DNA of 48,432 nucleotides. Origin: Coriobacteriia bacterium (GTDB lineage: Bacteria > Actinomycetota > Coriobacteriia > Anaerosomatales > PALSA-660). Position 1 is the first letter of the stretch. The number at the start of each line of letters is the position of its first letter. The position numbers and the translations under genes were made by a program. Location: assembly GCA_025361505.1 (NCBI GenBank), contig JANYKZ010000073.1, forward strand, positions 1-48,432, read 5' to 3'. Of this stretch, positions 1 to 48,432 are shown one piece after another. A model generated the notes under the pieces. The model did no database searches and was not told the DNA's origin. It worked only from the letters and a program-made list of their open reading frames with translations.

Positions 1-1
1 C

Positions 2-1330
2 AACGCCTCGGGCATCCAGAAGATCCAGTACGTGCTCGACAGCGTCGTCCCGACGGCGACCTACTCCGTCCCGGTCCAGGTCTCCGACGTGGGTACGCAC
101 ACGGTGAAGTTCTGGGCGATGGACAACGCCGGCAACAAGGAAGCCCTGCACACCGTCACCTTCGGCGTCCTGGCCAACTACACCCTCACCTACACCTCGG
201 GCGGTCATGGAACCGTCGTAGGTGTCAGCCCCCAGACAGTGACCGCCGGCAGCAACGGTGCAACGGTGACCGCCGTGCCGAGTGCCGGCTACCACTTCGT
301 GAGCTGGTCCGATGGCATCACGACGGCGGAGCGCAGGGACCTGAGCGTGGCCACGGACCTCGCAGTGACCGCCAGCTTCGCGATCGACACCTTCACGCTG
401 AGCTACGCAGCAGGCGCTCACGGGTCGATCGCGGGCTCGTCGACACAGGTGGTCGACTACGGCACCGACGGGGCGCCGGTGACCGCGGTCCCCGCGACCG
501 GCTACCACTTCGTGAGCTGGAGTGACGGCGTAGTGACAGCCGCCCGGACGGACGCGGGAGTGACCGGCGACGTGAGCGTCTCCGCGTCCTTTGCGGTCGA
601 CCGCCTGACGCTGGACTACACGGCGGGCACGGGCGGCACCGTCACCGGCCCGTCGTCGCAGATGGTCGACTACGGCGCCGACGGAGCGCAGGTGACCGCG
701 GTCCCCGCGACCGGCCACCACTTCGTGAGCTGGAGTGACGGTGTCACCACCGCGTCACGCACGGACACGGACGTCACCGCCGCGCTGAGCGTGTCGGCGT
801 CGTTCGCTCCCGACACCTTCACGCTGACCTATGCGGCGGGCGCACACGGCACGATCAGCGGTCTGAGCACCCAGACCGTGGAGTTCGGCAGCAACGGCGC
901 CACGGTGACCGCGGTCCCCGCGACGGGCTACCACTTCGTGAGCTGGAGTGACGGCGTCACCACCGCGACCCGCAGGGACCTCAACGTGTCCGCGAACCAC
1001 AGCGTCACGGCGACCTTCGCGTCGACGCTCATCACGACCCGGCTGAGCCTGGTCGCCGCTCGCTCCAGCAGTGTGCGGGGACGCCCCGTGCTCTTCCACG
1101 GCACGATCTCGCCGAACGTGCCGAACGGCACCCACATAGGCGTCTACGTCAGGAAGTCGGGAACGAGCATCTGGAAGCGCGTCACGACCGTGATCACCTT
1201 CAGCGGCCATCACTGGTCGTGTTCCTACCATCCCTCGGGCCGCGGGACCTACTACGTGCAGGTCCGGTTCGCGGGGACTTCGACGTATGGCGCGTCCGCG
1301 TCGTCTGCCGCGAAGGTGACCTGGAGGTAG
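2..1330 (+). CDS. Secreted repeat protein with divergent InlB B-repeats (5'-partial)
   Basis: The reading frame is open from base 2, so the start and any signal peptide lie upstream of the window. The visible part has three regions. First is a short OmpL47-like or Ig-like stretch ending in GTHTVKFWAMDNAGNKE. Next come four tandem copies of about 70 residues, each with a core close to VTAVPATGYHFVSWSDG, typical of the divergent InlB B-repeat family. Last is a roughly 100-residue bacterial Ig-like domain ending at the stop. There is no LPXTG motif or C-terminal membrane anchor in the visible part. Such proteins are normally exported and act at the cell surface, but ligand and role cannot be read from the sequence. 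A strong hairpin follows the stop. Confidence is high that this is coding and moderate on the class. Confidence 0.85.
   Translation, partial: NASGIQKIQYVLDSVVPTATYSVPVQVSDVGTHTVKFWAMDNAGNKEALHTVTFGVLANYTLTYTSGGHGTVVGVSPQTVTAGSNGATVTAVPSAGYHFVSWSDGITTAERRDLSVATDLAVTASFAIDTFTLSYAAGAHGSIAGSSTQVVDYGTDGAPVTAVPATGYHFVSWSDGVVTAARTDAGVTGDVSVSASFAVDRLTLDYTAGTGGTVTGPSSQMVDYGADGAQVTAVPATGHHFVSWSDGVTTASRTDTDVTAALSVSASFAPDTFTLTYAAGAHGTISGLSTQTVEFGSNGATVTAVPATGYHFVSWSDGVTTATRRDLNVSANHSVTATFASTLITTRLSLVAARSSSVRGRPVLFHGTISPNVPNGTHIGVYVRKSGTSIWKRVTTVITFSGHHWSCSYHPSGRGTYYVQVRFAGTSTYGASASSAAKVTWR
179..1024 (+). repeat. Four tandem repeats of about 210 bp inside the surface protein
   Basis: Four in-frame units lie at about 179-382, 389-592, 602-805 and 815-1024, with a period of 70-71 codons. 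Units 2 to 4 are nearly identical at DNA level over about 45 bases around the codons for VTAVPATGYHFVSWSDG. This implies recent duplication or gene conversion among units rather than protein-level conservation alone. Unit 1 is the most diverged (PSAG instead of PATG). Confidence 0.85.
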
Positions 1331-1348
1331 GCCTGCGGGTCTGTATGA

Positions 1349-1390
1349 CGGTAAGAGGGGCCCCGGGATCGCCCGGGGCCCCTCTTACCG
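1349..1390. terminator. Perfect 19-bp hairpin between convergent genes
   Basis: The arm 1349-1367 and the arm 1372-1390 are exact reverse complements with an ATCG loop. It sits between the stop of the surface protein and the convergent stop of mscL, so it is placed to stop transcription from both sides. There is no T-tract on either side, as is common for high-GC Gram-positive terminators. Confidence 0.8.
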
Positions 1391-1436
1391 TGCGCTCCAA
1401 GGCCGTCCGGTGCGGGGCGATGGGACCTGTGGACGC

Positions 1437-1832
1437 CTAGGGAAGCGGCTCGAGGTCGACGGTGCAGTACATGCACTTCGACGCCGCTGCCGGGATGCTC
1501 TGCAGGCAGGACGGGCAGTCACGCATCGCAGGCGGTTCCTTGACCAGGCCACGCTTCTTCATGACCGCGTTCATCGGCATCACCACAGCGAAGTAGATCG
1601 CGGCGGCGACGATGAGGAACTGGACGAGCACGGTCAGGAACGCCCCGTACTTGAAGGGCCCGATCATCAGCGCGTCGAAGCTGGGCTTGCCGAAGACCGC
1701 GCCGATCGGCGACATGATGAGGTTCGCGACGAACGAGTTCACCACCGCCCCGAACGCGACGCCAATCACGATGCCAACGGCAAGATCGACGACATTGCCC
1801 CTGAAGATGAAGTCCCTGAACCCTTTGACCAT
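1437..1832 (-). CDS. mscL: Large-conductance mechanosensitive channel MscL with C-terminal zinc ribbon
   Basis: This 131-residue protein begins MVKGFRDFIFRGNVVDLAVG, the typical MscL N-terminal helix and start of TM1. The pore-lining segment is about residues 16-45 and TM2 about 65-90. MscL forms a homopentameric pore in the cytoplasmic membrane that opens under extreme tension to release solutes on osmotic downshock. After TM2 the usual cytoplasmic helix is replaced or followed by a zinc-ribbon-like tail with Cys106-x2-Cys109 and Cys120-x2-Cys123, a variant I recall from other Actinomycetota. The ATG at 1832 is preceded by GGGAGGC and gives the family-typical start; in-frame upstream extensions lack homology. 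It is divergent from the DMT transporter gene. Confidence 0.93.
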   Translation of the reverse strand: MVKGFRDFIFRGNVVDLAVGIVIGVAFGAVVNSFVANLIMSPIGAVFGKPSFDALMIGPFKYGAFLTVLVQFLIVAAAIYFAVVMPMNAVMKKRGLVKEPPAMRDCPSCLQSIPAAASKCMYCTVDLEPLP

Positions 1833-2082
1833 CTTCGCCTCCCATGGACCGGCGGACACAAACGGCTGTTCCCCTTCTTTGTGCCCAGTCGCGGGCGGTG
1901 CAACCCGACAGCGCTCGTGGACGGATGGCGGCCGTTGCCGCAGACTTGACGCGTGTGGAGGGGTACGATGTCCGCTCGCCGCCACCCGCGCCGCAGCCCT
2001 GACGGTCATCCGTCCGAGCCCGGCAGCCGGCCGCCGAGACCAGAGAGCGGCCGCGTGGGGTCGCCGAGTGGATTGGCACCGC

Positions 2083-3018
2083 ATGACTTGGAACATCACC
2101 TTGGCGATCGTCGTGGCGATCGTCGCGTCGCTTCTCTTCGCCGGCGGCTCCACCGTGCAGGGCTACGCCGTCGGCGAGCAGGTGGGGGAGAACCTCAACA
2201 AGAAGCGTATGGGCCTCAAGGACCTGTGGGCGGTCGTGCGCGCTCCGCGCTGGCTGGCGGGGCTCGTCCTTGCCGGCCTCGGTTCCGCTCTCAACGTCGT
2301 CGGCCTGATCCTCGCTCCGGTCACCGTGGTGCAACCCGTCGGCATCCTTGCGGTCCCGTGGTCGGTGCTCTTCTCGGCCAGGATCAACCACGTCAAGATC
2401 CCGCGGATCAAGTGGATCGCGGTGGGCCAGACGCTCGTCGGCACGGTTGCCTTCATCCTCTTGGCCGCGACCAACGCGTCGACTCGTGCCCAGGTCGACC
2501 CATGGCGGGTCGCGACCGCTTTCGTCGTGGTCTATCTCGCCGCCGAGGGACTCGGCTTCCTCGGTACACGCGGGCGTGAGTCGCTCAGGTGCTTCTTCTG
2601 GGCCTCGGGAGGCGCATTCTTCTACGGCCTCGAGTCCGCGCTGGTGAGGACCTCGGCGGACCTGATCAGGCAGGCCGACTGGCTGCACAATCCGCTGCTC
2701 CTGGTCATCGGTGCCGCTCTGGTCATCGGTTCGGCGCGGGGCGGATGGATGCTCCAGCAGGCGTACGCCACGGGCCCCGCCGAGACGGTCGTAGGTGCGC
2801 TCACCGTCATCAACCCCGTCGTTGCCGTGGTATTCGGCATGACGGTGCTGGGCGAGGCGGCGAACATCGAGTTCTGGGCCGCGTTCTGGATGGTGGTGGC
2901 CGCGGCGGTGGCGATCTCAGGGGTCTTTCTGCTCTCGCGCGTCGACTCGGCCTCCGAGTCGCGGCGACCATACACCGATCCTGAGCCGGCGGCCGACGCG
3001 GAGCTCGTGACCCGATAG
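2083..3018 (+). CDS. DMT-superfamily membrane transporter (EamA/NIPA-like)
   Basis: A 311-residue protein with about nine or ten hydrophobic segments spread over its length, beginning with NITLAIVVAIVASLLFAGGS. The segment pattern and repeats such as VVGALTVINPVVAVVFGMTVLGE near residue 255 resemble the drug/metabolite transporter superfamily. The N-terminal half has a NIPA-like feel (GGSTVQGYAV, LGSALNVVGLILAPVTVVQPVG). The substrate is unknown; NIPA proteins move Mg2+, but that is only an analogy here. ATG 2083 is chosen because hydrophobic sequence starts at once; an in-frame GTG 15 bases upstream is an alternative. The next gene starts 12 bases after the stop, so the two may be co-transcribed. 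Confidence 0.8.
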   Translation: MTWNITLAIVVAIVASLLFAGGSTVQGYAVGEQVGENLNKKRMGLKDLWAVVRAPRWLAGLVLAGLGSALNVVGLILAPVTVVQPVGILAVPWSVLFSARINHVKIPRIKWIAVGQTLVGTVAFILLAATNASTRAQVDPWRVATAFVVVYLAAEGLGFLGTRGRESLRCFFWASGGAFFYGLESALVRTSADLIRQADWLHNPLLLVIGAALVIGSARGGWMLQQAYATGPAETVVGALTVINPVVAVVFGMTVLGEAANIEFWAAFWMVVAAAVAISGVFLLSRVDSASESRRPYTDPEPAADAELVTR

Positions 3019-3030
3019 AGGGGGGCTCTC

Positions 3031-3786
3031 ATGAGACGATCGGAGACGATCCTCGCGGGAAGACGGCACATGACGGCCGTGGCGCTCGCGCTCCTGCTCA
3101 TCATCCCCTCGCTCACGGGCTGCCGGCGGACCGCCCCGCCCCGCACGGCGCCGGTTCCGCCCGCGGCGTCCAACGTGACGACGTCAGGCTCGCAACTGAC
3201 GACCGCGCCGCCCGTATCGAAGCTCGGCAGCGTGGAGGTCCGCAGCTACAAGGGCAAGCGGCTCGACGCGGTGAGCGCGGAGCCCGAGAACTCGATCAAG
3301 GGCCCTCAGTATGTCGACCTCAAGACGTACCGACTCGCCGTGACCGGACTTGTCGCGAAGCCGCTCTCCATCGCGTACTCCGACATCACGGCGATGCCGG
3401 CGTACGAGAAGGTGACGACGCTGCACTGCGTCGAGGGATGGTCGGTGACCTACCTCTGGCAGGGCGTGCTCATCAGGGACCTTCTCACCCGGGCCGGCTA
3501 CGACGCGACGGCCAAGATCGTCATCTTCCGATGTGCGGACGGGTACTCCACATCGCTGCCGCTCGACTACGTGGTCGGGCGCGACCTCCTGCTCGCGTAT
3601 CGCATGAACGGCGTCGTGATGCCGCCCGAGCGGGGCTTCCCGTTCCAAGTCGTGGCGGAGGACCGACTGGGCTACAAGTGGGCGAAGTGGGTCACCGGCA
3701 TCGAAGTGTCGGACAACACGAACTTCGCGGGCTTCTGGGAGTCGCAGGGGGCCGACAACACCGCGACCATACCCGGAGCGAACTGA
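3031..3786 (+). CDS. Exported molybdopterin-dependent oxidoreductase, sulfite-oxidase fold, lipoprotein
   Basis: A 251-residue protein with a lipoprotein signal: basic N-terminus, hydrophobic stretch, then LTGC with lipidated Cys31. An RR pair at residues 11-12 before the hydrophobic core leaves Tat export possible, which would suit a cofactor-loaded enzyme. From about residue 95 it matches the oxidoreductase molybdopterin-binding domain of sulfite oxidase and MsrP-type proteins (YRLAVTGLV, then LHCVEGWSVTYLWQGV). Cys133 is the expected molybdenum ligand. GYSTSLPLDY and RGFPFQVVAEDRLGYKWAKWVTGIEV are also family-typical. The substrate is not predictable. A run of AGAGGGGGG precedes ATG 3031. 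It ends nine bases from the convergent hypothetical gene. Confidence 0.85.
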   Translation: MRRSETILAGRRHMTAVALALLLIIPSLTGCRRTAPPRTAPVPPAASNVTTSGSQLTTAPPVSKLGSVEVRSYKGKRLDAVSAEPENSIKGPQYVDLKTYRLAVTGLVAKPLSIAYSDITAMPAYEKVTTLHCVEGWSVTYLWQGVLIRDLLTRAGYDATAKIVIFRCADGYSTSLPLDYVVGRDLLLAYRMNGVVMPPERGFPFQVVAEDRLGYKWAKWVTGIEVSDNTNFAGFWESQGADNTATIPGAN

Positions 3787-3795
3787 GCGGCGGGT

Positions 3796-4185
3796 CTAGG
3801 TGATGAGGCTGCCGTATTCGGTCCATCCCATGTTGCTGCCGGGCCGTACCGGGCCCCACGTGCGGCCGCCGACGCCGTCGACCACGTACGCTCGCCTTTC
3901 CTCGTCCCCGGAGGCCTCGACCTCTACCCACATGTCGCCGTGCCCGAACTCCTCCGTGACCCGCGCAGCCGTGCGTTCCGCTGTGTCGAGAGACACGATC
4001 GGGCCCTTCGGCCCGGGCGCACCGTTGACGATGTAGATCCTGCCTGAGGGCATCGCGTCCCGCGACGCCATGCGGACGCTCCAGCTGATGCCCGGAGCGA
4101 ACCCCTCCAGTCTCGCAGTCATGTCAGCGGCACTCGAACTCCCGCTTTCGAGCGACGGATCGAGCGGATCCCTCTGCGTGGCCAT
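3796..4185 (-). CDS. Conserved-looking hypothetical protein, 129 residues
   Basis: I do not recognise a family. The protein is soluble, acidic, and has no signal peptide or membrane segment. The middle part (ISWSVRMASRDAMPSGRIYIVNGAPGPKGPIVSLDTAERTAARV) looks like mixed alpha/beta. The C-terminus is rich in Gly and Trp (GRTWGPVRPGSNMGWTEYG). The ATG at 4185 is preceded by AAGGAAGTGAAAG, a reasonable ribosome site. It starts 26 bases after the stop of the OYE-family gene on the same strand, so the two probably form an operon. Confidence 0.65.
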   Translation of the reverse strand: MATQRDPLDPSLESGSSSAADMTARLEGFAPGISWSVRMASRDAMPSGRIYIVNGAPGPKGPIVSLDTAERTAARVTEEFGHGDMWVEVEASGDEERRAYVVDGVGGRTWGPVRPGSNMGWTEYGSLIT

Positions 4186-4211
4186 CTCTTTCACTTCCTT
4201 TGCGCTCGTCA

Positions 4212-5210
4212 CTACGGCTGCATCGCGCGGATCGCACGCTGCGCCCATCCGGAGTCCTTCAGGATCGCGCGGCCCACACCGATGAGGTCGGCTTTGCCGT
4301 CCACGAGCAGCTGCTCGGCCTGCTCAGCCTGCGTGACGCCGCCGGTGAGCATGACCGGGATGGAGACCACGCGCTTGACGGCCTCGGTGAGCTCGGCGAA
4401 GTAGCCAGGCTCATCGTGCCCCGGCCGGATATAGCCGGTGAGGCCTCCGGTGATGTCGAGTATGTCGACCCCGGCCCGCTCGAACGCGGACGCCGCGACG
4501 ACGCTGTCCTCGATCCGTGTGCCGCCATCGGTGTAGTCGCGGGCGCCGAGGCGTAGCAGGATCGGGAAGTCGTCGCCGACAGCGCGGCGCACGGCCACGA
4601 TCACCTCCAGGTGTATGCGGATCCTGCCGAGGACATCGCCGCCGTACTCGTCGGTCCGCTTGTTGGTCAGGGGCGAGAAGAACTGGTTGAGGAGGTACCC
4701 GTGGGCGGCGTGGATCTCCACACCGTCGAACCCGGCTTCCTTCACGCGCCGCGCAGCCGCGGCGAACTGCCCGACGATGGCGGCGATCTCGTCACGCGTG
4801 AGGGGACGCGGAATCTCGCCCGGCCCCGTGGGGCTGGCGATGTCCGACGCTGAGACCACCTCGAGCCCCGTCGTCGCCGTGCTGCAGGCGCCACCAGAAT
4901 GGTTGATCTGCATGGCCGCCTTCGACCCGTTGCGGTGGATGACGGCGGTCATCTCCCGCCATCCGTCGAGCGTGCCGTCATCCGCGATCGAGGGCTGCCC
5001 GACCCGGTTCATGCCCTGCCTGGTGACGTAGCAGTGCTCCGTGATGACCAAGCCGATGGCCCCTCCGCTGGACTTCTCGTCGTAGTAGGCGAGCAGAGCG
5101 GCCGTCATGCTCCCGTCGGGGCTGGCCTTCGCCGTGGCCATGGGCGGCATCACCAGCCTGTTCTTGAGGTGAAGGGTGCGCACCGAGAGCGGTTGGAGGA
5201 GATGGGACAC
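4212..5210 (-). CDS. Old Yellow Enzyme-family NADH:flavin oxidoreductase
   Basis: A 332-residue single-domain TIM barrel of the OYE / 2,4-dienoyl-CoA reductase N-domain family, binding FMN and reducing activated alkenes or related substrates. Family signatures are the N-terminal LHLKNRLVMPPMAT, MQINHSGG near the middle, and the EIHAAHGYLLNQFFSPLTNKRTDEYGG block that carries the substrate-binding histidines. GDDFPILLRLGARD and LIGVGRAILKD (phosphate binding of FMN) follow. It lacks the C-terminal Fe-S/FAD domains of DCR and trimethylamine dehydrogenase. The start is taken as GTG 5210 (VSHLLQPL), where homology begins; upstream residues are low complexity. It is likely the first gene of a two-gene operon. 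Confidence 0.9.
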   Translation of the reverse strand: MSHLLQPLSVRTLHLKNRLVMPPMATAKASPDGSMTAALLAYYDEKSSGGAIGLVITEHCYVTRQGMNRVGQPSIADDGTLDGWREMTAVIHRNGSKAAMQINHSGGACSTATTGLEVVSASDIASPTGPGEIPRPLTRDEIAAIVGQFAAAARRVKEAGFDGVEIHAAHGYLLNQFFSPLTNKRTDEYGGDVLGRIRIHLEVIVAVRRAVGDDFPILLRLGARDYTDGGTRIEDSVVAASAFERAGVDILDITGGLTGYIRPGHDEPGYFAELTEAVKRVVSIPVMLTGGVTQAEQAEQLLVDGKADLIGVGRAILKDSGWAQRAIRAMQP

Positions 5211-5412
5211 TGTCTCGCCTTTCTGTCGAGGCGCGTCGCCGGGTCGAGCGACGTGTTCCTGCCCGAAGCAGGCTTGAATCGTACTCCGTCCCCGGCGGAG
5301 CGCGCAGCGGCGAGGATGCTCCGTCCCCACGTCTCCCTGTCGATGCGTCAGATGGCCCGCTCGGGGAACAAACGCGGTAGCCGAGCGTGGATGTCCCGGG
5401 AGGTCGTGGGCC

Positions 5413-5919
5413 ATGGTTCCGATCCAGCAGCTGCTCATCGGGCTTACCGGCACCCTTGTCGGGGTCATCGGCTGGTTGTTCGTCGGCATCTACATCCAGC
5501 GCAGGGACGCACGCAGGCGTGCCCGCAACGCCGGCCGGGCCGTCTACTTCGAGCTCGGCGCGAACCAGCTCGCGATCTTCACCGCGCTCGAGTACGGGAT
5601 GTTCGGTCCGCTGAGCCGGGCATCGTACGACCAGTTGCTCCCGGAACTCTCCACCTGGCTCCCCGCGGACGAGTTGCAGGCACTCGTGATGGCCTACCTC
5701 GGTCAAGGGGGCTATGCGCAGGTCGCCGGCGAGCCCTCTCTGCCGGGACGAGCGCGTTCGGCTGCCCTGGAGGCGCTGCTCGAGGCACATCGGATCGCGC
5801 TCGAGCTGCTGCGCAAGCGGGTGTTCACCCCACAGGAGGTCACGTCCTTGGACCGCTACACGAGCGCGTCGCAGGCGACGATGATCCGGGAAGCGTCGCT
5901 ACCCCGCGGCGCACAGTGA
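5413..5919 (+). CDS. Hypothetical membrane-anchored protein
   Basis: A 168-residue protein with one N-terminal transmembrane segment (about residues 6-28, IQQLLIGLTGTLVGVIGWLFVGIYI) followed by basic residues (QRRDARRRAR). This predicts a cytoplasmic helical domain of about 130 residues. The family is not recognised; the soluble part is helical and rich in Ala, Leu and Glu. GGGAGG lies about 9 bases before ATG 5413. The next gene starts 9 bases after the stop, so co-transcription is likely. Confidence 0.7.
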   Translation: MVPIQQLLIGLTGTLVGVIGWLFVGIYIQRRDARRRARNAGRAVYFELGANQLAIFTALEYGMFGPLSRASYDQLLPELSTWLPADELQALVMAYLGQGGYAQVAGEPSLPGRARSAALEALLEAHRIALELLRKRVFTPQEVTSLDRYTSASQATMIREASLPRGAQ

Positions 5920-5928
5920 GAGGACGAG

Positions 5929-6408
5929 ATGATGGCGGTCTCAGACAGCATGCCGGAAAGCCGGGAGGTCCTCGAGCTCATGACGGAGATCATGAGGACC
6001 GGTGCCGTCGATCGGCTCGATGAGGTACTCGCACCCGACTTCGTCCAGGAGATCCCGCAATCGGGTGAACGCGTGTGCGGCGCGACGAACTTCAGGAAGA
6101 TCCTCGAATCCATGCCGGGCATCGGCAAGACCCCCGCGCTCGGCATCCAGAGCTACCCCTACATCTTCGCCCAGGAGTCCCACTACCTGATGACCCCGAC
6201 GTTCAACGTCGTGAGGGTCGAGGGGGGCGACCAGGCTGCGAGCTATGTGAAGGCGGTCTACCCTGACGGCTCGCAGTGGTACATCGTCACGTTCACGACC
6301 ATCAGGGAAGGCAAGATCACACGGCGGATCGACTTCTTCGCGCCGTTCTTCGAGCCGCCGACGTGGCGAGCGGACTGGGTCGAACGGATGGAGTCGCCTG
6401 AGGACTAG
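5929..6408 (+). CDS. NTF2-like / SnoaL-type small protein
   Basis: A 159-residue protein with the pattern of the NTF2-like fold: an N-terminal helix pair (MTEIMRTGAVDRLDEVLAPDFVQEIP), a middle section, then beta strands such as QWYIVTFTTIREGKITRRIDFFAPFFEPP at the end. The last part is the classic SnoaL-like ending in which an enzyme or ligand pocket is closed by a strand and an aromatic loop. The fold covers polyketide cyclases, ketosteroid isomerases and many non-enzymatic stress proteins, so function is open. Two adjacent in-frame ATG codons exist (5929, 5932) behind GAGAGGACGAG. Confidence 0.75.
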   Translation: MMAVSDSMPESREVLELMTEIMRTGAVDRLDEVLAPDFVQEIPQSGERVCGATNFRKILESMPGIGKTPALGIQSYPYIFAQESHYLMTPTFNVVRVEGGDQAASYVKAVYPDGSQWYIVTFTTIREGKITRRIDFFAPFFEPPTWRADWVERMESPED

Positions 6409-6440
6409 TTGCGCCCGCCCGTGAGCGGTTCGCTGGAGGC

Positions 6441-6461
6441 GGGTACGTAGTGTCGGTACCC
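6441..6461. promoter_or_regulatory. Possible operator: 6-bp inverted repeat upstream of the Met/His-rich gene
   Basis: GGGTAC (6441-6446) and GTACCC (6456-6461) are exact reverse complements with a 9-base spacer, 20 bases before the ATG at 6482. It could be a repressor site for a metal-responsive gene, but the arms are short and no promoter elements are clear. Confidence 0.25.
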
Positions 6462-6481
6462 ACCACGAGAGGAGACGCACG

Positions 6482-6820
6482 ATGGACGACTCGTTCCACT
6501 ATCCCGCGGGGATCCCGCTGATCCCGGCGCCGTTCGCGTTCTTCGCCCTCATGTTCGGCCTGATGCTCGGGATCGGGATCGGCCGTCGGAGGGCCATCAT
6601 GCACGGTGCGGGCATGCAGGGGATGCACGGCATGCACGGCGGCGGCGAATGCGGCGGCCCGATGATGATGCGGAAGAAGATGATGATGGGCGGCATGATG
6701 GGCCCGATGGGGATGATGGGCGGGATGCACCACCACCACGGGGACGGCATGCCGGAATGCCGGTGCGACGAGGGCGGGGAGAGCCGCTCTCGGGACTGGG
6801 AGCACGCAGATTCGGAGTAG
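6482..6820 (+). CDS. Small Met/His-rich membrane protein, possible copper binder
   Basis: A 112-residue protein with one transmembrane segment (about residues 17-34, PFAFFALMFGLMLGIGIG). A tail extraordinarily rich in methionine, histidine and glycine follows, including MHGAGMQGMHGMHGG, MMMRKKMMMGGMMG and MHHHHG. Two cysteines flank the tail as ECGG and ECRC. Met/His clusters of this kind bind Cu(I), Cu(II) or Ni in CopA/PcoE-like and other periplasmic proteins, so metal buffering is a fair inference. Topology is unclear because basic residues follow the membrane segment. GAGAGGAGACGC precedes the ATG. A terminator hairpin follows. Confidence 0.75.
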   Translation: MDDSFHYPAGIPLIPAPFAFFALMFGLMLGIGIGRRRAIMHGAGMQGMHGMHGGGECGGPMMMRKKMMMGGMMGPMGMMGGMHHHHGDGMPECRCDEGGESRSRDWEHADSE

Positions 6821-6848
6821 CTCCTGCGCGATACCATCGAACGTCCAA

Positions 6849-6881
6849 GCGGCCCTCTCCGTGGTGCGACGAGAGGGCCGC
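6849..6881. terminator. Hairpin between convergent genes
   Basis: GCGGCCCTCTC (6849-6859) pairs exactly with GAGAGGGCCGC (6871-6881) around an 11-base loop. It lies between the stop of the Met/His-rich gene and the convergent rhodanese stop, and could serve both. There is no T-tract. Confidence 0.7.
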
Positions 6882-6895
6882 GGCCATTCGGAGCG

Positions 6896-7210
6896 CTACC
6901 GCTTGAGTTCTCCGCGCCACGCGGCGGTGCCGCCCGTGACGCTGAACACGTCGGTGAAGCCGGCTCGCTTCAGCTGTCTGGCGGCGGTGGCGCTGCGGCG
7001 CCCGCTCTCGCAGATGATGAACGTCTCGGCGCCCGGATCGAGGCGGGGGACCTCGGCCTCGAGGCTGCTCATCGGGACGTTGCGCGCGCCCGGAACGTGT
7101 CCGGCTGCGAACTCGGAAGGCTCGCGCACATCGATCAGCACGGGGGCGCCGGCTCGCAGGCGCTCGGCCAGCTGTGTCGTCGTGATCGTCCTGACGCCGA
7201 ATCCGAACAT
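6896..7210 (-). CDS. Single-domain rhodanese-like sulfurtransferase
   Basis: A 104-residue rhodanese domain. It shows the usual order of motifs: LIDVREPSEFAAGHVPGARNVP at about residues 25-46, then the active-site loop ICESGRRSATAA with the persulfide-forming Cys67, and FSVTGGTAAWRG at the C-terminus. Such proteins carry sulfane sulfur from thiosulfate or cysteine desulfurases to acceptors in the cytoplasm. No signal peptide is present. The short loop CESGRR suggests a small-molecule (sulfur) rather than phosphatase role. It is divergent from the glucan synthase gene and shares its 174-base upstream region. Confidence 0.9.
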   Translation of the reverse strand: MFGFGVRTITTTQLAERLRAGAPVLIDVREPSEFAAGHVPGARNVPMSSLEAEVPRLDPGAETFIICESGRRSATAARQLKRAGFTDVFSVTGGTAAWRGELKR

Positions 7211-7294
7211 GTTCGTGTGCTCCTCGCGTCCCGCCGTTCAGCTCCTCGCCGAGGATTGTACGCATCCCGCCGGAACGGGCCATCCGCATCGCGC

Positions 7295-7320
7295 CCTGTG
7301 GGGAATACTCCCACCACAGG
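7295..7320. promoter_or_regulatory. Inverted repeat upstream of the giant glucan synthase gene
   Basis: CCTGTGG (7295-7301) and CCACAGG (7314-7320) form an exact 7-bp inverted repeat with a 12-base spacer, and a second short dyad (GGGA/TCCC) lies inside. A TAGGGT hexamer directly downstream (about 7322) could be a -10 element. This looks like an operator overlapping a promoter in the divergent rhodanese/glucan-synthase region. Confidence 0.35.
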
Positions 7321-7384
7321 TGTAGGGTAGGAACCGCGCATCGCGCCACGTGACACCCCCCGAACTCAGACCCTAGGAGGACCG

Positions 7385-10300
7385 ATGCCCGGACCGGCGA
7401 CGGCCCGGCTCGACCCCGTTCCCGACGAGCCGTTCCGCGACGAACTGCTGGGGCCGGAGCGTCTCGCCGACGAGGCACGGCGTATCGCCGCCGGGCAGGG
7501 CACGGTCACGGGCGGCTTCATCCTGACGACTCCGCTCATCTCACTCATCGAACGCGCGGCTCGCGACCTCGCCGGCGACAACGCGCAGCTGAACAAGGCC
7601 GCGCGCGGCCCCCGGGCGGTCTCACCGGCCGGGGAGTGGCTGCTCGACAACTACTACCTGATCGAGCAACAACTGCGTGAGGTCCGGGAGGACCTGCCGC
7701 CGCGCTACGGCATCGAGCTTCCCCGCCTCGACGCGGGCCCGTTCGCGGGACTTCCGAGGGTCTATCAGGCGGTGGTCTCGCTCATCGCGCGCAGCGATTC
7801 GCGTCTGGACGTCTCCGTGCTGCTGGGGTTCATCGAGGCGTACCAGGAAGTCACGCCACTCGCCATCGGTGAGTGCTGGGCGGTCCCGATCATGCTCCGC
7901 ATCGCCCTCGTCGAGAACCTGCGGCGGCTCTCGCGCAGCGTCGTCGAGTCGCACCTGCACGAGGACGCTGCGGACGCATGGGCCGAGCGCTTCACGATCG
8001 CCGAGCAGGACGACCCCGACTCGCTGCCGGGCCTGCTCGCCCGGATCGGGAGCGAGCAGCGGCGGGACTCTCCCATCTTCCTGCTTCGCTTGGCGCAGCG
8101 CCTCCAGGGCGCGGAGGTCGCGTCCGAGGTGGTCAACTCATGGCTGGCCGGGCGCCTGTCCTCGCTCTCGATCAACCTCGAGCGCGAGGGGATCGTGCAC
8201 CAGCGTCGCCAGGCCGCGGACCAGGTCTCGATCGCGAACGCGATCGGCTCCGTCCGGCTCCTCGACGCGCTGGACTGGAGCGACTTCTTCGAGGACGTCA
8301 GTCGCGTCGAACGCGTCTTGAGGACCGATCCGGTCGGCGCCTACGCGCAGATGGACTTCCAGAGCCGCGACCGCTACCGGCACGCTCTCGAGGAGCTCTC
8401 GAAGCGGTCCGCGACAGGAGAGATCGAACTCGCCGAGAGGATCGTGGCGCGCTGCCGCGAGTCTCTGGCCGCCGACGCCGGAGACGACGTGCGCGGGCAC
8501 GTGGGCTACTGGCTGATCAGCGCAGGACGCTACGACCTGGAGCACGAGATCGGTTACCGGCTGCGCACTCGCGAGCGGGTGTTCAGCGGGCCCCTCCGGT
8601 TCCGGCGGACCTTCTACTGGGGCCTGCTGTCTCTTGCGACCGTCGGATTCGGCGCGGGGCTCGCCGCCTACGCGACCTCCCAGGGCGTCAGCGGCTGGCC
8701 CCTCGCAGCCATCCTGCTCATAGGGCTGATCCCGGTCTCGGACCTGGGACTCGCGCTGACCAACCGCTTGGCCGCCGCAGTGTTCCCGCCGAGACCCCTT
8801 CCCAAGCTCGATCCGCTCACGCCGGTTCCGGACGAGCATCGGACGGTCGTCGTGGTGCCCTCGCTGCTGCTCTCTGTGCCCCACGTGCAGGCGGTGATCG
8901 ACAACCTGGAGGTCGCCTACCTGGCCAACCGGGACCCGAACATCCATTTCGCGTTCCTCGGCGACCCGACGCTCGCCTCGTCCGAGCACGCCCCTGGGGA
9001 CGAGCTCGTCGCTGAGGCGGCCCAGCGCGGCATCGAGGAGCTGAACGCGCGCTACGCCGTGGAGGCGGGGGAGCGTCCCTTCCACCTGGCGCTGCGAGGC
9101 CGCCGGTTCAGCGAGAGCGAGCAGGCCTGGATGGGCTGGGAGCGGAAGCGCGGCTTCCTCGACGAGTTCGTGTGGGAGTTGCGCAACGGCCAGGACACGT
9201 CGATCCACACGCGCATGGGCGACGCGGAGTGGCTGAGGGGCGTCACGTTCGTGCTCACGGTGGACGCGGACACGATCGTGCCGCGTGACTCCGCGAAGCG
9301 CCTTGTCGCGACCATCGCCCACCCTCTGAACCGCGCCCGATGGAACCCCGGAGACGCTCGCGTCCGTCGTGGCTACGGCCTGATCCAGCCGAGGGTGGAC
9401 ATGTCGTTGCCCGGTGCGCAGAGGTCGGAGTTCTCTCGCATGTACTCGAGCGGCACCGGCGTCGACCCGTACGCGAACGCGGTCTCCGACACCTATCAGG
9501 ACGTGTTCACCGAGGGGTCGTTCACCGGCAAGGGCATCTTCGAGGTCGACGTCTTCCTCGGGGTGCTGCACGGCACGTTCCTCGAGAACGCGATGCTGTC
9601 GCACGACCTCATCGAGGGTTGCTTCCTGCGCACCGCCCTTGCCAGTGACGTCGAAGTGGTCGACGACATGCCGGCCAACTACCTCTCGAGCACGAAGCGA
9701 CAGCACCGGTGGGTCCGTGGCGACTGGCAGACGCTGCCGTTCCTCGGGGTGAACGTACGCACCGAGGGCGGCGGCACGGTCCGGAACCCGCTCTCGATCC
9801 TGCATCGCTGGAAGATCGTCGACAACCTGAGGCGCTCGCTCGTCGCCCCGCTGACGCTCGCGCTGTTCACCGTCGGGTGGCTGGTCCTGCCGGACCGGGC
9901 GACCGCCTGGCCGCTCTTCCTGCCGCTCGTCGTCCTGTTCCCTGCGTACTTCTCCCTGGCCGACTCGGTGATCACGCGGTCGCGGCGGGTGACCCTCCAA
10001 TCGCAGGTGCCGGAGATCCTGCGCGACTTCCGCACCGATTCCGTACGGGGCCTGTTCGGGCTCGCGGTCCTGCCGCATCAGGCGTTCCTCATGAGCGACG
10101 CGATCGTCCGCACCCTGTGGCGCATGCTGGTGAGCCGGCGGCACCTGCTCGAGTGGGTGACCGCCGCCGAGGCGGAGCGCAGCGTCGGACGGATACCGTC
10201 GGCGTACTGGCGCGCGATGGGGCCCCCTGCGGGTGTGGCGATCCTTCTGCTGGCGGTCGGGACGGGTCTGGATCCTCAGCGGCTCGCGATGGCGGTCGTC

Positions 10301-13300
10301 TTCGCTGCGCTGTGGCTGGCAGGTCCGATGGTCGCCTGGCGGGTCTCCGAGCCGATCGCTGCCGAGGTGGCGGACCTCTCCGCGAAGCAGGTGCGGTCGC
10401 TCCGCCGCGCCGCGCGCAAGACGTGGAGGTTCTTCGATACCTTCGTGACCGCTCACGGCCACCACCTGGCTCCCGACAACTTCCAGGAGGACCCGAAGGG
10501 CGAGGTGGCGTGGCGCACTTCGCCGACGAACCTCGGCCTGCAACTGCTCGCGTGCCTCGGCGCCTACGACCTCGGCTACGTGTGTATGGCGGAGCTCAAC
10601 GACCTGGTCGAGGTGACCCTCGGGACCATGGCGGGCCTCGAGCGCTACCGGGGCAACTTCTACAACTGGTACGACATCGAGACACTGCTGCCGTTGCGTC
10701 CCTCGTACGTCTCAACGGTCGACTCGGGCAACCTCGCCGGGCATCTGGTGACGCTGCGTGTCGGCCTGCTGGAGGCGACCGAGGCGCCTTTGCTGGGACG
10801 CCAGCTGGTCGATGGCGCCCGTGACACGCTCGCGCTCGCGCTCGAGGACCTCCAGGTCGAGCGTGAGTCGCTCGGACCGGCCGACGTCGTGCGGGACCTG
10901 CGGGAGGCCCTCGACACCGTGTCGCGCACGCTCGATGTGTCCGAAGATCCGAGGGACCTCGGCGGCTGGAACGGCCTGCTCGAGCGCCTTTCGGCCGGCG
11001 CGTCGGACATCGAGATGGCCCTGGAGGCGCTGGAGGGGCCCACTCCGGCCGAGGCTCAGGAGGGCGCTCCTCTGTGGCCGACGACCTCCCTCGAGCGTGT
11101 CCGCGCGGCGTGCCTGGACGCGGTGCGGGCCGTGCGCGGGCCCACCCGGCTGCTCCGGGAGCTCGCGCCGTGGGCCGAGCTCCTCGGCCACGCGCCTGCC
11201 GAGGCACGCCTCCGCTCGGACCTGCGCCCTCTGCTGCAGTTCGTCCCCTCGCTCGTCGGTCTGGCCGAGGGCCTGGATCGCGTGCTCACGGCCCTCGATG
11301 ACCTTGCGTCCGACGCCGACTCCGACGAGACGCGCGTGTGGGCCGCGAACGTCGGCCGTGGCATCCGCGAGGGCCGCGGCGTGTGCGTGGGGCTCCTCGC
11401 CCGGGTCCGGCTGTCCGCGGACATCGCCCGGGAGATGTGGGAGCATACCGATTTCGCGATGCTCTTCGACGAGTCCCGCCTGCTGTTCTCGATCGGATAC
11501 AACCTGACCGAAGGACGTCTCGACTCGTCCTTCTACGACCTGCTCGCGAGCGAGGCGCGCGTGGCCAGCTTCCTCGCTGTGGCGAAAGGCGACGTGCCGC
11601 AGGCCCACTGGTTCCGTCTCGGGCGGCAGCTGACCGACGCGGGGACCGGACGCGCGCTCGTCTCCTGGTCGGGCTCGATGTTCGAGTACCTCATGCCGCT
11701 GCTCGTGATGCGTTCGTGGCCGGGCACCATCCTGGACGAGACCTACCGCACGGTGGTCAAACGCCAGCGCCAGTACGCCGCCGAGCGCGGCGTGCCGTGG
11801 GGCGTGTCGGAGTCCGCCTTCAACGCCAAGGATGCGGAGCTCACCTATCAGTACCAGGCGTTCGGGGTCCCCGGACTCGGCCTCAAGCGCGGCCTCGCCG
11901 ACGATGTCGTCGTCGCTCCCTACGCCGCGCTCCTCGCCCTGCCCATCGACGCGGCCTCGGTCGTGGCGGGGCTCGAGGAGTTCTCCGCGCAGGGGGCCGA
12001 GGGCCGCTACGGGTACTACGAATCGGTCGACTACACGGCGGGGCGCGTGCCCGCCGGAGAGCGGCGGGCGGTCGTGCGCGCGTACTTCGCGCACCATCAG
12101 GGCATGGCGTTCATCGCCCTGGTCAACCAGCTGACCGACGAGAAGATGCGAGAACGTTTCCATTCGAACCCGATGGTGGCCTCCGCGGACCTGTTGCTGC
12201 AGGAGCGCGTCCCCCGGGGCGTCGAGATGCTCACGCCGCACACGGAGGAGGTCGCCTTCGTCCGGTCGGTGCGCGAGTTGCAGGCCCCGGTCACGCGGAC
12301 CTACCGCACGGCCGACACGCCCGCGCCGTCGACGCGCTTCCTGTCCAACGGCCGCTACTCGGTCATGGTCACCAACGGCGGTGGTGGGTATTCGCGGTGG
12401 CGCGGTCTCTCCGTCACGCGGTACCGCGAGGACATCACGCGCGACTGCTGGGGCACGTTCTTCTACGTGCGCGACACGGCGAGCGGCGAGGTCTTCTCCA
12501 TGCCGCACAACCCGTGGCCGAAGAAGCCAGACGAGTACAGCGTCTCCTTCGCCTCCGACAAGGCGGAGTTCCGCCGCCTCGACGGCGATCTCGAGACTGC
12601 ACTCGAGGTCGCGGTATCTCCCGAGGACGACGTGGAGATCCGCCGCCTGACGTTCACGAACCGTGGGCAGACGCGCAGGAGGCTGGAGGTCACCTCGTAC
12701 CTCGAGATCGCCATGACGACGCAGATGGGTGACCAGGCGCACCGCGCCTTCTCCAACCTCTTCGTCGAGACGGAGTCGTTGCCCGACACGAACGCCGTCC
12801 TCTTCACGCGGCGACCGCGCAGCGCGGAGGAGCGCCGGTCGTGGGGTCTGCACCTGGTCGCTTGCGATACCGAGGTCTGTACGCCGACGTTCGAGACCGA
12901 TCGCGCCGCGTTCCTCGGGCGGCTGCGCGGTCCGGACCGTCCGCTGGCCGTCGAGACCGGCGGGGATCTCGCCGGTGGCGTCGGCGCCGTGCTCGACCCG
13001 TGCGCCGCGATCCGCAGCGGGATCGACATCGGCCCCGGCGAGAGCGCGCGCGTGGTGTACGTGACGGGCGCCGCGGACACGCGGGAGCAGGCGGTCCACC
13101 TGACCGAGAAGTACCACGACCCGGGCAGCGCGCAGCGCGCGATCGACCTCGCCTGGACCGCGGCGCAGGTGGAGCTCCGCGACCTGGGCATCTCGCCGGA
13201 CGAGTCGATCGCTCTGGAGCGCCTCGCGTCGCGTCTCCTGCTCACCGATCCGTACTCTCCGCTGAAGATCGAGACACCGCGCGAGAACGAGCTTCCGGTC

Positions 13301-16165
13301 AACGGCCTGTGGTCGCTCGGGGTCTCCGGCGACCACCCGATCCTGCTGGTGCGCGTCGAAGAGGTGGAGCACGCGCCGCTCGTGCGCCGCGCCCTGCTGG
13401 CCCATCAGTACTGGCGCCACAAGGGCCTGCTCGTCGATCTCGTCGTGCTCAACACGAAGCCGAGCGGCTACAGCGACGAGCTCGACGACCGCCTGCGGAT
13501 GCTCATGAGGACGGGGCACGCGCTGCAGCTGCTGGACAAGCCGGGTGGCGTCTTCCTGCGGCGCGCGGACCAGATGCACCCGGACGTCCTGAACCTCCTG
13601 GTATCGGCGGCTCGCGCGGTACTCGAAGGCGACGGAGGGACCATCGAACTGCAGCTCGACCGGCGCAGGCGCAGGCCCCGGCCACCCGAAGCATTGGTGC
13701 CGGTGAGCGATCCCGTGTTCGACCTGCTGAGAAGCCCCGTCCGAGCCCGCCTGCTGTTCGACAACGGGATCGGCGGCTTCGACCCGGACAGCGGCGACTA
13801 CGTCATCGTCCTGACGGATGGGGGGAACACCCCGGCGCCCTGGATCAACGTCATGGCGAGCACGGAGTTCGGGTGCCTGGTGTCCGAGGCCGGCGTCGGC
13901 TGCACCTGGGCTATGAACAGCCATGAGAACCGCATCACGACGTGGAACAACGACGCGGTCAGCGACGGCTCCGGCGAGAACTTCTACCTGCGCGACGAAG
14001 AGACGGGCGAGTTCTGGAGCCCGACGCCGCTCCCGGCCCGCGCTCCGGGCACCTACACGATCACGCACTCGCCCGGTTGCACGACCTTCCGCCACGCCTC
14101 CCACGGCGTCGAGATCACGCTCGAGTGGTTCGTCGCGGCCGACGACCCCGTGCGGATCGTCCGTGTGAAGCTGCGCAACACGACGGACCGCCCGCGCCGG
14201 CTCACGATCACGCACTTCGTCGAGTGGGCGCTCGGTTCCTCGCGCTCGGCGGCGCAGCAGCGGGTGGTGACGCGCTTCGATCCCGAGGCCGACATGCTCA
14301 CGGCCCATAACTGGTTCAACCAGGACTTCCCGGGCCGTCCGGCGTTCCTGGCGTGCGATCGCCCCCTGCAATCGTGGACGGCGAGTCGCACGGAGTTCGT
14401 GGGGCGCAACGGCCGCCCCGCGGACCCGGCGGCGATGCATCGGAAGGGCCTGGGCGGTGCGTCCGGCCGCTATCACGACAACTGCGGCGCCCTGATGGTC
14501 GAGGTCGAGCTCGCACCCGATTCCGAGAACGAGACCGTCTTCCTGCTGGGCCAGACCGAGACGCTCGAGCGCGCGCGGGAGCTGGTCGCGGCGTATCGCG
14601 CGCCGGGTGCCGTGTCGCGGGCGCTCGCGGAGGCCACGGGGCGGTGGGACGAGCTCCTTTCGACGGTCCAGGTGACGACCCCCGACCCGGGGCTCGATCT
14701 CATGCTCAACCGCTGGCTGCTGTACCAGGTGACCTCGTGCAGGGTGCTCGGCAGAACGGCGGCCTATCAGAGCAGCGGGGCGCTCGGCTTCCGCGACCAG
14801 TTGCAGGACGTACTCGCGCTGCTGGTCGCCCGACCGCTGATGGCCCGCGGGCAGATACTGGAGGCGACGCGGCGCCAGTTCCCCGAGGGTGACGTGCTCC
14901 ACTGGTGGCAGCCCTACTCGGGTCGCGGCGTGCGGACCCACATGACCGACGACCGCTTGTGGCTCCCGTTCGTGGTCGCCGAGTACCTGCGCGTGACCGG
15001 TGACGAGACCGTGCTTGGGGAGGTCACTCCCTTCATCGACGGACAGCCCTTGGCGCGCGACCAGGAGGACGCCTACGTCCAGCCGCCCGCCTCTGAGCAG
15101 AGCGCCGACGTCTACGAGCACTGTGTGCGCGCGATCGAGTGCTCACTGGGTGTCGGCGAGCACGGGCTGCCCCTGATGGGCGGGGGAGACTGGAACGACG
15201 GTATGAACCGCGTCGGGTACGAAGGACGCGGCGAGAGCGTCTGGCTCGCGTGGTTCATCGGCTCGGTCCTCGAGAAGTTCGCTCCGATCGCCGCCGGGCG
15301 GGGAGAGAGCGACCGGGCGGATCGCTACACCCGGCAGGCGGCCGCATTCGCCAAGGCCGCCGAGGACAGCGGGTGGGACGGCGCGTGGTACCGCCGCGCG
15401 TTCTTCGACGACGGTACCCCGCTGGGTTCGAGGGAGTCGCTCGAGTGCCGCATCGACGCCATCGCGCAGGCCTGGGCGACGATCTCGGGGCTGGGCGACG
15501 CGGAGCGCGCCGAGGATGCGCTCCAGGCCGTCCAGGAGAAGCTGGTCCGCCGGGAGGACGGCCTCATCGCGCTCCTCGACCCGCCCTTCGACACGTGGCA
15601 GAAGGACCCCGGCTACATCAAGGGCTACGTCCCGGGCGTCCGTGAGAACGGTGGCCAGTACACGCACGCCGCGGCATGGGTGATCCTCGCGTACCTGATG
15701 CAGGGCGATGGCGACGAGGCCTTCGGGCTCATCAGCATGCTCAACCCGGTCTCGCACTCGTTGGACCGGGCGGCCGTCGCGCGATACCGGGTCGAGCCCT
15801 ACGTCCTGGCGGCCGACGTCTACGCGGTCGCCCCTCACGTCGGGCGCGGCGGCTGGACGTGGTACACGGGCGCAGCGGCGTGGTACTACCGCGTCGCACT
15901 CGAGAACCTGCTCGGGTTGTGCGTGGAGGACCAAGACGGCCACGAGACGCTCGTCGTCGACCCGTGCATCCCCAAGGCGTGGCCGGGGTACGAGATGACC
16001 GTGCGCCGTGCCGGCGGGGTCTGGCGCATCCGCGTCGAGAACCCCCGCGGCGTCAACCGTGGCGTCGCGCGCGTCACGCTCGACGGTCACGACGTACCGG
16101 ATCAGCGGGTGCCGCTGGAGGGTGCCGGCGATCATGAGGTGGTCGTGACGCTGCTCGGCGGCTGA
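7385..16165 (+). CDS. Cyclic beta-1,2-glucan synthase-like protein (NdvB/ChvB type; GT84 + glycoamylase-like + GH94)
   Basis: A single frame of 2926 residues behind AGGAGG. The domain order matches cyclic beta-1,2-glucan synthetases. An N-terminal region of about 400 residues comes first, then membrane segments near 409-460. The GT84 glycosyltransferase domain carries LTVDADTIVP near residue 625 and the QHRWVRGDW motif near 775. Several more membrane segments follow (about 815-985). A glycoamylase-like domain lies near 1430-1560 (WGVSESAFNAKD, GYYESVDYTAGR, AHHQGMAF). Two GH94-type sugar-binding sandwiches and the GH94 phosphorylase-like (alpha/alpha)6 domain end the protein, with GGGDWNDGMNRVG near 2600 holding the expected catalytic Asp. 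Family members polymerise UDP-glucose on the inner membrane, trim chain length and cyclise it. Length is typical (about 2800-2900). A linear or non-secreted product cannot be excluded. Confidence 0.92.
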   Translation: MPGPATARLDPVPDEPFRDELLGPERLADEARRIAAGQGTVTGGFILTTPLISLIERAARDLAGDNAQLNKAARGPRAVSPAGEWLLDNYYLIEQQLREVREDLPPRYGIELPRLDAGPFAGLPRVYQAVVSLIARSDSRLDVSVLLGFIEAYQEVTPLAIGECWAVPIMLRIALVENLRRLSRSVVESHLHEDAADAWAERFTIAEQDDPDSLPGLLARIGSEQRRDSPIFLLRLAQRLQGAEVASEVVNSWLAGRLSSLSINLEREGIVHQRRQAADQVSIANAIGSVRLLDALDWSDFFEDVSRVERVLRTDPVGAYAQMDFQSRDRYRHALEELSKRSATGEIELAERIVARCRESLAADAGDDVRGHVGYWLISAGRYDLEHEIGYRLRTRERVFSGPLRFRRTFYWGLLSLATVGFGAGLAAYATSQGVSGWPLAAILLIGLIPVSDLGLALTNRLAAAVFPPRPLPKLDPLTPVPDEHRTVVVVPSLLLSVPHVQAVIDNLEVAYLANRDPNIHFAFLGDPTLASSEHAPGDELVAEAAQRGIEELNARYAVEAGERPFHLALRGRRFSESEQAWMGWERKRGFLDEFVWELRNGQDTSIHTRMGDAEWLRGVTFVLTVDADTIVPRDSAKRLVATIAHPLNRARWNPGDARVRRGYGLIQPRVDMSLPGAQRSEFSRMYSSGTGVDPYANAVSDTYQDVFTEGSFTGKGIFEVDVFLGVLHGTFLENAMLSHDLIEGCFLRTALASDVEVVDDMPANYLSSTKRQHRWVRGDWQTLPFLGVNVRTEGGGTVRNPLSILHRWKIVDNLRRSLVAPLTLALFTVGWLVLPDRATAWPLFLPLVVLFPAYFSLADSVITRSRRVTLQSQVPEILRDFRTDSVRGLFGLAVLPHQAFLMSDAIVRTLWRMLVSRRHLLEWVTAAEAERSVGRIPSAYWRAMGPPAGVAILLLAVGTGLDPQRLAMAVVFAALWLAGPMVAWRVSEPIAAEVADLSAKQVRSLRRAARKTWRFFDTFVTAHGHHLAPDNFQEDPKGEVAWRTSPTNLGLQLLACLGAYDLGYVCMAELNDLVEVTLGTMAGLERYRGNFYNWYDIETLLPLRPSYVSTVDSGNLAGHLVTLRVGLLEATEAPLLGRQLVDGARDTLALALEDLQVERESLGPADVVRDLREALDTVSRTLDVSEDPRDLGGWNGLLERLSAGASDIEMALEALEGPTPAEAQEGAPLWPTTSLERVRAACLDAVRAVRGPTRLLRELAPWAELLGHAPAEARLRSDLRPLLQFVPSLVGLAEGLDRVLTALDDLASDADSDETRVWAANVGRGIREGRGVCVGLLARVRLSADIAREMWEHTDFAMLFDESRLLFSIGYNLTEGRLDSSFYDLLASEARVASFLAVAKGDVPQAHWFRLGRQLTDAGTGRALVSWSGSMFEYLMPLLVMRSWPGTILDETYRTVVKRQRQYAAERGVPWGVSESAFNAKDAELTYQYQAFGVPGLGLKRGLADDVVVAPYAALLALPIDAASVVAGLEEFSAQGAEGRYGYYESVDYTAGRVPAGERRAVVRAYFAHHQGMAFIALVNQLTDEKMRERFHSNPMVASADLLLQERVPRGVEMLTPHTEEVAFVRSVRELQAPVTRTYRTADTPAPSTRFLSNGRYSVMVTNGGGGYSRWRGLSVTRYREDITRDCWGTFFYVRDTASGEVFSMPHNPWPKKPDEYSVSFASDKAEFRRLDGDLETALEVAVSPEDDVEIRRLTFTNRGQTRRRLEVTSYLEIAMTTQMGDQAHRAFSNLFVETESLPDTNAVLFTRRPRSAEERRSWGLHLVACDTEVCTPTFETDRAAFLGRLRGPDRPLAVETGGDLAGGVGAVLDPCAAIRSGIDIGPGESARVVYVTGAADTREQAVHLTEKYHDPGSAQRAIDLAWTAAQVELRDLGISPDESIALERLASRLLLTDPYSPLKIETPRENELPVNGLWSLGVSGDHPILLVRVEEVEHAPLVRRALLAHQYWRHKGLLVDLVVLNTKPSGYSDELDDRLRMLMRTGHALQLLDKPGGVFLRRADQMHPDVLNLLVSAARAVLEGDGGTIELQLDRRRRRPRPPEALVPVSDPVFDLLRSPVRARLLFDNGIGGFDPDSGDYVIVLTDGGNTPAPWINVMASTEFGCLVSEAGVGCTWAMNSHENRITTWNNDAVSDGSGENFYLRDEETGEFWSPTPLPARAPGTYTITHSPGCTTFRHASHGVEITLEWFVAADDPVRIVRVKLRNTTDRPRRLTITHFVEWALGSSRSAAQQRVVTRFDPEADMLTAHNWFNQDFPGRPAFLACDRPLQSWTASRTEFVGRNGRPADPAAMHRKGLGGASGRYHDNCGALMVEVELAPDSENETVFLLGQTETLERARELVAAYRAPGAVSRALAEATGRWDELLSTVQVTTPDPGLDLMLNRWLLYQVTSCRVLGRTAAYQSSGALGFRDQLQDVLALLVARPLMARGQILEATRRQFPEGDVLHWWQPYSGRGVRTHMTDDRLWLPFVVAEYLRVTGDETVLGEVTPFIDGQPLARDQEDAYVQPPASEQSADVYEHCVRAIECSLGVGEHGLPLMGGGDWNDGMNRVGYEGRGESVWLAWFIGSVLEKFAPIAAGRGESDRADRYTRQAAAFAKAAEDSGWDGAWYRRAFFDDGTPLGSRESLECRIDAIAQAWATISGLGDAERAEDALQAVQEKLVRREDGLIALLDPPFDTWQKDPGYIKGYVPGVRENGGQYTHAAAWVILAYLMQGDGDEAFGLISMLNPVSHSLDRAAVARYRVEPYVLAADVYAVAPHVGRGGWTWYTGAAAWYYRVALENLLGLCVEDQDGHETLVVDPCIPKAWPGYEMTVRRAGGVWRIRVENPRGVNRGVARVTLDGHDVPDQRVPLEGAGDHEVVVTLLGG

Positions 16166-16254
16166 CGTCACGCACGCGCCGCGGGTGGCGTCGGACGGCG
16201 CCCGGGGGCAGAATGGCGTCCACGCGCGCCGACGATACGGACGAAGGGACACAT

Positions 16255-16677
16255 GTGAGCGGCATCGATTGGGATCCGACGCTCGAGACGGGTGAGCCGC
16301 TGGTCGACGAGCAGCACAGGGCCTTCTATGTGATGTGCGGTGACCTCGTGGCGCTGGACCCGGGCGACACCGCTTCGGTGATGGATGTCATCGACCGGCT
16401 CGGCCAGTACGCCGAGGTCCACTTCGCGACCGAAGAGGCGCTCATGGACCGGGTGTCCTACCCGAAGGAGGAGCTCGCCGGGCACGTCGCCGAGCATCGG
16501 GCGTTCAGGGACAAGGCCGCTACCATGGCGATCGACTTCCGGCGCGGATGGACGACCGACACCGGCGCGCTGCTGGACTACCTGAGTGCGTGGCTCACCG
16601 ACCACATCGACAGACAGGACCGCAGAATGGCCGACTACGCGCGCGCTCACGGCGCGAGGACGGATCCCGACGAGTAG
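16255..16677 (+). CDS. Bacteriohemerythrin
   Basis: A 140-residue four-helix protein beginning VSGIDWDPTLETGEPLVDEQHRAFY. All diiron ligand motifs are visible: DEQH in helix A, HFATEE (HxxxE), HVAEH (HxxxH), and HIDRQD (HxxxxD). These proteins bind O2 reversibly at a carboxylate-bridged diiron centre and may sense, store or detoxify oxygen in anaerobes and microaerobes. GTG 16255, preceded by GAAGGGAC, gives the family-typical N-terminus. ATG 16213, behind GGGGG, would add 14 non-homologous residues and cannot be excluded. A strong hairpin follows. Confidence 0.9.
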   Translation: MSGIDWDPTLETGEPLVDEQHRAFYVMCGDLVALDPGDTASVMDVIDRLGQYAEVHFATEEALMDRVSYPKEELAGHVAEHRAFRDKAATMAIDFRRGWTTDTGALLDYLSAWLTDHIDRQDRRMADYARAHGARTDPDE

Positions 16678-16705
16678 GCCCCGGCGTGGCCGGATCGTTC
16701 CGCAG

Positions 16706-16740
16706 CGAGGGCCCTCTCCGGGAGACGGAGAGGGCCCTCG
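16706..16740. terminator. Perfect 15-bp hairpin between hemerythrin and tatA
   Basis: The arms 16706-16720 and 16726-16740 are exact reverse complements with a GGAGA loop, placed between two convergent genes. It uses the same GAGGGCCCTC-type core as the hairpin at 6849-6881. No T-tract is present. Confidence 0.75.
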
Positions 16741-16777
16741 CGCAGTTCGACCGCCTGTGTGCATGCGTCGCGGACGG

Positions 16778-16972
16778 CTACTCCGCGGGCGTGTCGCGCT
16801 CCTTCGCCGGTGCCTCGCTCGCCGGCTCGTCCTCGTCGGGCCTGCCCTCCAGGCCGTCCTTGAGGGCCTTCGCGGACTTCCCGAGGCTCTGGGCGATCTT
16901 GGGCAGCTGGCTGGGTCCCATGATCACGAGCACGAGGATCAGAACGATGATGAGGGTCTTGTCGAGGTTCAT
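16778..16972 (-). CDS. tatA: Twin-arginine translocase subunit TatA/TatE
   Basis: A 64-residue protein with one N-terminal membrane helix (TLIIVLILVLVIMGPSQL), the conserved GPSQLPKIAQSLGKSAKALKDG hinge and amphipathic helix, and an acidic C-terminal tail. TatA oligomers form the channel that exports folded, often cofactor-bearing proteins. Length is short but normal for TatA. No tatC lies in this window, so it must be elsewhere. ATG 16972 is preceded by a purine-rich GGAGAGAG stretch. Confidence 0.9.
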   Translation of the reverse strand: MNLDKTLIIVLILVLVIMGPSQLPKIAQSLGKSAKALKDGLEGRPDEDEPASEAPAKERDTPAE

Positions 16973-16992
16973 GGTTCTCTCTCTCCTTCGGA

Positions 16993-17178
16993 CTAGCGGT
17001 GGCGCTTGGGCCGGGTCGGTGGCTTCAGGGGCTTCGGAGCGGGGGCGATCCGATCCGCGTCCCGGATCTCCCGCATGGTCTCCTCGTTCGCGGCGGCGAA
17101 TCTGCCGAACACGATCGCGGCGACGATCGCGAAGACCGCGAGGCCGAGCACGATGATGATCTGAGTGGTGGTGAACAA
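16993..17178 (-). CDS. Small single-span membrane protein upstream of tatA
   Basis: A 61-residue protein with one N-terminal membrane helix (TQIIIVLGLAVFAIVAAIVFG), then a charged and proline-rich basic tail (PKPLKPPTRPKRHR). It starts with TTG at 17178, with GAAAGGA about 10 bases upstream. It ends 20 bases before tatA and is probably co-transcribed with it. It lacks the TatA hinge motif, so I do not call it a Tat subunit, though the location suggests a related role. Confidence 0.6.
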   Translation of the reverse strand: MFTTTQIIIVLGLAVFAIVAAIVFGRFAAANEETMREIRDADRIAPAPKPLKPPTRPKRHR

Positions 17179-17424
17179 AGGGGGGTGTCCTTTCGGGCGT
17201 CGGGTTCGGCGCGCCGGGGCCGGACGTGCGAGAACGAGGGGCCGGCGCGTGCGCGGTTCGAGCGGCAGGCGTATCTCCGGTCAGGCGGCCGCACCGGCTC
17301 CGACGCGAACAGGGCGTCGGAGCCGCGACACGGTCACGGGACGGGGAGCCGCAGCGGCTTCGGCAACGAGGTGCGTTGCCGACCCGGAGGGCGGGAGAGG
17401 ACGCAGCCGCGAGGCGGCGCGAAC

Positions 17425-17748
17425 TCAGAGCCGGAGAGGTGTGGTCGTGACGCTGGGCGACGCCTGCCGCAGCCCGCGGAATCGCGGGGCGCGCGCATCG
17501 ACGATCGCGGCCCAGTCGCGAGGAGCGTCGATGTGGCGCAGCGCGGTCGGCGCATGGACGGTGAGTTTGGCGGTCGCCGGGGCGCCCGTGAACAGCGCGA
17601 GCCCCGAGTTGGACCCGCCGCACAGCATGTCGACGGTCCGGGTCGGGTCGAAGGAGCGCGCGCCCGCGTCCTCGACGAGGACGGCCGCGAACACCAGCGT
17701 CGCGAGGACGATGATCAGGACAGCCATGCGGTACCGGGATGTGGACAT
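17425..17748 (-). CDS. Hypothetical exported small protein
   Basis: A 107-residue protein with a signal-peptide-like N-terminus: MSTSRYR, then a hydrophobic run MAVLIIVLATLVFAAVL, then an Ala-rich region near residue 28 (EDAGA). The rest has no recognised domain. It holds a single cysteine (MLCGGSNSG) and a C-terminus rich in Pro, Ser and Thr. The 246 bases between it and the 61-residue gene downstream contain no gene that I can support. Coding potential is judged mainly from the signal sequence. Confidence 0.5.
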   Translation of the reverse strand: MSTSRYRMAVLIIVLATLVFAAVLVEDAGARSFDPTRTVDMLCGGSNSGLALFTGAPATAKLTVHAPTALRHIDAPRDWAAIVDARAPRFRGLRQASPSVTTTPLRL

Positions 17749-17866
17749 GTCGCGAGTCTAGCAGCCGACCCGCCCGCCGGGAGGGTCCCGCGATGGGGAA
17801 TCATCGGGTGGAGGGCGTGGAGGCGCGACGGACGCGGGTTCGACCGGTGCGGGAGAGGTGGCGATC

Positions 17867-18283
17867 GTGGCTCAGCAGACGATGCAGGATCAAAGGGGAC
17901 CGGGCCGCATGCGGCGCGGGGAGGGGCAGGGCGGAAGTCTGATCGTGGGACTCGTGCTGATCGTTCTGGGCGTGATCTTCTTCCTGCAGCAGGGCGGCTA
18001 CATCACGATGACCGAGAACTGGTGGTCGCTGTTCATCTACCTCGCCGCGCTGGCGAGCTTCGCGAACGTGTGGCGAGCCTACCGCGCTTCCGGAGTGTTC
18101 GGTTCCCAGGCGGGTGGTTCCCTGGTGTGGGGTCTGGTCCTCACCGCGGTGGCCAGCATCTTCTTCTTCAACCTGGGGTGGGACCGCTGGTGGCCGGTCA
18201 TCCTGATCGCTGTCGGGGTCGGCATCGTGGCCGGCAACCGGCTCGCGACGATGACGCGGAAGCCCGCCGGGACGGACGTCTAG
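17867..18283 (+). CDS. LiaF/DUF5668-like small membrane protein
   Basis: A 138-residue protein with about four hydrophobic segments (SLIVGLVLIVLGVIFFLQQ, WWSLFIYLAALASFANVW, GSLVWGLVLTAVASIFFF, WPVILIAVGVGIVAG). The layout and the phrases GLVLIVLGVIFFL and WPVILIAVGVGI match the LiaI-LiaF-like transmembrane region family, linked to cell-envelope stress responses. GTG 17867 is preferred because GGAGAGG sits 8-9 bases before it; GTG 17858 overlaps that site. Its stop overlaps by four bases with the stop of the convergent gene. Confidence 0.75.
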   Translation: MAQQTMQDQRGPGRMRRGEGQGGSLIVGLVLIVLGVIFFLQQGGYITMTENWWSLFIYLAALASFANVWRAYRASGVFGSQAGGSLVWGLVLTAVASIFFFNLGWDRWWPVILIAVGVGIVAGNRLATMTRKPAGTDV

Positions 18284-18534
18284 GCCACGGAGCGCAGCGG
18301 CCGTCGCCGGGCGCTGTCGGGTCGGACGAGGCGGGCTCCGTAGCCCGTGGAGCGGATGGCGCGAAGCACGGTCTGTGGCGCTATCGCCCGTTCGTCGTAG
18401 AGGACTGAGACCAGCCCCAGCGAGCGGACTGCGGCCACCTCGGTGATCCCCGCAAGCATTCTGAGCACGGCTTCGACCAGCACGACGTCACCGGGGGTCT
18501 CTACACCGGTGGTGATGATGTGGATGACCTGCAT
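18280..18534 (-). CDS. HMA-fold-like small protein lacking the metal-binding CxxC
   Basis: An 84-residue protein. Its predicted beta-alpha-beta-beta-alpha-beta order (VIHIITTGV, VLVEAVLRMLAGI, VAAVRSLGLVSVLYDE, PQTVLRAIRSTGYGARL) and the ending AIRSTGYGARL resemble heavy-metal-associated domains. The loop that would hold MxCxxC reads TTGVETPGD, without cysteine, so Cu(I) binding in the usual way is not possible. It may be a regulatory or structural relative. GAGGAGC precedes ATG 18534. The family assignment is inference from the pattern. Confidence 0.6.
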   Translation of the reverse strand: MQVIHIITTGVETPGDVVLVEAVLRMLAGITEVAAVRSLGLVSVLYDERAIAPQTVLRAIRSTGYGARLVRPDSARRRPLRSVA

Positions 18535-18562
18535 GAGGGCTCCTCTGTCACGGTGTGATGGG

Positions 18563-18955
18563 CTACGTCAGCGCATCCGCGCGTGGCTGCCCCCGTGCCA
18601 GAGAGGAACCGCGCGACTCGTCCGGCGTCCATGCGCGGCACGCCTGCCCTGTCGCGGAGCCCACCTCGGTGCCGGCGGGGAACGCGATCGCGGCGCGGAC
18701 CGCGGACGCCGGCGGCTCGCTCGTGCCCGCCTTCTCGATGCGCGCGAACCAGCGCGGAGGTTGGGGCCGTGACGCGGTCCCTGTCCCGTTGCTCCCGCCG
18801 TGCGCGGAGGGAGCATGACCTGCCCGCCACGGTGCCGCGGTCGCGGGCAAGGGGACGACGAGGCAGGCGAGCAGCATCGTCGCTGAGGTGAGAGCGGTGG
18901 CCGCGACGAGAGCGACCTCCGATCTCGGTCGGTTCCTGCGTCCCCCTCGTCTCAT
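18563..18955 (-). CDS. Hypothetical secreted protein, 130 residues
   Basis: A basic N-terminus (MRRGGRRNRPR) is followed by a clear signal sequence (VALVAATALTSATMLLACLVVPLPATAA) with an ATA-A cleavage context near residue 41. The mature part is about 90 residues, rich in Pro, Ser, Ala and Gly, without a known domain. The start is ATG 18955 because GGGAGGGG lies about 9 bases upstream and the signal peptide begins there. The same frame stays open far upstream only as a shadow of ord. Coding status is uncertain. Confidence 0.5.
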   Translation of the reverse strand: MRRGGRRNRPRSEVALVAATALTSATMLLACLVVPLPATAAPWRAGHAPSAHGGSNGTGTASRPQPPRWFARIEKAGTSEPPASAVRAAIAFPAGTEVGSATGQACRAWTPDESRGSSLARGQPRADALT

Positions 18956-19068
18956 CTCTCGCCACCCCTCCCTCAGCGATGCCTCGCGGAACGCGCCGCG
19001 GCCTGATGCTCTCGAGGCTGAGGCTCCTCGGTGGGCAAGGCGTCCCCCTGGTGGGGCGTTTCCGTGTA

Positions 19069-19183
19069 GTACGTGTGTCGTACGCAGGTCCGCGACGTCG
19101 GTCGACAGGGGCGCTTCCGGCTCCTGACGGAGCGCCCCGGCGCCGTTCGCCCTGTCGCTGACGCCTTGCGCACGGTATCGTGC
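19069..19183. promoter_or_regulatory. Ornithine operon upstream region with dyad elements
   Basis: The 271 bases between the secreted-protein gene and ord hold no gene. Two short perfect dyads stand out. One is GTACG-N5-CGTAC (19069-19083). The other is GCACG-GTAT-CGTGC (19170-19183), 44 bases before the ord ATG. The half sites are alike (G[TC]ACG), suggesting operator pairs for one regulator. No convincing -35/-10 pair and no cobalamin riboswitch could be recognised. Confidence 0.35.
19108..19138 (+). other. Hairpin in the leader of the ornithine operon
   Basis: GGGGCGCT (19108-19115) pairs exactly with AGCGCCCC (19131-19138), and CCG/CGG extends the stem past a one-base bulge. It lies about 90 bases before ord. 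It may be a leader element, an attenuator or the terminator of an unseen upstream transcript; there is no T-tract. Confidence 0.35.
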
Positions 19184-19226
19184 ATAGGAGCCGCGCGATT
19201 CTGTATGCCGCCAAGGAGGATCCCGA

Positions 19227-20237
19227 ATGATGAAGGTCGCAGTGTGGGGTACGGGAATGATGGGCCAGGGGCTTCTCGGGTTCGTCCTCGATCGTCCGCA
19301 GGACATCGAACTGGTGGGCGCGATCGACATCAGTCCCGCCAAGGAGGGCATGACGGTCGGAGCCCTGCTCGGCCGCGACTGCGACGTCAAGATCACGAGC
19401 GACTCCGCCGCCGTGCTCGCGCTGAAGCCCGACGTCGTGTGCGTCCTCACCGCCAGTAACCTGCACGAGATCACCGGCCCGGTCACGGCCGCCATCGAGG
19501 CCGACTGCGATGTCATCGGCATCGCCGAGACGCTCTCGTACCCGTGGGCGAGCGACCCCGAGTGGGCCGCGCGCATCGATACGCTCGCTCGCGAGCACGG
19601 CGTCAGCGTCCTCGGGACCGGCATCAACCCCGGCTTCGTACTCGACGCGCTGCCGATCATGCTGAGCTCGGTCGGCCTGCGCATCGACCGCATCGAGGCC
19701 TCGCGCATCAACGACCTCTCGCCGTTCGGACCCACGGTCATGCAGAGCCAGGGTGTGGGCACCACGGTCGAGCAGTTCGAGGCCGGGATCGCAGACGGGT
19801 CGATCGTCGGCCACATCGGCTTCCACGAGTCCATCGGGCTCATCGGCTACGCGCTGGGATGGGAGATCGACGAGATCGTCGAGACCCGCGAGCCGATCGT
19901 CAGCACCGTCGAGCGCTCCACTCCTCACGTCCACGTGGCTCCCGGCAACGTCGCCGGCTGCCGGCACGTCGCGCGCGCCTACAGCAAGGGCGAGCTGAAG
20001 ATCGAGCTCGTGCACCCGCAGCAGATCCATCCGCACCTCGAGGGGATCGACACGGGCGACTTCATCCACATCGTCGGCGAGCCCGACATCCACCTGGCCA
20101 ACACCCCGGAGATCCCCGGCGGCAAGGGGACCTACGCCAGCATCGGGAACTACCTCCCGCTCATCGGCTCGGCGCGGCCAGGCATCGTGACCGTGGTCGA
20201 CATGCCGCTGCCGCGCTTCTGGTCACCCACGGTCTAG
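19227..20237 (+). CDS. ord: 2,4-Diaminopentanoate dehydrogenase
   Basis: A 336-residue dehydrogenase with an N-terminal Rossmann fold (VAVWGTGMMGQG) related to dihydrodipicolinate reductase N-domains. In the oxidative ornithine pathway Ord removes the C4 amino group of (2R,4S)-2,4-diaminopentanoate with NAD(P)+, giving 2-amino-4-ketopentanoate and ammonia. The internal stretches GTGINPGFVLDALPI, GFHESIGLIGYALGW and the ending ATPARPGIV/VDMPLPR-like SARPGIVTVVDMPLPRFW agree with my memory of clostridial Ord. It begins MMKVAVWG behind a strong AAGGAGG. It is the first gene of the operon; ortA begins 11 bases after its stop. Confidence 0.92.
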   Translation: MMKVAVWGTGMMGQGLLGFVLDRPQDIELVGAIDISPAKEGMTVGALLGRDCDVKITSDSAAVLALKPDVVCVLTASNLHEITGPVTAAIEADCDVIGIAETLSYPWASDPEWAARIDTLAREHGVSVLGTGINPGFVLDALPIMLSSVGLRIDRIEASRINDLSPFGPTVMQSQGVGTTVEQFEAGIADGSIVGHIGFHESIGLIGYALGWEIDEIVETREPIVSTVERSTPHVHVAPGNVAGCRHVARAYSKGELKIELVHPQQIHPHLEGIDTGDFIHIVGEPDIHLANTPEIPGGKGTYASIGNYLPLIGSARPGIVTVVDMPLPRFWSPTV

Positions 20238-20248
20238 GGAGGGTCGCC

Positions 20249-20572
20249 ATGGAAGACACGACACGCTGCGCCGCGGGGGACTGGGTCGAGGTCGAGCGCG
20301 TCCTGCTCGAGCCGGCAGACCGCGCCGTCAACCTGCCCGAGGACACCGCGGCCCAGCCGCTGCGCATGTGGGTGAAGGGCTTCGCCCGCACCGCCGCCAC
20401 CGTCGGTGACGAGCTGACGGTCGAGACGATGACCGGCCGTGAGGTGACCGGCACCCTCTTCGAGGTCAACCCGGGCTACTTCCACACGTTCGGCAAGCCG
20501 ACCCCGGAGCTCACGGCGGTAGGACCGGACCTGCGCGCCCGCGTCGCCGCCTACCGCAAGGCGGGTGGCTGA
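20249..20572 (+). CDS. ortA: 2-Amino-4-ketopentanoate thiolase, alpha subunit
   Basis: A 107-residue protein whose size and position match OrtA, the small subunit of AKP thiolase. With OrtB it cleaves 2-amino-4-ketopentanoate with CoA to alanine and acetyl-CoA. The sequence starts DWVEVERVLLEPADRAVNLPEDT and contains LRMWVKGF and GYFHTFGKPTPEL, family-typical beta-rich segments. AGGGAGGG precedes ATG 20249. It lies between ord and ortB with minimal spacing. Confidence 0.9.
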   Translation: MEDTTRCAAGDWVEVERVLLEPADRAVNLPEDTAAQPLRMWVKGFARTAATVGDELTVETMTGREVTGTLFEVNPGYFHTFGKPTPELTAVGPDLRARVAAYRKAGG

Positions 20573-20573
20573 C

Positions 20574-21986
20574 ATGGCCGGCAGGACCGAGGCGATCCTG
20601 GCCCGCAAGGGCGAGATCATGAAGCGCGCGCTGGGCATGGACTACGCACACTTCGAGCGCAGCCCGATCGCGTTCGACTACGAGGGGATGATGGCCGCTC
20701 ACGGCTACTCCCTCGAGGACATCATCCGCATCCAGCTGGCCGCGGGGGTGGGGAAGACGCCGCTCCTGGAGCTGCGCAACCTCACCGACCTGATCCGTTC
20801 CTACGCCGAGCCGGGCCACGGCGCGCGCCTGTTCGTGAAGGACGAGGCAGCCAACATGGCCGGCTCGTTCAAGGACCGTCGGGCGAGCATCTCCATCCAC
20901 GCGGCGAAGGAGAAGGGCTACGCGGGAGTGATCGCGGCCACCTCCGGCAACTACGGAGCAGCGGTATCGAGCCAGGCTGCGCGCGCGTCGCTGGACTGCA
21001 TCATCGTGCAGGAGGCGTTCGACTCCCGGCACGTCGGTCAGCCCGAGATCATCGAGAAGTCGCGCATCTGCGAGGCGTTCGGCGCCGAGGTCGTGCAGCT
21101 GACGGTCGGTCCGGAGCTCTTCTCGCACATGCTCGAGCTGCTCGACGAGACCGGCTACCTCGCGGCCTCGCTGTACTCGGCCTTCGGCATCTCCGGCATC
21201 GAGTCGCTCGGCTGGGAGCTCGCCGAGGAGATGACCGCGGCCACCGGCGCGCCGCCGACCCACGTGGTCGTCACCCACGCCGGCGGCGGCAACACCACGG
21301 GCACGGCCCGCGGGCTGCGTCGCGCAGGCGCGCTCTCGACGCAGATCGTCAGCGCGAGCGTCGACCTCTCCGGCCTGCACATGGCCAGCGACACCGACTT
21401 CAACCGCAAGAGCTTCACGACCGGCCACACGGGATTCGGCGTGCCGTTCGCCACGTGGCCGGACCGCGCGGACGTGCCGCGCAACGCCGCGCGGTCCCTG
21501 CGCTACATGGACCGCTACCTCACCGTCACCCAGGGCGAGGTCTTCTACGTCACCGAGGCGATGGCCAAGCTCGAGGGCCTGGAGCGCGGGCCGTCGGGCA
21601 ACACCGCGATGGCCGCGGCGATGTCACTTGCGCGCGACCTGCCGCGCGACGCGACCGTCGTCGTCCAGGAGACCGAGTACACGGGAGCGGGCAAGCACCA
21701 CTGGGCCCAGCTCAACTTCGCCCGCGCCAACGGCGTGGAGGTCCGCGCCGGCGACCCGACCGAGAGCGTCCCCGGTGCGAGCATCGTCATCCCCGAGCGT
21801 CCTGAGCAGATCCGCGCGAAGGACTTCGACATGGGCAAGATGCGACGCAGCTACGTTCGCAACGCCCTCGCCCACGCGGGGGAGGGCTACACGCCCACGA
21901 GCGAGGACATCGAGTTCCTCGCGGCCGACACGCACAGCGACGCCGAGAGCGTCGAAGCGATCATCGCATCACTCAAGGAGGCCTGA
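20574..21986 (+). CDS. ortB: 2-Amino-4-ketopentanoate thiolase, beta subunit (PLP)
   Basis: A 470-residue fold-type II PLP enzyme in the threonine synthase/tryptophan synthase beta superfamily. The PLP lysine is Lys100 in NMAGSFKDRRA, and the phosphate-binding Gly-rich loop is HAGGGNTTGTARG near residue 240. OrtB carries out the thiolytic C-C cleavage together with OrtA. ATG 20574 begins one base after the ortA stop; an in-frame GTG at 20565, overlapping ortA, is an alternative. Length agrees with the clostridial protein (about 473). Confidence 0.92.
   Translation: MAGRTEAILARKGEIMKRALGMDYAHFERSPIAFDYEGMMAAHGYSLEDIIRIQLAAGVGKTPLLELRNLTDLIRSYAEPGHGARLFVKDEAANMAGSFKDRRASISIHAAKEKGYAGVIAATSGNYGAAVSSQAARASLDCIIVQEAFDSRHVGQPEIIEKSRICEAFGAEVVQLTVGPELFSHMLELLDETGYLAASLYSAFGISGIESLGWELAEEMTAATGAPPTHVVVTHAGGGNTTGTARGLRRAGALSTQIVSASVDLSGLHMASDTDFNRKSFTTGHTGFGVPFATWPDRADVPRNAARSLRYMDRYLTVTQGEVFYVTEAMAKLEGLERGPSGNTAMAAAMSLARDLPRDATVVVQETEYTGAGKHHWAQLNFARANGVEVRAGDPTESVPGASIVIPERPEQIRAKDFDMGKMRRSYVRNALAHAGEGYTPTSEDIEFLAADTHSDAESVEAIIASLKEA
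21975..21981 (+). promoter_or_regulatory. Strong Shine-Dalgarno site fixing the TTG start of oraS
   Basis: AAGGAGG lies inside the last codons of ortB, nine bases before TTG 21991. There is no ATG or GTG nearby that would give the OraS N-terminus, so this site decides the rare TTG start and couples oraS to ortB translation. Confidence 0.8.
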
Positions 21987-21990
21987 TCCT

Positions 21991-22359
21991 TTGGCACGCG
22001 AAGACACCTTCCGGCAGGCGCGAGAGCACCTGGCGGGGCTGACCGACGAGCAGCTCCAGGCACGGTTCTGGGAACTCGCGCAGCAGGTCGTCGACCCGCT
22101 CGTCGAGCTCGCGCGCACGAACACCTCGCCGTCCATCGAGCGCAGCGTCCTCATGCGCATGGGCGTCGACTCGCTCACGTGCATGGCCGTCGTCTCCGGA
22201 TGCGAGAAGCGCGGGCTGCTCGGGCACGGGGCCGGCAACGTCGTGCTGCACTGCTCCGAGGTGTGGGGCTGCAGCGTGACCGAGGCCGCCGCGAGGCTCG
22301 CGCTCACGGGCGGCACCGGCTGGGAGACCGTCGAGTCCAAATGGGGAGGCGCGCTGTGA
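21991..22359 (+). CDS. oraS: D-ornithine 4,5-aminomutase, small subunit
   Basis: A 122-residue protein matching OraS, the small subunit of the adenosylcobalamin- and PLP-dependent mutase that moves the C5 amino group of D-ornithine to C4. Typical stretches are FRQAREHLAGLTDEQLQARFWELAQQVVDPLVELARTNTSPSIERSVLMRMG and VVSGCEKRGLLGHGAGNVV. It starts with TTG 21991, four bases after the ortB stop, behind AAGGAGG. Its TGA overlaps the GTG start of oraE (GTGA), implying coupled translation and a fixed subunit ratio. Confidence 0.92.
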   Translation: MAREDTFRQAREHLAGLTDEQLQARFWELAQQVVDPLVELARTNTSPSIERSVLMRMGVDSLTCMAVVSGCEKRGLLGHGAGNVVLHCSEVWGCSVTEAAARLALTGGTGWETVESKWGGAL

Positions 22360-23984
22360 GCGACGACACGATGCAGCCGCTGCGTCCCAACGAGAAGCTC
22401 GACGTCGTCAAGCTGCTCGAGGGCCTGGAGCACTATCGCCCCCGGCGCAGCGGGTGGCACTGGCGCGAGCCCGTCGCCGACCAGCACCTCTTCGAGTTCG
22501 ACTACACGCAGACCTCCAAGGGGCTGAAGAACAGCGTCCCGCTCCCGGCCGCGCACTACTTCGACAACATCGACCCGCAGCCGGACTGCGTCGTCACCAC
22601 CGAGATCGCCTCCGGACGCGTCGAGGACGACATCCGCCGCATGCGCATGGCGGCGTGGCACGGCGCCGACCACATGATGGTCATCCGCACCGCGGGCCAG
22701 AGTCACATCGACGGACTGATCGAGGGCACGCCCGAGGGCACCGGCGGGATCGCCGTGACGCGCAAGCAGGTGCGCCTCACGCGCAAGGCGCTCGACCTGA
22801 TCGAGGACGAGGTCGGACGCGAGATCAACTTCCACAGCTACGTGAGCGGCGTCGCCGGTCCCGAGATGGCGGTCATGTTCGCCGAGGAGGGCGTCAACGG
22901 CGCGCACCAGGACCCGCAGTACAACGTGCTGTACCGCAACATCAACATGTACCGCAGCTTCGTCGACGCGGCGGTCGCCAAGCACGTGATGGCCTCCGTG
23001 CGCATGGTCCAGATCGACGGCGCGCACAACGCGAACGCCACCGCCGTCAAGGCGTGGAAGGTCATGCCCGAGCTGCTCGTGCAGCACGCGATCAACTGCG
23101 CGTTCTCGGTGGCGGTGGGCATGCCCAAGGAGGACATCGCTCTCTCGACCGTGCCGCCGGACGCCGCCCCGGCGCCCTGCATGCGCATGGACCTTCCGTA
23201 TGCCGTCGCGCTGCGCGACCTGTTCGGCGAGTACAAGATGCGCGCGCAGCAGAACACGCGCTACATGGAGAGCGACGGCCGTGACGCGACCGTCTCGCAC
23301 GTGATGAACCTCGTGATCTCGCGATTGACCAGCGCGGACATCCAGTCCACGATCACGCCCGACGAGGGACGCAACGTGCCGTGGCACTACAACAACGTGT
23401 ACGCGGTCGACACCGCCAAGCAGTCGCTCGTGGGCATGGACGGGCTGCGCGACATGGTGAGGGTCGACCGCGAGAACCCCGAGCTCAAGGCTCGCGTGCG
23501 CGAGATCAAGGAGCGCGCGGTCCTCTTCCTCGAGGCGATGGTGAGGGACGGCGGCTACTTCGCTTCCGTGGAGGACGCCTACTTCGTCGACTCCGGCGAG
23601 TACCCCGAGACCAATGACGACGGCATCGTGCGTCAGTCGCAGGGTGGCGTCGCCGCGGGCACGATCGTGGAGCGCGCCGACGACTACCTCGCCCCGGTGT
23701 GCCATCACTTCGGGGTCAACCACCTGCCCGAGGGCACCGGGCGCGCCTGCGACCCGATCGGCGGCTGTACGCTGTGCGACCGCGACAAGGTGCCGTATAC
23801 GGATGAGCTCGACCCCGAGGACAACGCGAACGTGCGTCTGGCCGCCACCGCAGAGCTGCGCGAGAAGGGCCTCATCACGCCGGAAGTGCAGTGGGCCGGA
23901 GACGGCGTCGTCGTCGTGACCATGTTCCTGCCCGCCGGCGAGCGCGTCGCCGAGGCGGCCGCGCTGGAGCTGGCCGCGCGATGA
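22356..23984 (+). CDS. oraE: D-ornithine 4,5-aminomutase, large subunit, PLP/TIM-barrel part only
   Basis: A 542-residue protein matching the N-terminal two-thirds of clostridial OraE: ITTEIASGRFEDDIRRMRMAAWHGADHMMVIRTAGQSH, the EEGVNGAHQDPQYNVLYRNINM block, IDGAHNANATA and IQSTITPDEGRNVPWH all agree with what I recall of that protein. This part builds the TIM barrel that binds substrate and the PLP phosphate. It ends with MFLPAGERVAEAAALELAAR and a stop, exactly where the fused protein continues into its cobalamin-binding domain; that domain is the next gene. An extra CxxC-like cluster (DPIGGCTLCDRDK near residue 470) is present. GTG 22356 overlaps the oraS stop. Confidence 0.92.
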   Translation: MSDDTMQPLRPNEKLDVVKLLEGLEHYRPRRSGWHWREPVADQHLFEFDYTQTSKGLKNSVPLPAAHYFDNIDPQPDCVVTTEIASGRVEDDIRRMRMAAWHGADHMMVIRTAGQSHIDGLIEGTPEGTGGIAVTRKQVRLTRKALDLIEDEVGREINFHSYVSGVAGPEMAVMFAEEGVNGAHQDPQYNVLYRNINMYRSFVDAAVAKHVMASVRMVQIDGAHNANATAVKAWKVMPELLVQHAINCAFSVAVGMPKEDIALSTVPPDAAPAPCMRMDLPYAVALRDLFGEYKMRAQQNTRYMESDGRDATVSHVMNLVISRLTSADIQSTITPDEGRNVPWHYNNVYAVDTAKQSLVGMDGLRDMVRVDRENPELKARVREIKERAVLFLEAMVRDGGYFASVEDAYFVDSGEYPETNDDGIVRQSQGGVAAGTIVERADDYLAPVCHHFGVNHLPEGTGRACDPIGGCTLCDRDKVPYTDELDPEDNANVRLAATAELREKGLITPEVQWAGDGVVVVTMFLPAGERVAEAAALELAAR

Positions 23985-24568
23985 ACCTCACCGAGTGCGA
24001 GGTCATCCACAAGCAGGTGATGCACCCGGCCGAGGGCACGCTGATCGAGCTCAAGGGCGTCCTGGGCGTGACGATCGACCCCGCCACGCTCGTCATCCCG
24101 GAGAAGCCGGAGTCCCTCTCCGACGAGGAGATCCGCGCGTTCGTGGCGGAGCGAGGGCTGCGCTGCGTCGCTGCCACAGTCGGCATGGACGAGCACTCCG
24201 TGGGGATGTACGAGATCATCGACATCAAGCATGGCGGTCTCGAGAAGTGGGGCTTCCACTGCGAGCACCTGGGCACATCGGTGCCGGTCGAGAAGCTGCT
24301 GGACGCGGCCATCGAGCACGGCGCGCACGTGGTGCTCCTCTCGACGATCATCAGCCACGGCGACATGCACCGCCGCAACATGGAGAAGCTGGCCGACCTG
24401 GCCGAGGAGAAGGGCGTCCGCGACAAGTTGCTGCTCATCGCCGGAGGCACCCAGGTCACCGACGAGCTGGCCCGGTCGTGGGGCATGGACGCCGGGTTCG
24501 GGCGCCGCACCCACGGCATCGACGTGGCGTCCTTCATCGTGAAGTGCATGCGCGAGCGGGGCATGTGA
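23981..24568 (+). CDS. Separate cobalamin-binding subunit of D-ornithine aminomutase (C-terminal OraE domain)
   Basis: A 195-residue protein equivalent to the C-terminal Rossmann domain of OraE. It holds the base-off B12 motif D70-E-H72-S-V-G75, with His72 as the expected cobalt ligand. Lys83 in DIKHGG lies eleven residues later, matching the His618/Lys629 pair of the clostridial enzyme, in which the lysine forms the resting-state imine with PLP. Further B12-fold marks are HLGTSVPVEKLLDAAIE, LLSTIISHGDMH and IAGGTQVTDE. The first residues (MNLTECEVIHKQVMHPAEGT) match the sequence just after the linker in fused OraE. ATG 23981 overlaps the oraE stop (ATGA), so the two halves are probably made in equal amounts and assemble as one enzyme, as KamD/KamE do in lysine 5,6-aminomutase. 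Confidence 0.92.
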   Translation: MNLTECEVIHKQVMHPAEGTLIELKGVLGVTIDPATLVIPEKPESLSDEEIRAFVAERGLRCVAATVGMDEHSVGMYEIIDIKHGGLEKWGFHCEHLGTSVPVEKLLDAAIEHGAHVVLLSTIISHGDMHRRNMEKLADLAEEKGVRDKLLLIAGGTQVTDELARSWGMDAGFGRRTHGIDVASFIVKCMRERGM

Positions 24569-24575
24569 GAAAGCG

Positions 24576-25922
24576 ATGATCACTTCGCCCCGCACCATCG
24601 ACGCGCTCGTCGCCGAGGTCGGTTCCACCACGACCACGGTGACGGCGTTCGACGGGCTGGGCGGCTGGCCCGATACCGAGCCCCGACTGCTCGGGCAGGG
24701 TGTCGCGCCGACCTCGGTCGCGGTCGGTGACGTGACCATCGGTGTCGACTCCGCCCGCGCGGACCTCGAGTCCCGCCTCGGGCCGTTGGCGCCCGGCGTG
24801 ACACTGGCCACGAGCTCGGCGGCGGGCGGGTTGCGCATGACGGTCCACGGGCTCACGCAGCGCATGACCGCGATGGCTGCGCAGGAGGCCGCTCTCGGCG
24901 CCGGCGCCGTGGTCGAGTTCCAGACCTCCGGGCACCTGCGCGACCACGACCTTGACCGGATCGCTGCGGCGCGCCCGAGCCTCGTGCTTCTGGCGGGCGG
25001 CGTCGAGGGCGGCGACATCGAGACCGTGCTGTTCAACGCGCGCCGCCTTACAGAGCTGGAGATCCGTCCCATCGTCGTCTACGGCGGCAACTCCCAGGGC
25101 GCTGACGAGGCGCGCGCCATCCTGGAGGGCGCGGGCTTCCGTGTCCGCGTGACGGCCAACGTCTATCCCGGCATCGACGAACTCGACATCGTCCCCGCGC
25201 GAGCTGTCATCCATGACGCGTTCGAGGAGCACATCACGCATGCGCCGGGGATGGAGCGCATCGCCGGGTTCGTGACCGGCCACGTCCTGCCGACACCGGG
25301 CGCGGTGCTCATCGCGGCCGAGCTGCTCGCCGCCACGCTGGGCGATCTCGTCGTCCTCGACGTGGGCGGCGCCACGACCGACGTGCACTCGATCACGGAC
25401 GGCAGCCGCCAGTACGACGGCCTGCGCACCGACCCGGAGCCGCACGCCAAGCGCACGGTCGAAGGCGATCTCGGTACCTTCGTGAGCGCGCAGCACGTCG
25501 TCGCGCTGCTCCCGGAGGGCGAGCGTCCGGCCTCACTTCCGCCCGCCATCCCGCGAACGGACGGCGAGATCGCAGCGGCCCTGCTTCTGGCGCGCACGGC
25601 AGCGATCACGGCCATGCACCGGCACGCGGGTCGGCTCTCCGCCATCTACACGCCTACGGGGCGTCAGACGGTGGCGCGCGGGCGCGACCTCACCGCGTGC
25701 CGGATCGTGATCGGCACGGGCGGCGCCCTGACGCGCCTTCCCGGCGGCATCGGCGTGCTGGAGCAGGTGCGCGGCCGCCAGGAGGGCGACAGGCTGCTGC
25801 CCTCAAGCGACGCCGTGTGCGCGCTCGATCGTGACTATCTCCTCGCGTGCTGCGGCGCGCTGGCCGCGTACTTCGAAGCCGACGCCGTGGTGGCGCTCAT
25901 GCGCCGCAGCACGGGACTCTAG
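24576..25922 (+). CDS. GlmL/MutL-type accessory ATPase, likely aminomutase reactivase
   Basis: A 448-residue protein of the MutL/GlmL family of actin-like ATPases. The phosphate-binding loop is VAEVGSTTTTVTAFD at the N-terminus, and VVLDVGGATTDVHS near residue 265 is the second nucleotide-binding motif. Members lie next to B12-dependent mutases (glutamate mutase, ornithine aminomutase) and are thought to replace damaged cobalamin in the inactivated enzyme. The gene starts 7 bases after the B12 subunit gene with GAGAAAG upstream. No separate small partner is seen. Confidence 0.88.
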   Translation: MITSPRTIDALVAEVGSTTTTVTAFDGLGGWPDTEPRLLGQGVAPTSVAVGDVTIGVDSARADLESRLGPLAPGVTLATSSAAGGLRMTVHGLTQRMTAMAAQEAALGAGAVVEFQTSGHLRDHDLDRIAAARPSLVLLAGGVEGGDIETVLFNARRLTELEIRPIVVYGGNSQGADEARAILEGAGFRVRVTANVYPGIDELDIVPARAVIHDAFEEHITHAPGMERIAGFVTGHVLPTPGAVLIAAELLAATLGDLVVLDVGGATTDVHSITDGSRQYDGLRTDPEPHAKRTVEGDLGTFVSAQHVVALLPEGERPASLPPAIPRTDGEIAAALLLARTAAITAMHRHAGRLSAIYTPTGRQTVARGRDLTACRIVIGTGGALTRLPGGIGVLEQVRGRQEGDRLLPSSDAVCALDRDYLLACCGALAAYFEADAVVALMRRSTGL

Positions 25923-25937
25923 GGAAGGCGTATCCGT

Positions 25938-27014
25938 ATGCAGCTCGCGCAGGCGACCGTCACGGTCGATCTCTCCAAGATCGAGGACAACGCACGCATC
26001 CTTGTCGAAGCACTTCCGGGCGTCGCCATCGTCGGTGTCACGAAGGTCACCTGCGGCACGCCGGAGATCGCGCTCGCGATGCTCGCCGGCGGCGTCACCG
26101 GGTTGGGGGAGTCGCGGCTCGAGAACGCGGCGCGCCTGCGCGACGCGGGCGTGACCGCCCCGGTCTGGCTCGTGCGCGCGCCCTCACCTGCGACAGCGGA
26201 CGAGGCCGTTCGCGTCTCGGACGTATCCATGGTCAGCGAGATCGCCATTGTCGAGGCGCTCGATGCCGCTGCGGGAAGGGCGGGGCGCCGCTACGGCATC
26301 GTCGCGATTGTCGACATCGGCGACCTGCGCGAGGGCATGATGCCGGGCGAGCTGCCGGGGTTCCTCGACCACGTCGCGACGTGCGAGCACATCGACATCC
26401 TGGGCATCGGCGCCAGCCTGACCTGCTATGGCGCGATCGTCCCCGACGAGTCGAACCTGGCGTTGCTCGCCGCGCTCGCCGCCGAGGCCGAGGTCCAGCT
26501 GGGACGCACGCTGCTGGTCTCCGGGGGAAGCTCCACCTCGATCGCGCCTGTCATGGCGGGGCGCGGTCCGGCCACGATCGACAACCTGCGTCTCGGTGAG
26601 GCGATCGTCCTCGGTGTCGACCCGGCTACCCGGGAGCCGATCCCTGGTCTGGACCTGCATCGCGATGCGGTGACCGTCTCGGCCCCGGTGATCGAATGCA
26701 AGGTCAAGCCGTCGATGCCGATCGGCACGTGCGCCCAGGACGCGTTCGGCAACGTCCCGTCCTTCGAGGACCGCGGGGATTGCCGTCGCGCGATCTGCGC
26801 GATCGGCCGCCAGGACGTCGTGCCGGAACAGCTCGTTCCCGTCGACCCTCGGATCATCGTGCTCGGCGCATCGAGCGACCATCTCGTGCTCGACGTCGAG
26901 GACCTACCCGTCCCGCCGGCGATCGGGGAGCCCATCGCATTCGTGCCCGGCTACTCCGCGACGCTTGCGCTCTTCACGTCACTGTACGTGGCCAAGGAGT
27001 TCATCAACGGCTGA
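25938..27014 (+). CDS. orr: Ornithine racemase (PLP)
   Basis: A 358-residue protein of the alanine-racemase N-domain (fold III) family. The PLP lysine is Lys36 in IVGVTKVTCG. GLGESRLENAARLRDAGV, IVDIGDLREGMMP and LGIGASLTCYGAI follow in the order seen in Orr. The enzyme makes D-ornithine, the substrate of the aminomutase, from L-ornithine. It is the last gene of the pathway operon, starting 15 bases after the GlmL-like gene. Context makes ornithine more likely than alanine or proline as substrate. Confidence 0.9.
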   Translation: MQLAQATVTVDLSKIEDNARILVEALPGVAIVGVTKVTCGTPEIALAMLAGGVTGLGESRLENAARLRDAGVTAPVWLVRAPSPATADEAVRVSDVSMVSEIAIVEALDAAAGRAGRRYGIVAIVDIGDLREGMMPGELPGFLDHVATCEHIDILGIGASLTCYGAIVPDESNLALLAALAAEAEVQLGRTLLVSGGSSTSIAPVMAGRGPATIDNLRLGEAIVLGVDPATREPIPGLDLHRDAVTVSAPVIECKVKPSMPIGTCAQDAFGNVPSFEDRGDCRRAICAIGRQDVVPEQLVPVDPRIIVLGASSDHLVLDVEDLPVPPAIGEPIAFVPGYSATLALFTSLYVAKEFING

Positions 27015-27086
27015 GGCCGCGGGTGCTACCCTGATTGGCGTCCTGCGCGTCGCTTGCGGCGTGCGACGTCCCACGAGGGGGAGCGC

Positions 27087-28235
27087 GTGCCGATCGAGCC
27101 GAGGAAGCCCGTCCGGGTGCTGCAGGTCGTGCGTCCAGCGGCCGGCGGCATGAAGGGCCACGTGCTGCAGCTCGCGGTCGGCCTGCGCGCCCACGGGTTC
27201 GAGTCGGAGATCGCCTGTCCGGGCGATTCCGAGCTCGTCCACGATGCGCTCGAGGCGAACGTCGTCGTCCATCCCGTTCCGATCGTCGGACCGCTCGACG
27301 TGTTGCGCGACCCGTCGGCGATCGTCTCGCTCGCCGAGGTCATACGGGAGCGCCGCCCCGCACTGGTGCACGCCCACGGGTCGAAGGCGGGGTTGATCGC
27401 GCGGATGGCGGTACTGCTGGCGGGCCGTCCCCCCACCGTCGTGACGGTCCACAACCAGGTCCTCTACGGCGGGATCTCGCCGCTCATGCGATGGGTCTAC
27501 GTCGTGATGGAGCGTCGGCTCGCCCGGCGCACTGCGCGGATCATCACGGTGTCCGAGGCACTCCGCTCCGAGATGCTGGAGACGTTCGGGCTTGCGCCGT
27601 CGCTCGTGACGACCGTCTACAACGGCCTCGACCTCATGCCGTTCCTTTCCGGTTCCGATCGCGCCAAGGCGCGCGACCGCTACGGCATCCCGTCCGGTGC
27701 CTTGGCGATCGGGCTGGCGGCGCGCTTCGCGCCGCAGAAGGCGCTCGACGTGCTCGTCGAGGCCGCCGTGCCCGTCCTCGAGCTCCACCCGGAGGCCCAT
27801 CTGGTGCTCGCCGGCTCGGGGCCGCTGCTCGAGTTCGTCCAAACCAGGGCGCGGGCCTCGTCGGTACGCGATCGCATCCTCTTCCCGGGGCTCGAGACCG
27901 ACATGCCCGGGTTCCTGTCGGCGCTCGACATCTACGCCTCCGCCGCGATTGCTGAGGGGCTCGGGCTCGGCACGATAGAGGCCATGGCCGCGGGACTCCC
28001 TGTCGTCAGCACGACCGCCGGCGGAACTCCCGAAGTCGTCGAGGACGGCGTGACCGGCCTGCTCGTCCCGCCGGGCAAGGCCGCTCCGCTGACCGAGGGC
28101 CTCCTGCGGCTCGCGAAGGACCCTGCGCTGCGCAGGAGGATGGGGGAGGCCGGGCGCGCTCGCGCGCTCGAGCGCTTCACCGAGGAGCGCATGCTCGCCC
28201 GCACGGCCGAGGTGTATCGGGAGGTGCTCGCGTGA
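27087..28235 (+). CDS. GT4-family glycosyltransferase
   Basis: A 382-residue two-Rossmann (GT-B) enzyme. The N-terminal domain begins RVLQVVRPAAGGMKGHVLQLAVGL, the acceptor-side glycine-rich loop. The C-terminal domain has IGLAARFAPQKALDVLVEA, then EGLGLGTIEAMAAGLPVVSTTAGGTPEVVEDGVTGLLVPP with the EX7E-like pair that binds the nucleotide-sugar. Acceptor and sugar cannot be read. GTG 27087, behind GAGGGGG, is chosen over an upstream ATG. The stop overlaps the next gene (GTGA), linking it to the radical-SAM pair rather than to ornithine metabolism, though the 72-base gap after orr leaves read-through possible. Confidence 0.88.
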   Translation: MPIEPRKPVRVLQVVRPAAGGMKGHVLQLAVGLRAHGFESEIACPGDSELVHDALEANVVVHPVPIVGPLDVLRDPSAIVSLAEVIRERRPALVHAHGSKAGLIARMAVLLAGRPPTVVTVHNQVLYGGISPLMRWVYVVMERRLARRTARIITVSEALRSEMLETFGLAPSLVTTVYNGLDLMPFLSGSDRAKARDRYGIPSGALAIGLAARFAPQKALDVLVEAAVPVLELHPEAHLVLAGSGPLLEFVQTRARASSVRDRILFPGLETDMPGFLSALDIYASAAIAEGLGLGTIEAMAAGLPVVSTTAGGTPEVVEDGVTGLLVPPGKAAPLTEGLLRLAKDPALRRRMGEAGRARALERFTEERMLARTAEVYREVLA

Positions 28236-29110
28236 TCCGCTTCGCTGACATCCCGGTCGGGTCCGGCGGTGAGACGCGCTGCTCCCGGTGTCACGGCGAA
28301 TCCGGGGAGGTGTCGTACCGTCCCGCCGCCGAGATCGCTGCCGAGATCGCGATGGTGTGCGAGCTGTGGGATGAACTCCCGGGCCCCAACGTCGCCCTGA
28401 CCGGGGCCGATCCGTTCGGACATCCCGATCTGCCCGCGCTCGTCGGCGCCGCGGTCGAGGCCGGCTGTCGCCGCCTCTGCCTCGCGACGGACGCCGTAGC
28501 GCTGCGCTCGCCGCAGAACGCGGGCGGCTCGCTCATGGCGGGGGTCCGCCACCTGCGTTGGACCATCCTCGGGGGTACCCCGGGTGTGCACGACGTTCTC
28601 GTCGGTACGCCGGGCGCCCTCGATCTCTCCGTCGAGGGGGTCCGCTCGTTCCTGTCGATCGCCTCCGAGGAGACGATCCCCGTGAGCGTGACGGCCGTCG
28701 TCCCGGTGTGCCGTCACAACGTGCACGACCTTCCCGCGGCGGCGGGGCTCGCCGTGGACGCGGGCGCGGACCGCGTGCTGCTCCGCCTCGACGACGGGGG
28801 ACTCGACCTGCCCGCTGCGCTGCCGTGGATCGTCGCCGCGTGTGACACCGGCGTCGTGAACGGCGTGTGGGTGGAGGTCGAGGGCGTCCCGTTCTGCCTC
28901 CTGCCCGGCTACGACCTGCACCTGGCCGACGCCGTGCGCCAGCGCCCCGGCGCCAAGCCGCCGGTGTGCTCGGAGTGCGCGCTCGACGCCGTCTGCGGCG
29001 GCGCTCCGGCCGGCGCGAGCGCCGACCAGCTCGCCACACTCGCGCCGCCGGTGTCCGCCGAGCGCCTGTCCGTCTCGGTTCTGCGCGCCCGCGGTATGGG
29101 GGAACGCTGA
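28232..29110 (+). CDS. Radical-SAM-like protein with degenerate cluster motif and SPASM-like tail
   Basis: A 292-residue protein with the layout of a SPASM/Twitch radical-SAM enzyme. RCSRCHGESGE at residues 16-26 aligns with the cluster loop, but the first cysteine of CxxxCxxC is replaced by Gly13, leaving Cys17 and Cys20. The SAM-binding GGEP motif reads LTGADP. The C-terminal half keeps CSECALDAVCGG, a Twitch-like C-x2-C-x5-C cluster site. Loss of one of the three cluster ligands would normally abolish SAM cleavage, so it may be a non-catalytic partner. It begins inside the glycosyltransferase stop and ends inside the start of the B12 radical-SAM gene, so all three are translationally coupled. 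Confidence 0.75.
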   Translation: MIRFADIPVGSGGETRCSRCHGESGEVSYRPAAEIAAEIAMVCELWDELPGPNVALTGADPFGHPDLPALVGAAVEAGCRRLCLATDAVALRSPQNAGGSLMAGVRHLRWTILGGTPGVHDVLVGTPGALDLSVEGVRSFLSIASEETIPVSVTAVVPVCRHNVHDLPAAAGLAVDAGADRVLLRLDDGGLDLPAALPWIVAACDTGVVNGVWVEVEGVPFCLLPGYDLHLADAVRQRPGAKPPVCSECALDAVCGGAPAGASADQLATLAPPVSAERLSVSVLRARGMGER

Positions 29111-30378
29111 TGGCGACCCCTCCGCTCCGGTGCGCCATGCTGGCGCTCAACTCTCCGGGCTACCGGTCGCTGGCGCTCGGCTACCTGCGCGCGTACGCGC
29201 AGGCGGATCGTCGGCTCGCGGGGCGGGTCGCCTTCGAGACGCTGGACCTCGACACCGACGTCGACCCCTGGTGGGTCGCGTGGCGCGTGCTCGGCCTCGA
29301 GCCCGACGTGCTGGCCATCTCGGTCACCTGCTGGAATGCCCGGAGCGTCTACGAGGTCTGCCGGATCGTGGCTGCGGTGCGTCCGGAGTGCGCCATCGTT
29401 CTCGGCGGACCGGAGGTCGGTCCCGCAGCCGAGGAGGTCCTGGCCGCGCATCCCGAAGTGGGCGTCGTCGTCCGCGGCGAAGGCGAACTCACCTTCGCGG
29501 ACCTGCTCGCCGAGCTGGCGGGCGGCGGGAAGGCGTGGAGGGTCGACGGGATCACGCTGCGCCGCAGCGGCTCGATCGTCGCCACTCCTGATCGCGCCCT
29601 CGTGGCGAACCTCGACGACCTGCCGTCTCCCTACCTTACCGGCGTGCTCATCCCGGTCGACGGCGGGGCGTATCTCGAGACCTTCCGCGGATGCCCGCAC
29701 CGTTGCGCCTACTGCTTCGAGGGCAAGGGCTACGGCCGGATCCGCTCCTTCTCGGACGAGCGCATCGCGGCCGAGATCGAGTTCGTGGCGACCGCCCCGG
29801 GCGTGCGCACCTTCTCGTTCATCGACCCCGTCTTCAACCTCACCGGCGAGCGCCTGCGCATGCTGGCCTCGCTCATGTCTCCCTACGTCGCGAACGGCAT
29901 GCGACTTCACACCATCGAGGTCGATATCGAACGGATCGACGACGAGGCGGCCGAGCTTCTGCGCTCCGCGGGCGTGGCCAGTGTCGAGACGGGGCCTCAG
30001 ACGATCGGCGCGGACGCGCTCGAGGCGTGCCACCGGCCCTTCCGTGCGGACCGGTTCGCTGCCGGGATCGACGCGCTCCGCCGAGCGGGCATCTCCTGCG
30101 AGTGCGACCTGATCGTCGGGTTGCCGGGGGACGACGTGTACGACTTCCTGGCGGGACTGCGGTTCGTCCTGCGCCTCGACCCGGGGAAGATACAGTCGTC
30201 GACGCTGCACGTGCTGCCCGGCACCGAGCTGTGGGAACGCGCCGCCGAGCTGGGGCTCGAGTTCGACCGCGAGCCGTCGCACGAGGTCATCGCGACCCCG
30301 GGCGTCGGCTTCCGCGACCTGCGCCGCGCCGAGGTGTTCGCCTCGTCGCTGCAGTCCGCGTACCGCGCACGGGTCTAG
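29110..30378 (+). CDS. B12-binding-domain radical-SAM protein
   Basis: A 422-residue class B-type architecture. The N-terminal cobalamin-binding Rossmann domain spans about residues 1-140 (LEPDVLAISVTCWNARSVY, ECAIVLGGPEVGPAAEEVL, VVVRGEGELTFADLL). An intact radical-SAM domain follows, with FRGCPHRCAYCFEG giving Cys195, Cys199 and Cys202, and a DLIVGLPGDD strand. Related proteins methylate unactivated carbons or do other radical chemistry; the substrate is unknown. It lacks a DxHxxG base motif, as is common in this class. ATG 29110 overlaps the preceding TGA (TGATG). The partner upstream has lost a cluster cysteine, so a two-protein complex is plausible. Confidence 0.9.
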   Translation: MATPPLRCAMLALNSPGYRSLALGYLRAYAQADRRLAGRVAFETLDLDTDVDPWWVAWRVLGLEPDVLAISVTCWNARSVYEVCRIVAAVRPECAIVLGGPEVGPAAEEVLAAHPEVGVVVRGEGELTFADLLAELAGGGKAWRVDGITLRRSGSIVATPDRALVANLDDLPSPYLTGVLIPVDGGAYLETFRGCPHRCAYCFEGKGYGRIRSFSDERIAAEIEFVATAPGVRTFSFIDPVFNLTGERLRMLASLMSPYVANGMRLHTIEVDIERIDDEAAELLRSAGVASVETGPQTIGADALEACHRPFRADRFAAGIDALRRAGISCECDLIVGLPGDDVYDFLAGLRFVLRLDPGKIQSSTLHVLPGTELWERAAELGLEFDREPSHEVIATPGVGFRDLRRAEVFASSLQSAYRARV

Positions 30379-30402
30379 ACCGTCGAGGAAGGGACCGCGC
30401 AG

Positions 30403-31566
30403 ATGCCCGATCACGTGTCCGCCCGCGCGAAGGCCGTCCGTCCGTTCGTGGTCATGGACGTCGTCGCCCGCGCCAAGGAGCTCGAGGCGCAGGGGCGCGA
30501 CGTCGTCCGGATGGACGTCGGCGACCCCGACCTCCCGACCCCCGACGTGATCACGCGCGCCGCCGAGGCGGCCATGGAGTCCGGCGACACGGGCTACACA
30601 CAGTCGATGGGACTGCCGGACCTGCGCGACGCGGTCTCGGCGCGCTTCGCGTCGAAGTACGGTGTCACCGTCAGCCGGGACGACATCGTCGTCACCCAGG
30701 GCACCTCGCCCGCGATGCTGCTGCTGTTCGGTTCGCTCCTCGACCCGGGCGACGAGGTCATCCTCTCCGACCCGTGCTATCCCGCCTATCCCAACTACGT
30801 GGCGTTCCTCGGAGGCGTGCCCGTTCGCGTGCGCGCCCGGGCGTCCGACGGGTTCCGCATGCGGATCGAGGAGATAGAGGCGGCCATCACGCCCCGGACG
30901 CGCTGCATCATGATCAACTCGCCGTCGAACCCGATGGGCACCGTCCTGCCTCCCGAGGACCTGCGTGCCATCGCGGCGCTCGCCGAGAAGCACGGCCTCT
31001 ACGTGGCCAGCGACGAGATCTACCACGGGCTCGACTTCACCGGGACCGACCACACCATCCTCGAGTACACCGACCGCGCCTTCGTGCTCAACGGCTTCTC
31101 GAAGCTCTACGCGATGACGGGATGGCGGCTGGGCTACCTCGTCGCGCCCCGTGACTTCGTCCGGCCCGCCGAGGCGATCCAGCAGAACTTCTTCCTGTGC
31201 GCGAACCACTTCGTGCAGGTGGCCGGCACGGCCGCGCTCCTGAAGGCGGATCCCGACGTCGCCCGCATGCGGGCGATCTACGACGAGCGGCGGCGCTACC
31301 TCGTGCCCGCGCTGCGCGGCATCGGGCTGACGGTCGAGGTCGAGCCGACCGCCGCGTTCTACGTGTTCGCCGACGCGAAGGAGTGGGGGAGCGACTCACT
31401 CGCGCTCACCTACCGTCTCATCGACGAGGCGGGAGTGGCGGCCGCGCCGGGCGTCGACTTCGGGCCTGAAGGTGAGGGCTTCCTGCGCTTCAGCTACGTC
31501 ACCGGCATCGAGCGCCTTCGCGAAGGCGTCTCGCGCCTGCAGTCCTGGTCGGCCGCGCGCCTCTAG
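30403..31566 (+). CDS. Class I/II PLP aminotransferase
   Basis: A 387-residue fold-type I aminotransferase of the AspC-like Igamma group. The PLP lysine is Lys234 in GFSKLYAMTGWRLGY, the standard SKxxxxxGxRxGY block. NSPSNPMGTVL and VASDEIYHGL contain the Asn and Asp that bind PLP, and RFSYVTGIERLREGV at the end includes the substrate-carboxylate Arg. Substrate is likely an L-amino acid such as aspartate or alanine, but cannot be fixed. It follows the radical-SAM gene by 24 bases. Alanine is a product of the ornithine route nearby, which makes alanine transamination an attractive guess. Confidence 0.9.
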   Translation: MPDHVSARAKAVRPFVVMDVVARAKELEAQGRDVVRMDVGDPDLPTPDVITRAAEAAMESGDTGYTQSMGLPDLRDAVSARFASKYGVTVSRDDIVVTQGTSPAMLLLFGSLLDPGDEVILSDPCYPAYPNYVAFLGGVPVRVRARASDGFRMRIEEIEAAITPRTRCIMINSPSNPMGTVLPPEDLRAIAALAEKHGLYVASDEIYHGLDFTGTDHTILEYTDRAFVLNGFSKLYAMTGWRLGYLVAPRDFVRPAEAIQQNFFLCANHFVQVAGTAALLKADPDVARMRAIYDERRRYLVPALRGIGLTVEVEPTAAFYVFADAKEWGSDSLALTYRLIDEAGVAAAPGVDFGPEGEGFLRFSYVTGIERLREGVSRLQSWSAARL

Positions 31567-31664
31567 GGAACCTTCGCCGGCGGGGTAGGGAAGCGGGCGG
31601 GTCCGTGTCAGACCCGAGTGCGACACTCGTCGAGGATCGACCGGGACCACCGAAAGAGGCGACC

Positions 31665-32841
31665 ATGTCCGTCTTCTCACACTCGCGCATCGAGTCGTAC
31701 GAGACGTGCCCGAAGAAGTACGAGTTCGCGTACCTCATCAAACCGCCGAAGGGCCCTGACGGGGTCGAGGCCTTCATGGGCAGCCGCGCGCACGACGCGC
31801 TCGAATGGCTCTACGGCGAGGTCAAGGCGTGCCGCGTCCCCGGCGAGGAGGCCCTCGCGGAGCGCTTCCGCGTCGTGTGGGACGCGGAGTGGAGGGACGA
31901 CGTGCGGATCGTCCGCGCCGGCCGTACGGCCGACGACTACCGCGCCATCGGTGAGAAGGCGCTTCGCGACTACTACCGCCGCTACCACCCGTTCGACCAA
32001 GCGGTGACCGTCGGGCTCGAGCTCCGCGTTACGCTGCCGCTCGACGATGAGCACGAGATCGTCGGCTTCATCGATCGACTCGATCGCGTATCGGACGGAG
32101 TCTGGGAGATCCACGACTACAAGACCGCGGCCGCTTTGATGACGCAGGACAAGGCGGACGCAAACCGCCAGCTGGCGCTCTACGAACTCGCGGTCCGCAG
32201 GATGTACTCCGACGTGCGAGAGGTCACGCTCGTGTGGCACTACCTGGCGCTCGACTGCGAGGTCCGTTCCACCCGGAGCCCCGAGCAGCTCGCCGATCTG
32301 CGCGCCCAGGTCCTCGACAGCGTCAAGCACATCGAGGCGCAGCGGGCGTTCGTCGCGCGCACTTCGAACCTGTGCGACTGGTGCGAGTACCGCCCGCTGT
32401 GTCCCGCGTGGAAGCACCTGTACCGGACCGAGGCGCTGTCCGACGGATCGCGCGCCGAGGAGCCCGGCGTCGTGCTCGTCGACGAGTACCTGCGCGTGTC
32501 GGACGAGGCGGCGGCGCTCAAGGCCCGGTTGGACGAGCTCAAGGGCGCCATCGCGGTCCGCGCACAGTCCGACGGCGTCGACCGCCTCTTCGGCACCCAG
32601 GGCTCGCTCAAGGTGTTCCGCTACGCGTCGGTCGGGCTTCCGGACGCGAAGGACCCGCGCAGGGCCGAGCTCGAGGCGGAGCTGCGGGAGATGGGACTGT
32701 GGGAGCGATTCACCCAGCTCGCCTCGTACCCGCTCTCACGCCATCGGCGACGGGGAGCTGACTCCCGACGAGCTGGAGCGCCTCGAGCCCTACATCGTCC
32801 GAACCGAGGGCGTGAAGCTCTACCCCGCGCGCAACCGCTAG
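31665..32841 (+). pseudogene. RecB/Cas4-like Fe-S PD-(D/E)XK nuclease, with a frameshift near its 3' end
   Basis: The frame from ATG 31665 (behind AAGAGG) encodes an AddB/Cas4-like nuclease. The catalytic residues are Asp137 (GFIDRLDR) and Asp151-Tyr-Lys153 (IHDYKT). A likely [4Fe-4S] site uses Cys15 (YETCPKKYEF) plus Cys237, Cys240 and Cys246 (CDWCEYRPLC). A coiled helical segment follows. At about 32727-32741 the frame breaks: protein-like sequence continues one frame over as AIGDGELTPDELERLEPYIV up to TAG 32839-32841. The 1177-base span is one base too long for a single frame. Catalytic and cluster residues all precede the break, so only about 34 C-terminal residues are affected; it may be a sequencing error. 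Without the shift the frame would run wrongly over the PHP gene. Confidence 0.8.
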
Positions 32842-32953
32842 TCGGACGGCGCATGGTAATCCCATGGGCCTTTCGCCCGGCGTCGGGTTCTCGGCACACC
32901 CGTTGCTCACCCTCAGGCACACGCAACCGGCGAGCCGCCACGAGGGAGACCAC

Positions 32954-33670
32954 GTGCCCGAGGTCTGGAGCAAGGCCGATCTGCATATCCACTCGACCCA
33001 CAGCGACGGGCTGGCCACGCCCGAGGAGATCGTCACCTACGCGGCCACCCGTACGGACCTCAAGGTCATCGCGGTCACCGATCACAACACTATCGAGGGA
33101 GGGCTGCGGGCGCTCGAGGCCGCATCCCGCTATCCCGGTCTGGAGGTCGTCGTTGGCGCCGAGATCACCTCGAAGTGGGGCCACATCCTCGGGCTCTACC
33201 TCACCGAGGACGTCCCTGCCGGGCTGAGCGCGGGCGACACGATCGCAGCGATCAACGAGCAGGGTGGCATCGCGATCATCGCGCACCCCTTCGCCAATCG
33301 GGCGTTCGGCCCCTTCGGCCTTAAGAGCCTCGGGAAGAAGATCGACGAGGTCGTGTTCCAGGCAATGGAGGTCTACAACTCGTCGCCGTATCTCATCTAT
33401 GCCAACCGGCTCGCGTCCAAGGCGTTCGCGGCAGGGCAGGGGATTGCGGCGACCGGCGGCAGCGACGCTCACGTCCTGCAGGCGGTGGGCCGCGGCTACA
33501 CGCTGTTCCGCGGGACCTCGGCCGGCGACCTCCGTCTGTCGATCGAGGAGCTGGAGACGCGCGCCCACGCCCAGCGCGGCGGGATGTCGATCGCCTGGCG
33601 CTACATGTGGCGTTACCCGGCCATCCGCAGGCAGCAGGCCCTCAACCGCGAGCGGTGCCGAGCGCACTGA
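32954..33670 (+). CDS. PHP-domain metal-dependent phosphoesterase
   Basis: A 238-residue protein of the PHP family. Metal-ligand motifs appear in order: ADLHIHSTHSDG at residues 9-19, AVTDHNTIEGG, VVVGAEITSKWGHILGLYL, AIIAHPFANR, and the final GGSDAHVLQAVGRGYTLF. These coordinate two or three metal ions for phosphoester hydrolysis, as in TrpH-like nucleases or histidinol phosphatases. The substrate is open. GTG 32954 with GAGGGAG upstream is preferred over an ATG 30 codons earlier, because the upstream residues are non-homologous. It ends three bases from the convergent chelatase-like gene. Confidence 0.88.
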   Translation: MPEVWSKADLHIHSTHSDGLATPEEIVTYAATRTDLKVIAVTDHNTIEGGLRALEAASRYPGLEVVVGAEITSKWGHILGLYLTEDVPAGLSAGDTIAAINEQGGIAIIAHPFANRAFGPFGLKSLGKKIDEVVFQAMEVYNSSPYLIYANRLASKAFAAGQGIAATGGSDAHVLQAVGRGYTLFRGTSAGDLRLSIEELETRAHAQRGGMSIAWRYMWRYPAIRRQQALNRERCRAH

Positions 33671-33673
33671 CCC

Positions 33674-34927
33674 TCAGCGCGATGAGGCCCCGGCTTCGCT
33701 GTCGAGGCGGTGGGCGGCTTCGACGACGGCCTTTCGCAGCGCGGAGACGGCCACAGGATCCGCCCCGAGGGGCGGGACCACGGCGACGCGCACGTTCGAC
33801 TCGACGAGCGCGCGCTCGACGGCGAGCGGCAGGTCCACCGCCGTGGTGAGGTCGGGATAGAGCAGGTCCACCGGCAGGAGCGCGATGTGCTGAGCGCCGA
33901 GCGCCGCCAGGTGGCGCACCGCTTCGGGCACGTCCGGCTCCTCCCATTCCAGCCACGCTTGGCGGACCCGCTCGACCGGCAGCCCCGCTTCGATCAGCTC
34001 GGCGCGGATGCGCTGCGCCAGGTACGTCGTCTGCTCCATTGCGTCGGGGAACATGCGGTCGAACTGCCACGGGTTGCCCCGCGAGATGAGCACGACGCCG
34101 TCGGTGATCCCGTCGTCCCCGAACGCTTCGAGCGCGCGCAGCGCCGCCCTCACCGCAACGGGATGGGACGCCCACAGGGGTTCGGTGTACTCGACGGTAA
34201 GGTCCGACCCCGAAGGATCGAGTGCGTGCACCTCAGCTGCCGCCGCGTCGAAAGGTTGGGTCTGCGCGACGGTGAGCCGGGCGACGACGATGCGGCGGCC
34301 TGTGCGCGACGCCGCGCGGGCGACCGCCTCGGCGGCGGAAGGGCCCCCCTCACAGAAGCCGACCTCGACCGGACCGGCGTAGCCGTCCTCCGTCAGCCGC
34401 GTTGACAGCGCGGCGGCGATCTCACGCACGGCGCCACGGGCGGGACTCGTGCCCGCCGCCCGGTAGCGCGCCCGCTCCGAGCCGTAGACGAAGGGGCGAG
34501 CGGCGAACGGGGGAAGGGGCACCTCGCCGCGCTCGTAGGACTCGAGCTCGCGTGTGACGTCCCGCGCTCGGTAGTCGTCCATCGGAGCGTCGGCCAGCAG
34601 GACGACGCCGATCTCCGAGCCCGGGGCGACCGTGCCCAGCGTGACGCGCTCGGAACGCGGTCGCGTCAGGGAGGGGAGCAGCGCCGACGCGAGGCCGTAG
34701 CCTCCGGCGAGCGCGCCAAGCGAGATGAACACCGAGGCGATCAGGGTGTCGGGGCGTCCGGTCAGCTTGAACACGACAGCCACCGCCAGCGCGAGCAGCA
34801 CCGCGGCGACCGTCCCCGCGATGCCCACCACCGCGAGGAAGCGCCGGCGCACGACGAATGCGGCGCACGTCGTCGCTCCGGCCATGGTGCCGGCGAGCAG
34901 TGCCAAGGCCCAGGGGAGGAACCTCAT
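33674..34927 (-). CDS. Membrane-anchored ferrochelatase-like protein
   Basis: A 417-residue protein. The first 90 residues hold three hydrophobic segments (LPWALALLAGTMAGATTCAAF, FLAVVGIAGTVAAVLLALAVAVVF, LIASVFISLGALAGGYGLASALL). From about residue 100 the pattern is that of the ferrochelatase (HemH) fold: IGVVLLADAPMD at the start, DGYAGPVEVGFCEGGPSAAEAV, a middle strand VVLISRGNPWQF, and QHIALLPVDLLYPDLTTAVDLP near the end. In HemH the matching middle strand carries the catalytic His (SAHGLP-like); here it reads SRGNP, so iron insertion by the normal mechanism is doubtful. It may be a structural or transport relative or a chelatase with other ligands. Confidence 0.7.
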   Translation of the reverse strand: MRFLPWALALLAGTMAGATTCAAFVVRRRFLAVVGIAGTVAAVLLALAVAVVFKLTGRPDTLIASVFISLGALAGGYGLASALLPSLTRPRSERVTLGTVAPGSEIGVVLLADAPMDDYRARDVTRELESYERGEVPLPPFAARPFVYGSERARYRAAGTSPARGAVREIAAALSTRLTEDGYAGPVEVGFCEGGPSAAEAVARAASRTGRRIVVARLTVAQTQPFDAAAAEVHALDPSGSDLTVEYTEPLWASHPVAVRAALRALEAFGDDGITDGVVLISRGNPWQFDRMFPDAMEQTTYLAQRIRAELIEAGLPVERVRQAWLEWEEPDVPEAVRHLAALGAQHIALLPVDLLYPDLTTAVDLPLAVERALVESNVRVAVVPPLGADPVAVSALRKAVVEAAHRLDSEAGASSR

Positions 34928-34979
34928 GAGTCCTCCCGAGGGTCGGCGCTGCAGGACGCGAGATGCGGTCGCACCGGTC

Positions 34980-35318
34980 TCAGTCGGAGTCGGAGTCGGA
35001 CGCGGGCCAGGACTCCGGAAGGTTCACGTAGCGCAGGAGCACGGAGAGCGCCTGGTCGACGATCTCGTCCTTCGTCGACGCCTCGCTGTCGCTGAGACAC
35101 GACTTCATCGAGTGGCCGACGATCATGAGGCTCACCTGATTGAGGGCGGACTTGGCGGCCATGACCTGCGTGAGGACGGCGTCGCAGTCCTTGCCGGCCT
35201 CGACCATCGTCTGAAGGCCGCGGATCTGGCCTTCGAGTCTCTTGAGCCTGTTGAGTATGCGGCGGCGCTCCTCGTCGGTAGCGACGAGCGGCATCTTCGT
35301 GGAGACGTCTCGTGTCAT
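34980..35318 (-). CDS. CsoR/CstR-family (DUF156) transcriptional repressor
   Basis: A 112-residue all-helical repressor with the family core RRRILNRLKRLEGQIRGLQTMVEAGKDCDAVLTQ. Two conserved cysteines are present (GKDC and KSC). Aligned with Mycobacterium CsoR, the position of the copper-ligand His61 is Ser; the only His is one residue earlier (VGHSMKSC). The site is thus Cys-Ser-Cys-like, closer to persulfide-sensing CstR than to Cu(I)-sensing CsoR. The tail ends in an unusual SDSDSD run. The ATG at 35318 has GGAGG upstream. Its own promoter overlaps the palindrome at 35370-35388, so autoregulation is likely. Confidence 0.88.
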   Translation of the reverse strand: MTRDVSTKMPLVATDEERRRILNRLKRLEGQIRGLQTMVEAGKDCDAVLTQVMAAKSALNQVSLMIVGHSMKSCLSDSEASTKDEIVDQALSVLLRYVNLPESWPASDSDSD

Positions 35319-35369
35319 TGCAGCCCTCCGTGACGGACGGTAGAGTGGGTCCCTGCGGCGCAGCAGGAT

Positions 35370-35388
35370 TATACCCCTAGGGGGTATA
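35370..35388. promoter_or_regulatory. CsoR-type operator overlapping the repressor promoter
   Basis: TATACCCC-TAG-GGGGTATA is a perfect 8-bp dyad with a 3-base spacer, the classic G-tract operator of CsoR/CstR proteins. On the minus strand a TATAAT hexamer (35368-35373) overlaps its edge and would start transcription of the repressor about 43 bases before its ATG. The site also lies 80 bases upstream of the divergent EamA gene, with TATAGC at 35385-35390 as a weak plus-strand -10, so both genes may be controlled. Confidence 0.88.
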
Positions 35389-35467
35389 GCACGCGCCTCG
35401 GCCGTCTCCATCGCGCGCGTGACCGACAGGGAGCACGAGTGTCGATTCGCACAGAAGCACCGCGCGC

Positions 35468-36436
35468 GTGACCGCGGCCGCAGTGTCCTCTCCGCGCCCT
35501 CTGCGCGGCTACCTCCTGGCCGCGCTCGCGGCGGCCGGCTGGGCCGCCGGCGGGCTGACGGCCAAGCTGCTCTTCGTGAGCTCCGACAGCATCGACCCGG
35601 CGACCCTGTCGGCCGCGCGCGCTTTGCTGTCGACGGTCATGTTGCTGGTCTTCCTCGGGCTGTTCCGGAGGCGCGAGCTCGCCGTGCGGCCGCGTGACCT
35701 GCCGTTTCTCGCGGTGTTCGGCGTCGCGGGCCTCGCGCTGGTGCACTTCACCTACTTCATGACGATCCAGCGGACCAACGTTCCTACGGCCATCCTGCTC
35801 GAGTACCTCGCGCCGATCCTCGTGCTCGGTGTGTCGGTCGCCTTCCTGGGCGAGCGGATGACGTGGGCGCTGCCTGTCGGGGTGATCGCATCCGTGACCG
35901 GCTGCGCGCTCATGGTCGGGGCCATCGGCGGCGAGGGCCTCCGGGTGTCTCCATCGGGCATCGCGTGGGGGCTGTCGTCGGCCGTGTTCTTCGCGCTCTA
36001 CACCGTGCTCGGTAAGTACGCCGCGCCGCGCTTCTCCCCGTGGACACTGCTCACCTACGGGCTCGGGGCGGCGACGCTGTTCTGGTTGGTGTACCTGGGC
36101 GGCCCCGGCCCCATCCTGCGCCTTCTCTCCGACGGCCGGACCTTCCTCGCGGTAGCGACGATGGCGCTGGTGAGCACGATCGTCCCGTTCGGGGCGTTCC
36201 TGGCGGCCTTGCACCACATCGACGCGACCAAGGCGAGCATCACCGCCACACTCGAACCCGTGCTCGCGGGCATCGCGACGTACTTCATCGCCCGTCTCTA
36301 CGCGCCGCTCTCCGCGCTGCAGCTGCTCGGAGGGGCGTTCGTCATCGCCGCCGTCGTCGTGGCCCAGTGGCCGCACCTGATGGCCGCGCGCGCCGGCAGG
36401 GACGTCTCGGCTCCGGAGCTTCCTCCCCCGGCGTAG
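35468..36436 (+). CDS. EamA/DMT-family transporter
   Basis: A 322-residue protein with about ten membrane segments in two EamA halves. It begins with a Pro/Arg N-terminus then YLLAALAAAGWAAGGLTAKLLF, and the second half begins SPSGIAWGLSSAVFFALYTVLGKYAA. Conserved EamA marks include PTAILLEYLAPILVLGVSVAFLGERMTW and ASITATLEPVLAGIATYFIARLYAPLSALQLLGGAFVIAAVV. Such transporters export amino acids, metabolites or drugs. The substrate is unknown; control by the adjacent operator would point to a sulfur or metal-linked solute. GTG 35468 is the first plausible start. Confidence 0.88.
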   Translation: MTAAAVSSPRPLRGYLLAALAAAGWAAGGLTAKLLFVSSDSIDPATLSAARALLSTVMLLVFLGLFRRRELAVRPRDLPFLAVFGVAGLALVHFTYFMTIQRTNVPTAILLEYLAPILVLGVSVAFLGERMTWALPVGVIASVTGCALMVGAIGGEGLRVSPSGIAWGLSSAVFFALYTVLGKYAAPRFSPWTLLTYGLGAATLFWLVYLGGPGPILRLLSDGRTFLAVATMALVSTIVPFGAFLAALHHIDATKASITATLEPVLAGIATYFIARLYAPLSALQLLGGAFVIAAVVVAQWPHLMAARAGRDVSAPELPPPA

Positions 36437-36471
36437 CCGACAGGTAATCGGCGCGATGGCGGTGAATCGGG

Positions 36472-36477
36472 GATAAT
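36472..36477 (+). promoter_or_regulatory. Possible -10 element for the rpoN operon
   Basis: GATAAT lies 55 bases before the rpoN ATG in the 96-base gap after the EamA gene. It differs from TATAAT at one base. No good -35 hexamer sits 16-18 bases upstream, so this is only a candidate housekeeping promoter. Confidence 0.3.
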
Positions 36478-36532
36478 GGCCGTGCCGCGCGCTCGGGACC
36501 GACGGGCCCGACGCCATGGCGACAGGAGTCTC

Positions 36533-37927
36533 ATGGACCTCCATCAGCGCCCCGAACTCAAACAGAAGATCACACTCTCGCCTCAGGTCTATCAGGGGCT
36601 GAGCATCCTCGCCATGCCCGTCACGGAGTTGCAGGCCCTCGTCGAGACCGAGCTTCTCGAGAACCCCGTGCTCGAGGTGGAGGAGTTCGAGGACAGCGTC
36701 GACGAGGCCGAGGAGGAGCGCTCCGACCCGGAGGACGACGACCGGTCGTGGGATGAGTGGCTCGACCGCTACGAGGAGCTCGCGTCCACGGAGCCGGTCG
36801 TCCCGCGCGACCCGGACATGGAGGCCTCCGACACCGAGGAGTACGTGGGTTCGGTCCAGTCGTTCGGTGACTACCTCGAGCAGCAACTCGCCATGATGAA
36901 CCTCACGGTCGACGAAGCGCGGGCCGCGCGCGCCGTCGTCGGCTCGCTGGACGACGACGGCTTCTTCTGCGCCAAGCTGGAGGAGATCGCGCAGGTCGCC
37001 GGCGTCACGCTCGAGGTCGCTCAGCGCGCTCTCGAGGTCGTCCAGCAACTCGACCCTCCCGGCGTCGGCGCCCGCACGCTCGCCGAGGCCCTGCGGATCC
37101 AGCTCGAGTACCTGGGGATCGACGAGCCGCTCCTTGTCAAGATCGCTGAGTCGCACCTCGACGACGTTGCCGGTAGTCACCTGCGCAAGATCGCGCGCTC
37201 GCTGCGCGTCAACGAGGACGAGGTGCGCCGCCTGGTCGACATATTGCGTTTGCTGAACCCGCGTCCGGCGGGTGCCTTCTCGCCCGGTCCGTCGCCGGGC
37301 TACATCGTGCCGGACGTCACCCTTCGTCGTTTCGACGACGGGTGGACGGTCACGTCGAACTCGGACGCCGTGCCGACTCTCAGGGTGAGCACGAGGTACC
37401 GCTCGATGCTGCGCGAGGGCTCGGGCGCCGACTCCGACACGGTGCGCTACCTCAAGGACCACATCCGATCGGCGGAGGCGTTCATCCGCAACGTCGACCG
37501 TCGCAAGGACACGGTGAGCCGTATCGCCGAGATCGTTCTCGAGGTCCAGCGGGACTTCTTCGAGGACGGCAAGGGCCCGCTTCGTCCTCTTCGGCTCGAG
37601 GACGTCGCCATCGAGATCGGGGTCCACCTGTCGACCGTGAGTCGCGGCGTGACCGGCAAGTACATGGCCACTCCGTACGGGATGTTCGAGCTCAAGCACT
37701 TCTTCTCGGGCGGCTATCGCACCGCGTCCGGCATGGATGTCGCGGCGACCAGCGTCAAACAGCGCCTGCGGGAGCTCCTGGAGGCGGAGGAGCCGACGCG
37801 TCCGCTCTCCGACCAGCGCCTGGCCGACCTGCTCAGTGACGAGGGCATCCCCGTGGCGCGGCGCACCGTCGCCAAGTACCGCGAGGAGCTCGGGATCGAG
37901 CCCTCGTGGGCACGGAAGCGGCGCTAG
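36533..37927 (+). CDS. rpoN: RNA polymerase sigma-54 factor
   Basis: A 464-residue sigma-54. Region I at the N-terminus is LHQRPELKQKITLSPQVYQGLSILAMPVTELQALVETELLENPVLE. An acidic region II follows (about residues 50-90), then the core-binding region (VVGSLDDDGFFCAKLEEIA, VQQLDPPGVGARTLAEAL), the HTH (DVAIEIGVHLSTVSRGVTGKYM), and the RpoN box ARRTVAKYREELGI near the end, which reads the -24 element. It directs core polymerase to -24/-12 promoters and needs an AAA+ activator. ATG 36533 is preceded by ACAGGAG. The sensor kinase starts on the next base after its stop. Confidence 0.97.
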   Translation: MDLHQRPELKQKITLSPQVYQGLSILAMPVTELQALVETELLENPVLEVEEFEDSVDEAEEERSDPEDDDRSWDEWLDRYEELASTEPVVPRDPDMEASDTEEYVGSVQSFGDYLEQQLAMMNLTVDEARAARAVVGSLDDDGFFCAKLEEIAQVAGVTLEVAQRALEVVQQLDPPGVGARTLAEALRIQLEYLGIDEPLLVKIAESHLDDVAGSHLRKIARSLRVNEDEVRRLVDILRLLNPRPAGAFSPGPSPGYIVPDVTLRRFDDGWTVTSNSDAVPTLRVSTRYRSMLREGSGADSDTVRYLKDHIRSAEAFIRNVDRRKDTVSRIAEIVLEVQRDFFEDGKGPLRPLRLEDVAIEIGVHLSTVSRGVTGKYMATPYGMFELKHFFSGGYRTASGMDVAATSVKQRLRELLEAEEPTRPLSDQRLADLLSDEGIPVARRTVAKYREELGIEPSWARKRR

Positions 37928-39451
37928 ATGGCGGACGAGACTCCGGAAACGGTACCGTCCGTCCCCGCGACGGGGGTCGACCCCGAACGGCGGGCCGACG
38001 CCCGGCGCAGGATGCGGGACGTCCTCACGATCGGCGCCATGCTGGTCGCGATCACGATCCTGCACACGTTCGCCGGAGGCGGCCAGGACGTCCAGTTCCA
38101 CGAGTTCTACCGTCGCCTCTACTACCTGCCGATCCTCTACGCCGCATTCGTGTTCGGCATGCGCGGCGGCGTCCTCGCCGCGATCGCCTCCGCGATCCTC
38201 TACGCGCCGTGGGGCGAGACCGCGGGCGTGCAGCCGCTGCTGGGACTCGCCGCCGGGGACGGCCTCGAAATCGTGATGTACCTCGTGATGGGGGCGCTCT
38301 TCGGCCGCCTCAGGGACCTGGAGGAGCGCAAGACGCGCGACCTGAGGCAGGTCTCGGCGAAGCTCGAGGAGGCCTACCGCGCTCTCGAGGAGCGCGCCAT
38401 GCAGCTCCTCGCGATACAGGACTACACGCAGTCGATCCTGCGCTCGGTGACATCGGGAGTGGTGACGGTCGGCCCCGACGCGTCGGTCGCGACCGTCAAC
38501 CCGGCCGCGGAGCGCATTCTGGGTATCGCCGAGGACGTGGTTACGGCGCGCGCGCTTCCGACGCTGTTCCGCGACGACGGCGGGCTCACCACCGACGTTC
38601 GCAAGGTGCTCGAGGGCCGGATCCCGCGCACGATGCGCGACCTGCGGCTCGTGACCATCGACGGCAAGGTGGTGCACGCCCAGGTGTCGGTCTCGCGCAT
38701 GCGCGACATCGGCGGACGCAAGCTGGGCGCCGTCGTCACCGTCGAGGACGTCTCCGACATCAAGGCGCTCACCGAGCAGCTGATCCGCGCCGATCGGCTC
38801 GCGGCGATGGGAGAGCTGACCGCCGGCGTGGCGCACGAGGTCCGCAACCCCTTGGGCATCATCCGCGCCTCGGTCCAACTCATGGAGGACGCCGAGTGCA
38901 GTCGCGAGCGCGTGAGCGAGGCCGCGGAGGTCATCAAGCAGGAGATCGACCGGCTCGACCGGGTCATCAAGGCGCTGCTCGACTTCGGGCGGCCAGCGCC
39001 GCCGACCATGCGCCCCGTCGCGGTCGCTCAGGTGCTCGAGGACGTCGCCCTGTTCTCGCGGACCTTTGCCAGCCGCGCGCACGTGACGATCGTCGAGGAG
39101 TACTCGGACACGGCCCCCGACGTGGTGGCCGATCCGGAGCAGCTGAAGCAGGTGTTCGTGAACCTCATCAGCAACGCGGTGCAGGCGATGCCGCTGGGGG
39201 GTACCCTGACCATCACGACCGGCGCGGAAGAGGGATTCGTCTTCGTCCGGTTCAAGGACACGGGCCCGGGCATCTCGGCCGAGGTGCGCGAGAAGATCTT
39301 CGACCCGTTCGTCTCCACGCGTGACGACGGGACCGGTCTCGGGCTGACGATCGTCCACCGCATCGTCGACGAGCATGACGGGCACATAGAGGTAGCGAGC
39401 GAACCGGGCGCCGGGACCACATTCACGGTCTGGCTGCCCGCACTCCAGTAG
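37928..39451 (+). CDS. Membrane PAS-domain sensor histidine kinase (NtrB/AtoS-like)
   Basis: A 507-residue kinase. An N-terminal membrane region (about residues 32-125) has three or four hydrophobic segments. A short coiled stretch (EERKTRDLRQVSAKLEEAYRALEERA) leads to a PAS domain (about 165-280). HisKA carries GELTAGVAHEVRNPLG with phospho-acceptor His303. The HATPase domain has N, G1 and G2 boxes (NLISNAVQAM, DTGPGISAEV, GTGLGLTIVHRI). It presumably phosphorylates the NtrC-type regulator encoded 25 bases downstream. The membrane part lacks a large extracytoplasmic loop, so the signal may be within the membrane or cytoplasmic via PAS. Confidence 0.93.
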   Translation: MADETPETVPSVPATGVDPERRADARRRMRDVLTIGAMLVAITILHTFAGGGQDVQFHEFYRRLYYLPILYAAFVFGMRGGVLAAIASAILYAPWGETAGVQPLLGLAAGDGLEIVMYLVMGALFGRLRDLEERKTRDLRQVSAKLEEAYRALEERAMQLLAIQDYTQSILRSVTSGVVTVGPDASVATVNPAAERILGIAEDVVTARALPTLFRDDGGLTTDVRKVLEGRIPRTMRDLRLVTIDGKVVHAQVSVSRMRDIGGRKLGAVVTVEDVSDIKALTEQLIRADRLAAMGELTAGVAHEVRNPLGIIRASVQLMEDAECSRERVSEAAEVIKQEIDRLDRVIKALLDFGRPAPPTMRPVAVAQVLEDVALFSRTFASRAHVTIVEEYSDTAPDVVADPEQLKQVFVNLISNAVQAMPLGGTLTITTGAEEGFVFVRFKDTGPGISAEVREKIFDPFVSTRDDGTGLGLTIVHRIVDEHDGHIEVASEPGAGTTFTVWLPALQ

Positions 39452-39476
39452 CGCACGGGAAGGGGTCGACCACCGC

Positions 39477-40829
39477 ATGGCCAAGCGAGTCCTGATCGCC
39501 GACGACGAGAAGAACATGCGATGGGTGCTCTCCGAGGCGCTCGCGGCGGAGGGCTACGAGGTCATCCAGGCCGCGGACGGCAAGGAGGCTCTTACCGCCG
39601 TCGAGGAGCAGCACCCGGATCTGCTCGTACTCGACCACAAGATGCCTTCACCCGACGGCATGGAGGTCCTGCGCAAGATCCGGGCGAACGGCGAGGACCT
39701 TCCCGTCATCATGCTGACGGCCCACGGCAACGTGGCCACGGCGGTCGAGGCGATGAAGGCGGGGGCGACCGAGTACCTCACCAAGCCGTTCGATCTGGGC
39801 GACCTGAAGCTCTCCATCGAGAAGGCGATCCGGATCTCGGAGCTCTCCGACGAGGTCAGACGTCTGCGCGCCGAGCTCGACCGGGACTGGGACGTGGACG
39901 GCTTCATCGCGGCGGACCCACACATGGTCGAGATCCTGGTGACCGTCGAGAAGGTCGCGCCCACCAACGCGACCGTGATGATCTACGGCGAGTCCGGCAC
40001 GGGCAAGGAGCTCATAGCGCGCGCCATCCACCGGCTGTCGCCGCGCGACAACAAGCCGTTCGTCGAGGTGCATGCCGGCGCGCTGCCCGAGACCCTTCTG
40101 GAGAGTGAGCTCTTCGGCTACGAGAAGGGCGCCTTCACGGGAGCCGTGACCGCCAAGCCGGGCCGCTTCGAGCTCGCCAACGGCGGAACGCTCTTCCTCG
40201 ACGAGGTCGGCGACATCTCGCTCGGCGTCCAGGTGAAGCTGCTGCGCGTCCTGCAGGAGCGCCGGTTCGAGCGCCTGGGAGGCACCCGCTCGATCGACGT
40301 GGACGTTCGCGTCGTGGCGGCCACCAACCGCGACCTGCAGCAGCTGATCGCGGACGGCTCCTTCCGGGAGGACCTCTTCTACCGGTTGAACGTCGTGCCG
40401 ATCACCCTCCCGCCGCTGCGCCAGCGCAAGGGCGACATCCCGCGTCTCGTGGCGCACTTCCTCGACAAGTACGAGGCGGGCGGCCGGACGATCAACAACG
40501 AAGCGATGCAGGCCCTGACGGGCTACCCGTGGCCGGGCAACATCCGTGAACTCGAGAACACCATCGAGCGCGTCGTCATCCTCGCTTCGGCGCCCGAGAT
40601 CGGCCTGGAGGACCTGCCGTCCGAGGTCCGGGCGGGCATCGCCCCCTCGGCGAGCCGGACCCACACGTTCGAGCTGCCAGAAGAGGGTCTCGACCTCGAA
40701 GAGGTGGAGATGGACCTGCTGAGGCAGGCCATGGACCGGGCGGGCGGCAACGCCACGAAGGCCGCGAAACTGGTCGGTCTGACGCCCAAGACCCTCGAGG
40801 CGAGGATGCACAGGTTGGGCCTGCAGTAG
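39477..40829 (+). CDS. NtrC-family sigma-54-dependent response regulator
   Basis: A 450-residue activator with three parts. The receiver domain has acidic residues DD9-10, phospho-acceptor Asp53 and Lys103 (LTKPFD). The AAA+ domain has Walker A GESGTGKE (171-178), the sigma-54-contacting GAFTGA loop (218-223) and Walker [11 protein letters not shown]. The C-terminal Fis-type helix-turn-helix reads [26 protein letters not shown]. The intact GAFTGA shows that it works with sigma-54. It is the last gene of rpoN-kinase-regulator, and a -24/-12 promoter starts 46 bases after its stop, a likely direct target. Confidence 0.96.
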
Positions 40830-40875
40830 GTCCACCGCTCGAGTCCCATCGGTCTCGCGCATCATCGCGCCCGCC

Positions 40876-40892
40876 TTGGCACATGCCTTGCA
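40876..40892 (+). promoter_or_regulatory. Sigma-54 (-24/-12) promoter
   Basis: TTGGCAC-ATGCC-TTGCA matches the consensus YTGGCACGNNNNTTGCW at all but one conserved base (A for G after TGGCAC). The GG (40878-40879) and GC (40890-40891) dinucleotides are exactly 12 bases apart, as required. The predicted start is near 40903, 33 bases before the ATG of the zinc-ribbon membrane gene. It lies directly downstream of an NtrC-type activator gene. Confidence 0.8.
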
Positions 40893-40935
40893 TTCCGACG
40901 CGTGCAGGATGCAGGTCCGGCGGACCGGGGACGGT

Positions 40936-41307
40936 ATGGGCCAAACGCGTGGACGCAGGCGCCTCGTGGCGATGATCGGCGGCGCTTCGGCGCTCGTCGC
41001 GTTGGCGTGGCTCGTGTCCGCGTTCGACGCGAGAGGGACCGGCGTTTCTTCGGCAGGCCCCTCCGGTCCCTTGGTCGTCATCCCGCTGCTGCTTCTGCTG
41101 GCGATTGCCGGCGTGACGTGGTTCCTGCTCGCACGGGACGCGCAGCCCGACGCGGATCCCGAACCCTCTGTGGAGTGCCCTTCATGCGGGCGCTCGATCC
41201 TGAGGGAGTGGCGCCTGTGCCCGTACTGCGGGTCGCGGATCAGCCAGACCTCCGTGACCGGTCCGGCTCTCTCACCACGTCGTGACCCGGCCTCCTCCGG
41301 AGGCTAG
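40936..41307 (+). CDS. Zinc-ribbon membrane protein, likely sigma-54-controlled
   Basis: A 123-residue protein with two membrane segments (LVAMIGGASALVALAWLVSAF and LVVIPLLLLLAIAGVTWFLLA). A cytoplasmic zinc ribbon follows (CPSCGRSILREWRLCPYCGSRI), with two CxxC knuckles separated by eleven residues. The tail is short and polar. Family and role are unknown. ATG 40936, with GGGGAC upstream, is chosen because a TTG start at 40876 would overlap the -24 element and precede the transcription start. It is the first gene after the sigma-54 promoter. Confidence 0.72.
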   Translation: MGQTRGRRRLVAMIGGASALVALAWLVSAFDARGTGVSSAGPSGPLVVIPLLLLLAIAGVTWFLLARDAQPDADPEPSVECPSCGRSILREWRLCPYCGSRISQTSVTGPALSPRRDPASSGG

Positions 41308-41364
41308 GATGGACATCGCACGATCGGTCCCGGGTCACTGGACCCACACGAGAGGGCGACGACG

Positions 41365-41589
41365 ATGACGACTTCCGCAACCGCACATCTGCACACGACC
41401 GGGCTGCACTGCCAGTCGTGTTCCATGCTGGTCCAGATGGAGCTCGAGGAGCTTCCGGGTGTCGCGTCCGCCCGGTCCGACTTCCGGACCGGGATCACCG
41501 ACGTCGTCTACGATCCCGAGCAGGTCACGATCGAGTCTCTCGTCGCCGCCGTCGTCGCCGCGGGATACGGCGCCGAGCTCGCCGAGTAG
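41365..41589 (+). CDS. Heavy-metal-associated (CopZ-like) metallochaperone
   Basis: A 74-residue single HMA domain with the Cu(I)-binding motif GLHCQSC (Cys16, Cys19; His replaces the usual Met of MxCxxC). It ends in the typical LVAAVVAAGYGAEL helix-strand. It would carry Cu(I) or Zn/Hg to an ATPase or enzyme in the cytoplasm. A basic or acidic partner ATPase is not in this window. ATG 41365 follows GAGAGGGCGACGACG. Whether it shares the sigma-54 promoter upstream is unclear; the gap after the zinc-ribbon gene is 57 bases. Confidence 0.88.
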   Translation: MTTSATAHLHTTGLHCQSCSMLVQMELEELPGVASARSDFRTGITDVVYDPEQVTIESLVAAVVAAGYGAELAE

Positions 41590-41705
41590 CTCCGCGGAAG
41601 AGGGAGGCCGGCGAAGGCTGGTCGCGGGTCGGCGTCAGGGACTACGATGGGCGTGGTGTCCGGCGTGTCGGTGGACGGGGGGTGGCCGGGACGCGCCTGC
41701 GGGGG

Positions 41706-44700
41706 ATGGGACTGTCGACCCGGATCACGCTGCTGACCTTCGTCGCAGTGACGGCGGCCGCGGCCCTGGTCTCGGCTATCTCGCTGGTCGGGGTGTACCG
41801 GTCAGTGCTCAACGAGGAGATGACGCGCCTCGACGCCTACCGCACGCTCGTGGCCAGCGGTATCGACGCGCGCTTCAGCGCGGCCGAACGCGCGGTCGAC
41901 GCACTGATGGCCGAGGTTCGCACGTCCCCGGCTGGCGCGCGCTCGGGCGTCAAGACCCCCGACGAGCTGCTCGAACCGCGCGCGGACGTGCTCGATGCGC
42001 TGGCGGTCACCGATGTGCGCGGCGTCGCGATGTCCTCCGACGATGTCACCGGAGCGCCGGCTGTGGTCGTGTCCGCGGTCGCGACCGCGACCCGCGGGAC
42101 GGTCGTCATCCGGTGGTTGAGCGCGGGCCAAGGGGCGGGCCGACTGTGGATCGCCCGGGCCGACGGCGAGGGTACGAGAACGGTGGCCGTGTTCGCCCGC
42201 GTCCGCGACACCTACCTCAGCCGGACGCTCGACGACATCACGTTGGCGCGGGGGTCGGCGACAGCCGTGGTTGTCGACCCCGCCGGCCGGCCGATCCTGT
42301 CCAGTGCGGGAAGTCCCGCCGTCTCAGTCGCGGGCCTCGTCTTCTCGAACGACGGCACCCGGACCACCCAGGGGACGGTCGTGGGATCGCTGCCCGGAGG
42401 CGGGGGGCTCAGCGGCTCGTGGGAGTACGTCTCACAGGCCCGTGGCCTGGGCTGGCGGGTGCTGGTCGTCGAGGAGGACGCCGGGGCGCTCGCGCGCTCG
42501 GTGCAGGCTCTCGGCCCGGCACTGCTCGCCATGCTGTTGGTCGTTGTTCTGGCCGTGCTCGGCGCGCTGCTCTACAGCCGCCGTCTCCTGACGCCACTCA
42601 CCGTGCTCGAGCAGCGTGCGCGCGATGTCGCGGCAGGCGGGTACGTCCGACAGTTGCGGGTCGTGCGCGACGACGAGATGGGCCGCGTGGCCGACGCCTT
42701 CAACGAGATGGGCGTGCGTCTGAACTCTCTGCAGGACATGGCCCAGCTGCTGGCGAGCGCGTCGAACCTCGACGACGTCCTGGACGCGGTGCTCGGCGCG
42801 CTCGGGCGGATCCTGGGGACGGGAGACGCCGCCGTCCTGCTGGCCGAACCGTCCGCAGTCGCTCTGTCGCTGGCACGTGGCCGCGGCCTGGCCGAGCCCG
42901 CGGCCACACTCCTCGTCTCCCTCGATCAGCCGTCTCCGTTCGTGGACGCCTTCGTGGAGGACCGCGTCGTGCCGTTCGCGGGCGACCGCCCCGCGGGAGC
43001 CGGTGCGATCTACCGTCTGTTCGGCGCGAATCCCGAGAGGGCCGGGGTGGCGGTGCCGCTCGCGATCGGTCGGGAAGTGATCGGTGTCGTCGTCGTGCTC
43101 GCGCCCGGCAGGCGCGTGTTCACCGAGGCGCAGATAGAGACACTGCGGGTGTTCAGCGCAAACGCGGCGGTGGCGGTGCGGACGTCACGGCTGTTCGCCG
43201 ACGAGCGCCTGTCGCGCACCGAGGCGGAGGCCCTGAGATCGGTGGCCGAGTTGACCGTGCGCCCCGGTGACCTGGGCCAGGCCCTCGACACTGTCGCCTC
43301 GATCGCAGCCGAGCTTCTCGGCTACCGCGAGCGGGAGGTCGTGCTCGAGGGTCGGCAGCAGCTGGGACTGGGTCTGCCCGTCGATCTCCAAGCGGACGCG
43401 CGTCTGGTCGAGGCGTGGCGCCTCGTCGAGACCGCGCGACCCGCATCCGACGTGCCCGGGCACGCTCCGATCGTCATCGACGACCTCCGCCATCGCCCCG
43501 ATCTCCTGGCGCTGTCGGGAGCGGGATGGGGGAGTGCGCTCTTCATCCCCATCATGCAGGGGTCCATAGCCCGCGGGGCGCTCGTGCTGCACGACCGCAC
43601 GCGGCGCGGGAGCCCATCCGCCCGTCAGCTGGCGATCGCCGGCACCATCGGCCAACAGGTGTCTCTGGCGATCCGCAACGCGTACCTGCTGCAGCAGGCG
43701 CGGACGCGCGCCGCCAACCTCGAGACCGTGTTCCGCATCAGTCAGGCGGTCTCGTCGGAGCTCAAGATCGGGTCGGTGCTGAACCGCGTCCTGGACGTCG
43801 TGCAGAAGATCCTCTCGGCGGACGCGGTCGCCTTGATGTCGTACGTCCCTGAACACGGACTGGTCGAGACGAAGCTGGCACGCGGGGTCGTGGCGCGGGA
43901 CCTCCTGTACTTCTCAGCGAAGCCGGGGGAGGACGTCCCGGGACGGGTCTTCACTCTCGGAGTGCCACTGTCGTACGGCGACCTGTCAGCGCGAACCACG
44001 CCTCTGGCCCGGGTCGCGGTCGCGCAGGGTTTCGAGTCTCTGCTCGCCGTGCCGCTCATGGCCCGGGGACGACCCATCGGCGTCCTGGCCGTCTACGCGA
44101 AGGCCGCCGCGGCCTTCTCCGGTGAGGACGTGGAGCTGCTGCTCACCTTCGCCTCACAAGCGGCGCTCGCGATCGACACCGCGGAGCTGTACGGCAAGGA
44201 GCACCGGGTGGCCTCGGTGCTGCAGGCATCGATCCTTCCCGAGCGGCTGCCGGCTCTGAGCGGGCTCGAGACCGCGACCTTCTATCTGCCCTCCGGTCTC
44301 GAGGCCGAGATCGGAGGAGACTACTACGACGTGTTCACGGGCATCGACGACCGTGTCGTCTTCGCGATCGGCGACGTGTGCGGCAAGGGCGTCGCGGCCG
44401 CGACCAAGACCTCGATGGTCAAGTACACGCTGCGCGGGCTGGTCGGCGCGGGCGCGGGACCCGGCGAGGCGCTGTCGGACCTCAACCGGCAGGTGGCGGC
44501 GACGGGCGATCCGGCCGACATCGTGACGATGTGGGTGGGGATGCTGGACCGGGCGTCAGGCAGGCTGACGTTCGCAGACGGCGGGCATCCCGCCGCGCTG
44601 CTGCTGCGCGCCGGCACGAAGGAGATCGAGCGCCTCGACGCAACGGGTCCGCTGCTCGGAGCCGTGGCCCACGTGCGCTACGAGGAGCGCGAGGTCGTGC

Positions 44701-44936
44701 TCCGCGCGGGGGACCTACTGCTGCTCTACACCGACGGGGTCACGGAGGCCCGCCGCGGTGCGCGGCTGTTCGGAGAGGGCCGGGTCCGGCGTGTCCTGCG
44801 TCGGGCGACGTCGGCGAGGGAGTGCCTGGACCTGCTCCTCGAAGCGGTCGAGGCGCACAGCGCCGGTCCGCTCAGGGACGACGCGGCCGCTCTCGCTGTG
44901 CGAGTCGTTGCCGAGGAAGCGCTCGAGCCCGCGTGA
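41706..44936 (+). CDS. Membrane HAMP/GAF SpoIIE-type (PP2C) serine phosphatase, RsbU-like
   Basis: A protein of about 1076 residues. TM1 is near residues 8-30 and an extracytoplasmic sensor segment (about 35-265) follows. TM2 is LLAMLLVVVLAVLGALLYS, then a HAMP domain (LLTPLTVLEQRARDVAAGGYV), then three GAF-like regions (about 350-490, 500-660, 665-830). The C-terminal SpoIIE phosphatase domain has all metal motifs: EIGGDYYDVF, IGDVCGKGVAAA, FADGGHPAAL, LLYTDGVTEAR and LRDDAAAL. It would remove phosphate from an anti-sigma antagonist serine in response to external and cytoplasmic signals. GTG 41682 is an alternative start. The likely substrate, a STAS protein, is encoded next. Confidence 0.92.
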   Translation: MGLSTRITLLTFVAVTAAAALVSAISLVGVYRSVLNEEMTRLDAYRTLVASGIDARFSAAERAVDALMAEVRTSPAGARSGVKTPDELLEPRADVLDALAVTDVRGVAMSSDDVTGAPAVVVSAVATATRGTVVIRWLSAGQGAGRLWIARADGEGTRTVAVFARVRDTYLSRTLDDITLARGSATAVVVDPAGRPILSSAGSPAVSVAGLVFSNDGTRTTQGTVVGSLPGGGGLSGSWEYVSQARGLGWRVLVVEEDAGALARSVQALGPALLAMLLVVVLAVLGALLYSRRLLTPLTVLEQRARDVAAGGYVRQLRVVRDDEMGRVADAFNEMGVRLNSLQDMAQLLASASNLDDVLDAVLGALGRILGTGDAAVLLAEPSAVALSLARGRGLAEPAATLLVSLDQPSPFVDAFVEDRVVPFAGDRPAGAGAIYRLFGANPERAGVAVPLAIGREVIGVVVVLAPGRRVFTEAQIETLRVFSANAAVAVRTSRLFADERLSRTEAEALRSVAELTVRPGDLGQALDTVASIAAELLGYREREVVLEGRQQLGLGLPVDLQADARLVEAWRLVETARPASDVPGHAPIVIDDLRHRPDLLALSGAGWGSALFIPIMQGSIARGALVLHDRTRRGSPSARQLAIAGTIGQQVSLAIRNAYLLQQARTRAANLETVFRISQAVSSELKIGSVLNRVLDVVQKILSADAVALMSYVPEHGLVETKLARGVVARDLLYFSAKPGEDVPGRVFTLGVPLSYGDLSARTTPLARVAVAQGFESLLAVPLMARGRPIGVLAVYAKAAAAFSGEDVELLLTFASQAALAIDTAELYGKEHRVASVLQASILPERLPALSGLETATFYLPSGLEAEIGGDYYDVFTGIDDRVVFAIGDVCGKGVAAATKTSMVKYTLRGLVGAGAGPGEALSDLNRQVAATGDPADIVTMWVGMLDRASGRLTFADGGHPAALLLRAGTKEIERLDATGPLLGAVAHVRYEEREVVLRAGDLLLLYTDGVTEARRGARLFGEGRVRRVLRRATSARECLDLLLEAVEAHSAGPLRDDAAALAVRVVAEEALEPA

Positions 44937-45003
44937 GAGCGAGTGCGACAACGGGTAGAGTCCCCGCGACACAAGACCGCGGTCTTCAAGGGAGCACGCC
45001 CGG

Positions 45004-45792
45004 GTGATCACACTGGAACGACAGGCGGGCACGGGAACATGCGTCGCGCGCCTCACAGGTGACATCGACGCGGCGAGCACCCCCTCGGTCAGGGAAGCGC
45101 TCGATGCCGCGATCCGCGACGGCTGCAGGAGGATCGTCCTCGACCTGTCCCGCGTCGAGTATGTCGACTCGTCGGCTCTCGGTCTGCTCGTGTGGGCGGA
45201 TCACCGGCTCCAGCCCCTCTCGGGAGCCCTGCTGCTCGCGGGCGCCGGACGCGACGTGACGCGCATCCTCGAGCTGTCAGGGTTGATCGGCGTGGCGCCC
45301 TCGGTGTTCGTCTCCGAGTCCGTCGAGGCCGCCCTCGCCGCCTTGGCGCCGCCGTCAGCGAAGGGCGAACCGCTGTGGACCCGCTCCTTCGAGGTCTCCG
45401 CCGACGCCCGTTTGATGGCGCAGGCGCGCGCCCGGATCACCGACATGATCGCCCCCCTCGGCCTGCCCGAGTCCGCCGTCTTCGACATCAAGGTCGCGAC
45501 GGGCGAGGCGCTCGCCAACGCGGTCCGGCACGGATCTCCGCGGGGCCCTCTGGACGGCATTGGGGTCGAGATCGCCGCCTTTGACGATCGGGTGGAGATC
45601 TCGGTCAGCGACCACGGGAGGGGCTTCGACGGGACCTCGCAGCCCTCTGCGGACGTGTTCGCGCCGAGCGGTCGCGGCGTGCTGTTCATGCGGGCGCTGA
45701 TGGATCGGGTCGAGTTCGGCGACAGCGCCGGTGGCGGCACCTGCGTTCGGCTCGCGAAACATCGCCTGCAGCCCCACGGTTCCGCTGTCTGA
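45004..45792 (+). CDS. STAS domain fused to anti-sigma-factor-type HATPase (RsbV-RsbW-like fusion)
   Basis: A 262-residue protein with two partner-switching modules in one chain. Residues 1-110 are a STAS domain with VEYVDSSALGLLVW; Ser57 matches the phosphorylated serine of SpoIIAA/RsbV. Residues about 125-262 are an RsbW-type GHKL kinase domain, with EALANAVRHG (N box), ISVSDHGRGFD (G1) and GRGVLFMRALMDRVEFG (G2). In standard systems these are separate antagonist and kinase, so the fusion may act in cis. GTG 45004 is preceded by AAGGGAG. It follows the phosphatase by 67 bases. No sigma factor gene lies nearby. Confidence 0.9.
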   Translation: MITLERQAGTGTCVARLTGDIDAASTPSVREALDAAIRDGCRRIVLDLSRVEYVDSSALGLLVWADHRLQPLSGALLLAGAGRDVTRILELSGLIGVAPSVFVSESVEAALAALAPPSAKGEPLWTRSFEVSADARLMAQARARITDMIAPLGLPESAVFDIKVATGEALANAVRHGSPRGPLDGIGVEIAAFDDRVEISVSDHGRGFDGTSQPSADVFAPSGRGVLFMRALMDRVEFGDSAGGGTCVRLAKHRLQPHGSAV

Positions 45793-45887
45793 CGCTCCCG
45801 GGCACGGGCGCGGCCGGTGCGGGGGTGTGTCCCGCGGGGCTCATGGAGTACCATCGACGCGTCGGCACCACGCTCGAAGGGGAAACC

Positions 45888-46454
45888 ATGGAAGTCTTCG
45901 ACGCGATCCTGCACCGCCGTTCGATCCGCAAGTTCAGCGGTGCGCCGGTCGATCGGGCCGCGATGGAGCGGCTCGTCGAAGCGGCGGGTTCGGCGCCCTC
46001 GGTCGCCAACGCCCAGCCGTGGCACTTCCACATCACGAGCGGAGCGACCCGCGACGCCGTGTGCGGCGTGACCGCGCTGTCGACCGTGCACCTTCAGGAG
46101 TACCTGGACCTGCTGCCGCCGGCGGACTACGAGGCCGCCGAGCGGTTCTTCGCGAACCTCGGGAGCGCGCCCGTCGTGATCGTCGTCTCGGTGCCCGTCC
46201 CCGAGGACGAGCCCACGCGCATCAACGACACGCTGGCCACAGGCTGCGCTATCGAGAACCTGATGCTCGCCGCGTTCGCCGAAGGACTGGGCTGCTGCAA
46301 CATCACCTTCTCGTTCTGGGTCCGCGACAAGCTCGCCGACCTTCTCGGGATCGGCGAGGAGCGCGAGATCATCTCCCTGGTGCTCCTCGGCCATCCTGCC
46401 GAGGTGCCGGAGCCCATCGTCCGGCGCACCGACGTCGCGACCTACCTCGACTAG
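45888..46454 (+). CDS. Nitroreductase-family FMN oxidoreductase
   Basis: A 188-residue nitroreductase-fold protein. HRRSIRKFSGAPV at residues 9-21 is the FMN-phosphate loop, followed by SAPSVANAQPWHFHI (flavin-side Ser/Asn) and a central helix TLATGCAIENLMLAAFAEGLGCCNI that holds the dimer interface. It ends ISLVLLGHPAEVPEPIVRR, the typical strand and Arg contacts. Members reduce nitro compounds, quinones or dehalogenate; the physiological substrate is unknown. ATG 45888 follows GAAGGGGAAACC. The HAD gene starts 4 bases after its stop. Confidence 0.92.
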   Translation: MEVFDAILHRRSIRKFSGAPVDRAAMERLVEAAGSAPSVANAQPWHFHITSGATRDAVCGVTALSTVHLQEYLDLLPPADYEAAERFFANLGSAPVVIVVSVPVPEDEPTRINDTLATGCAIENLMLAAFAEGLGCCNITFSFWVRDKLADLLGIGEEREIISLVLLGHPAEVPEPIVRRTDVATYLD

Positions 46455-46458
46455 CGCG

Positions 46459-47169
46459 GTGGCCGGACGCCTCGACGCCGTCTTCTTCGACGTCGGCAAC
46501 ACGCTCCTGTACGCGTACCCCTCGGTGGGGCACGTCTGCGAGGAGATACTGCTGGGATCCGGGCGCATCCACTCGCTTGACGAGATCGAGGGGATACTGC
46601 CGCTCGTCGACGAGTACTACGAGGACCGCTACCGCTCCGATGACACCTTCTGGACCAGCGACGAGCGCGCTGCCGACGTCTGGACCGGCATGTACGGCCT
46701 TCTGTGCCGGCGGCTGGGGATCCCCGAGGTCGAGGCCGTCGATCTCGCCCACGCGGTCTACGACGCGTTCGGGGACCCTGCGCGATGGAGGGCCTACGAC
46801 GACGTCGCCCCGGCGTTCGAGCGCCTCAGGTCGGCGGGCGTGAAGGTCGGCATCATCTCCAACTGGGACACGCGCCTTGAGGGTGTCCTCGACGGCCTCG
46901 GGCTCGGCGCGCTCATCGATACCGTCGTCTCGTCGGCGGTGGTGGGTCTGCACAAGCCCGACCCGCGGATCTTCGAACTCGCCTGCGCTCGCCTGGGAGT
47001 CGAACCGGGGCGATGCGCGCACGTGGGGGACCACGTGTACTCGGACGTCCTTGGCGCACGCGCCGCGGGGTTGCGGCCGGTGCTCATCGACCGGCACCGG
47101 GTCGGGCTCTCGTCCGACGGCGTGACGTGCCTTCTCACGCTCGACGACCTGGAGGGGGCGCTTCGATGA
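46459..47169 (+). CDS. HAD-superfamily hydrolase
   Basis: A 236-residue HAD protein with a helical cap. Motif I is FFDVGNTLLY, with the nucleophile Asp kept and the usual second Asp (DxDGT) replaced in the DxGNT way seen in the HDHD3/REG-2-like branch. Motif II is VGIISNWD, motif III includes the Lys of GLHKPDPRIF, and motif IV is CAHVGDHVYSDVLGA with both acidic residues. Likely a phosphatase of small metabolites. GTG 46459 starts 4 bases after the nitroreductase stop. The stop overlaps the ATG of the next gene (ATGA), so the last three genes form an operon. Confidence 0.9.
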   Translation: MAGRLDAVFFDVGNTLLYAYPSVGHVCEEILLGSGRIHSLDEIEGILPLVDEYYEDRYRSDDTFWTSDERAADVWTGMYGLLCRRLGIPEVEAVDLAHAVYDAFGDPARWRAYDDVAPAFERLRSAGVKVGIISNWDTRLEGVLDGLGLGALIDTVVSSAVVGLHKPDPRIFELACARLGVEPGRCAHVGDHVYSDVLGARAAGLRPVLIDRHRVGLSSDGVTCLLTLDDLEGALR

Positions 47170-48432
47170 AGGCGCGCGGTTGGATCGCACTCGCGGCCGG
47201 GCTGCTCCTGTGTGTAGCGGCCGCCTACGGCGCATACACGCTCGCGAACTACTCCTGGACGCAGGTGGTCGACTATCGCGGTCCGTACGCGAAGGCGCAG
47301 CTGCCCGCCGGGGAGATACCCCCGCCTGGGGTCGCGACGACCGGCGGCACCCGACCGCTCATGGTGTACGTGATCATCGACGGCCTGCGCGAGGATGTCT
47401 CGCGCACCATGCCGACGCTCAATACCCTGCGCGCCCACGGGTTCGACGCCGTCGTCCGCACCTCGCAGCCGTCGCTGTCGTTCCCGAACTGGACGACGCT
47501 GCTGTCCGGCGCCCCTCAGCGGATCAGCGGTGTGACCACCAACTGGTTCACCGGGCGGGTCCCGGTCGAGACGATCCTCGACACGGCCCTTGCGGCCGGT
47601 CGTACCGTGGCGGTCTCCGCTCCGACCGACTTCGAGACGCTCTTCGGCGTCAAGCGGACCGGGCACGTCTTCCTGCGCGACTGGACCAAGGGCGAGTACA
47701 TGACGGGGGGCATCGTCGACAACGCGATCCGCCTGTCGGCCGAAGCCAGCCCGACGCTGCTCGTGGTCCACTTCCCGGACGTGGATGAGGCAGGTCATGC
47801 CTCGGGCGGCGCTTCCAGGGAGTATCGCGACACGGCGCTGAGGGTCGATCGAGACCTGGCCCGACTGGTCGCCGCGCTCGAGGGTCCTCGGACCACGTTC
47901 GTCGTGACGGCCGATCATGGCCATATCGACACGGGCGGACACGGCGGACCCGAGGACATAGTCACCCAGGTACCCGCGGTCTTCGCCGGCCCCGACGTGA
48001 GGCCCGGTACGGGCGCGGGCACCCAGGACCAGGTCGCCCCGACCGTGGCGCTGCTGGCCGACCTCCCGGCGCCCCGCAACGCGACGGGAGCGCCGCTGGA
48101 CCTCACCGCGCACCCGCGCAGCGGTGTTGACCGGTTCGCCGCTCAGCGGCTCGCGGCGTTCGCCGCCTACACGGCTGCCGTGACGGGTCCGCCGGCAGGC
48201 CCCACGAGGCCGCCGACCGCGGACGGTGCCCGCGCCGCCTTCGACGACGCCACGACCTCGCGCCTCGCGCGCGAGAGCGAGCGCCGACGGCAAGCGCGCG
48301 CCGCGCTCGCGCGCGAGGCGCGAGGTCGTGGCGTCGTCGAAGGCGGCGCGGGCACCGTCCGCGGTCGGCGGCCTCGTGGGGCCTGCCGGCGGACCCGTCA
48401 CGGCAGCCGTGTAGGCGGCGAACGCCGCGAGC
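47166..48432 (+). CDS. Membrane-anchored nucleotide pyrophosphatase/phosphodiesterase (3'-partial, end corrupted)
   Basis: It starts ATG 47166 inside the HAD stop. A membrane anchor (GWIALAAGLLLCVAAAYGAYTLA) leads to an alkaline-phosphatase-superfamily domain. VYVIIDGLRED holds the first metal Asp. LSFPNWTTLLSG is the nucleophile loop, with Ser in place of the Thr of TFPN-type enzymes. FPDVDEAGHASG and TADHGHIDTGGHGG hold the remaining metal Asp/His residues. The enzyme would hydrolyse phosphodiesters or pyrophosphates outside the cell. Sensible sequence runs to about 48275. From 48306 on, the frame reads the reverse complement of its own left part, so the last 42 codons are not real protein sequence; the true C-terminus is missing. 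It is co-operonic with nitroreductase and HAD. Confidence 0.85.
   Translation, partial: MKARGWIALAAGLLLCVAAAYGAYTLANYSWTQVVDYRGPYAKAQLPAGEIPPPGVATTGGTRPLMVYVIIDGLREDVSRTMPTLNTLRAHGFDAVVRTSQPSLSFPNWTTLLSGAPQRISGVTTNWFTGRVPVETILDTALAAGRTVAVSAPTDFETLFGVKRTGHVFLRDWTKGEYMTGGIVDNAIRLSAEASPTLLVVHFPDVDEAGHASGGASREYRDTALRVDRDLARLVAALEGPRTTFVVTADHGHIDTGGHGGPEDIVTQVPAVFAGPDVRPGTGAGTQDQVAPTVALLADLPAPRNATGAPLDLTAHPRSGVDRFAAQRLAAFAAYTAAVTGPPAGPTRPPTADGARAAFDDATTSRLARESERRRQARAALAREARGRGVVEGGAGTVRGRRPRGACRRTRHGSRVGGERRE
48149..48432. repeat. Perfect 127-bp inverted repeat at the window end (probable fold-back artefact)
   Basis: Bases 48149-48275 and 48306-48432 are exact reverse complements of each other over 127 bases, with a 30-base unpaired spacer (48276-48305) and the right arm ending at the last base of the window. 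The left arm codes in frame for the end of the phosphodiesterase; the right arm is that same code reversed. Contig ends often carry such fold-back copies from chimeric reads or assembly. Confidence 0.95.

Follow-up and report, generated by a model that had tools for sequence, protein, structure and literature searches.

What does a radical-SAM protein do once it has lost the first cysteine of its cluster motif, when it is encoded beside a radical-SAM protein that has all of its own? The question is raised by a locus in the window, the 48,432-nucleotide stretch of a Coriobacteriia bacterium genome (assembly GCA_025361505.1, contig JANYKZ010000073.1) analysed here, in which the gene for a degenerate radical-SAM-fold protein (protein 1) is followed by that of an intact B12-binding radical-SAM protein (protein 2; Table 1). 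The first-pass annotation had described overlapping starts and stops from the GT4 glycosyltransferase through protein 1 to protein 2, and the coordinates agree: the first two genes overlap by 4 bases, with the GTG start of protein 1 lying within GTGA, the second and third share 1 base (TGATG), and 24 bases separate the end of protein 2 from the aminotransferase start. No Rfam RNA, riboswitches included, was found in the window. Two further genes of the window look frameshifted, OraE near 23981 and a PD-(D/E)XK gene near 32760.

Table 1. Features of the protein 1–protein 2 locus, in window coordinates
Feature	Position	Strand	Remarks
GT4 glycosyltransferase	27054..28235	+	Overlaps protein 1 start; a linked neighbour in the window's family alone
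Protein 1, degenerate radical-SAM-fold partner	28232..29110	+	292 aa; Cys1 missing
Degenerate cluster loop of protein 1	28268..28291	+	Gly13 ... Cys17-x2-Cys20; codons 13-20
Degenerate GGEP region of protein 1	28397..28423	+	L56-T-G-A-D-P-F-G-H64; H64 class-invariant
P158-V-C160-R-H162 motif of protein 1	28703..28717	+	Straight after strand β5
C246-x2-C249-x5-C255 of protein 1	28967..28996	+	With C222, a four-cysteine motif of auxiliary-cluster type
Protein 2, class-1-type cobalamin-dependent radical-SAM protein	29110..30378	+	422 aa; CxxxCxxC intact; Trp75; without C-terminal domain
Class-I aminotransferase	30403..31566	+	Directly 3' of protein 2; possible operon member

In a survey of 100 genomes around that of the window, protein 2 (E ≤ 1e-30) was found in 66, and protein 1 was encoded directly upstream of it in 62 of these. 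The four exceptions (G005, G017, G048, and G076) have the protein 2 gene at a contig end, and contig ends likewise truncate the good protein 1 matches found without protein 2 (G009, G027, and G080). In all Coriobacteriia members with the flank preserved, the protein 2 gene stands directly 3' of protein 1. With few exceptions the two genes touch or overlap, and in two genomes (G012 and G037) the whole pair is present twice, duplicated as a unit. Most of the Anaerosomatales genomes sampled contain the pair, its named relatives are mostly metagenome-assembled Coriobacteriia/Anaerosomatales, and no plasmid-borne copies of it were found. It also occurs in five deeper actinobacterial lineages, in which protein 2 identity is 41–47%. 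A mirror-tree comparison gave a correlation of 0.26 between the protein 1 and protein 2 distance matrices, no better than with unrelated neighbours, and so does not speak for a complex of the two. The linkage proposed for the two radical-SAM-type proteins is borne out by the neighbourhood survey: the pair is a strictly linked, ancient unit in which protein 1 is degenerate by lineage.

The first-pass annotation had also counted the GT4 glycosyltransferase among genes that act together. A GT4 gene lies upstream of the pair in all six loci of the window's family that show this flank and nowhere else; none stands beside the pair in other families of the order, in f17, f20, and f21, or in the deep relatives. 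Upstream of the pair elsewhere in the order there is usually an Opp-type transporter with a divergent large gene, and in some families there are unrelated genes. Downstream, a class-I aminotransferase, spaced −10 to +60 bases from the pair in most of the order's loci, is a more widely kept neighbour than GT4, and it does not adjoin the pair in f17, f20, f21, or the deep relatives. Because GT4 is limited to one family and the aminotransferase is absent from these other lineages, the pair itself is the unit. The two-gene part of the proposed trio therefore stands, GT4 joins it only in the window's family, and its absence elsewhere rules it out as a constant partner. Two other candidate contexts were rejected. 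Against a RiPP hypothesis, the small ORFs upstream of the pair were either shadow ORFs or seemingly part of tRNA regions, and none was conserved; the signs of a heme or corrin pathway (a CbiX-like gene, and hemACD-like genes that two f20 genomes carry downstream) were inconsistent across families.

Protein 2 contains an N-terminal B12-binding domain (PF02310) followed by a radical-SAM domain (PF04055), both above cut-off, and its C195-x3-C199-x2-C202 motif is invariant in all aligned homologues, in keeping with its initial description as a B12-binding radical-SAM protein with intact cysteines. In structure prediction (pLDDT 93.6) it resembles CysS and TokK, at a TMq of 0.85, its sequence aligns with residues 7–433 of the 645 residues of CysS, and its best NCBIfam match is KedN5 (NF033712), at 179.9 bits against a cut-off of 700. 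In CysS, Trp75 sits under the cobalt in the lower-axial position, and residues 433–630 fold into a C-terminal domain that contributes a helix to the lining of the substrate channel (PMC12846815). The Trp75 of protein 2 aligns with that of CysS and is at least 90% conserved, and a C-terminal domain like those of OxsB, TsrM, TokK, and CysS is absent, as protein 2 ends at the equivalent of CysS residue 433. Its sequence and predicted structure place protein 2 among the class 1 cobalamin-dependent radical SAM proteins, and by analogy with these enzymes its reaction is probably methylation.

Re-reading of protein 1 confirmed each of the motifs first reported for it. The cluster loop reads G13-ETR-C17-SR-C20, with Gly13 replacing the first cysteine (Cys1) of CxxxCxxC, L56-T-G-A-D-P61 occupies the place of GGEP, and C246-x2-C249-x5-C255 lies in the C-terminal part; a fourth auxiliary-type cysteine, C222, was absent from the first-pass annotation. 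Among 51 aligned members of the Coriobacteriia clade, mostly Anaerosomatales/OPB41, Cys1 is absent from all 51 and C17 and C20 are present in all. The conservation of Gly13, which had been suggested as a check, does not hold, since position 13 is Gly in only 26 of the 51; the conserved feature is the absence of Cys. Residues C17, C20, H64, R81, G104, G136, C160, and H162 are invariant throughout, so that exactly three cysteines (C17, C20, and C160) are class-invariant. Within the GGEP loop G58, E/D60, and P61 are largely kept, as for the most part is T86 of the SAM pocket, and the second G, at position 59, is replaced by P, A, T, V, F, or Y. The C-terminal part is more variable. C246, C249, and C255 are kept in seven members, six of which, all from the window's family, keep C222 as well, and the 44 members without this motif are mostly of ~235 aa, the domain being gone. 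A Cx2Cx5C motif with a fourth cysteine C-terminal to the barrel is found in the window's family and in the deep relatives.

Window protein 1 reaches only 16 bits with Pfam Radical_SAM (gathering cut-off 29.5), against 51 and 39 bits for intact relatives, and has no match to Pfam SPASM (PF13186). Relative to its homologue in L072, protein 1 shows a dN of 0.108, a dS of 0.70, and a dN/dS of ~0.15 (protein 2: dN 0.054, dS 0.53), values which indicate purifying selection on protein 1. The two frameshifted-looking genes of the window might suggest that the cysteine was lost through an error of sequencing or assembly, but this is practically inconceivable, because all 51 members, from many independent assemblies, are without Cys1. 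Homologues that restore the cysteine, which had been named as a sign of such an error, do exist, in distant sister lineages only, and what they show is ancestry.

Those lineages supply an evolutionary series. In L118 (Geothermocultor), L120, L121, and L126, protein 1 has an intact CxxxCxxC, GGEP, and four auxiliary cysteines. In L130 the whole cluster loop is deleted and GGEP has become GDYL, and the four auxiliary cysteines and the pairing are kept. The protein 2 tree gathers every row that lost Cys1 to one side of a branch (support 100/100) and joins L118 and L130 as sisters (100/97); a topology constrained to group the four intact rows to the exclusion of L130 was rejected (p-AU 0.02). The simplest reading is an intact ancestor and two independent losses, one at the base of the Coriobacteriia clade and one in L130, with the pair retained, a polarity that rests on intactness being the rule in the superfamily, as the available outgroup branches are very long. 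That the motif went twice while the genes stayed paired argues that SAM cleavage by protein 1 is dispensable.

The AlphaFold2 model of protein 1 (pLDDT 95.4, pTM 0.92) has BlsE, DesII, GDGT-MAS, SkfB, and SuiB as its nearest solved folds (Foldseek E 1e-8), and protein 1 is therefore confidently predicted to be a partial TIM-barrel of the radical-SAM superfamily. In radical-SAM barrels the active site lies at the C-terminal ends of the strands. The invariant Cys and His residues of protein 1 are modelled at just such ends, with C17 and C20 after β1 (residues 5–8), H64 after β2 (53–57), and C160 and H162 directly after β5 (152–159). C17, C20, C160, and H162, plus H64, form a candidate rewired metal site. 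The intact deep relatives do not conserve C160 or H162. Residues like H64 and H162 are also present in intact BlsE, so C160 is the only clearly lineage-linked change; yet position 160, where the four intact relatives have S, C, G, or N and L130 has T, is Cys in intact L120.

We hypothesize that the pair forms a two-subunit cobalamin-dependent radical-SAM enzyme in which protein 2 is catalytic and protein 1 is an accessory barrel that does not cleave SAM, a reading we consider about an even bet. We infer all four of its main elements, namely a physical complex, metal binding, a substrate-binding role for protein 1, and methylation. Under this hypothesis protein 2 would bind cobalamin and a SAM-cleaving [4Fe-4S] cluster and perform the radical chemistry, most likely methylating a small molecule or otherwise remodelling it by radical chemistry. 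The ancestor of protein 1, by then the partner of protein 2, would have been a true radical-SAM protein carrying a single auxiliary cluster, and in the Coriobacteriia ancestor protein 1 would have lost the first cluster cysteine and stopped cleaving SAM. Its barrel may now complete the substrate pocket in trans, in lieu of the C-terminal domain of CysS and TokK, and its old active site may have been rebuilt around C17-x2-C20 and C160-x-H162 (plus H64), probably as a structural metal site for Zn or an Fe-S cluster. A substrate-binding role is possible and is the one we favour. Replacement in trans is not required, as AprD4 (~454 residues in the PDB) and MgmA (~417) are also short chains and the missing domain of protein 2 need not be supplied by a partner. 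The kept G58, E/D60, and P61 are compatible with residual binding of SAM or a nucleotide by protein 1. The fullest form of the proposal, a heterodimeric cobalamin radical-SAM enzyme whose ex-radical-SAM subunit became a pseudoenzyme at least twice, acquired in one lineage a Cys3(His) metal site (C17, C20, C160, and H162/H64), and binds substrate in trans through its barrel, is put forward tentatively and as somewhat doubtful.

The main rival is that protein 1 remains an active radical-SAM enzyme, with C160 as a relocated third ligand. A SAM-cleaving [4Fe-4S] cluster of shifted geometry would then be ligated by C17, C20, and C160, and two radical steps in succession would be the work of the pair. 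That precisely three cysteines are class-invariant, that the SAM pocket for the most part retains E/D60, P61, and T86, and that the partner is intact in deep relatives are all consistent with such an enzyme. We nevertheless judge it unlikely, since L130 keeps the pair despite a deleted cysteine loop, making SAM cleavage dispensable at least there, and the second G of GGEP is replaced. To our knowledge there is also no precedent for a β5-derived ligand of a radical-SAM cluster.

Protein 1 might instead deliver electrons, as the first-pass annotation had suggested, from an auxiliary-type cluster (C222, C246, C249, and C255) to the cluster or cobalamin of protein 2. The retention of the four cysteines in the window's family, the intact deep relatives, and L130 fits this role, which falters as a general one because most Coriobacteriia members have lost the auxiliary domain with pairing unchanged; we regard electron delivery as quite improbable. 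Less probable still, and to our minds barely credible, is a three-step glycoconjugate pathway formed by GT4, protein 1, and protein 2, in line with what the first-pass annotation had suggested. The overlapping genes of the window and the tight GT4 linkage in six loci of its family speak for such a pathway, but GT4 is not beside the pair in the other families, in f17, f20, and f21, or in the deep relatives, and the aminotransferase is the more widespread neighbour.

Intermediates on the way from an active radical-SAM enzyme to a non-catalytic subunit are rarely seen. Here, beside one B12 enzyme, there survive an intact, ancestor-like form, a form that lost its cysteine and has the auxiliary motif, a short form without that motif, and an independent loop deletion, so that comparing these natural variants could directly test what degenerate radical-SAM partners do. 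The pair also suggests that the Anaerosomatales, cosmopolitan bacteria of the subsurface, carry out an undescribed radical reaction dependent on B12. Both folds and pseudo-SAM proteins are already known. In the open-access literature searched we found nothing on degenerate radical-SAM partners of cobalamin enzymes, and none of the families and papers searched describes the linked pair, its obligate tie to a CysS-like enzyme that has no C-terminal domain, or the series from intact to degenerate forms.

Protein 1 resembles the Twitch-SPASM fold enzymes BlsE, DesII, GDGT-MAS, MoaA, and HxsC4 (NF038332) in fold and sequence profile, and differs from them in being without CxxxCxxC, in its altered GGEP, and in having no SPASM Pfam match; against the HxsC4 cut-off of 500, window protein 1 scores 39.7 bits and intact L118 scores 107.7 bits. 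A curated pseudo-SAM radical-SAM fold exists in the NCBIfam pseudo-SAM/SPASM protein TIGR04347, which matches protein 1 weakly (30.9 bits against a cut-off of 525) and differs from it in lineage. An asymmetric two-subunit radical-SAM enzyme is known in Dph1–Dph2, whose second subunit carries a cluster of unclear function (PMC11048331). Dph1–Dph2 serves as a works-like analogy only, as its fold and chemistry are different, both subunits bind clusters, and cobalamin is not involved. The closest counterparts of protein 2 are the methyltransferases of the CysS/TokK/KedN5 type (PDB 9n1b, 7kdx; NF033712), with which its B12-binding and radical-SAM domains align over their whole length (TMq 0.85) and share Trp75. 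Unlike these enzymes, protein 2 stops where their C-terminal domain begins and has an obligate partner gene.

Upstream of the pair lies an ornithine-fermentation-type gene set comprising 2,4-diaminopentanoate dehydrogenase, a PALP enzyme, aminomutase parts, a MutL-like protein and a racemase, and the GT4 glycosyltransferase gene starts 40 bp past its end. Within the set, the reading frame of the D-ornithine 4,5-aminomutase OraE is broken at about 23981, inside the dimerisation domain. Most relatives encode OraE in a single open frame, with lengths of 743–796 aa in several, and the split appears to be a frameshift or assembly error in the window's genome. Elsewhere in the window, positions 7385–16165 encode one cyclic beta-glucan synthase-like protein of 2926 aa, which combines domains of the glucoamylase-like and GH94 phosphorylase types.

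A second frameshift probably lies downstream of the pair, near 32760, in the PD-(D/E)XK nuclease-like ORF, which departs from the 392-aa form of a relative beyond residue 385 and, so extended, overruns the PHP gene. The CbiX/ferrochelatase-like protein carries an N-terminal hydrophobic segment, and its gene is retained close to the pair across most of the order.

Features flanking the pair in the window
Feature	Position	Strand
Ornithine-fermentation-type genes	19227-27014	
D-ornithine 4,5-aminomutase OraE, interrupted	22179-24568	
PD-(D/E)XK nuclease-like ORF	31605-33227	
CbiX/ferrochelatase-like protein	33674-34927	opposite to pair

In Candidatus Geothermocultor (L118), whose partner has an intact CxxxCxxC motif, positions 8165–9986 hold an RNase P RNA and a c-di-GMP-II-GAG riboswitch near the pair. 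At three other loci (L041, L046 and L048), the homologue of the degenerate protein is a long form that keeps three of the four auxiliary cysteines, C222 being replaced by Gly, and the aminotransferase is absent downstream. Long partners of this type form a second copy of the pair in genomes G037 and G012, and the sole copy found in G036.

Follow-up and report, generated by a model that had tools for sequence, protein, structure and literature searches.

The closest described counterparts of the regulator considered here are the copper sensor CsoR, the DmeR regulator of rhizobia, the persulfide sensor CstR and the actinobacterial protein ScCsoR, and its family, its fold, its type of operator and the persulfide mechanism discussed below are all known from such systems. 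CsoR of M. tuberculosis and G. thermodenitrificans has the same fold, the equivalent cysteines (Cys36 and Cys65) and a G-tract operator, whereas its His61, the middle member of the Cys-His-Cys ligand set of Cu(I) sensors (positions X, Y and Z), is replaced by serine in our protein. In the DmeR-DmeF system, an RcnR/CsoR-family regulator is paired with the exporter DmeF, which is a CDF transporter. Part of the published account of DmeR places it in the RcnR/CsoR family and describes a histidine at the position of CsoR Cys65 (PMC7055735), whereas our protein has cysteine there and serine at Y and is encoded at a locus that lacks a CDF gene. CstR of Staphylococcus and Streptococcus carries two cysteines at equal spacing together with a non-histidine Y residue, and an excerpt from PMC5480029 describes a C31–C60' disulfide bridge that lowers its DNA affinity. 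It differs from the present regulator in having Asn rather than Ser or Ala at Y, in the genes that flank it (rhodanese, sqr, TauE) and in its placement in our tree, where the two do not group and the CstR branch is long. ScCsoR (SCO0620) of Streptomyces coelicolor is likewise an actinobacterial CsoR-like protein with a cysteine pair 29 residues apart and a similar operator core. According to part of its published description (PMC7533328), these residues are Cys37 and Cys66, the site reads ATACC-n6-GGTAT, and polysulfide releases the protein from DNA in a manner that requires both cysteines. Unlike the regulator described below, ScCsoR controls a persulfide dioxygenase, a rhodanese and a sulfite transporter. 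ScCsoR might belong to the same clade as our protein, the likeness being one of description rather than of compared sequences.

The window, as we term the entire analysed stretch of 48,432 nucleotides from a Coriobacteriia bacterium of the order Anaerosomatales (contig JANYKZ010000073.1), encodes this regulator on its minus strand as csoR (34980–35318; 112 amino acids). The ATG at 35316–35318 is a chosen start codon; the open frame could also begin upstream at 35411, in which case the operator would fall within the gene. A preliminary description of the locus had given the span 34980–35388, which does cover csoR, although the gene itself stops at 35318 and the remainder takes in the operator. 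The product scores 86.1 bits against PF02583 (cut-off 22.8) and thus belongs to the CsoR/RcnR (DUF156) family, of which it is the sole member found in its own genome. In NCBIfam its top match, to the copper sensor RicR, reaches 52 bits, far below the cut-off of 175. Among solved chains, sequence similarity is highest to InrS, to 6ahx and 4m1p, whose titles name CsoR, and to 7mq1, whose title names CstR, and in the alignments to solved chains there are no gaps between the two cysteines, Cys45 (X) and Cys74 (Z), whose spacing is 29. The position of CsoR His61, four residues before the second cysteine, is occupied by Ser70, and His69 stands at -5. At -4, InrS, 6ahx and G. thermodenitrificans CsoR have His, and the streptococcal CstR (7mq1) has Asn. 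The preliminary description had proposed exactly this, namely a serine in place of His61 with a histidine one residue off and two cysteines remaining as in CstR, and both proposals are borne out by the alignments. The protein therefore shares with CstR a cysteine pair at X and Z with a residue other than histidine at Y. It departs from the Cys-His-Cys set of the Cu(I) sensors, from the same set plus an N-terminal histidine in InrS, and from the DmeR/RcnR pattern of histidines at Y and Z plus an N-terminal histidine; residues 1–20 contain no histidine, so that the N-terminal ligand of DmeR/RcnR and InrS is absent.

The predicted monomer adopts a three-helix fold, with helices at residues 15–41, 45–76 and 83–97 (mean pLDDT 80.2; block means of 97, 96, 90 and 76 across residues 41–80). 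Helix 45–76 is unbroken in this model, and nothing there suggests a bulge by which His69 could reach the ligand position. Structure comparison returned Z scores of 9.8 for FrmR, 9.5 for S. lividans CsoR, 9.2 for InrS and 8.4 for both CstR and M. tuberculosis CsoR, but adds little beyond Pfam because designed helical bundles also reach 8.8–9.0. To follow the key residues through the order, we searched 61 genomes of Anaerosomatales (the window's own and 60 relatives) and compared the 56 loci in which a match was found, the window included. Both X and Z are cysteine at all 55 loci where both can be read (at L086, X is lost at a contig cut). The Y residue is Ser at 48 of the 56 loci and Ala at the other 8, and the -5 residue is His at 39, Tyr at 15, Gln at 1 and Phe at 1. 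Since -5 varies, Y is always Ser or Ala, and the cysteine pair and the operator are conserved, it is unlikely, judging from the alignments and the predicted monomer, that the neighbouring histidine acts as a hidden copper ligand. Neither the sequences nor the model gave any indication of the adjacent histidine taking over the ligand position, an outcome that would have spoken against the preliminary description.

The operator, TATACCCCTAGGGGGTATA, occupies 35370–35388 and is a perfect 8+3+8 dyad, TATACCCC-TAG-GGGGTATA, with fully (100%) complementary arms. It is the only match in the window at up to three mismatches, and 100 shuffles yielded 0. On the csoR strand, a TATAAT -10 box read by eye (35368–35373, minus strand) overlaps it by 4 nt, so the G-tract dyad overlapping a TATAAT box, as originally described, is indeed present, and the dyad lies upstream of 53 of the 56 csoR orthologues. 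Among the three exceptions, two loci (L079 and L086) are at contig ends and one (L076) has no operator within 260 nt. The pattern ATACCC-N5-GGGTAT occurs in 52 of the 61 genomes, versus 0 of 61 for the reversed control; given these counts and the position upstream of 53 of 56 csoR genes, the operator cannot be attributed to chance. Bases specified by the search pattern are necessarily invariant. Those that were free in the search are also conserved over the 53 operators, namely the fourth C (52/53), its matching G (51/53) and the sixth base of TATANT on the csoR strand (50/53). On account of these free bases and the TATANT box, autoregulation of csoR is the regulatory inference with the best support. 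A scan for sigma-70 promoters across 34900–35520 returned 0 promoters and recognised no -35 element, and a consensus sigma-70 promoter was accordingly rejected. A wider regulon in the window's own genome was likewise rejected, as a search with the 17-bp core gave a single exact site and no further one with 1 or 2 mismatches, while the 14 other sites at 3 mismatches equal the 14 obtained with the reversed control.

Behind the operator, the gene divergent from csoR in the window's lineage encodes an EamA-family transporter (35468–36436, plus strand; PF00892, E=9e-37), homologues of which are found at 52 of the 56 loci. On the other side, 52 nt downstream of csoR and on the same strand, is a gene for a CbiX/ferrochelatase-like protein (33674–34927, minus strand; PF01903 and PF00762), which is a neighbour at 55 of the 56 loci and is possibly co-transcribed with csoR. 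By eye, its product has hydrophobic stretches near the N-terminus. With EamA and the CbiX-like gene as the flanking genes, Pfam revealed no copper ATPase or chaperone directly linked to csoR in the window and no rhodanese, persulfide dioxygenase, sqr or TauE/sulfite exporter among these two neighbours; no metal exporter gene was found at the window locus either. Following EamA on the same strand (36476–40829) are genes that by eye resemble rpoN, a sensor kinase and an NtrC-type regulator, and these families recur at 50–51 of the 56 loci. Approximately 6 kb from csoR, at 41365–41589 on the plus strand, the window encodes a small HMA-like protein (motif TGLHCQSC), identified by the motif and by a tblastn match to the HMA gene that neighbours ccdA in relatives. 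In the window's own genome, this small gene is not accompanied by a copy of the operator.

The gene map of the 56 loci was built by tblastn, with rpoN and DUF302 named by eye. Across the order, the common arrangement is rpoN, EamA, CDF, operator and csoR, followed by a convergent set of DUF302-like, zinc-ribbon and TrxA genes and then the CbiX/ferrochelatase-like gene. The DUF302-like gene, which sits beside csoR at many loci, scores 21.7 with Pfam, under the cut-off of 23, and the TrxA gene is found on the opposite strand at 42 of the 56 loci and is absent from the window. A CDF gene lies behind the operator at 44 of the 56 loci, divergent from csoR and separated from it by 88–319 nt between aligned parts; 43 of these 44 loci have the operator. 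By eye the encoded CDF proteins show an HD-HD metal-site pattern, and the copy at L056 matches PF01545 with E=5e-46. EamA follows CDF at 42 of the 44 loci (exceptions L055 and L075), and because the end of CDF can be close to the start of EamA (-1036 and -1051 at L056), CDF-EamA looks, from gene positions, like an operon behind the operator. The preliminary description, in which the divergent gene encodes an EamA transporter and not a copper ATPase, thus applies to the window, where no copper ATPase is adjacent, but not to the order as a whole; EamA stands immediately behind the operator in the window's family and a few others. We therefore rejected the view that EamA generally comes first behind the operator, since in most Anaerosomatales CDF takes this place and EamA follows it. 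CDF is absent at ten loci, the six of the window's family together with L044, L050, L071 and L077, all of which keep the operator; two further CDF-less loci (L079 and L086) are cut at a contig end. To judge from this distribution, the window's family has lost CDF, which would have left EamA behind the operator. The CDF that the window's genome encodes elsewhere (G000:C62) is a weak match to the linked CDFs, with 26% identity.

Based upon these features, the signal is probably sulfur or redox chemistry, or else another metal, and not copper. We favor a cysteine-pair thiol/persulfide switch that would be CstR-like in mechanism, a reading to which we assign about an even chance of being correct. 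Under this model, a CsoR-fold repressor devoid of a copper site would sense through a cysteine pair contributed by neighbouring subunits. The reduced protein would sit on the G-tract dyad and obstruct access to the -10 box of csoR and to the promoter of the divergent exporter, which would be CDF-EamA in most of the order and EamA alone in the window. Under a sulfane-sulfur load, Cys45 and Cys74 would be oxidised, most likely by persulfidation or through a di/polysulfide bridge, and the resulting release from the operator would switch on both export and resynthesis of the repressor itself. As for what EamA might export, a portion of PMC9841684 describes the use of E. coli EamA as a cysteine exporter. 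The two cultured Anaerosomatales respire sulfur/thiosulfate or Fe(III), as stated in part of PMC9686372, and these habits make sulfane sulfur and metal stress both plausible as signals.

Additional operator copies bear upon the nature of the signal as well. Two operator sites occur in 10 of the 61 genomes. In seven genomes of one family (G042, G044, G050, G051, G054, G056 and G059), the second site lies between an HMA-domain gene and ccdA, roughly 7 kb from csoR; this placement is direct for L119 (site 3849), L124 (3878) and L126 (3074) and follows from coordinates for the other four, and the HMA and DsbD_TM assignments are confirmed by Pfam for L119 only. In G053 (L117, site 6355), the second operator directly precedes sufC-sufB, where SufC reaches 213.3 bits against an equivalog cut-off of 212.8 and the SufB-like product falls under its cut-off, and in G014 it precedes an SDR gene. 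The remaining genome, G045 (L125, site 2326), carries the operator-like ATACCCTTGCAGGGTAT between genes of the cystathionine-synthase and disulfide-reductase types, all below their cut-offs; its second-site contig may be foreign to the bin, as it has 50% G+C versus 63% for the contig with csoR. Genes for CcdA, Suf proteins and sulfur amino-acid enzymes behind second operators would suit a thiol or sulfur signal, in the few genomes that have them.

Further clues come from more distant relatives. A wider genome scan gave 80 loci, and in the 30 least similar of these (L177–L206), as in both phylum samples described below, neighbours were called by short motifs of our own rather than profiles. Y is not histidine in 16 of the 30, and no motif of a P-type ATPase, HMA protein or CDF lies near any of these; it is histidine in 14, six of which do have such a motif (Lachnospiraceae or Butyrivibrio records). 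Thioredoxin or thioredoxin-reductase motifs occur within approximately 1.7 kb at nine of the 30 loci, six with a non-histidine Y and three with histidine (L190, L191 and L195). At L177, csoR is followed by a thioredoxin reductase gene (TRX_reduct, TIGR01292, 369.7 bits, cut-off 343.45), at L187 by a thioredoxin gene, and at L180, by motif, a thioredoxin reductase lies downstream. On the side away from the thioredoxin reductase, at a distance of about 0.7 kb, L177 and L180 also carry an EamA gene, whose product shares 39% (276 columns) and 37% (234 columns) identity, respectively, with EamA of the window. We then took two phylum samples of 30, each consisting of the best matches by similarity rather than of a random draw. 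In the top PF02583 sample, all 30 proteins have histidine at Y, 15 loci have HMA or P-ATPase motifs and one (L242) has a thioredoxin-reductase motif. In the top L180-like sample (L262–L291), which includes four Anaerosomatales, 28 of 30 have a non-histidine Y and none has an HMA or P-ATPase motif. The latter sample has 26 loci from outside Anaerosomatales, and in 22 of them Y is Arg, which argues against a metal ligand at that position and would favor a thiolate mechanism in these relatives. None of these 26 has a thioredoxin motif within 1.5 kb or up to the contig end, and the thioredoxin link is therefore not general; it favors thiol chemistry in the sense that some relatives are linked to thioredoxin genes, although many are not.

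In the tree (85 rows, 84 columns, with four characterised proteins only, as fragments), the window protein belongs to a clade of 49 rows (98/88), 44 of them without histidine at Y, the window protein being counted twice, and 5 with it; none of the four characterised proteins falls in this clade. Copper-type rows and G. thermodenitrificans CsoR form a separate clade of 32 rows (94/91). The SmCstR fragment stands outside both main clades on a branch of 2.76, and the positions of SmCstR, the Chloroflexota and other long branches are unsure. Besides the CDF, several observations run against the thiol reading, namely that the window protein does not join CstR in the tree, that the thioredoxin link is not general and a thioredoxin-reductase motif also occurs at the copper-type locus L242, that histidine is present at Y in three of the nine thioredoxin-linked proteins and in 5 of the 49 rows of the clade, that neither gene flanking csoR in the window encodes a rhodanese, persulfide dioxygenase or sqr product, and that the best NCBIfam match, under its cut-off, is a copper sensor.

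The most serious rival is a metal signal, because the CDF found behind the operator at 44 of 56 loci is the usual partner of a metal sensor. In this scenario, Cys45 and Cys74' plus an acid, backbone or other donors would hold a divalent metal, the substrate of the linked CDF, following the logic of DmeR-DmeF, and the window's family would have lost CDF and kept its regulator on EamA. DmeR-DmeF shows that the fold can be paired with a CDF for cobalt and nickel, and CDF is therefore the strongest argument for reading the system in terms of metal. Two residues are consistent with it. Firstly, Glu85, which would sit near CsoR Glu81, is nearly invariant among 20 aligned orthologues. Secondly, a C-terminal cysteine tracks CDF, as it is present at 44 of 44 loci with CDF and at 4 of 10 without it. 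However, losses of this cysteine are confined to two lineages (it is lost at five of the six loci of the window's family), and the same residue is present in L177 and L180, two relatives from outside the order whose neighbourhoods yielded no CDF motif. Moreover, Y is Ser or Ala in the order and often Arg outside it, no CDF, HMA or P-type ATPase motif accompanies the 16 outside loci with a non-histidine Y, and the operator is kept at all ten CDF-less loci. We therefore regard a metal sensor with an altered site as a tentative alternative, clearly less probable than the thiol/persulfide switch. The remainder is shared among a relic autoregulator, copper and another electrophile.

As a relic after the loss of CDF, the regulator of the window's family would mainly control itself and the csoR-cbiX transcript, with EamA as an incidental neighbour. 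The single operator in the window's own genome assembly, the absence of CDF from all six loci of the family and the loss of the C-terminal cysteine from five of them would all fit such a history, but the operator, both cysteines and the adjacency to EamA are kept at all six. Because EamA follows CDF at 42 of 44 CDF-bearing loci, it was probably a target before CDF was lost, and we consider the relic scenario improbable. Least probable of all is an ordinary Cu(I)-sensing CsoR with His69 in place of His61, a reading for which the fold, the operator type, the two cysteines and the sub-threshold RicR match of our protein would speak, but which is disfavoured by the register of His69 in an unbroken predicted helix, by Tyr, Gln or Phe at that position at 17 of 56 loci, by the neighbourhood without a copper ATPase, by the contrast between the top PF02583 sample (histidine at Y in 30/30, HMA/P-ATPase in 15/30) and the relatives' sample (2/30 and 0/30), and by the separation from the copper-type clade in the tree.

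Among the open-access papers listed, no title or beginning of an abstract reported this regulator or a CsoR-EamA pair. As far as the literature was searched, three aspects are new: there is a clade most of whose members carry Ser, Ala or Arg where Y would otherwise be histidine; across the order it is paired with CDF-EamA; and at loci that lack CDF the switch still stands before EamA. If the cysteine pair of the preferred thiol/persulfide switch reads sulfane sulfur or redox state, this would be a branch of CsoR whose output is export by CDF and EamA instead of the oxidation of sulfur. The order that harbors it comprises anaerobes that reduce sulfur and iron, few of which have been cultured. 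If, on the other hand, a metal is read, the CsoR fold would harbor a metal site without the histidine common to copper, nickel and cobalt sensors. It is conceivable, although we hold it to be rather doubtful, that in Anaerosomatales a sulfur-redox signal, and not the metal itself, opens both a CDF metal exporter and an EamA exporter from a single operator, by means of a clade undescribed as far as searched that mostly lacks the Y histidine and spans Anaerosomatales, Thermoleophilia-type actinobacteria and Chloroflexota. The conserved operator and gene order also supply natural variants, which differ in the presence of CDF or of the C-terminal cysteine or are tandem doubles. The last are double-CsoR proteins encoded in one reading frame at L078 (7731–8333), L084 (7815–8405), L085 (7264–7839) and L181 (7947–8558). 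Their second halves have diverged but retain both cysteines, and such proteins could possibly act as built-in asymmetric dimers.
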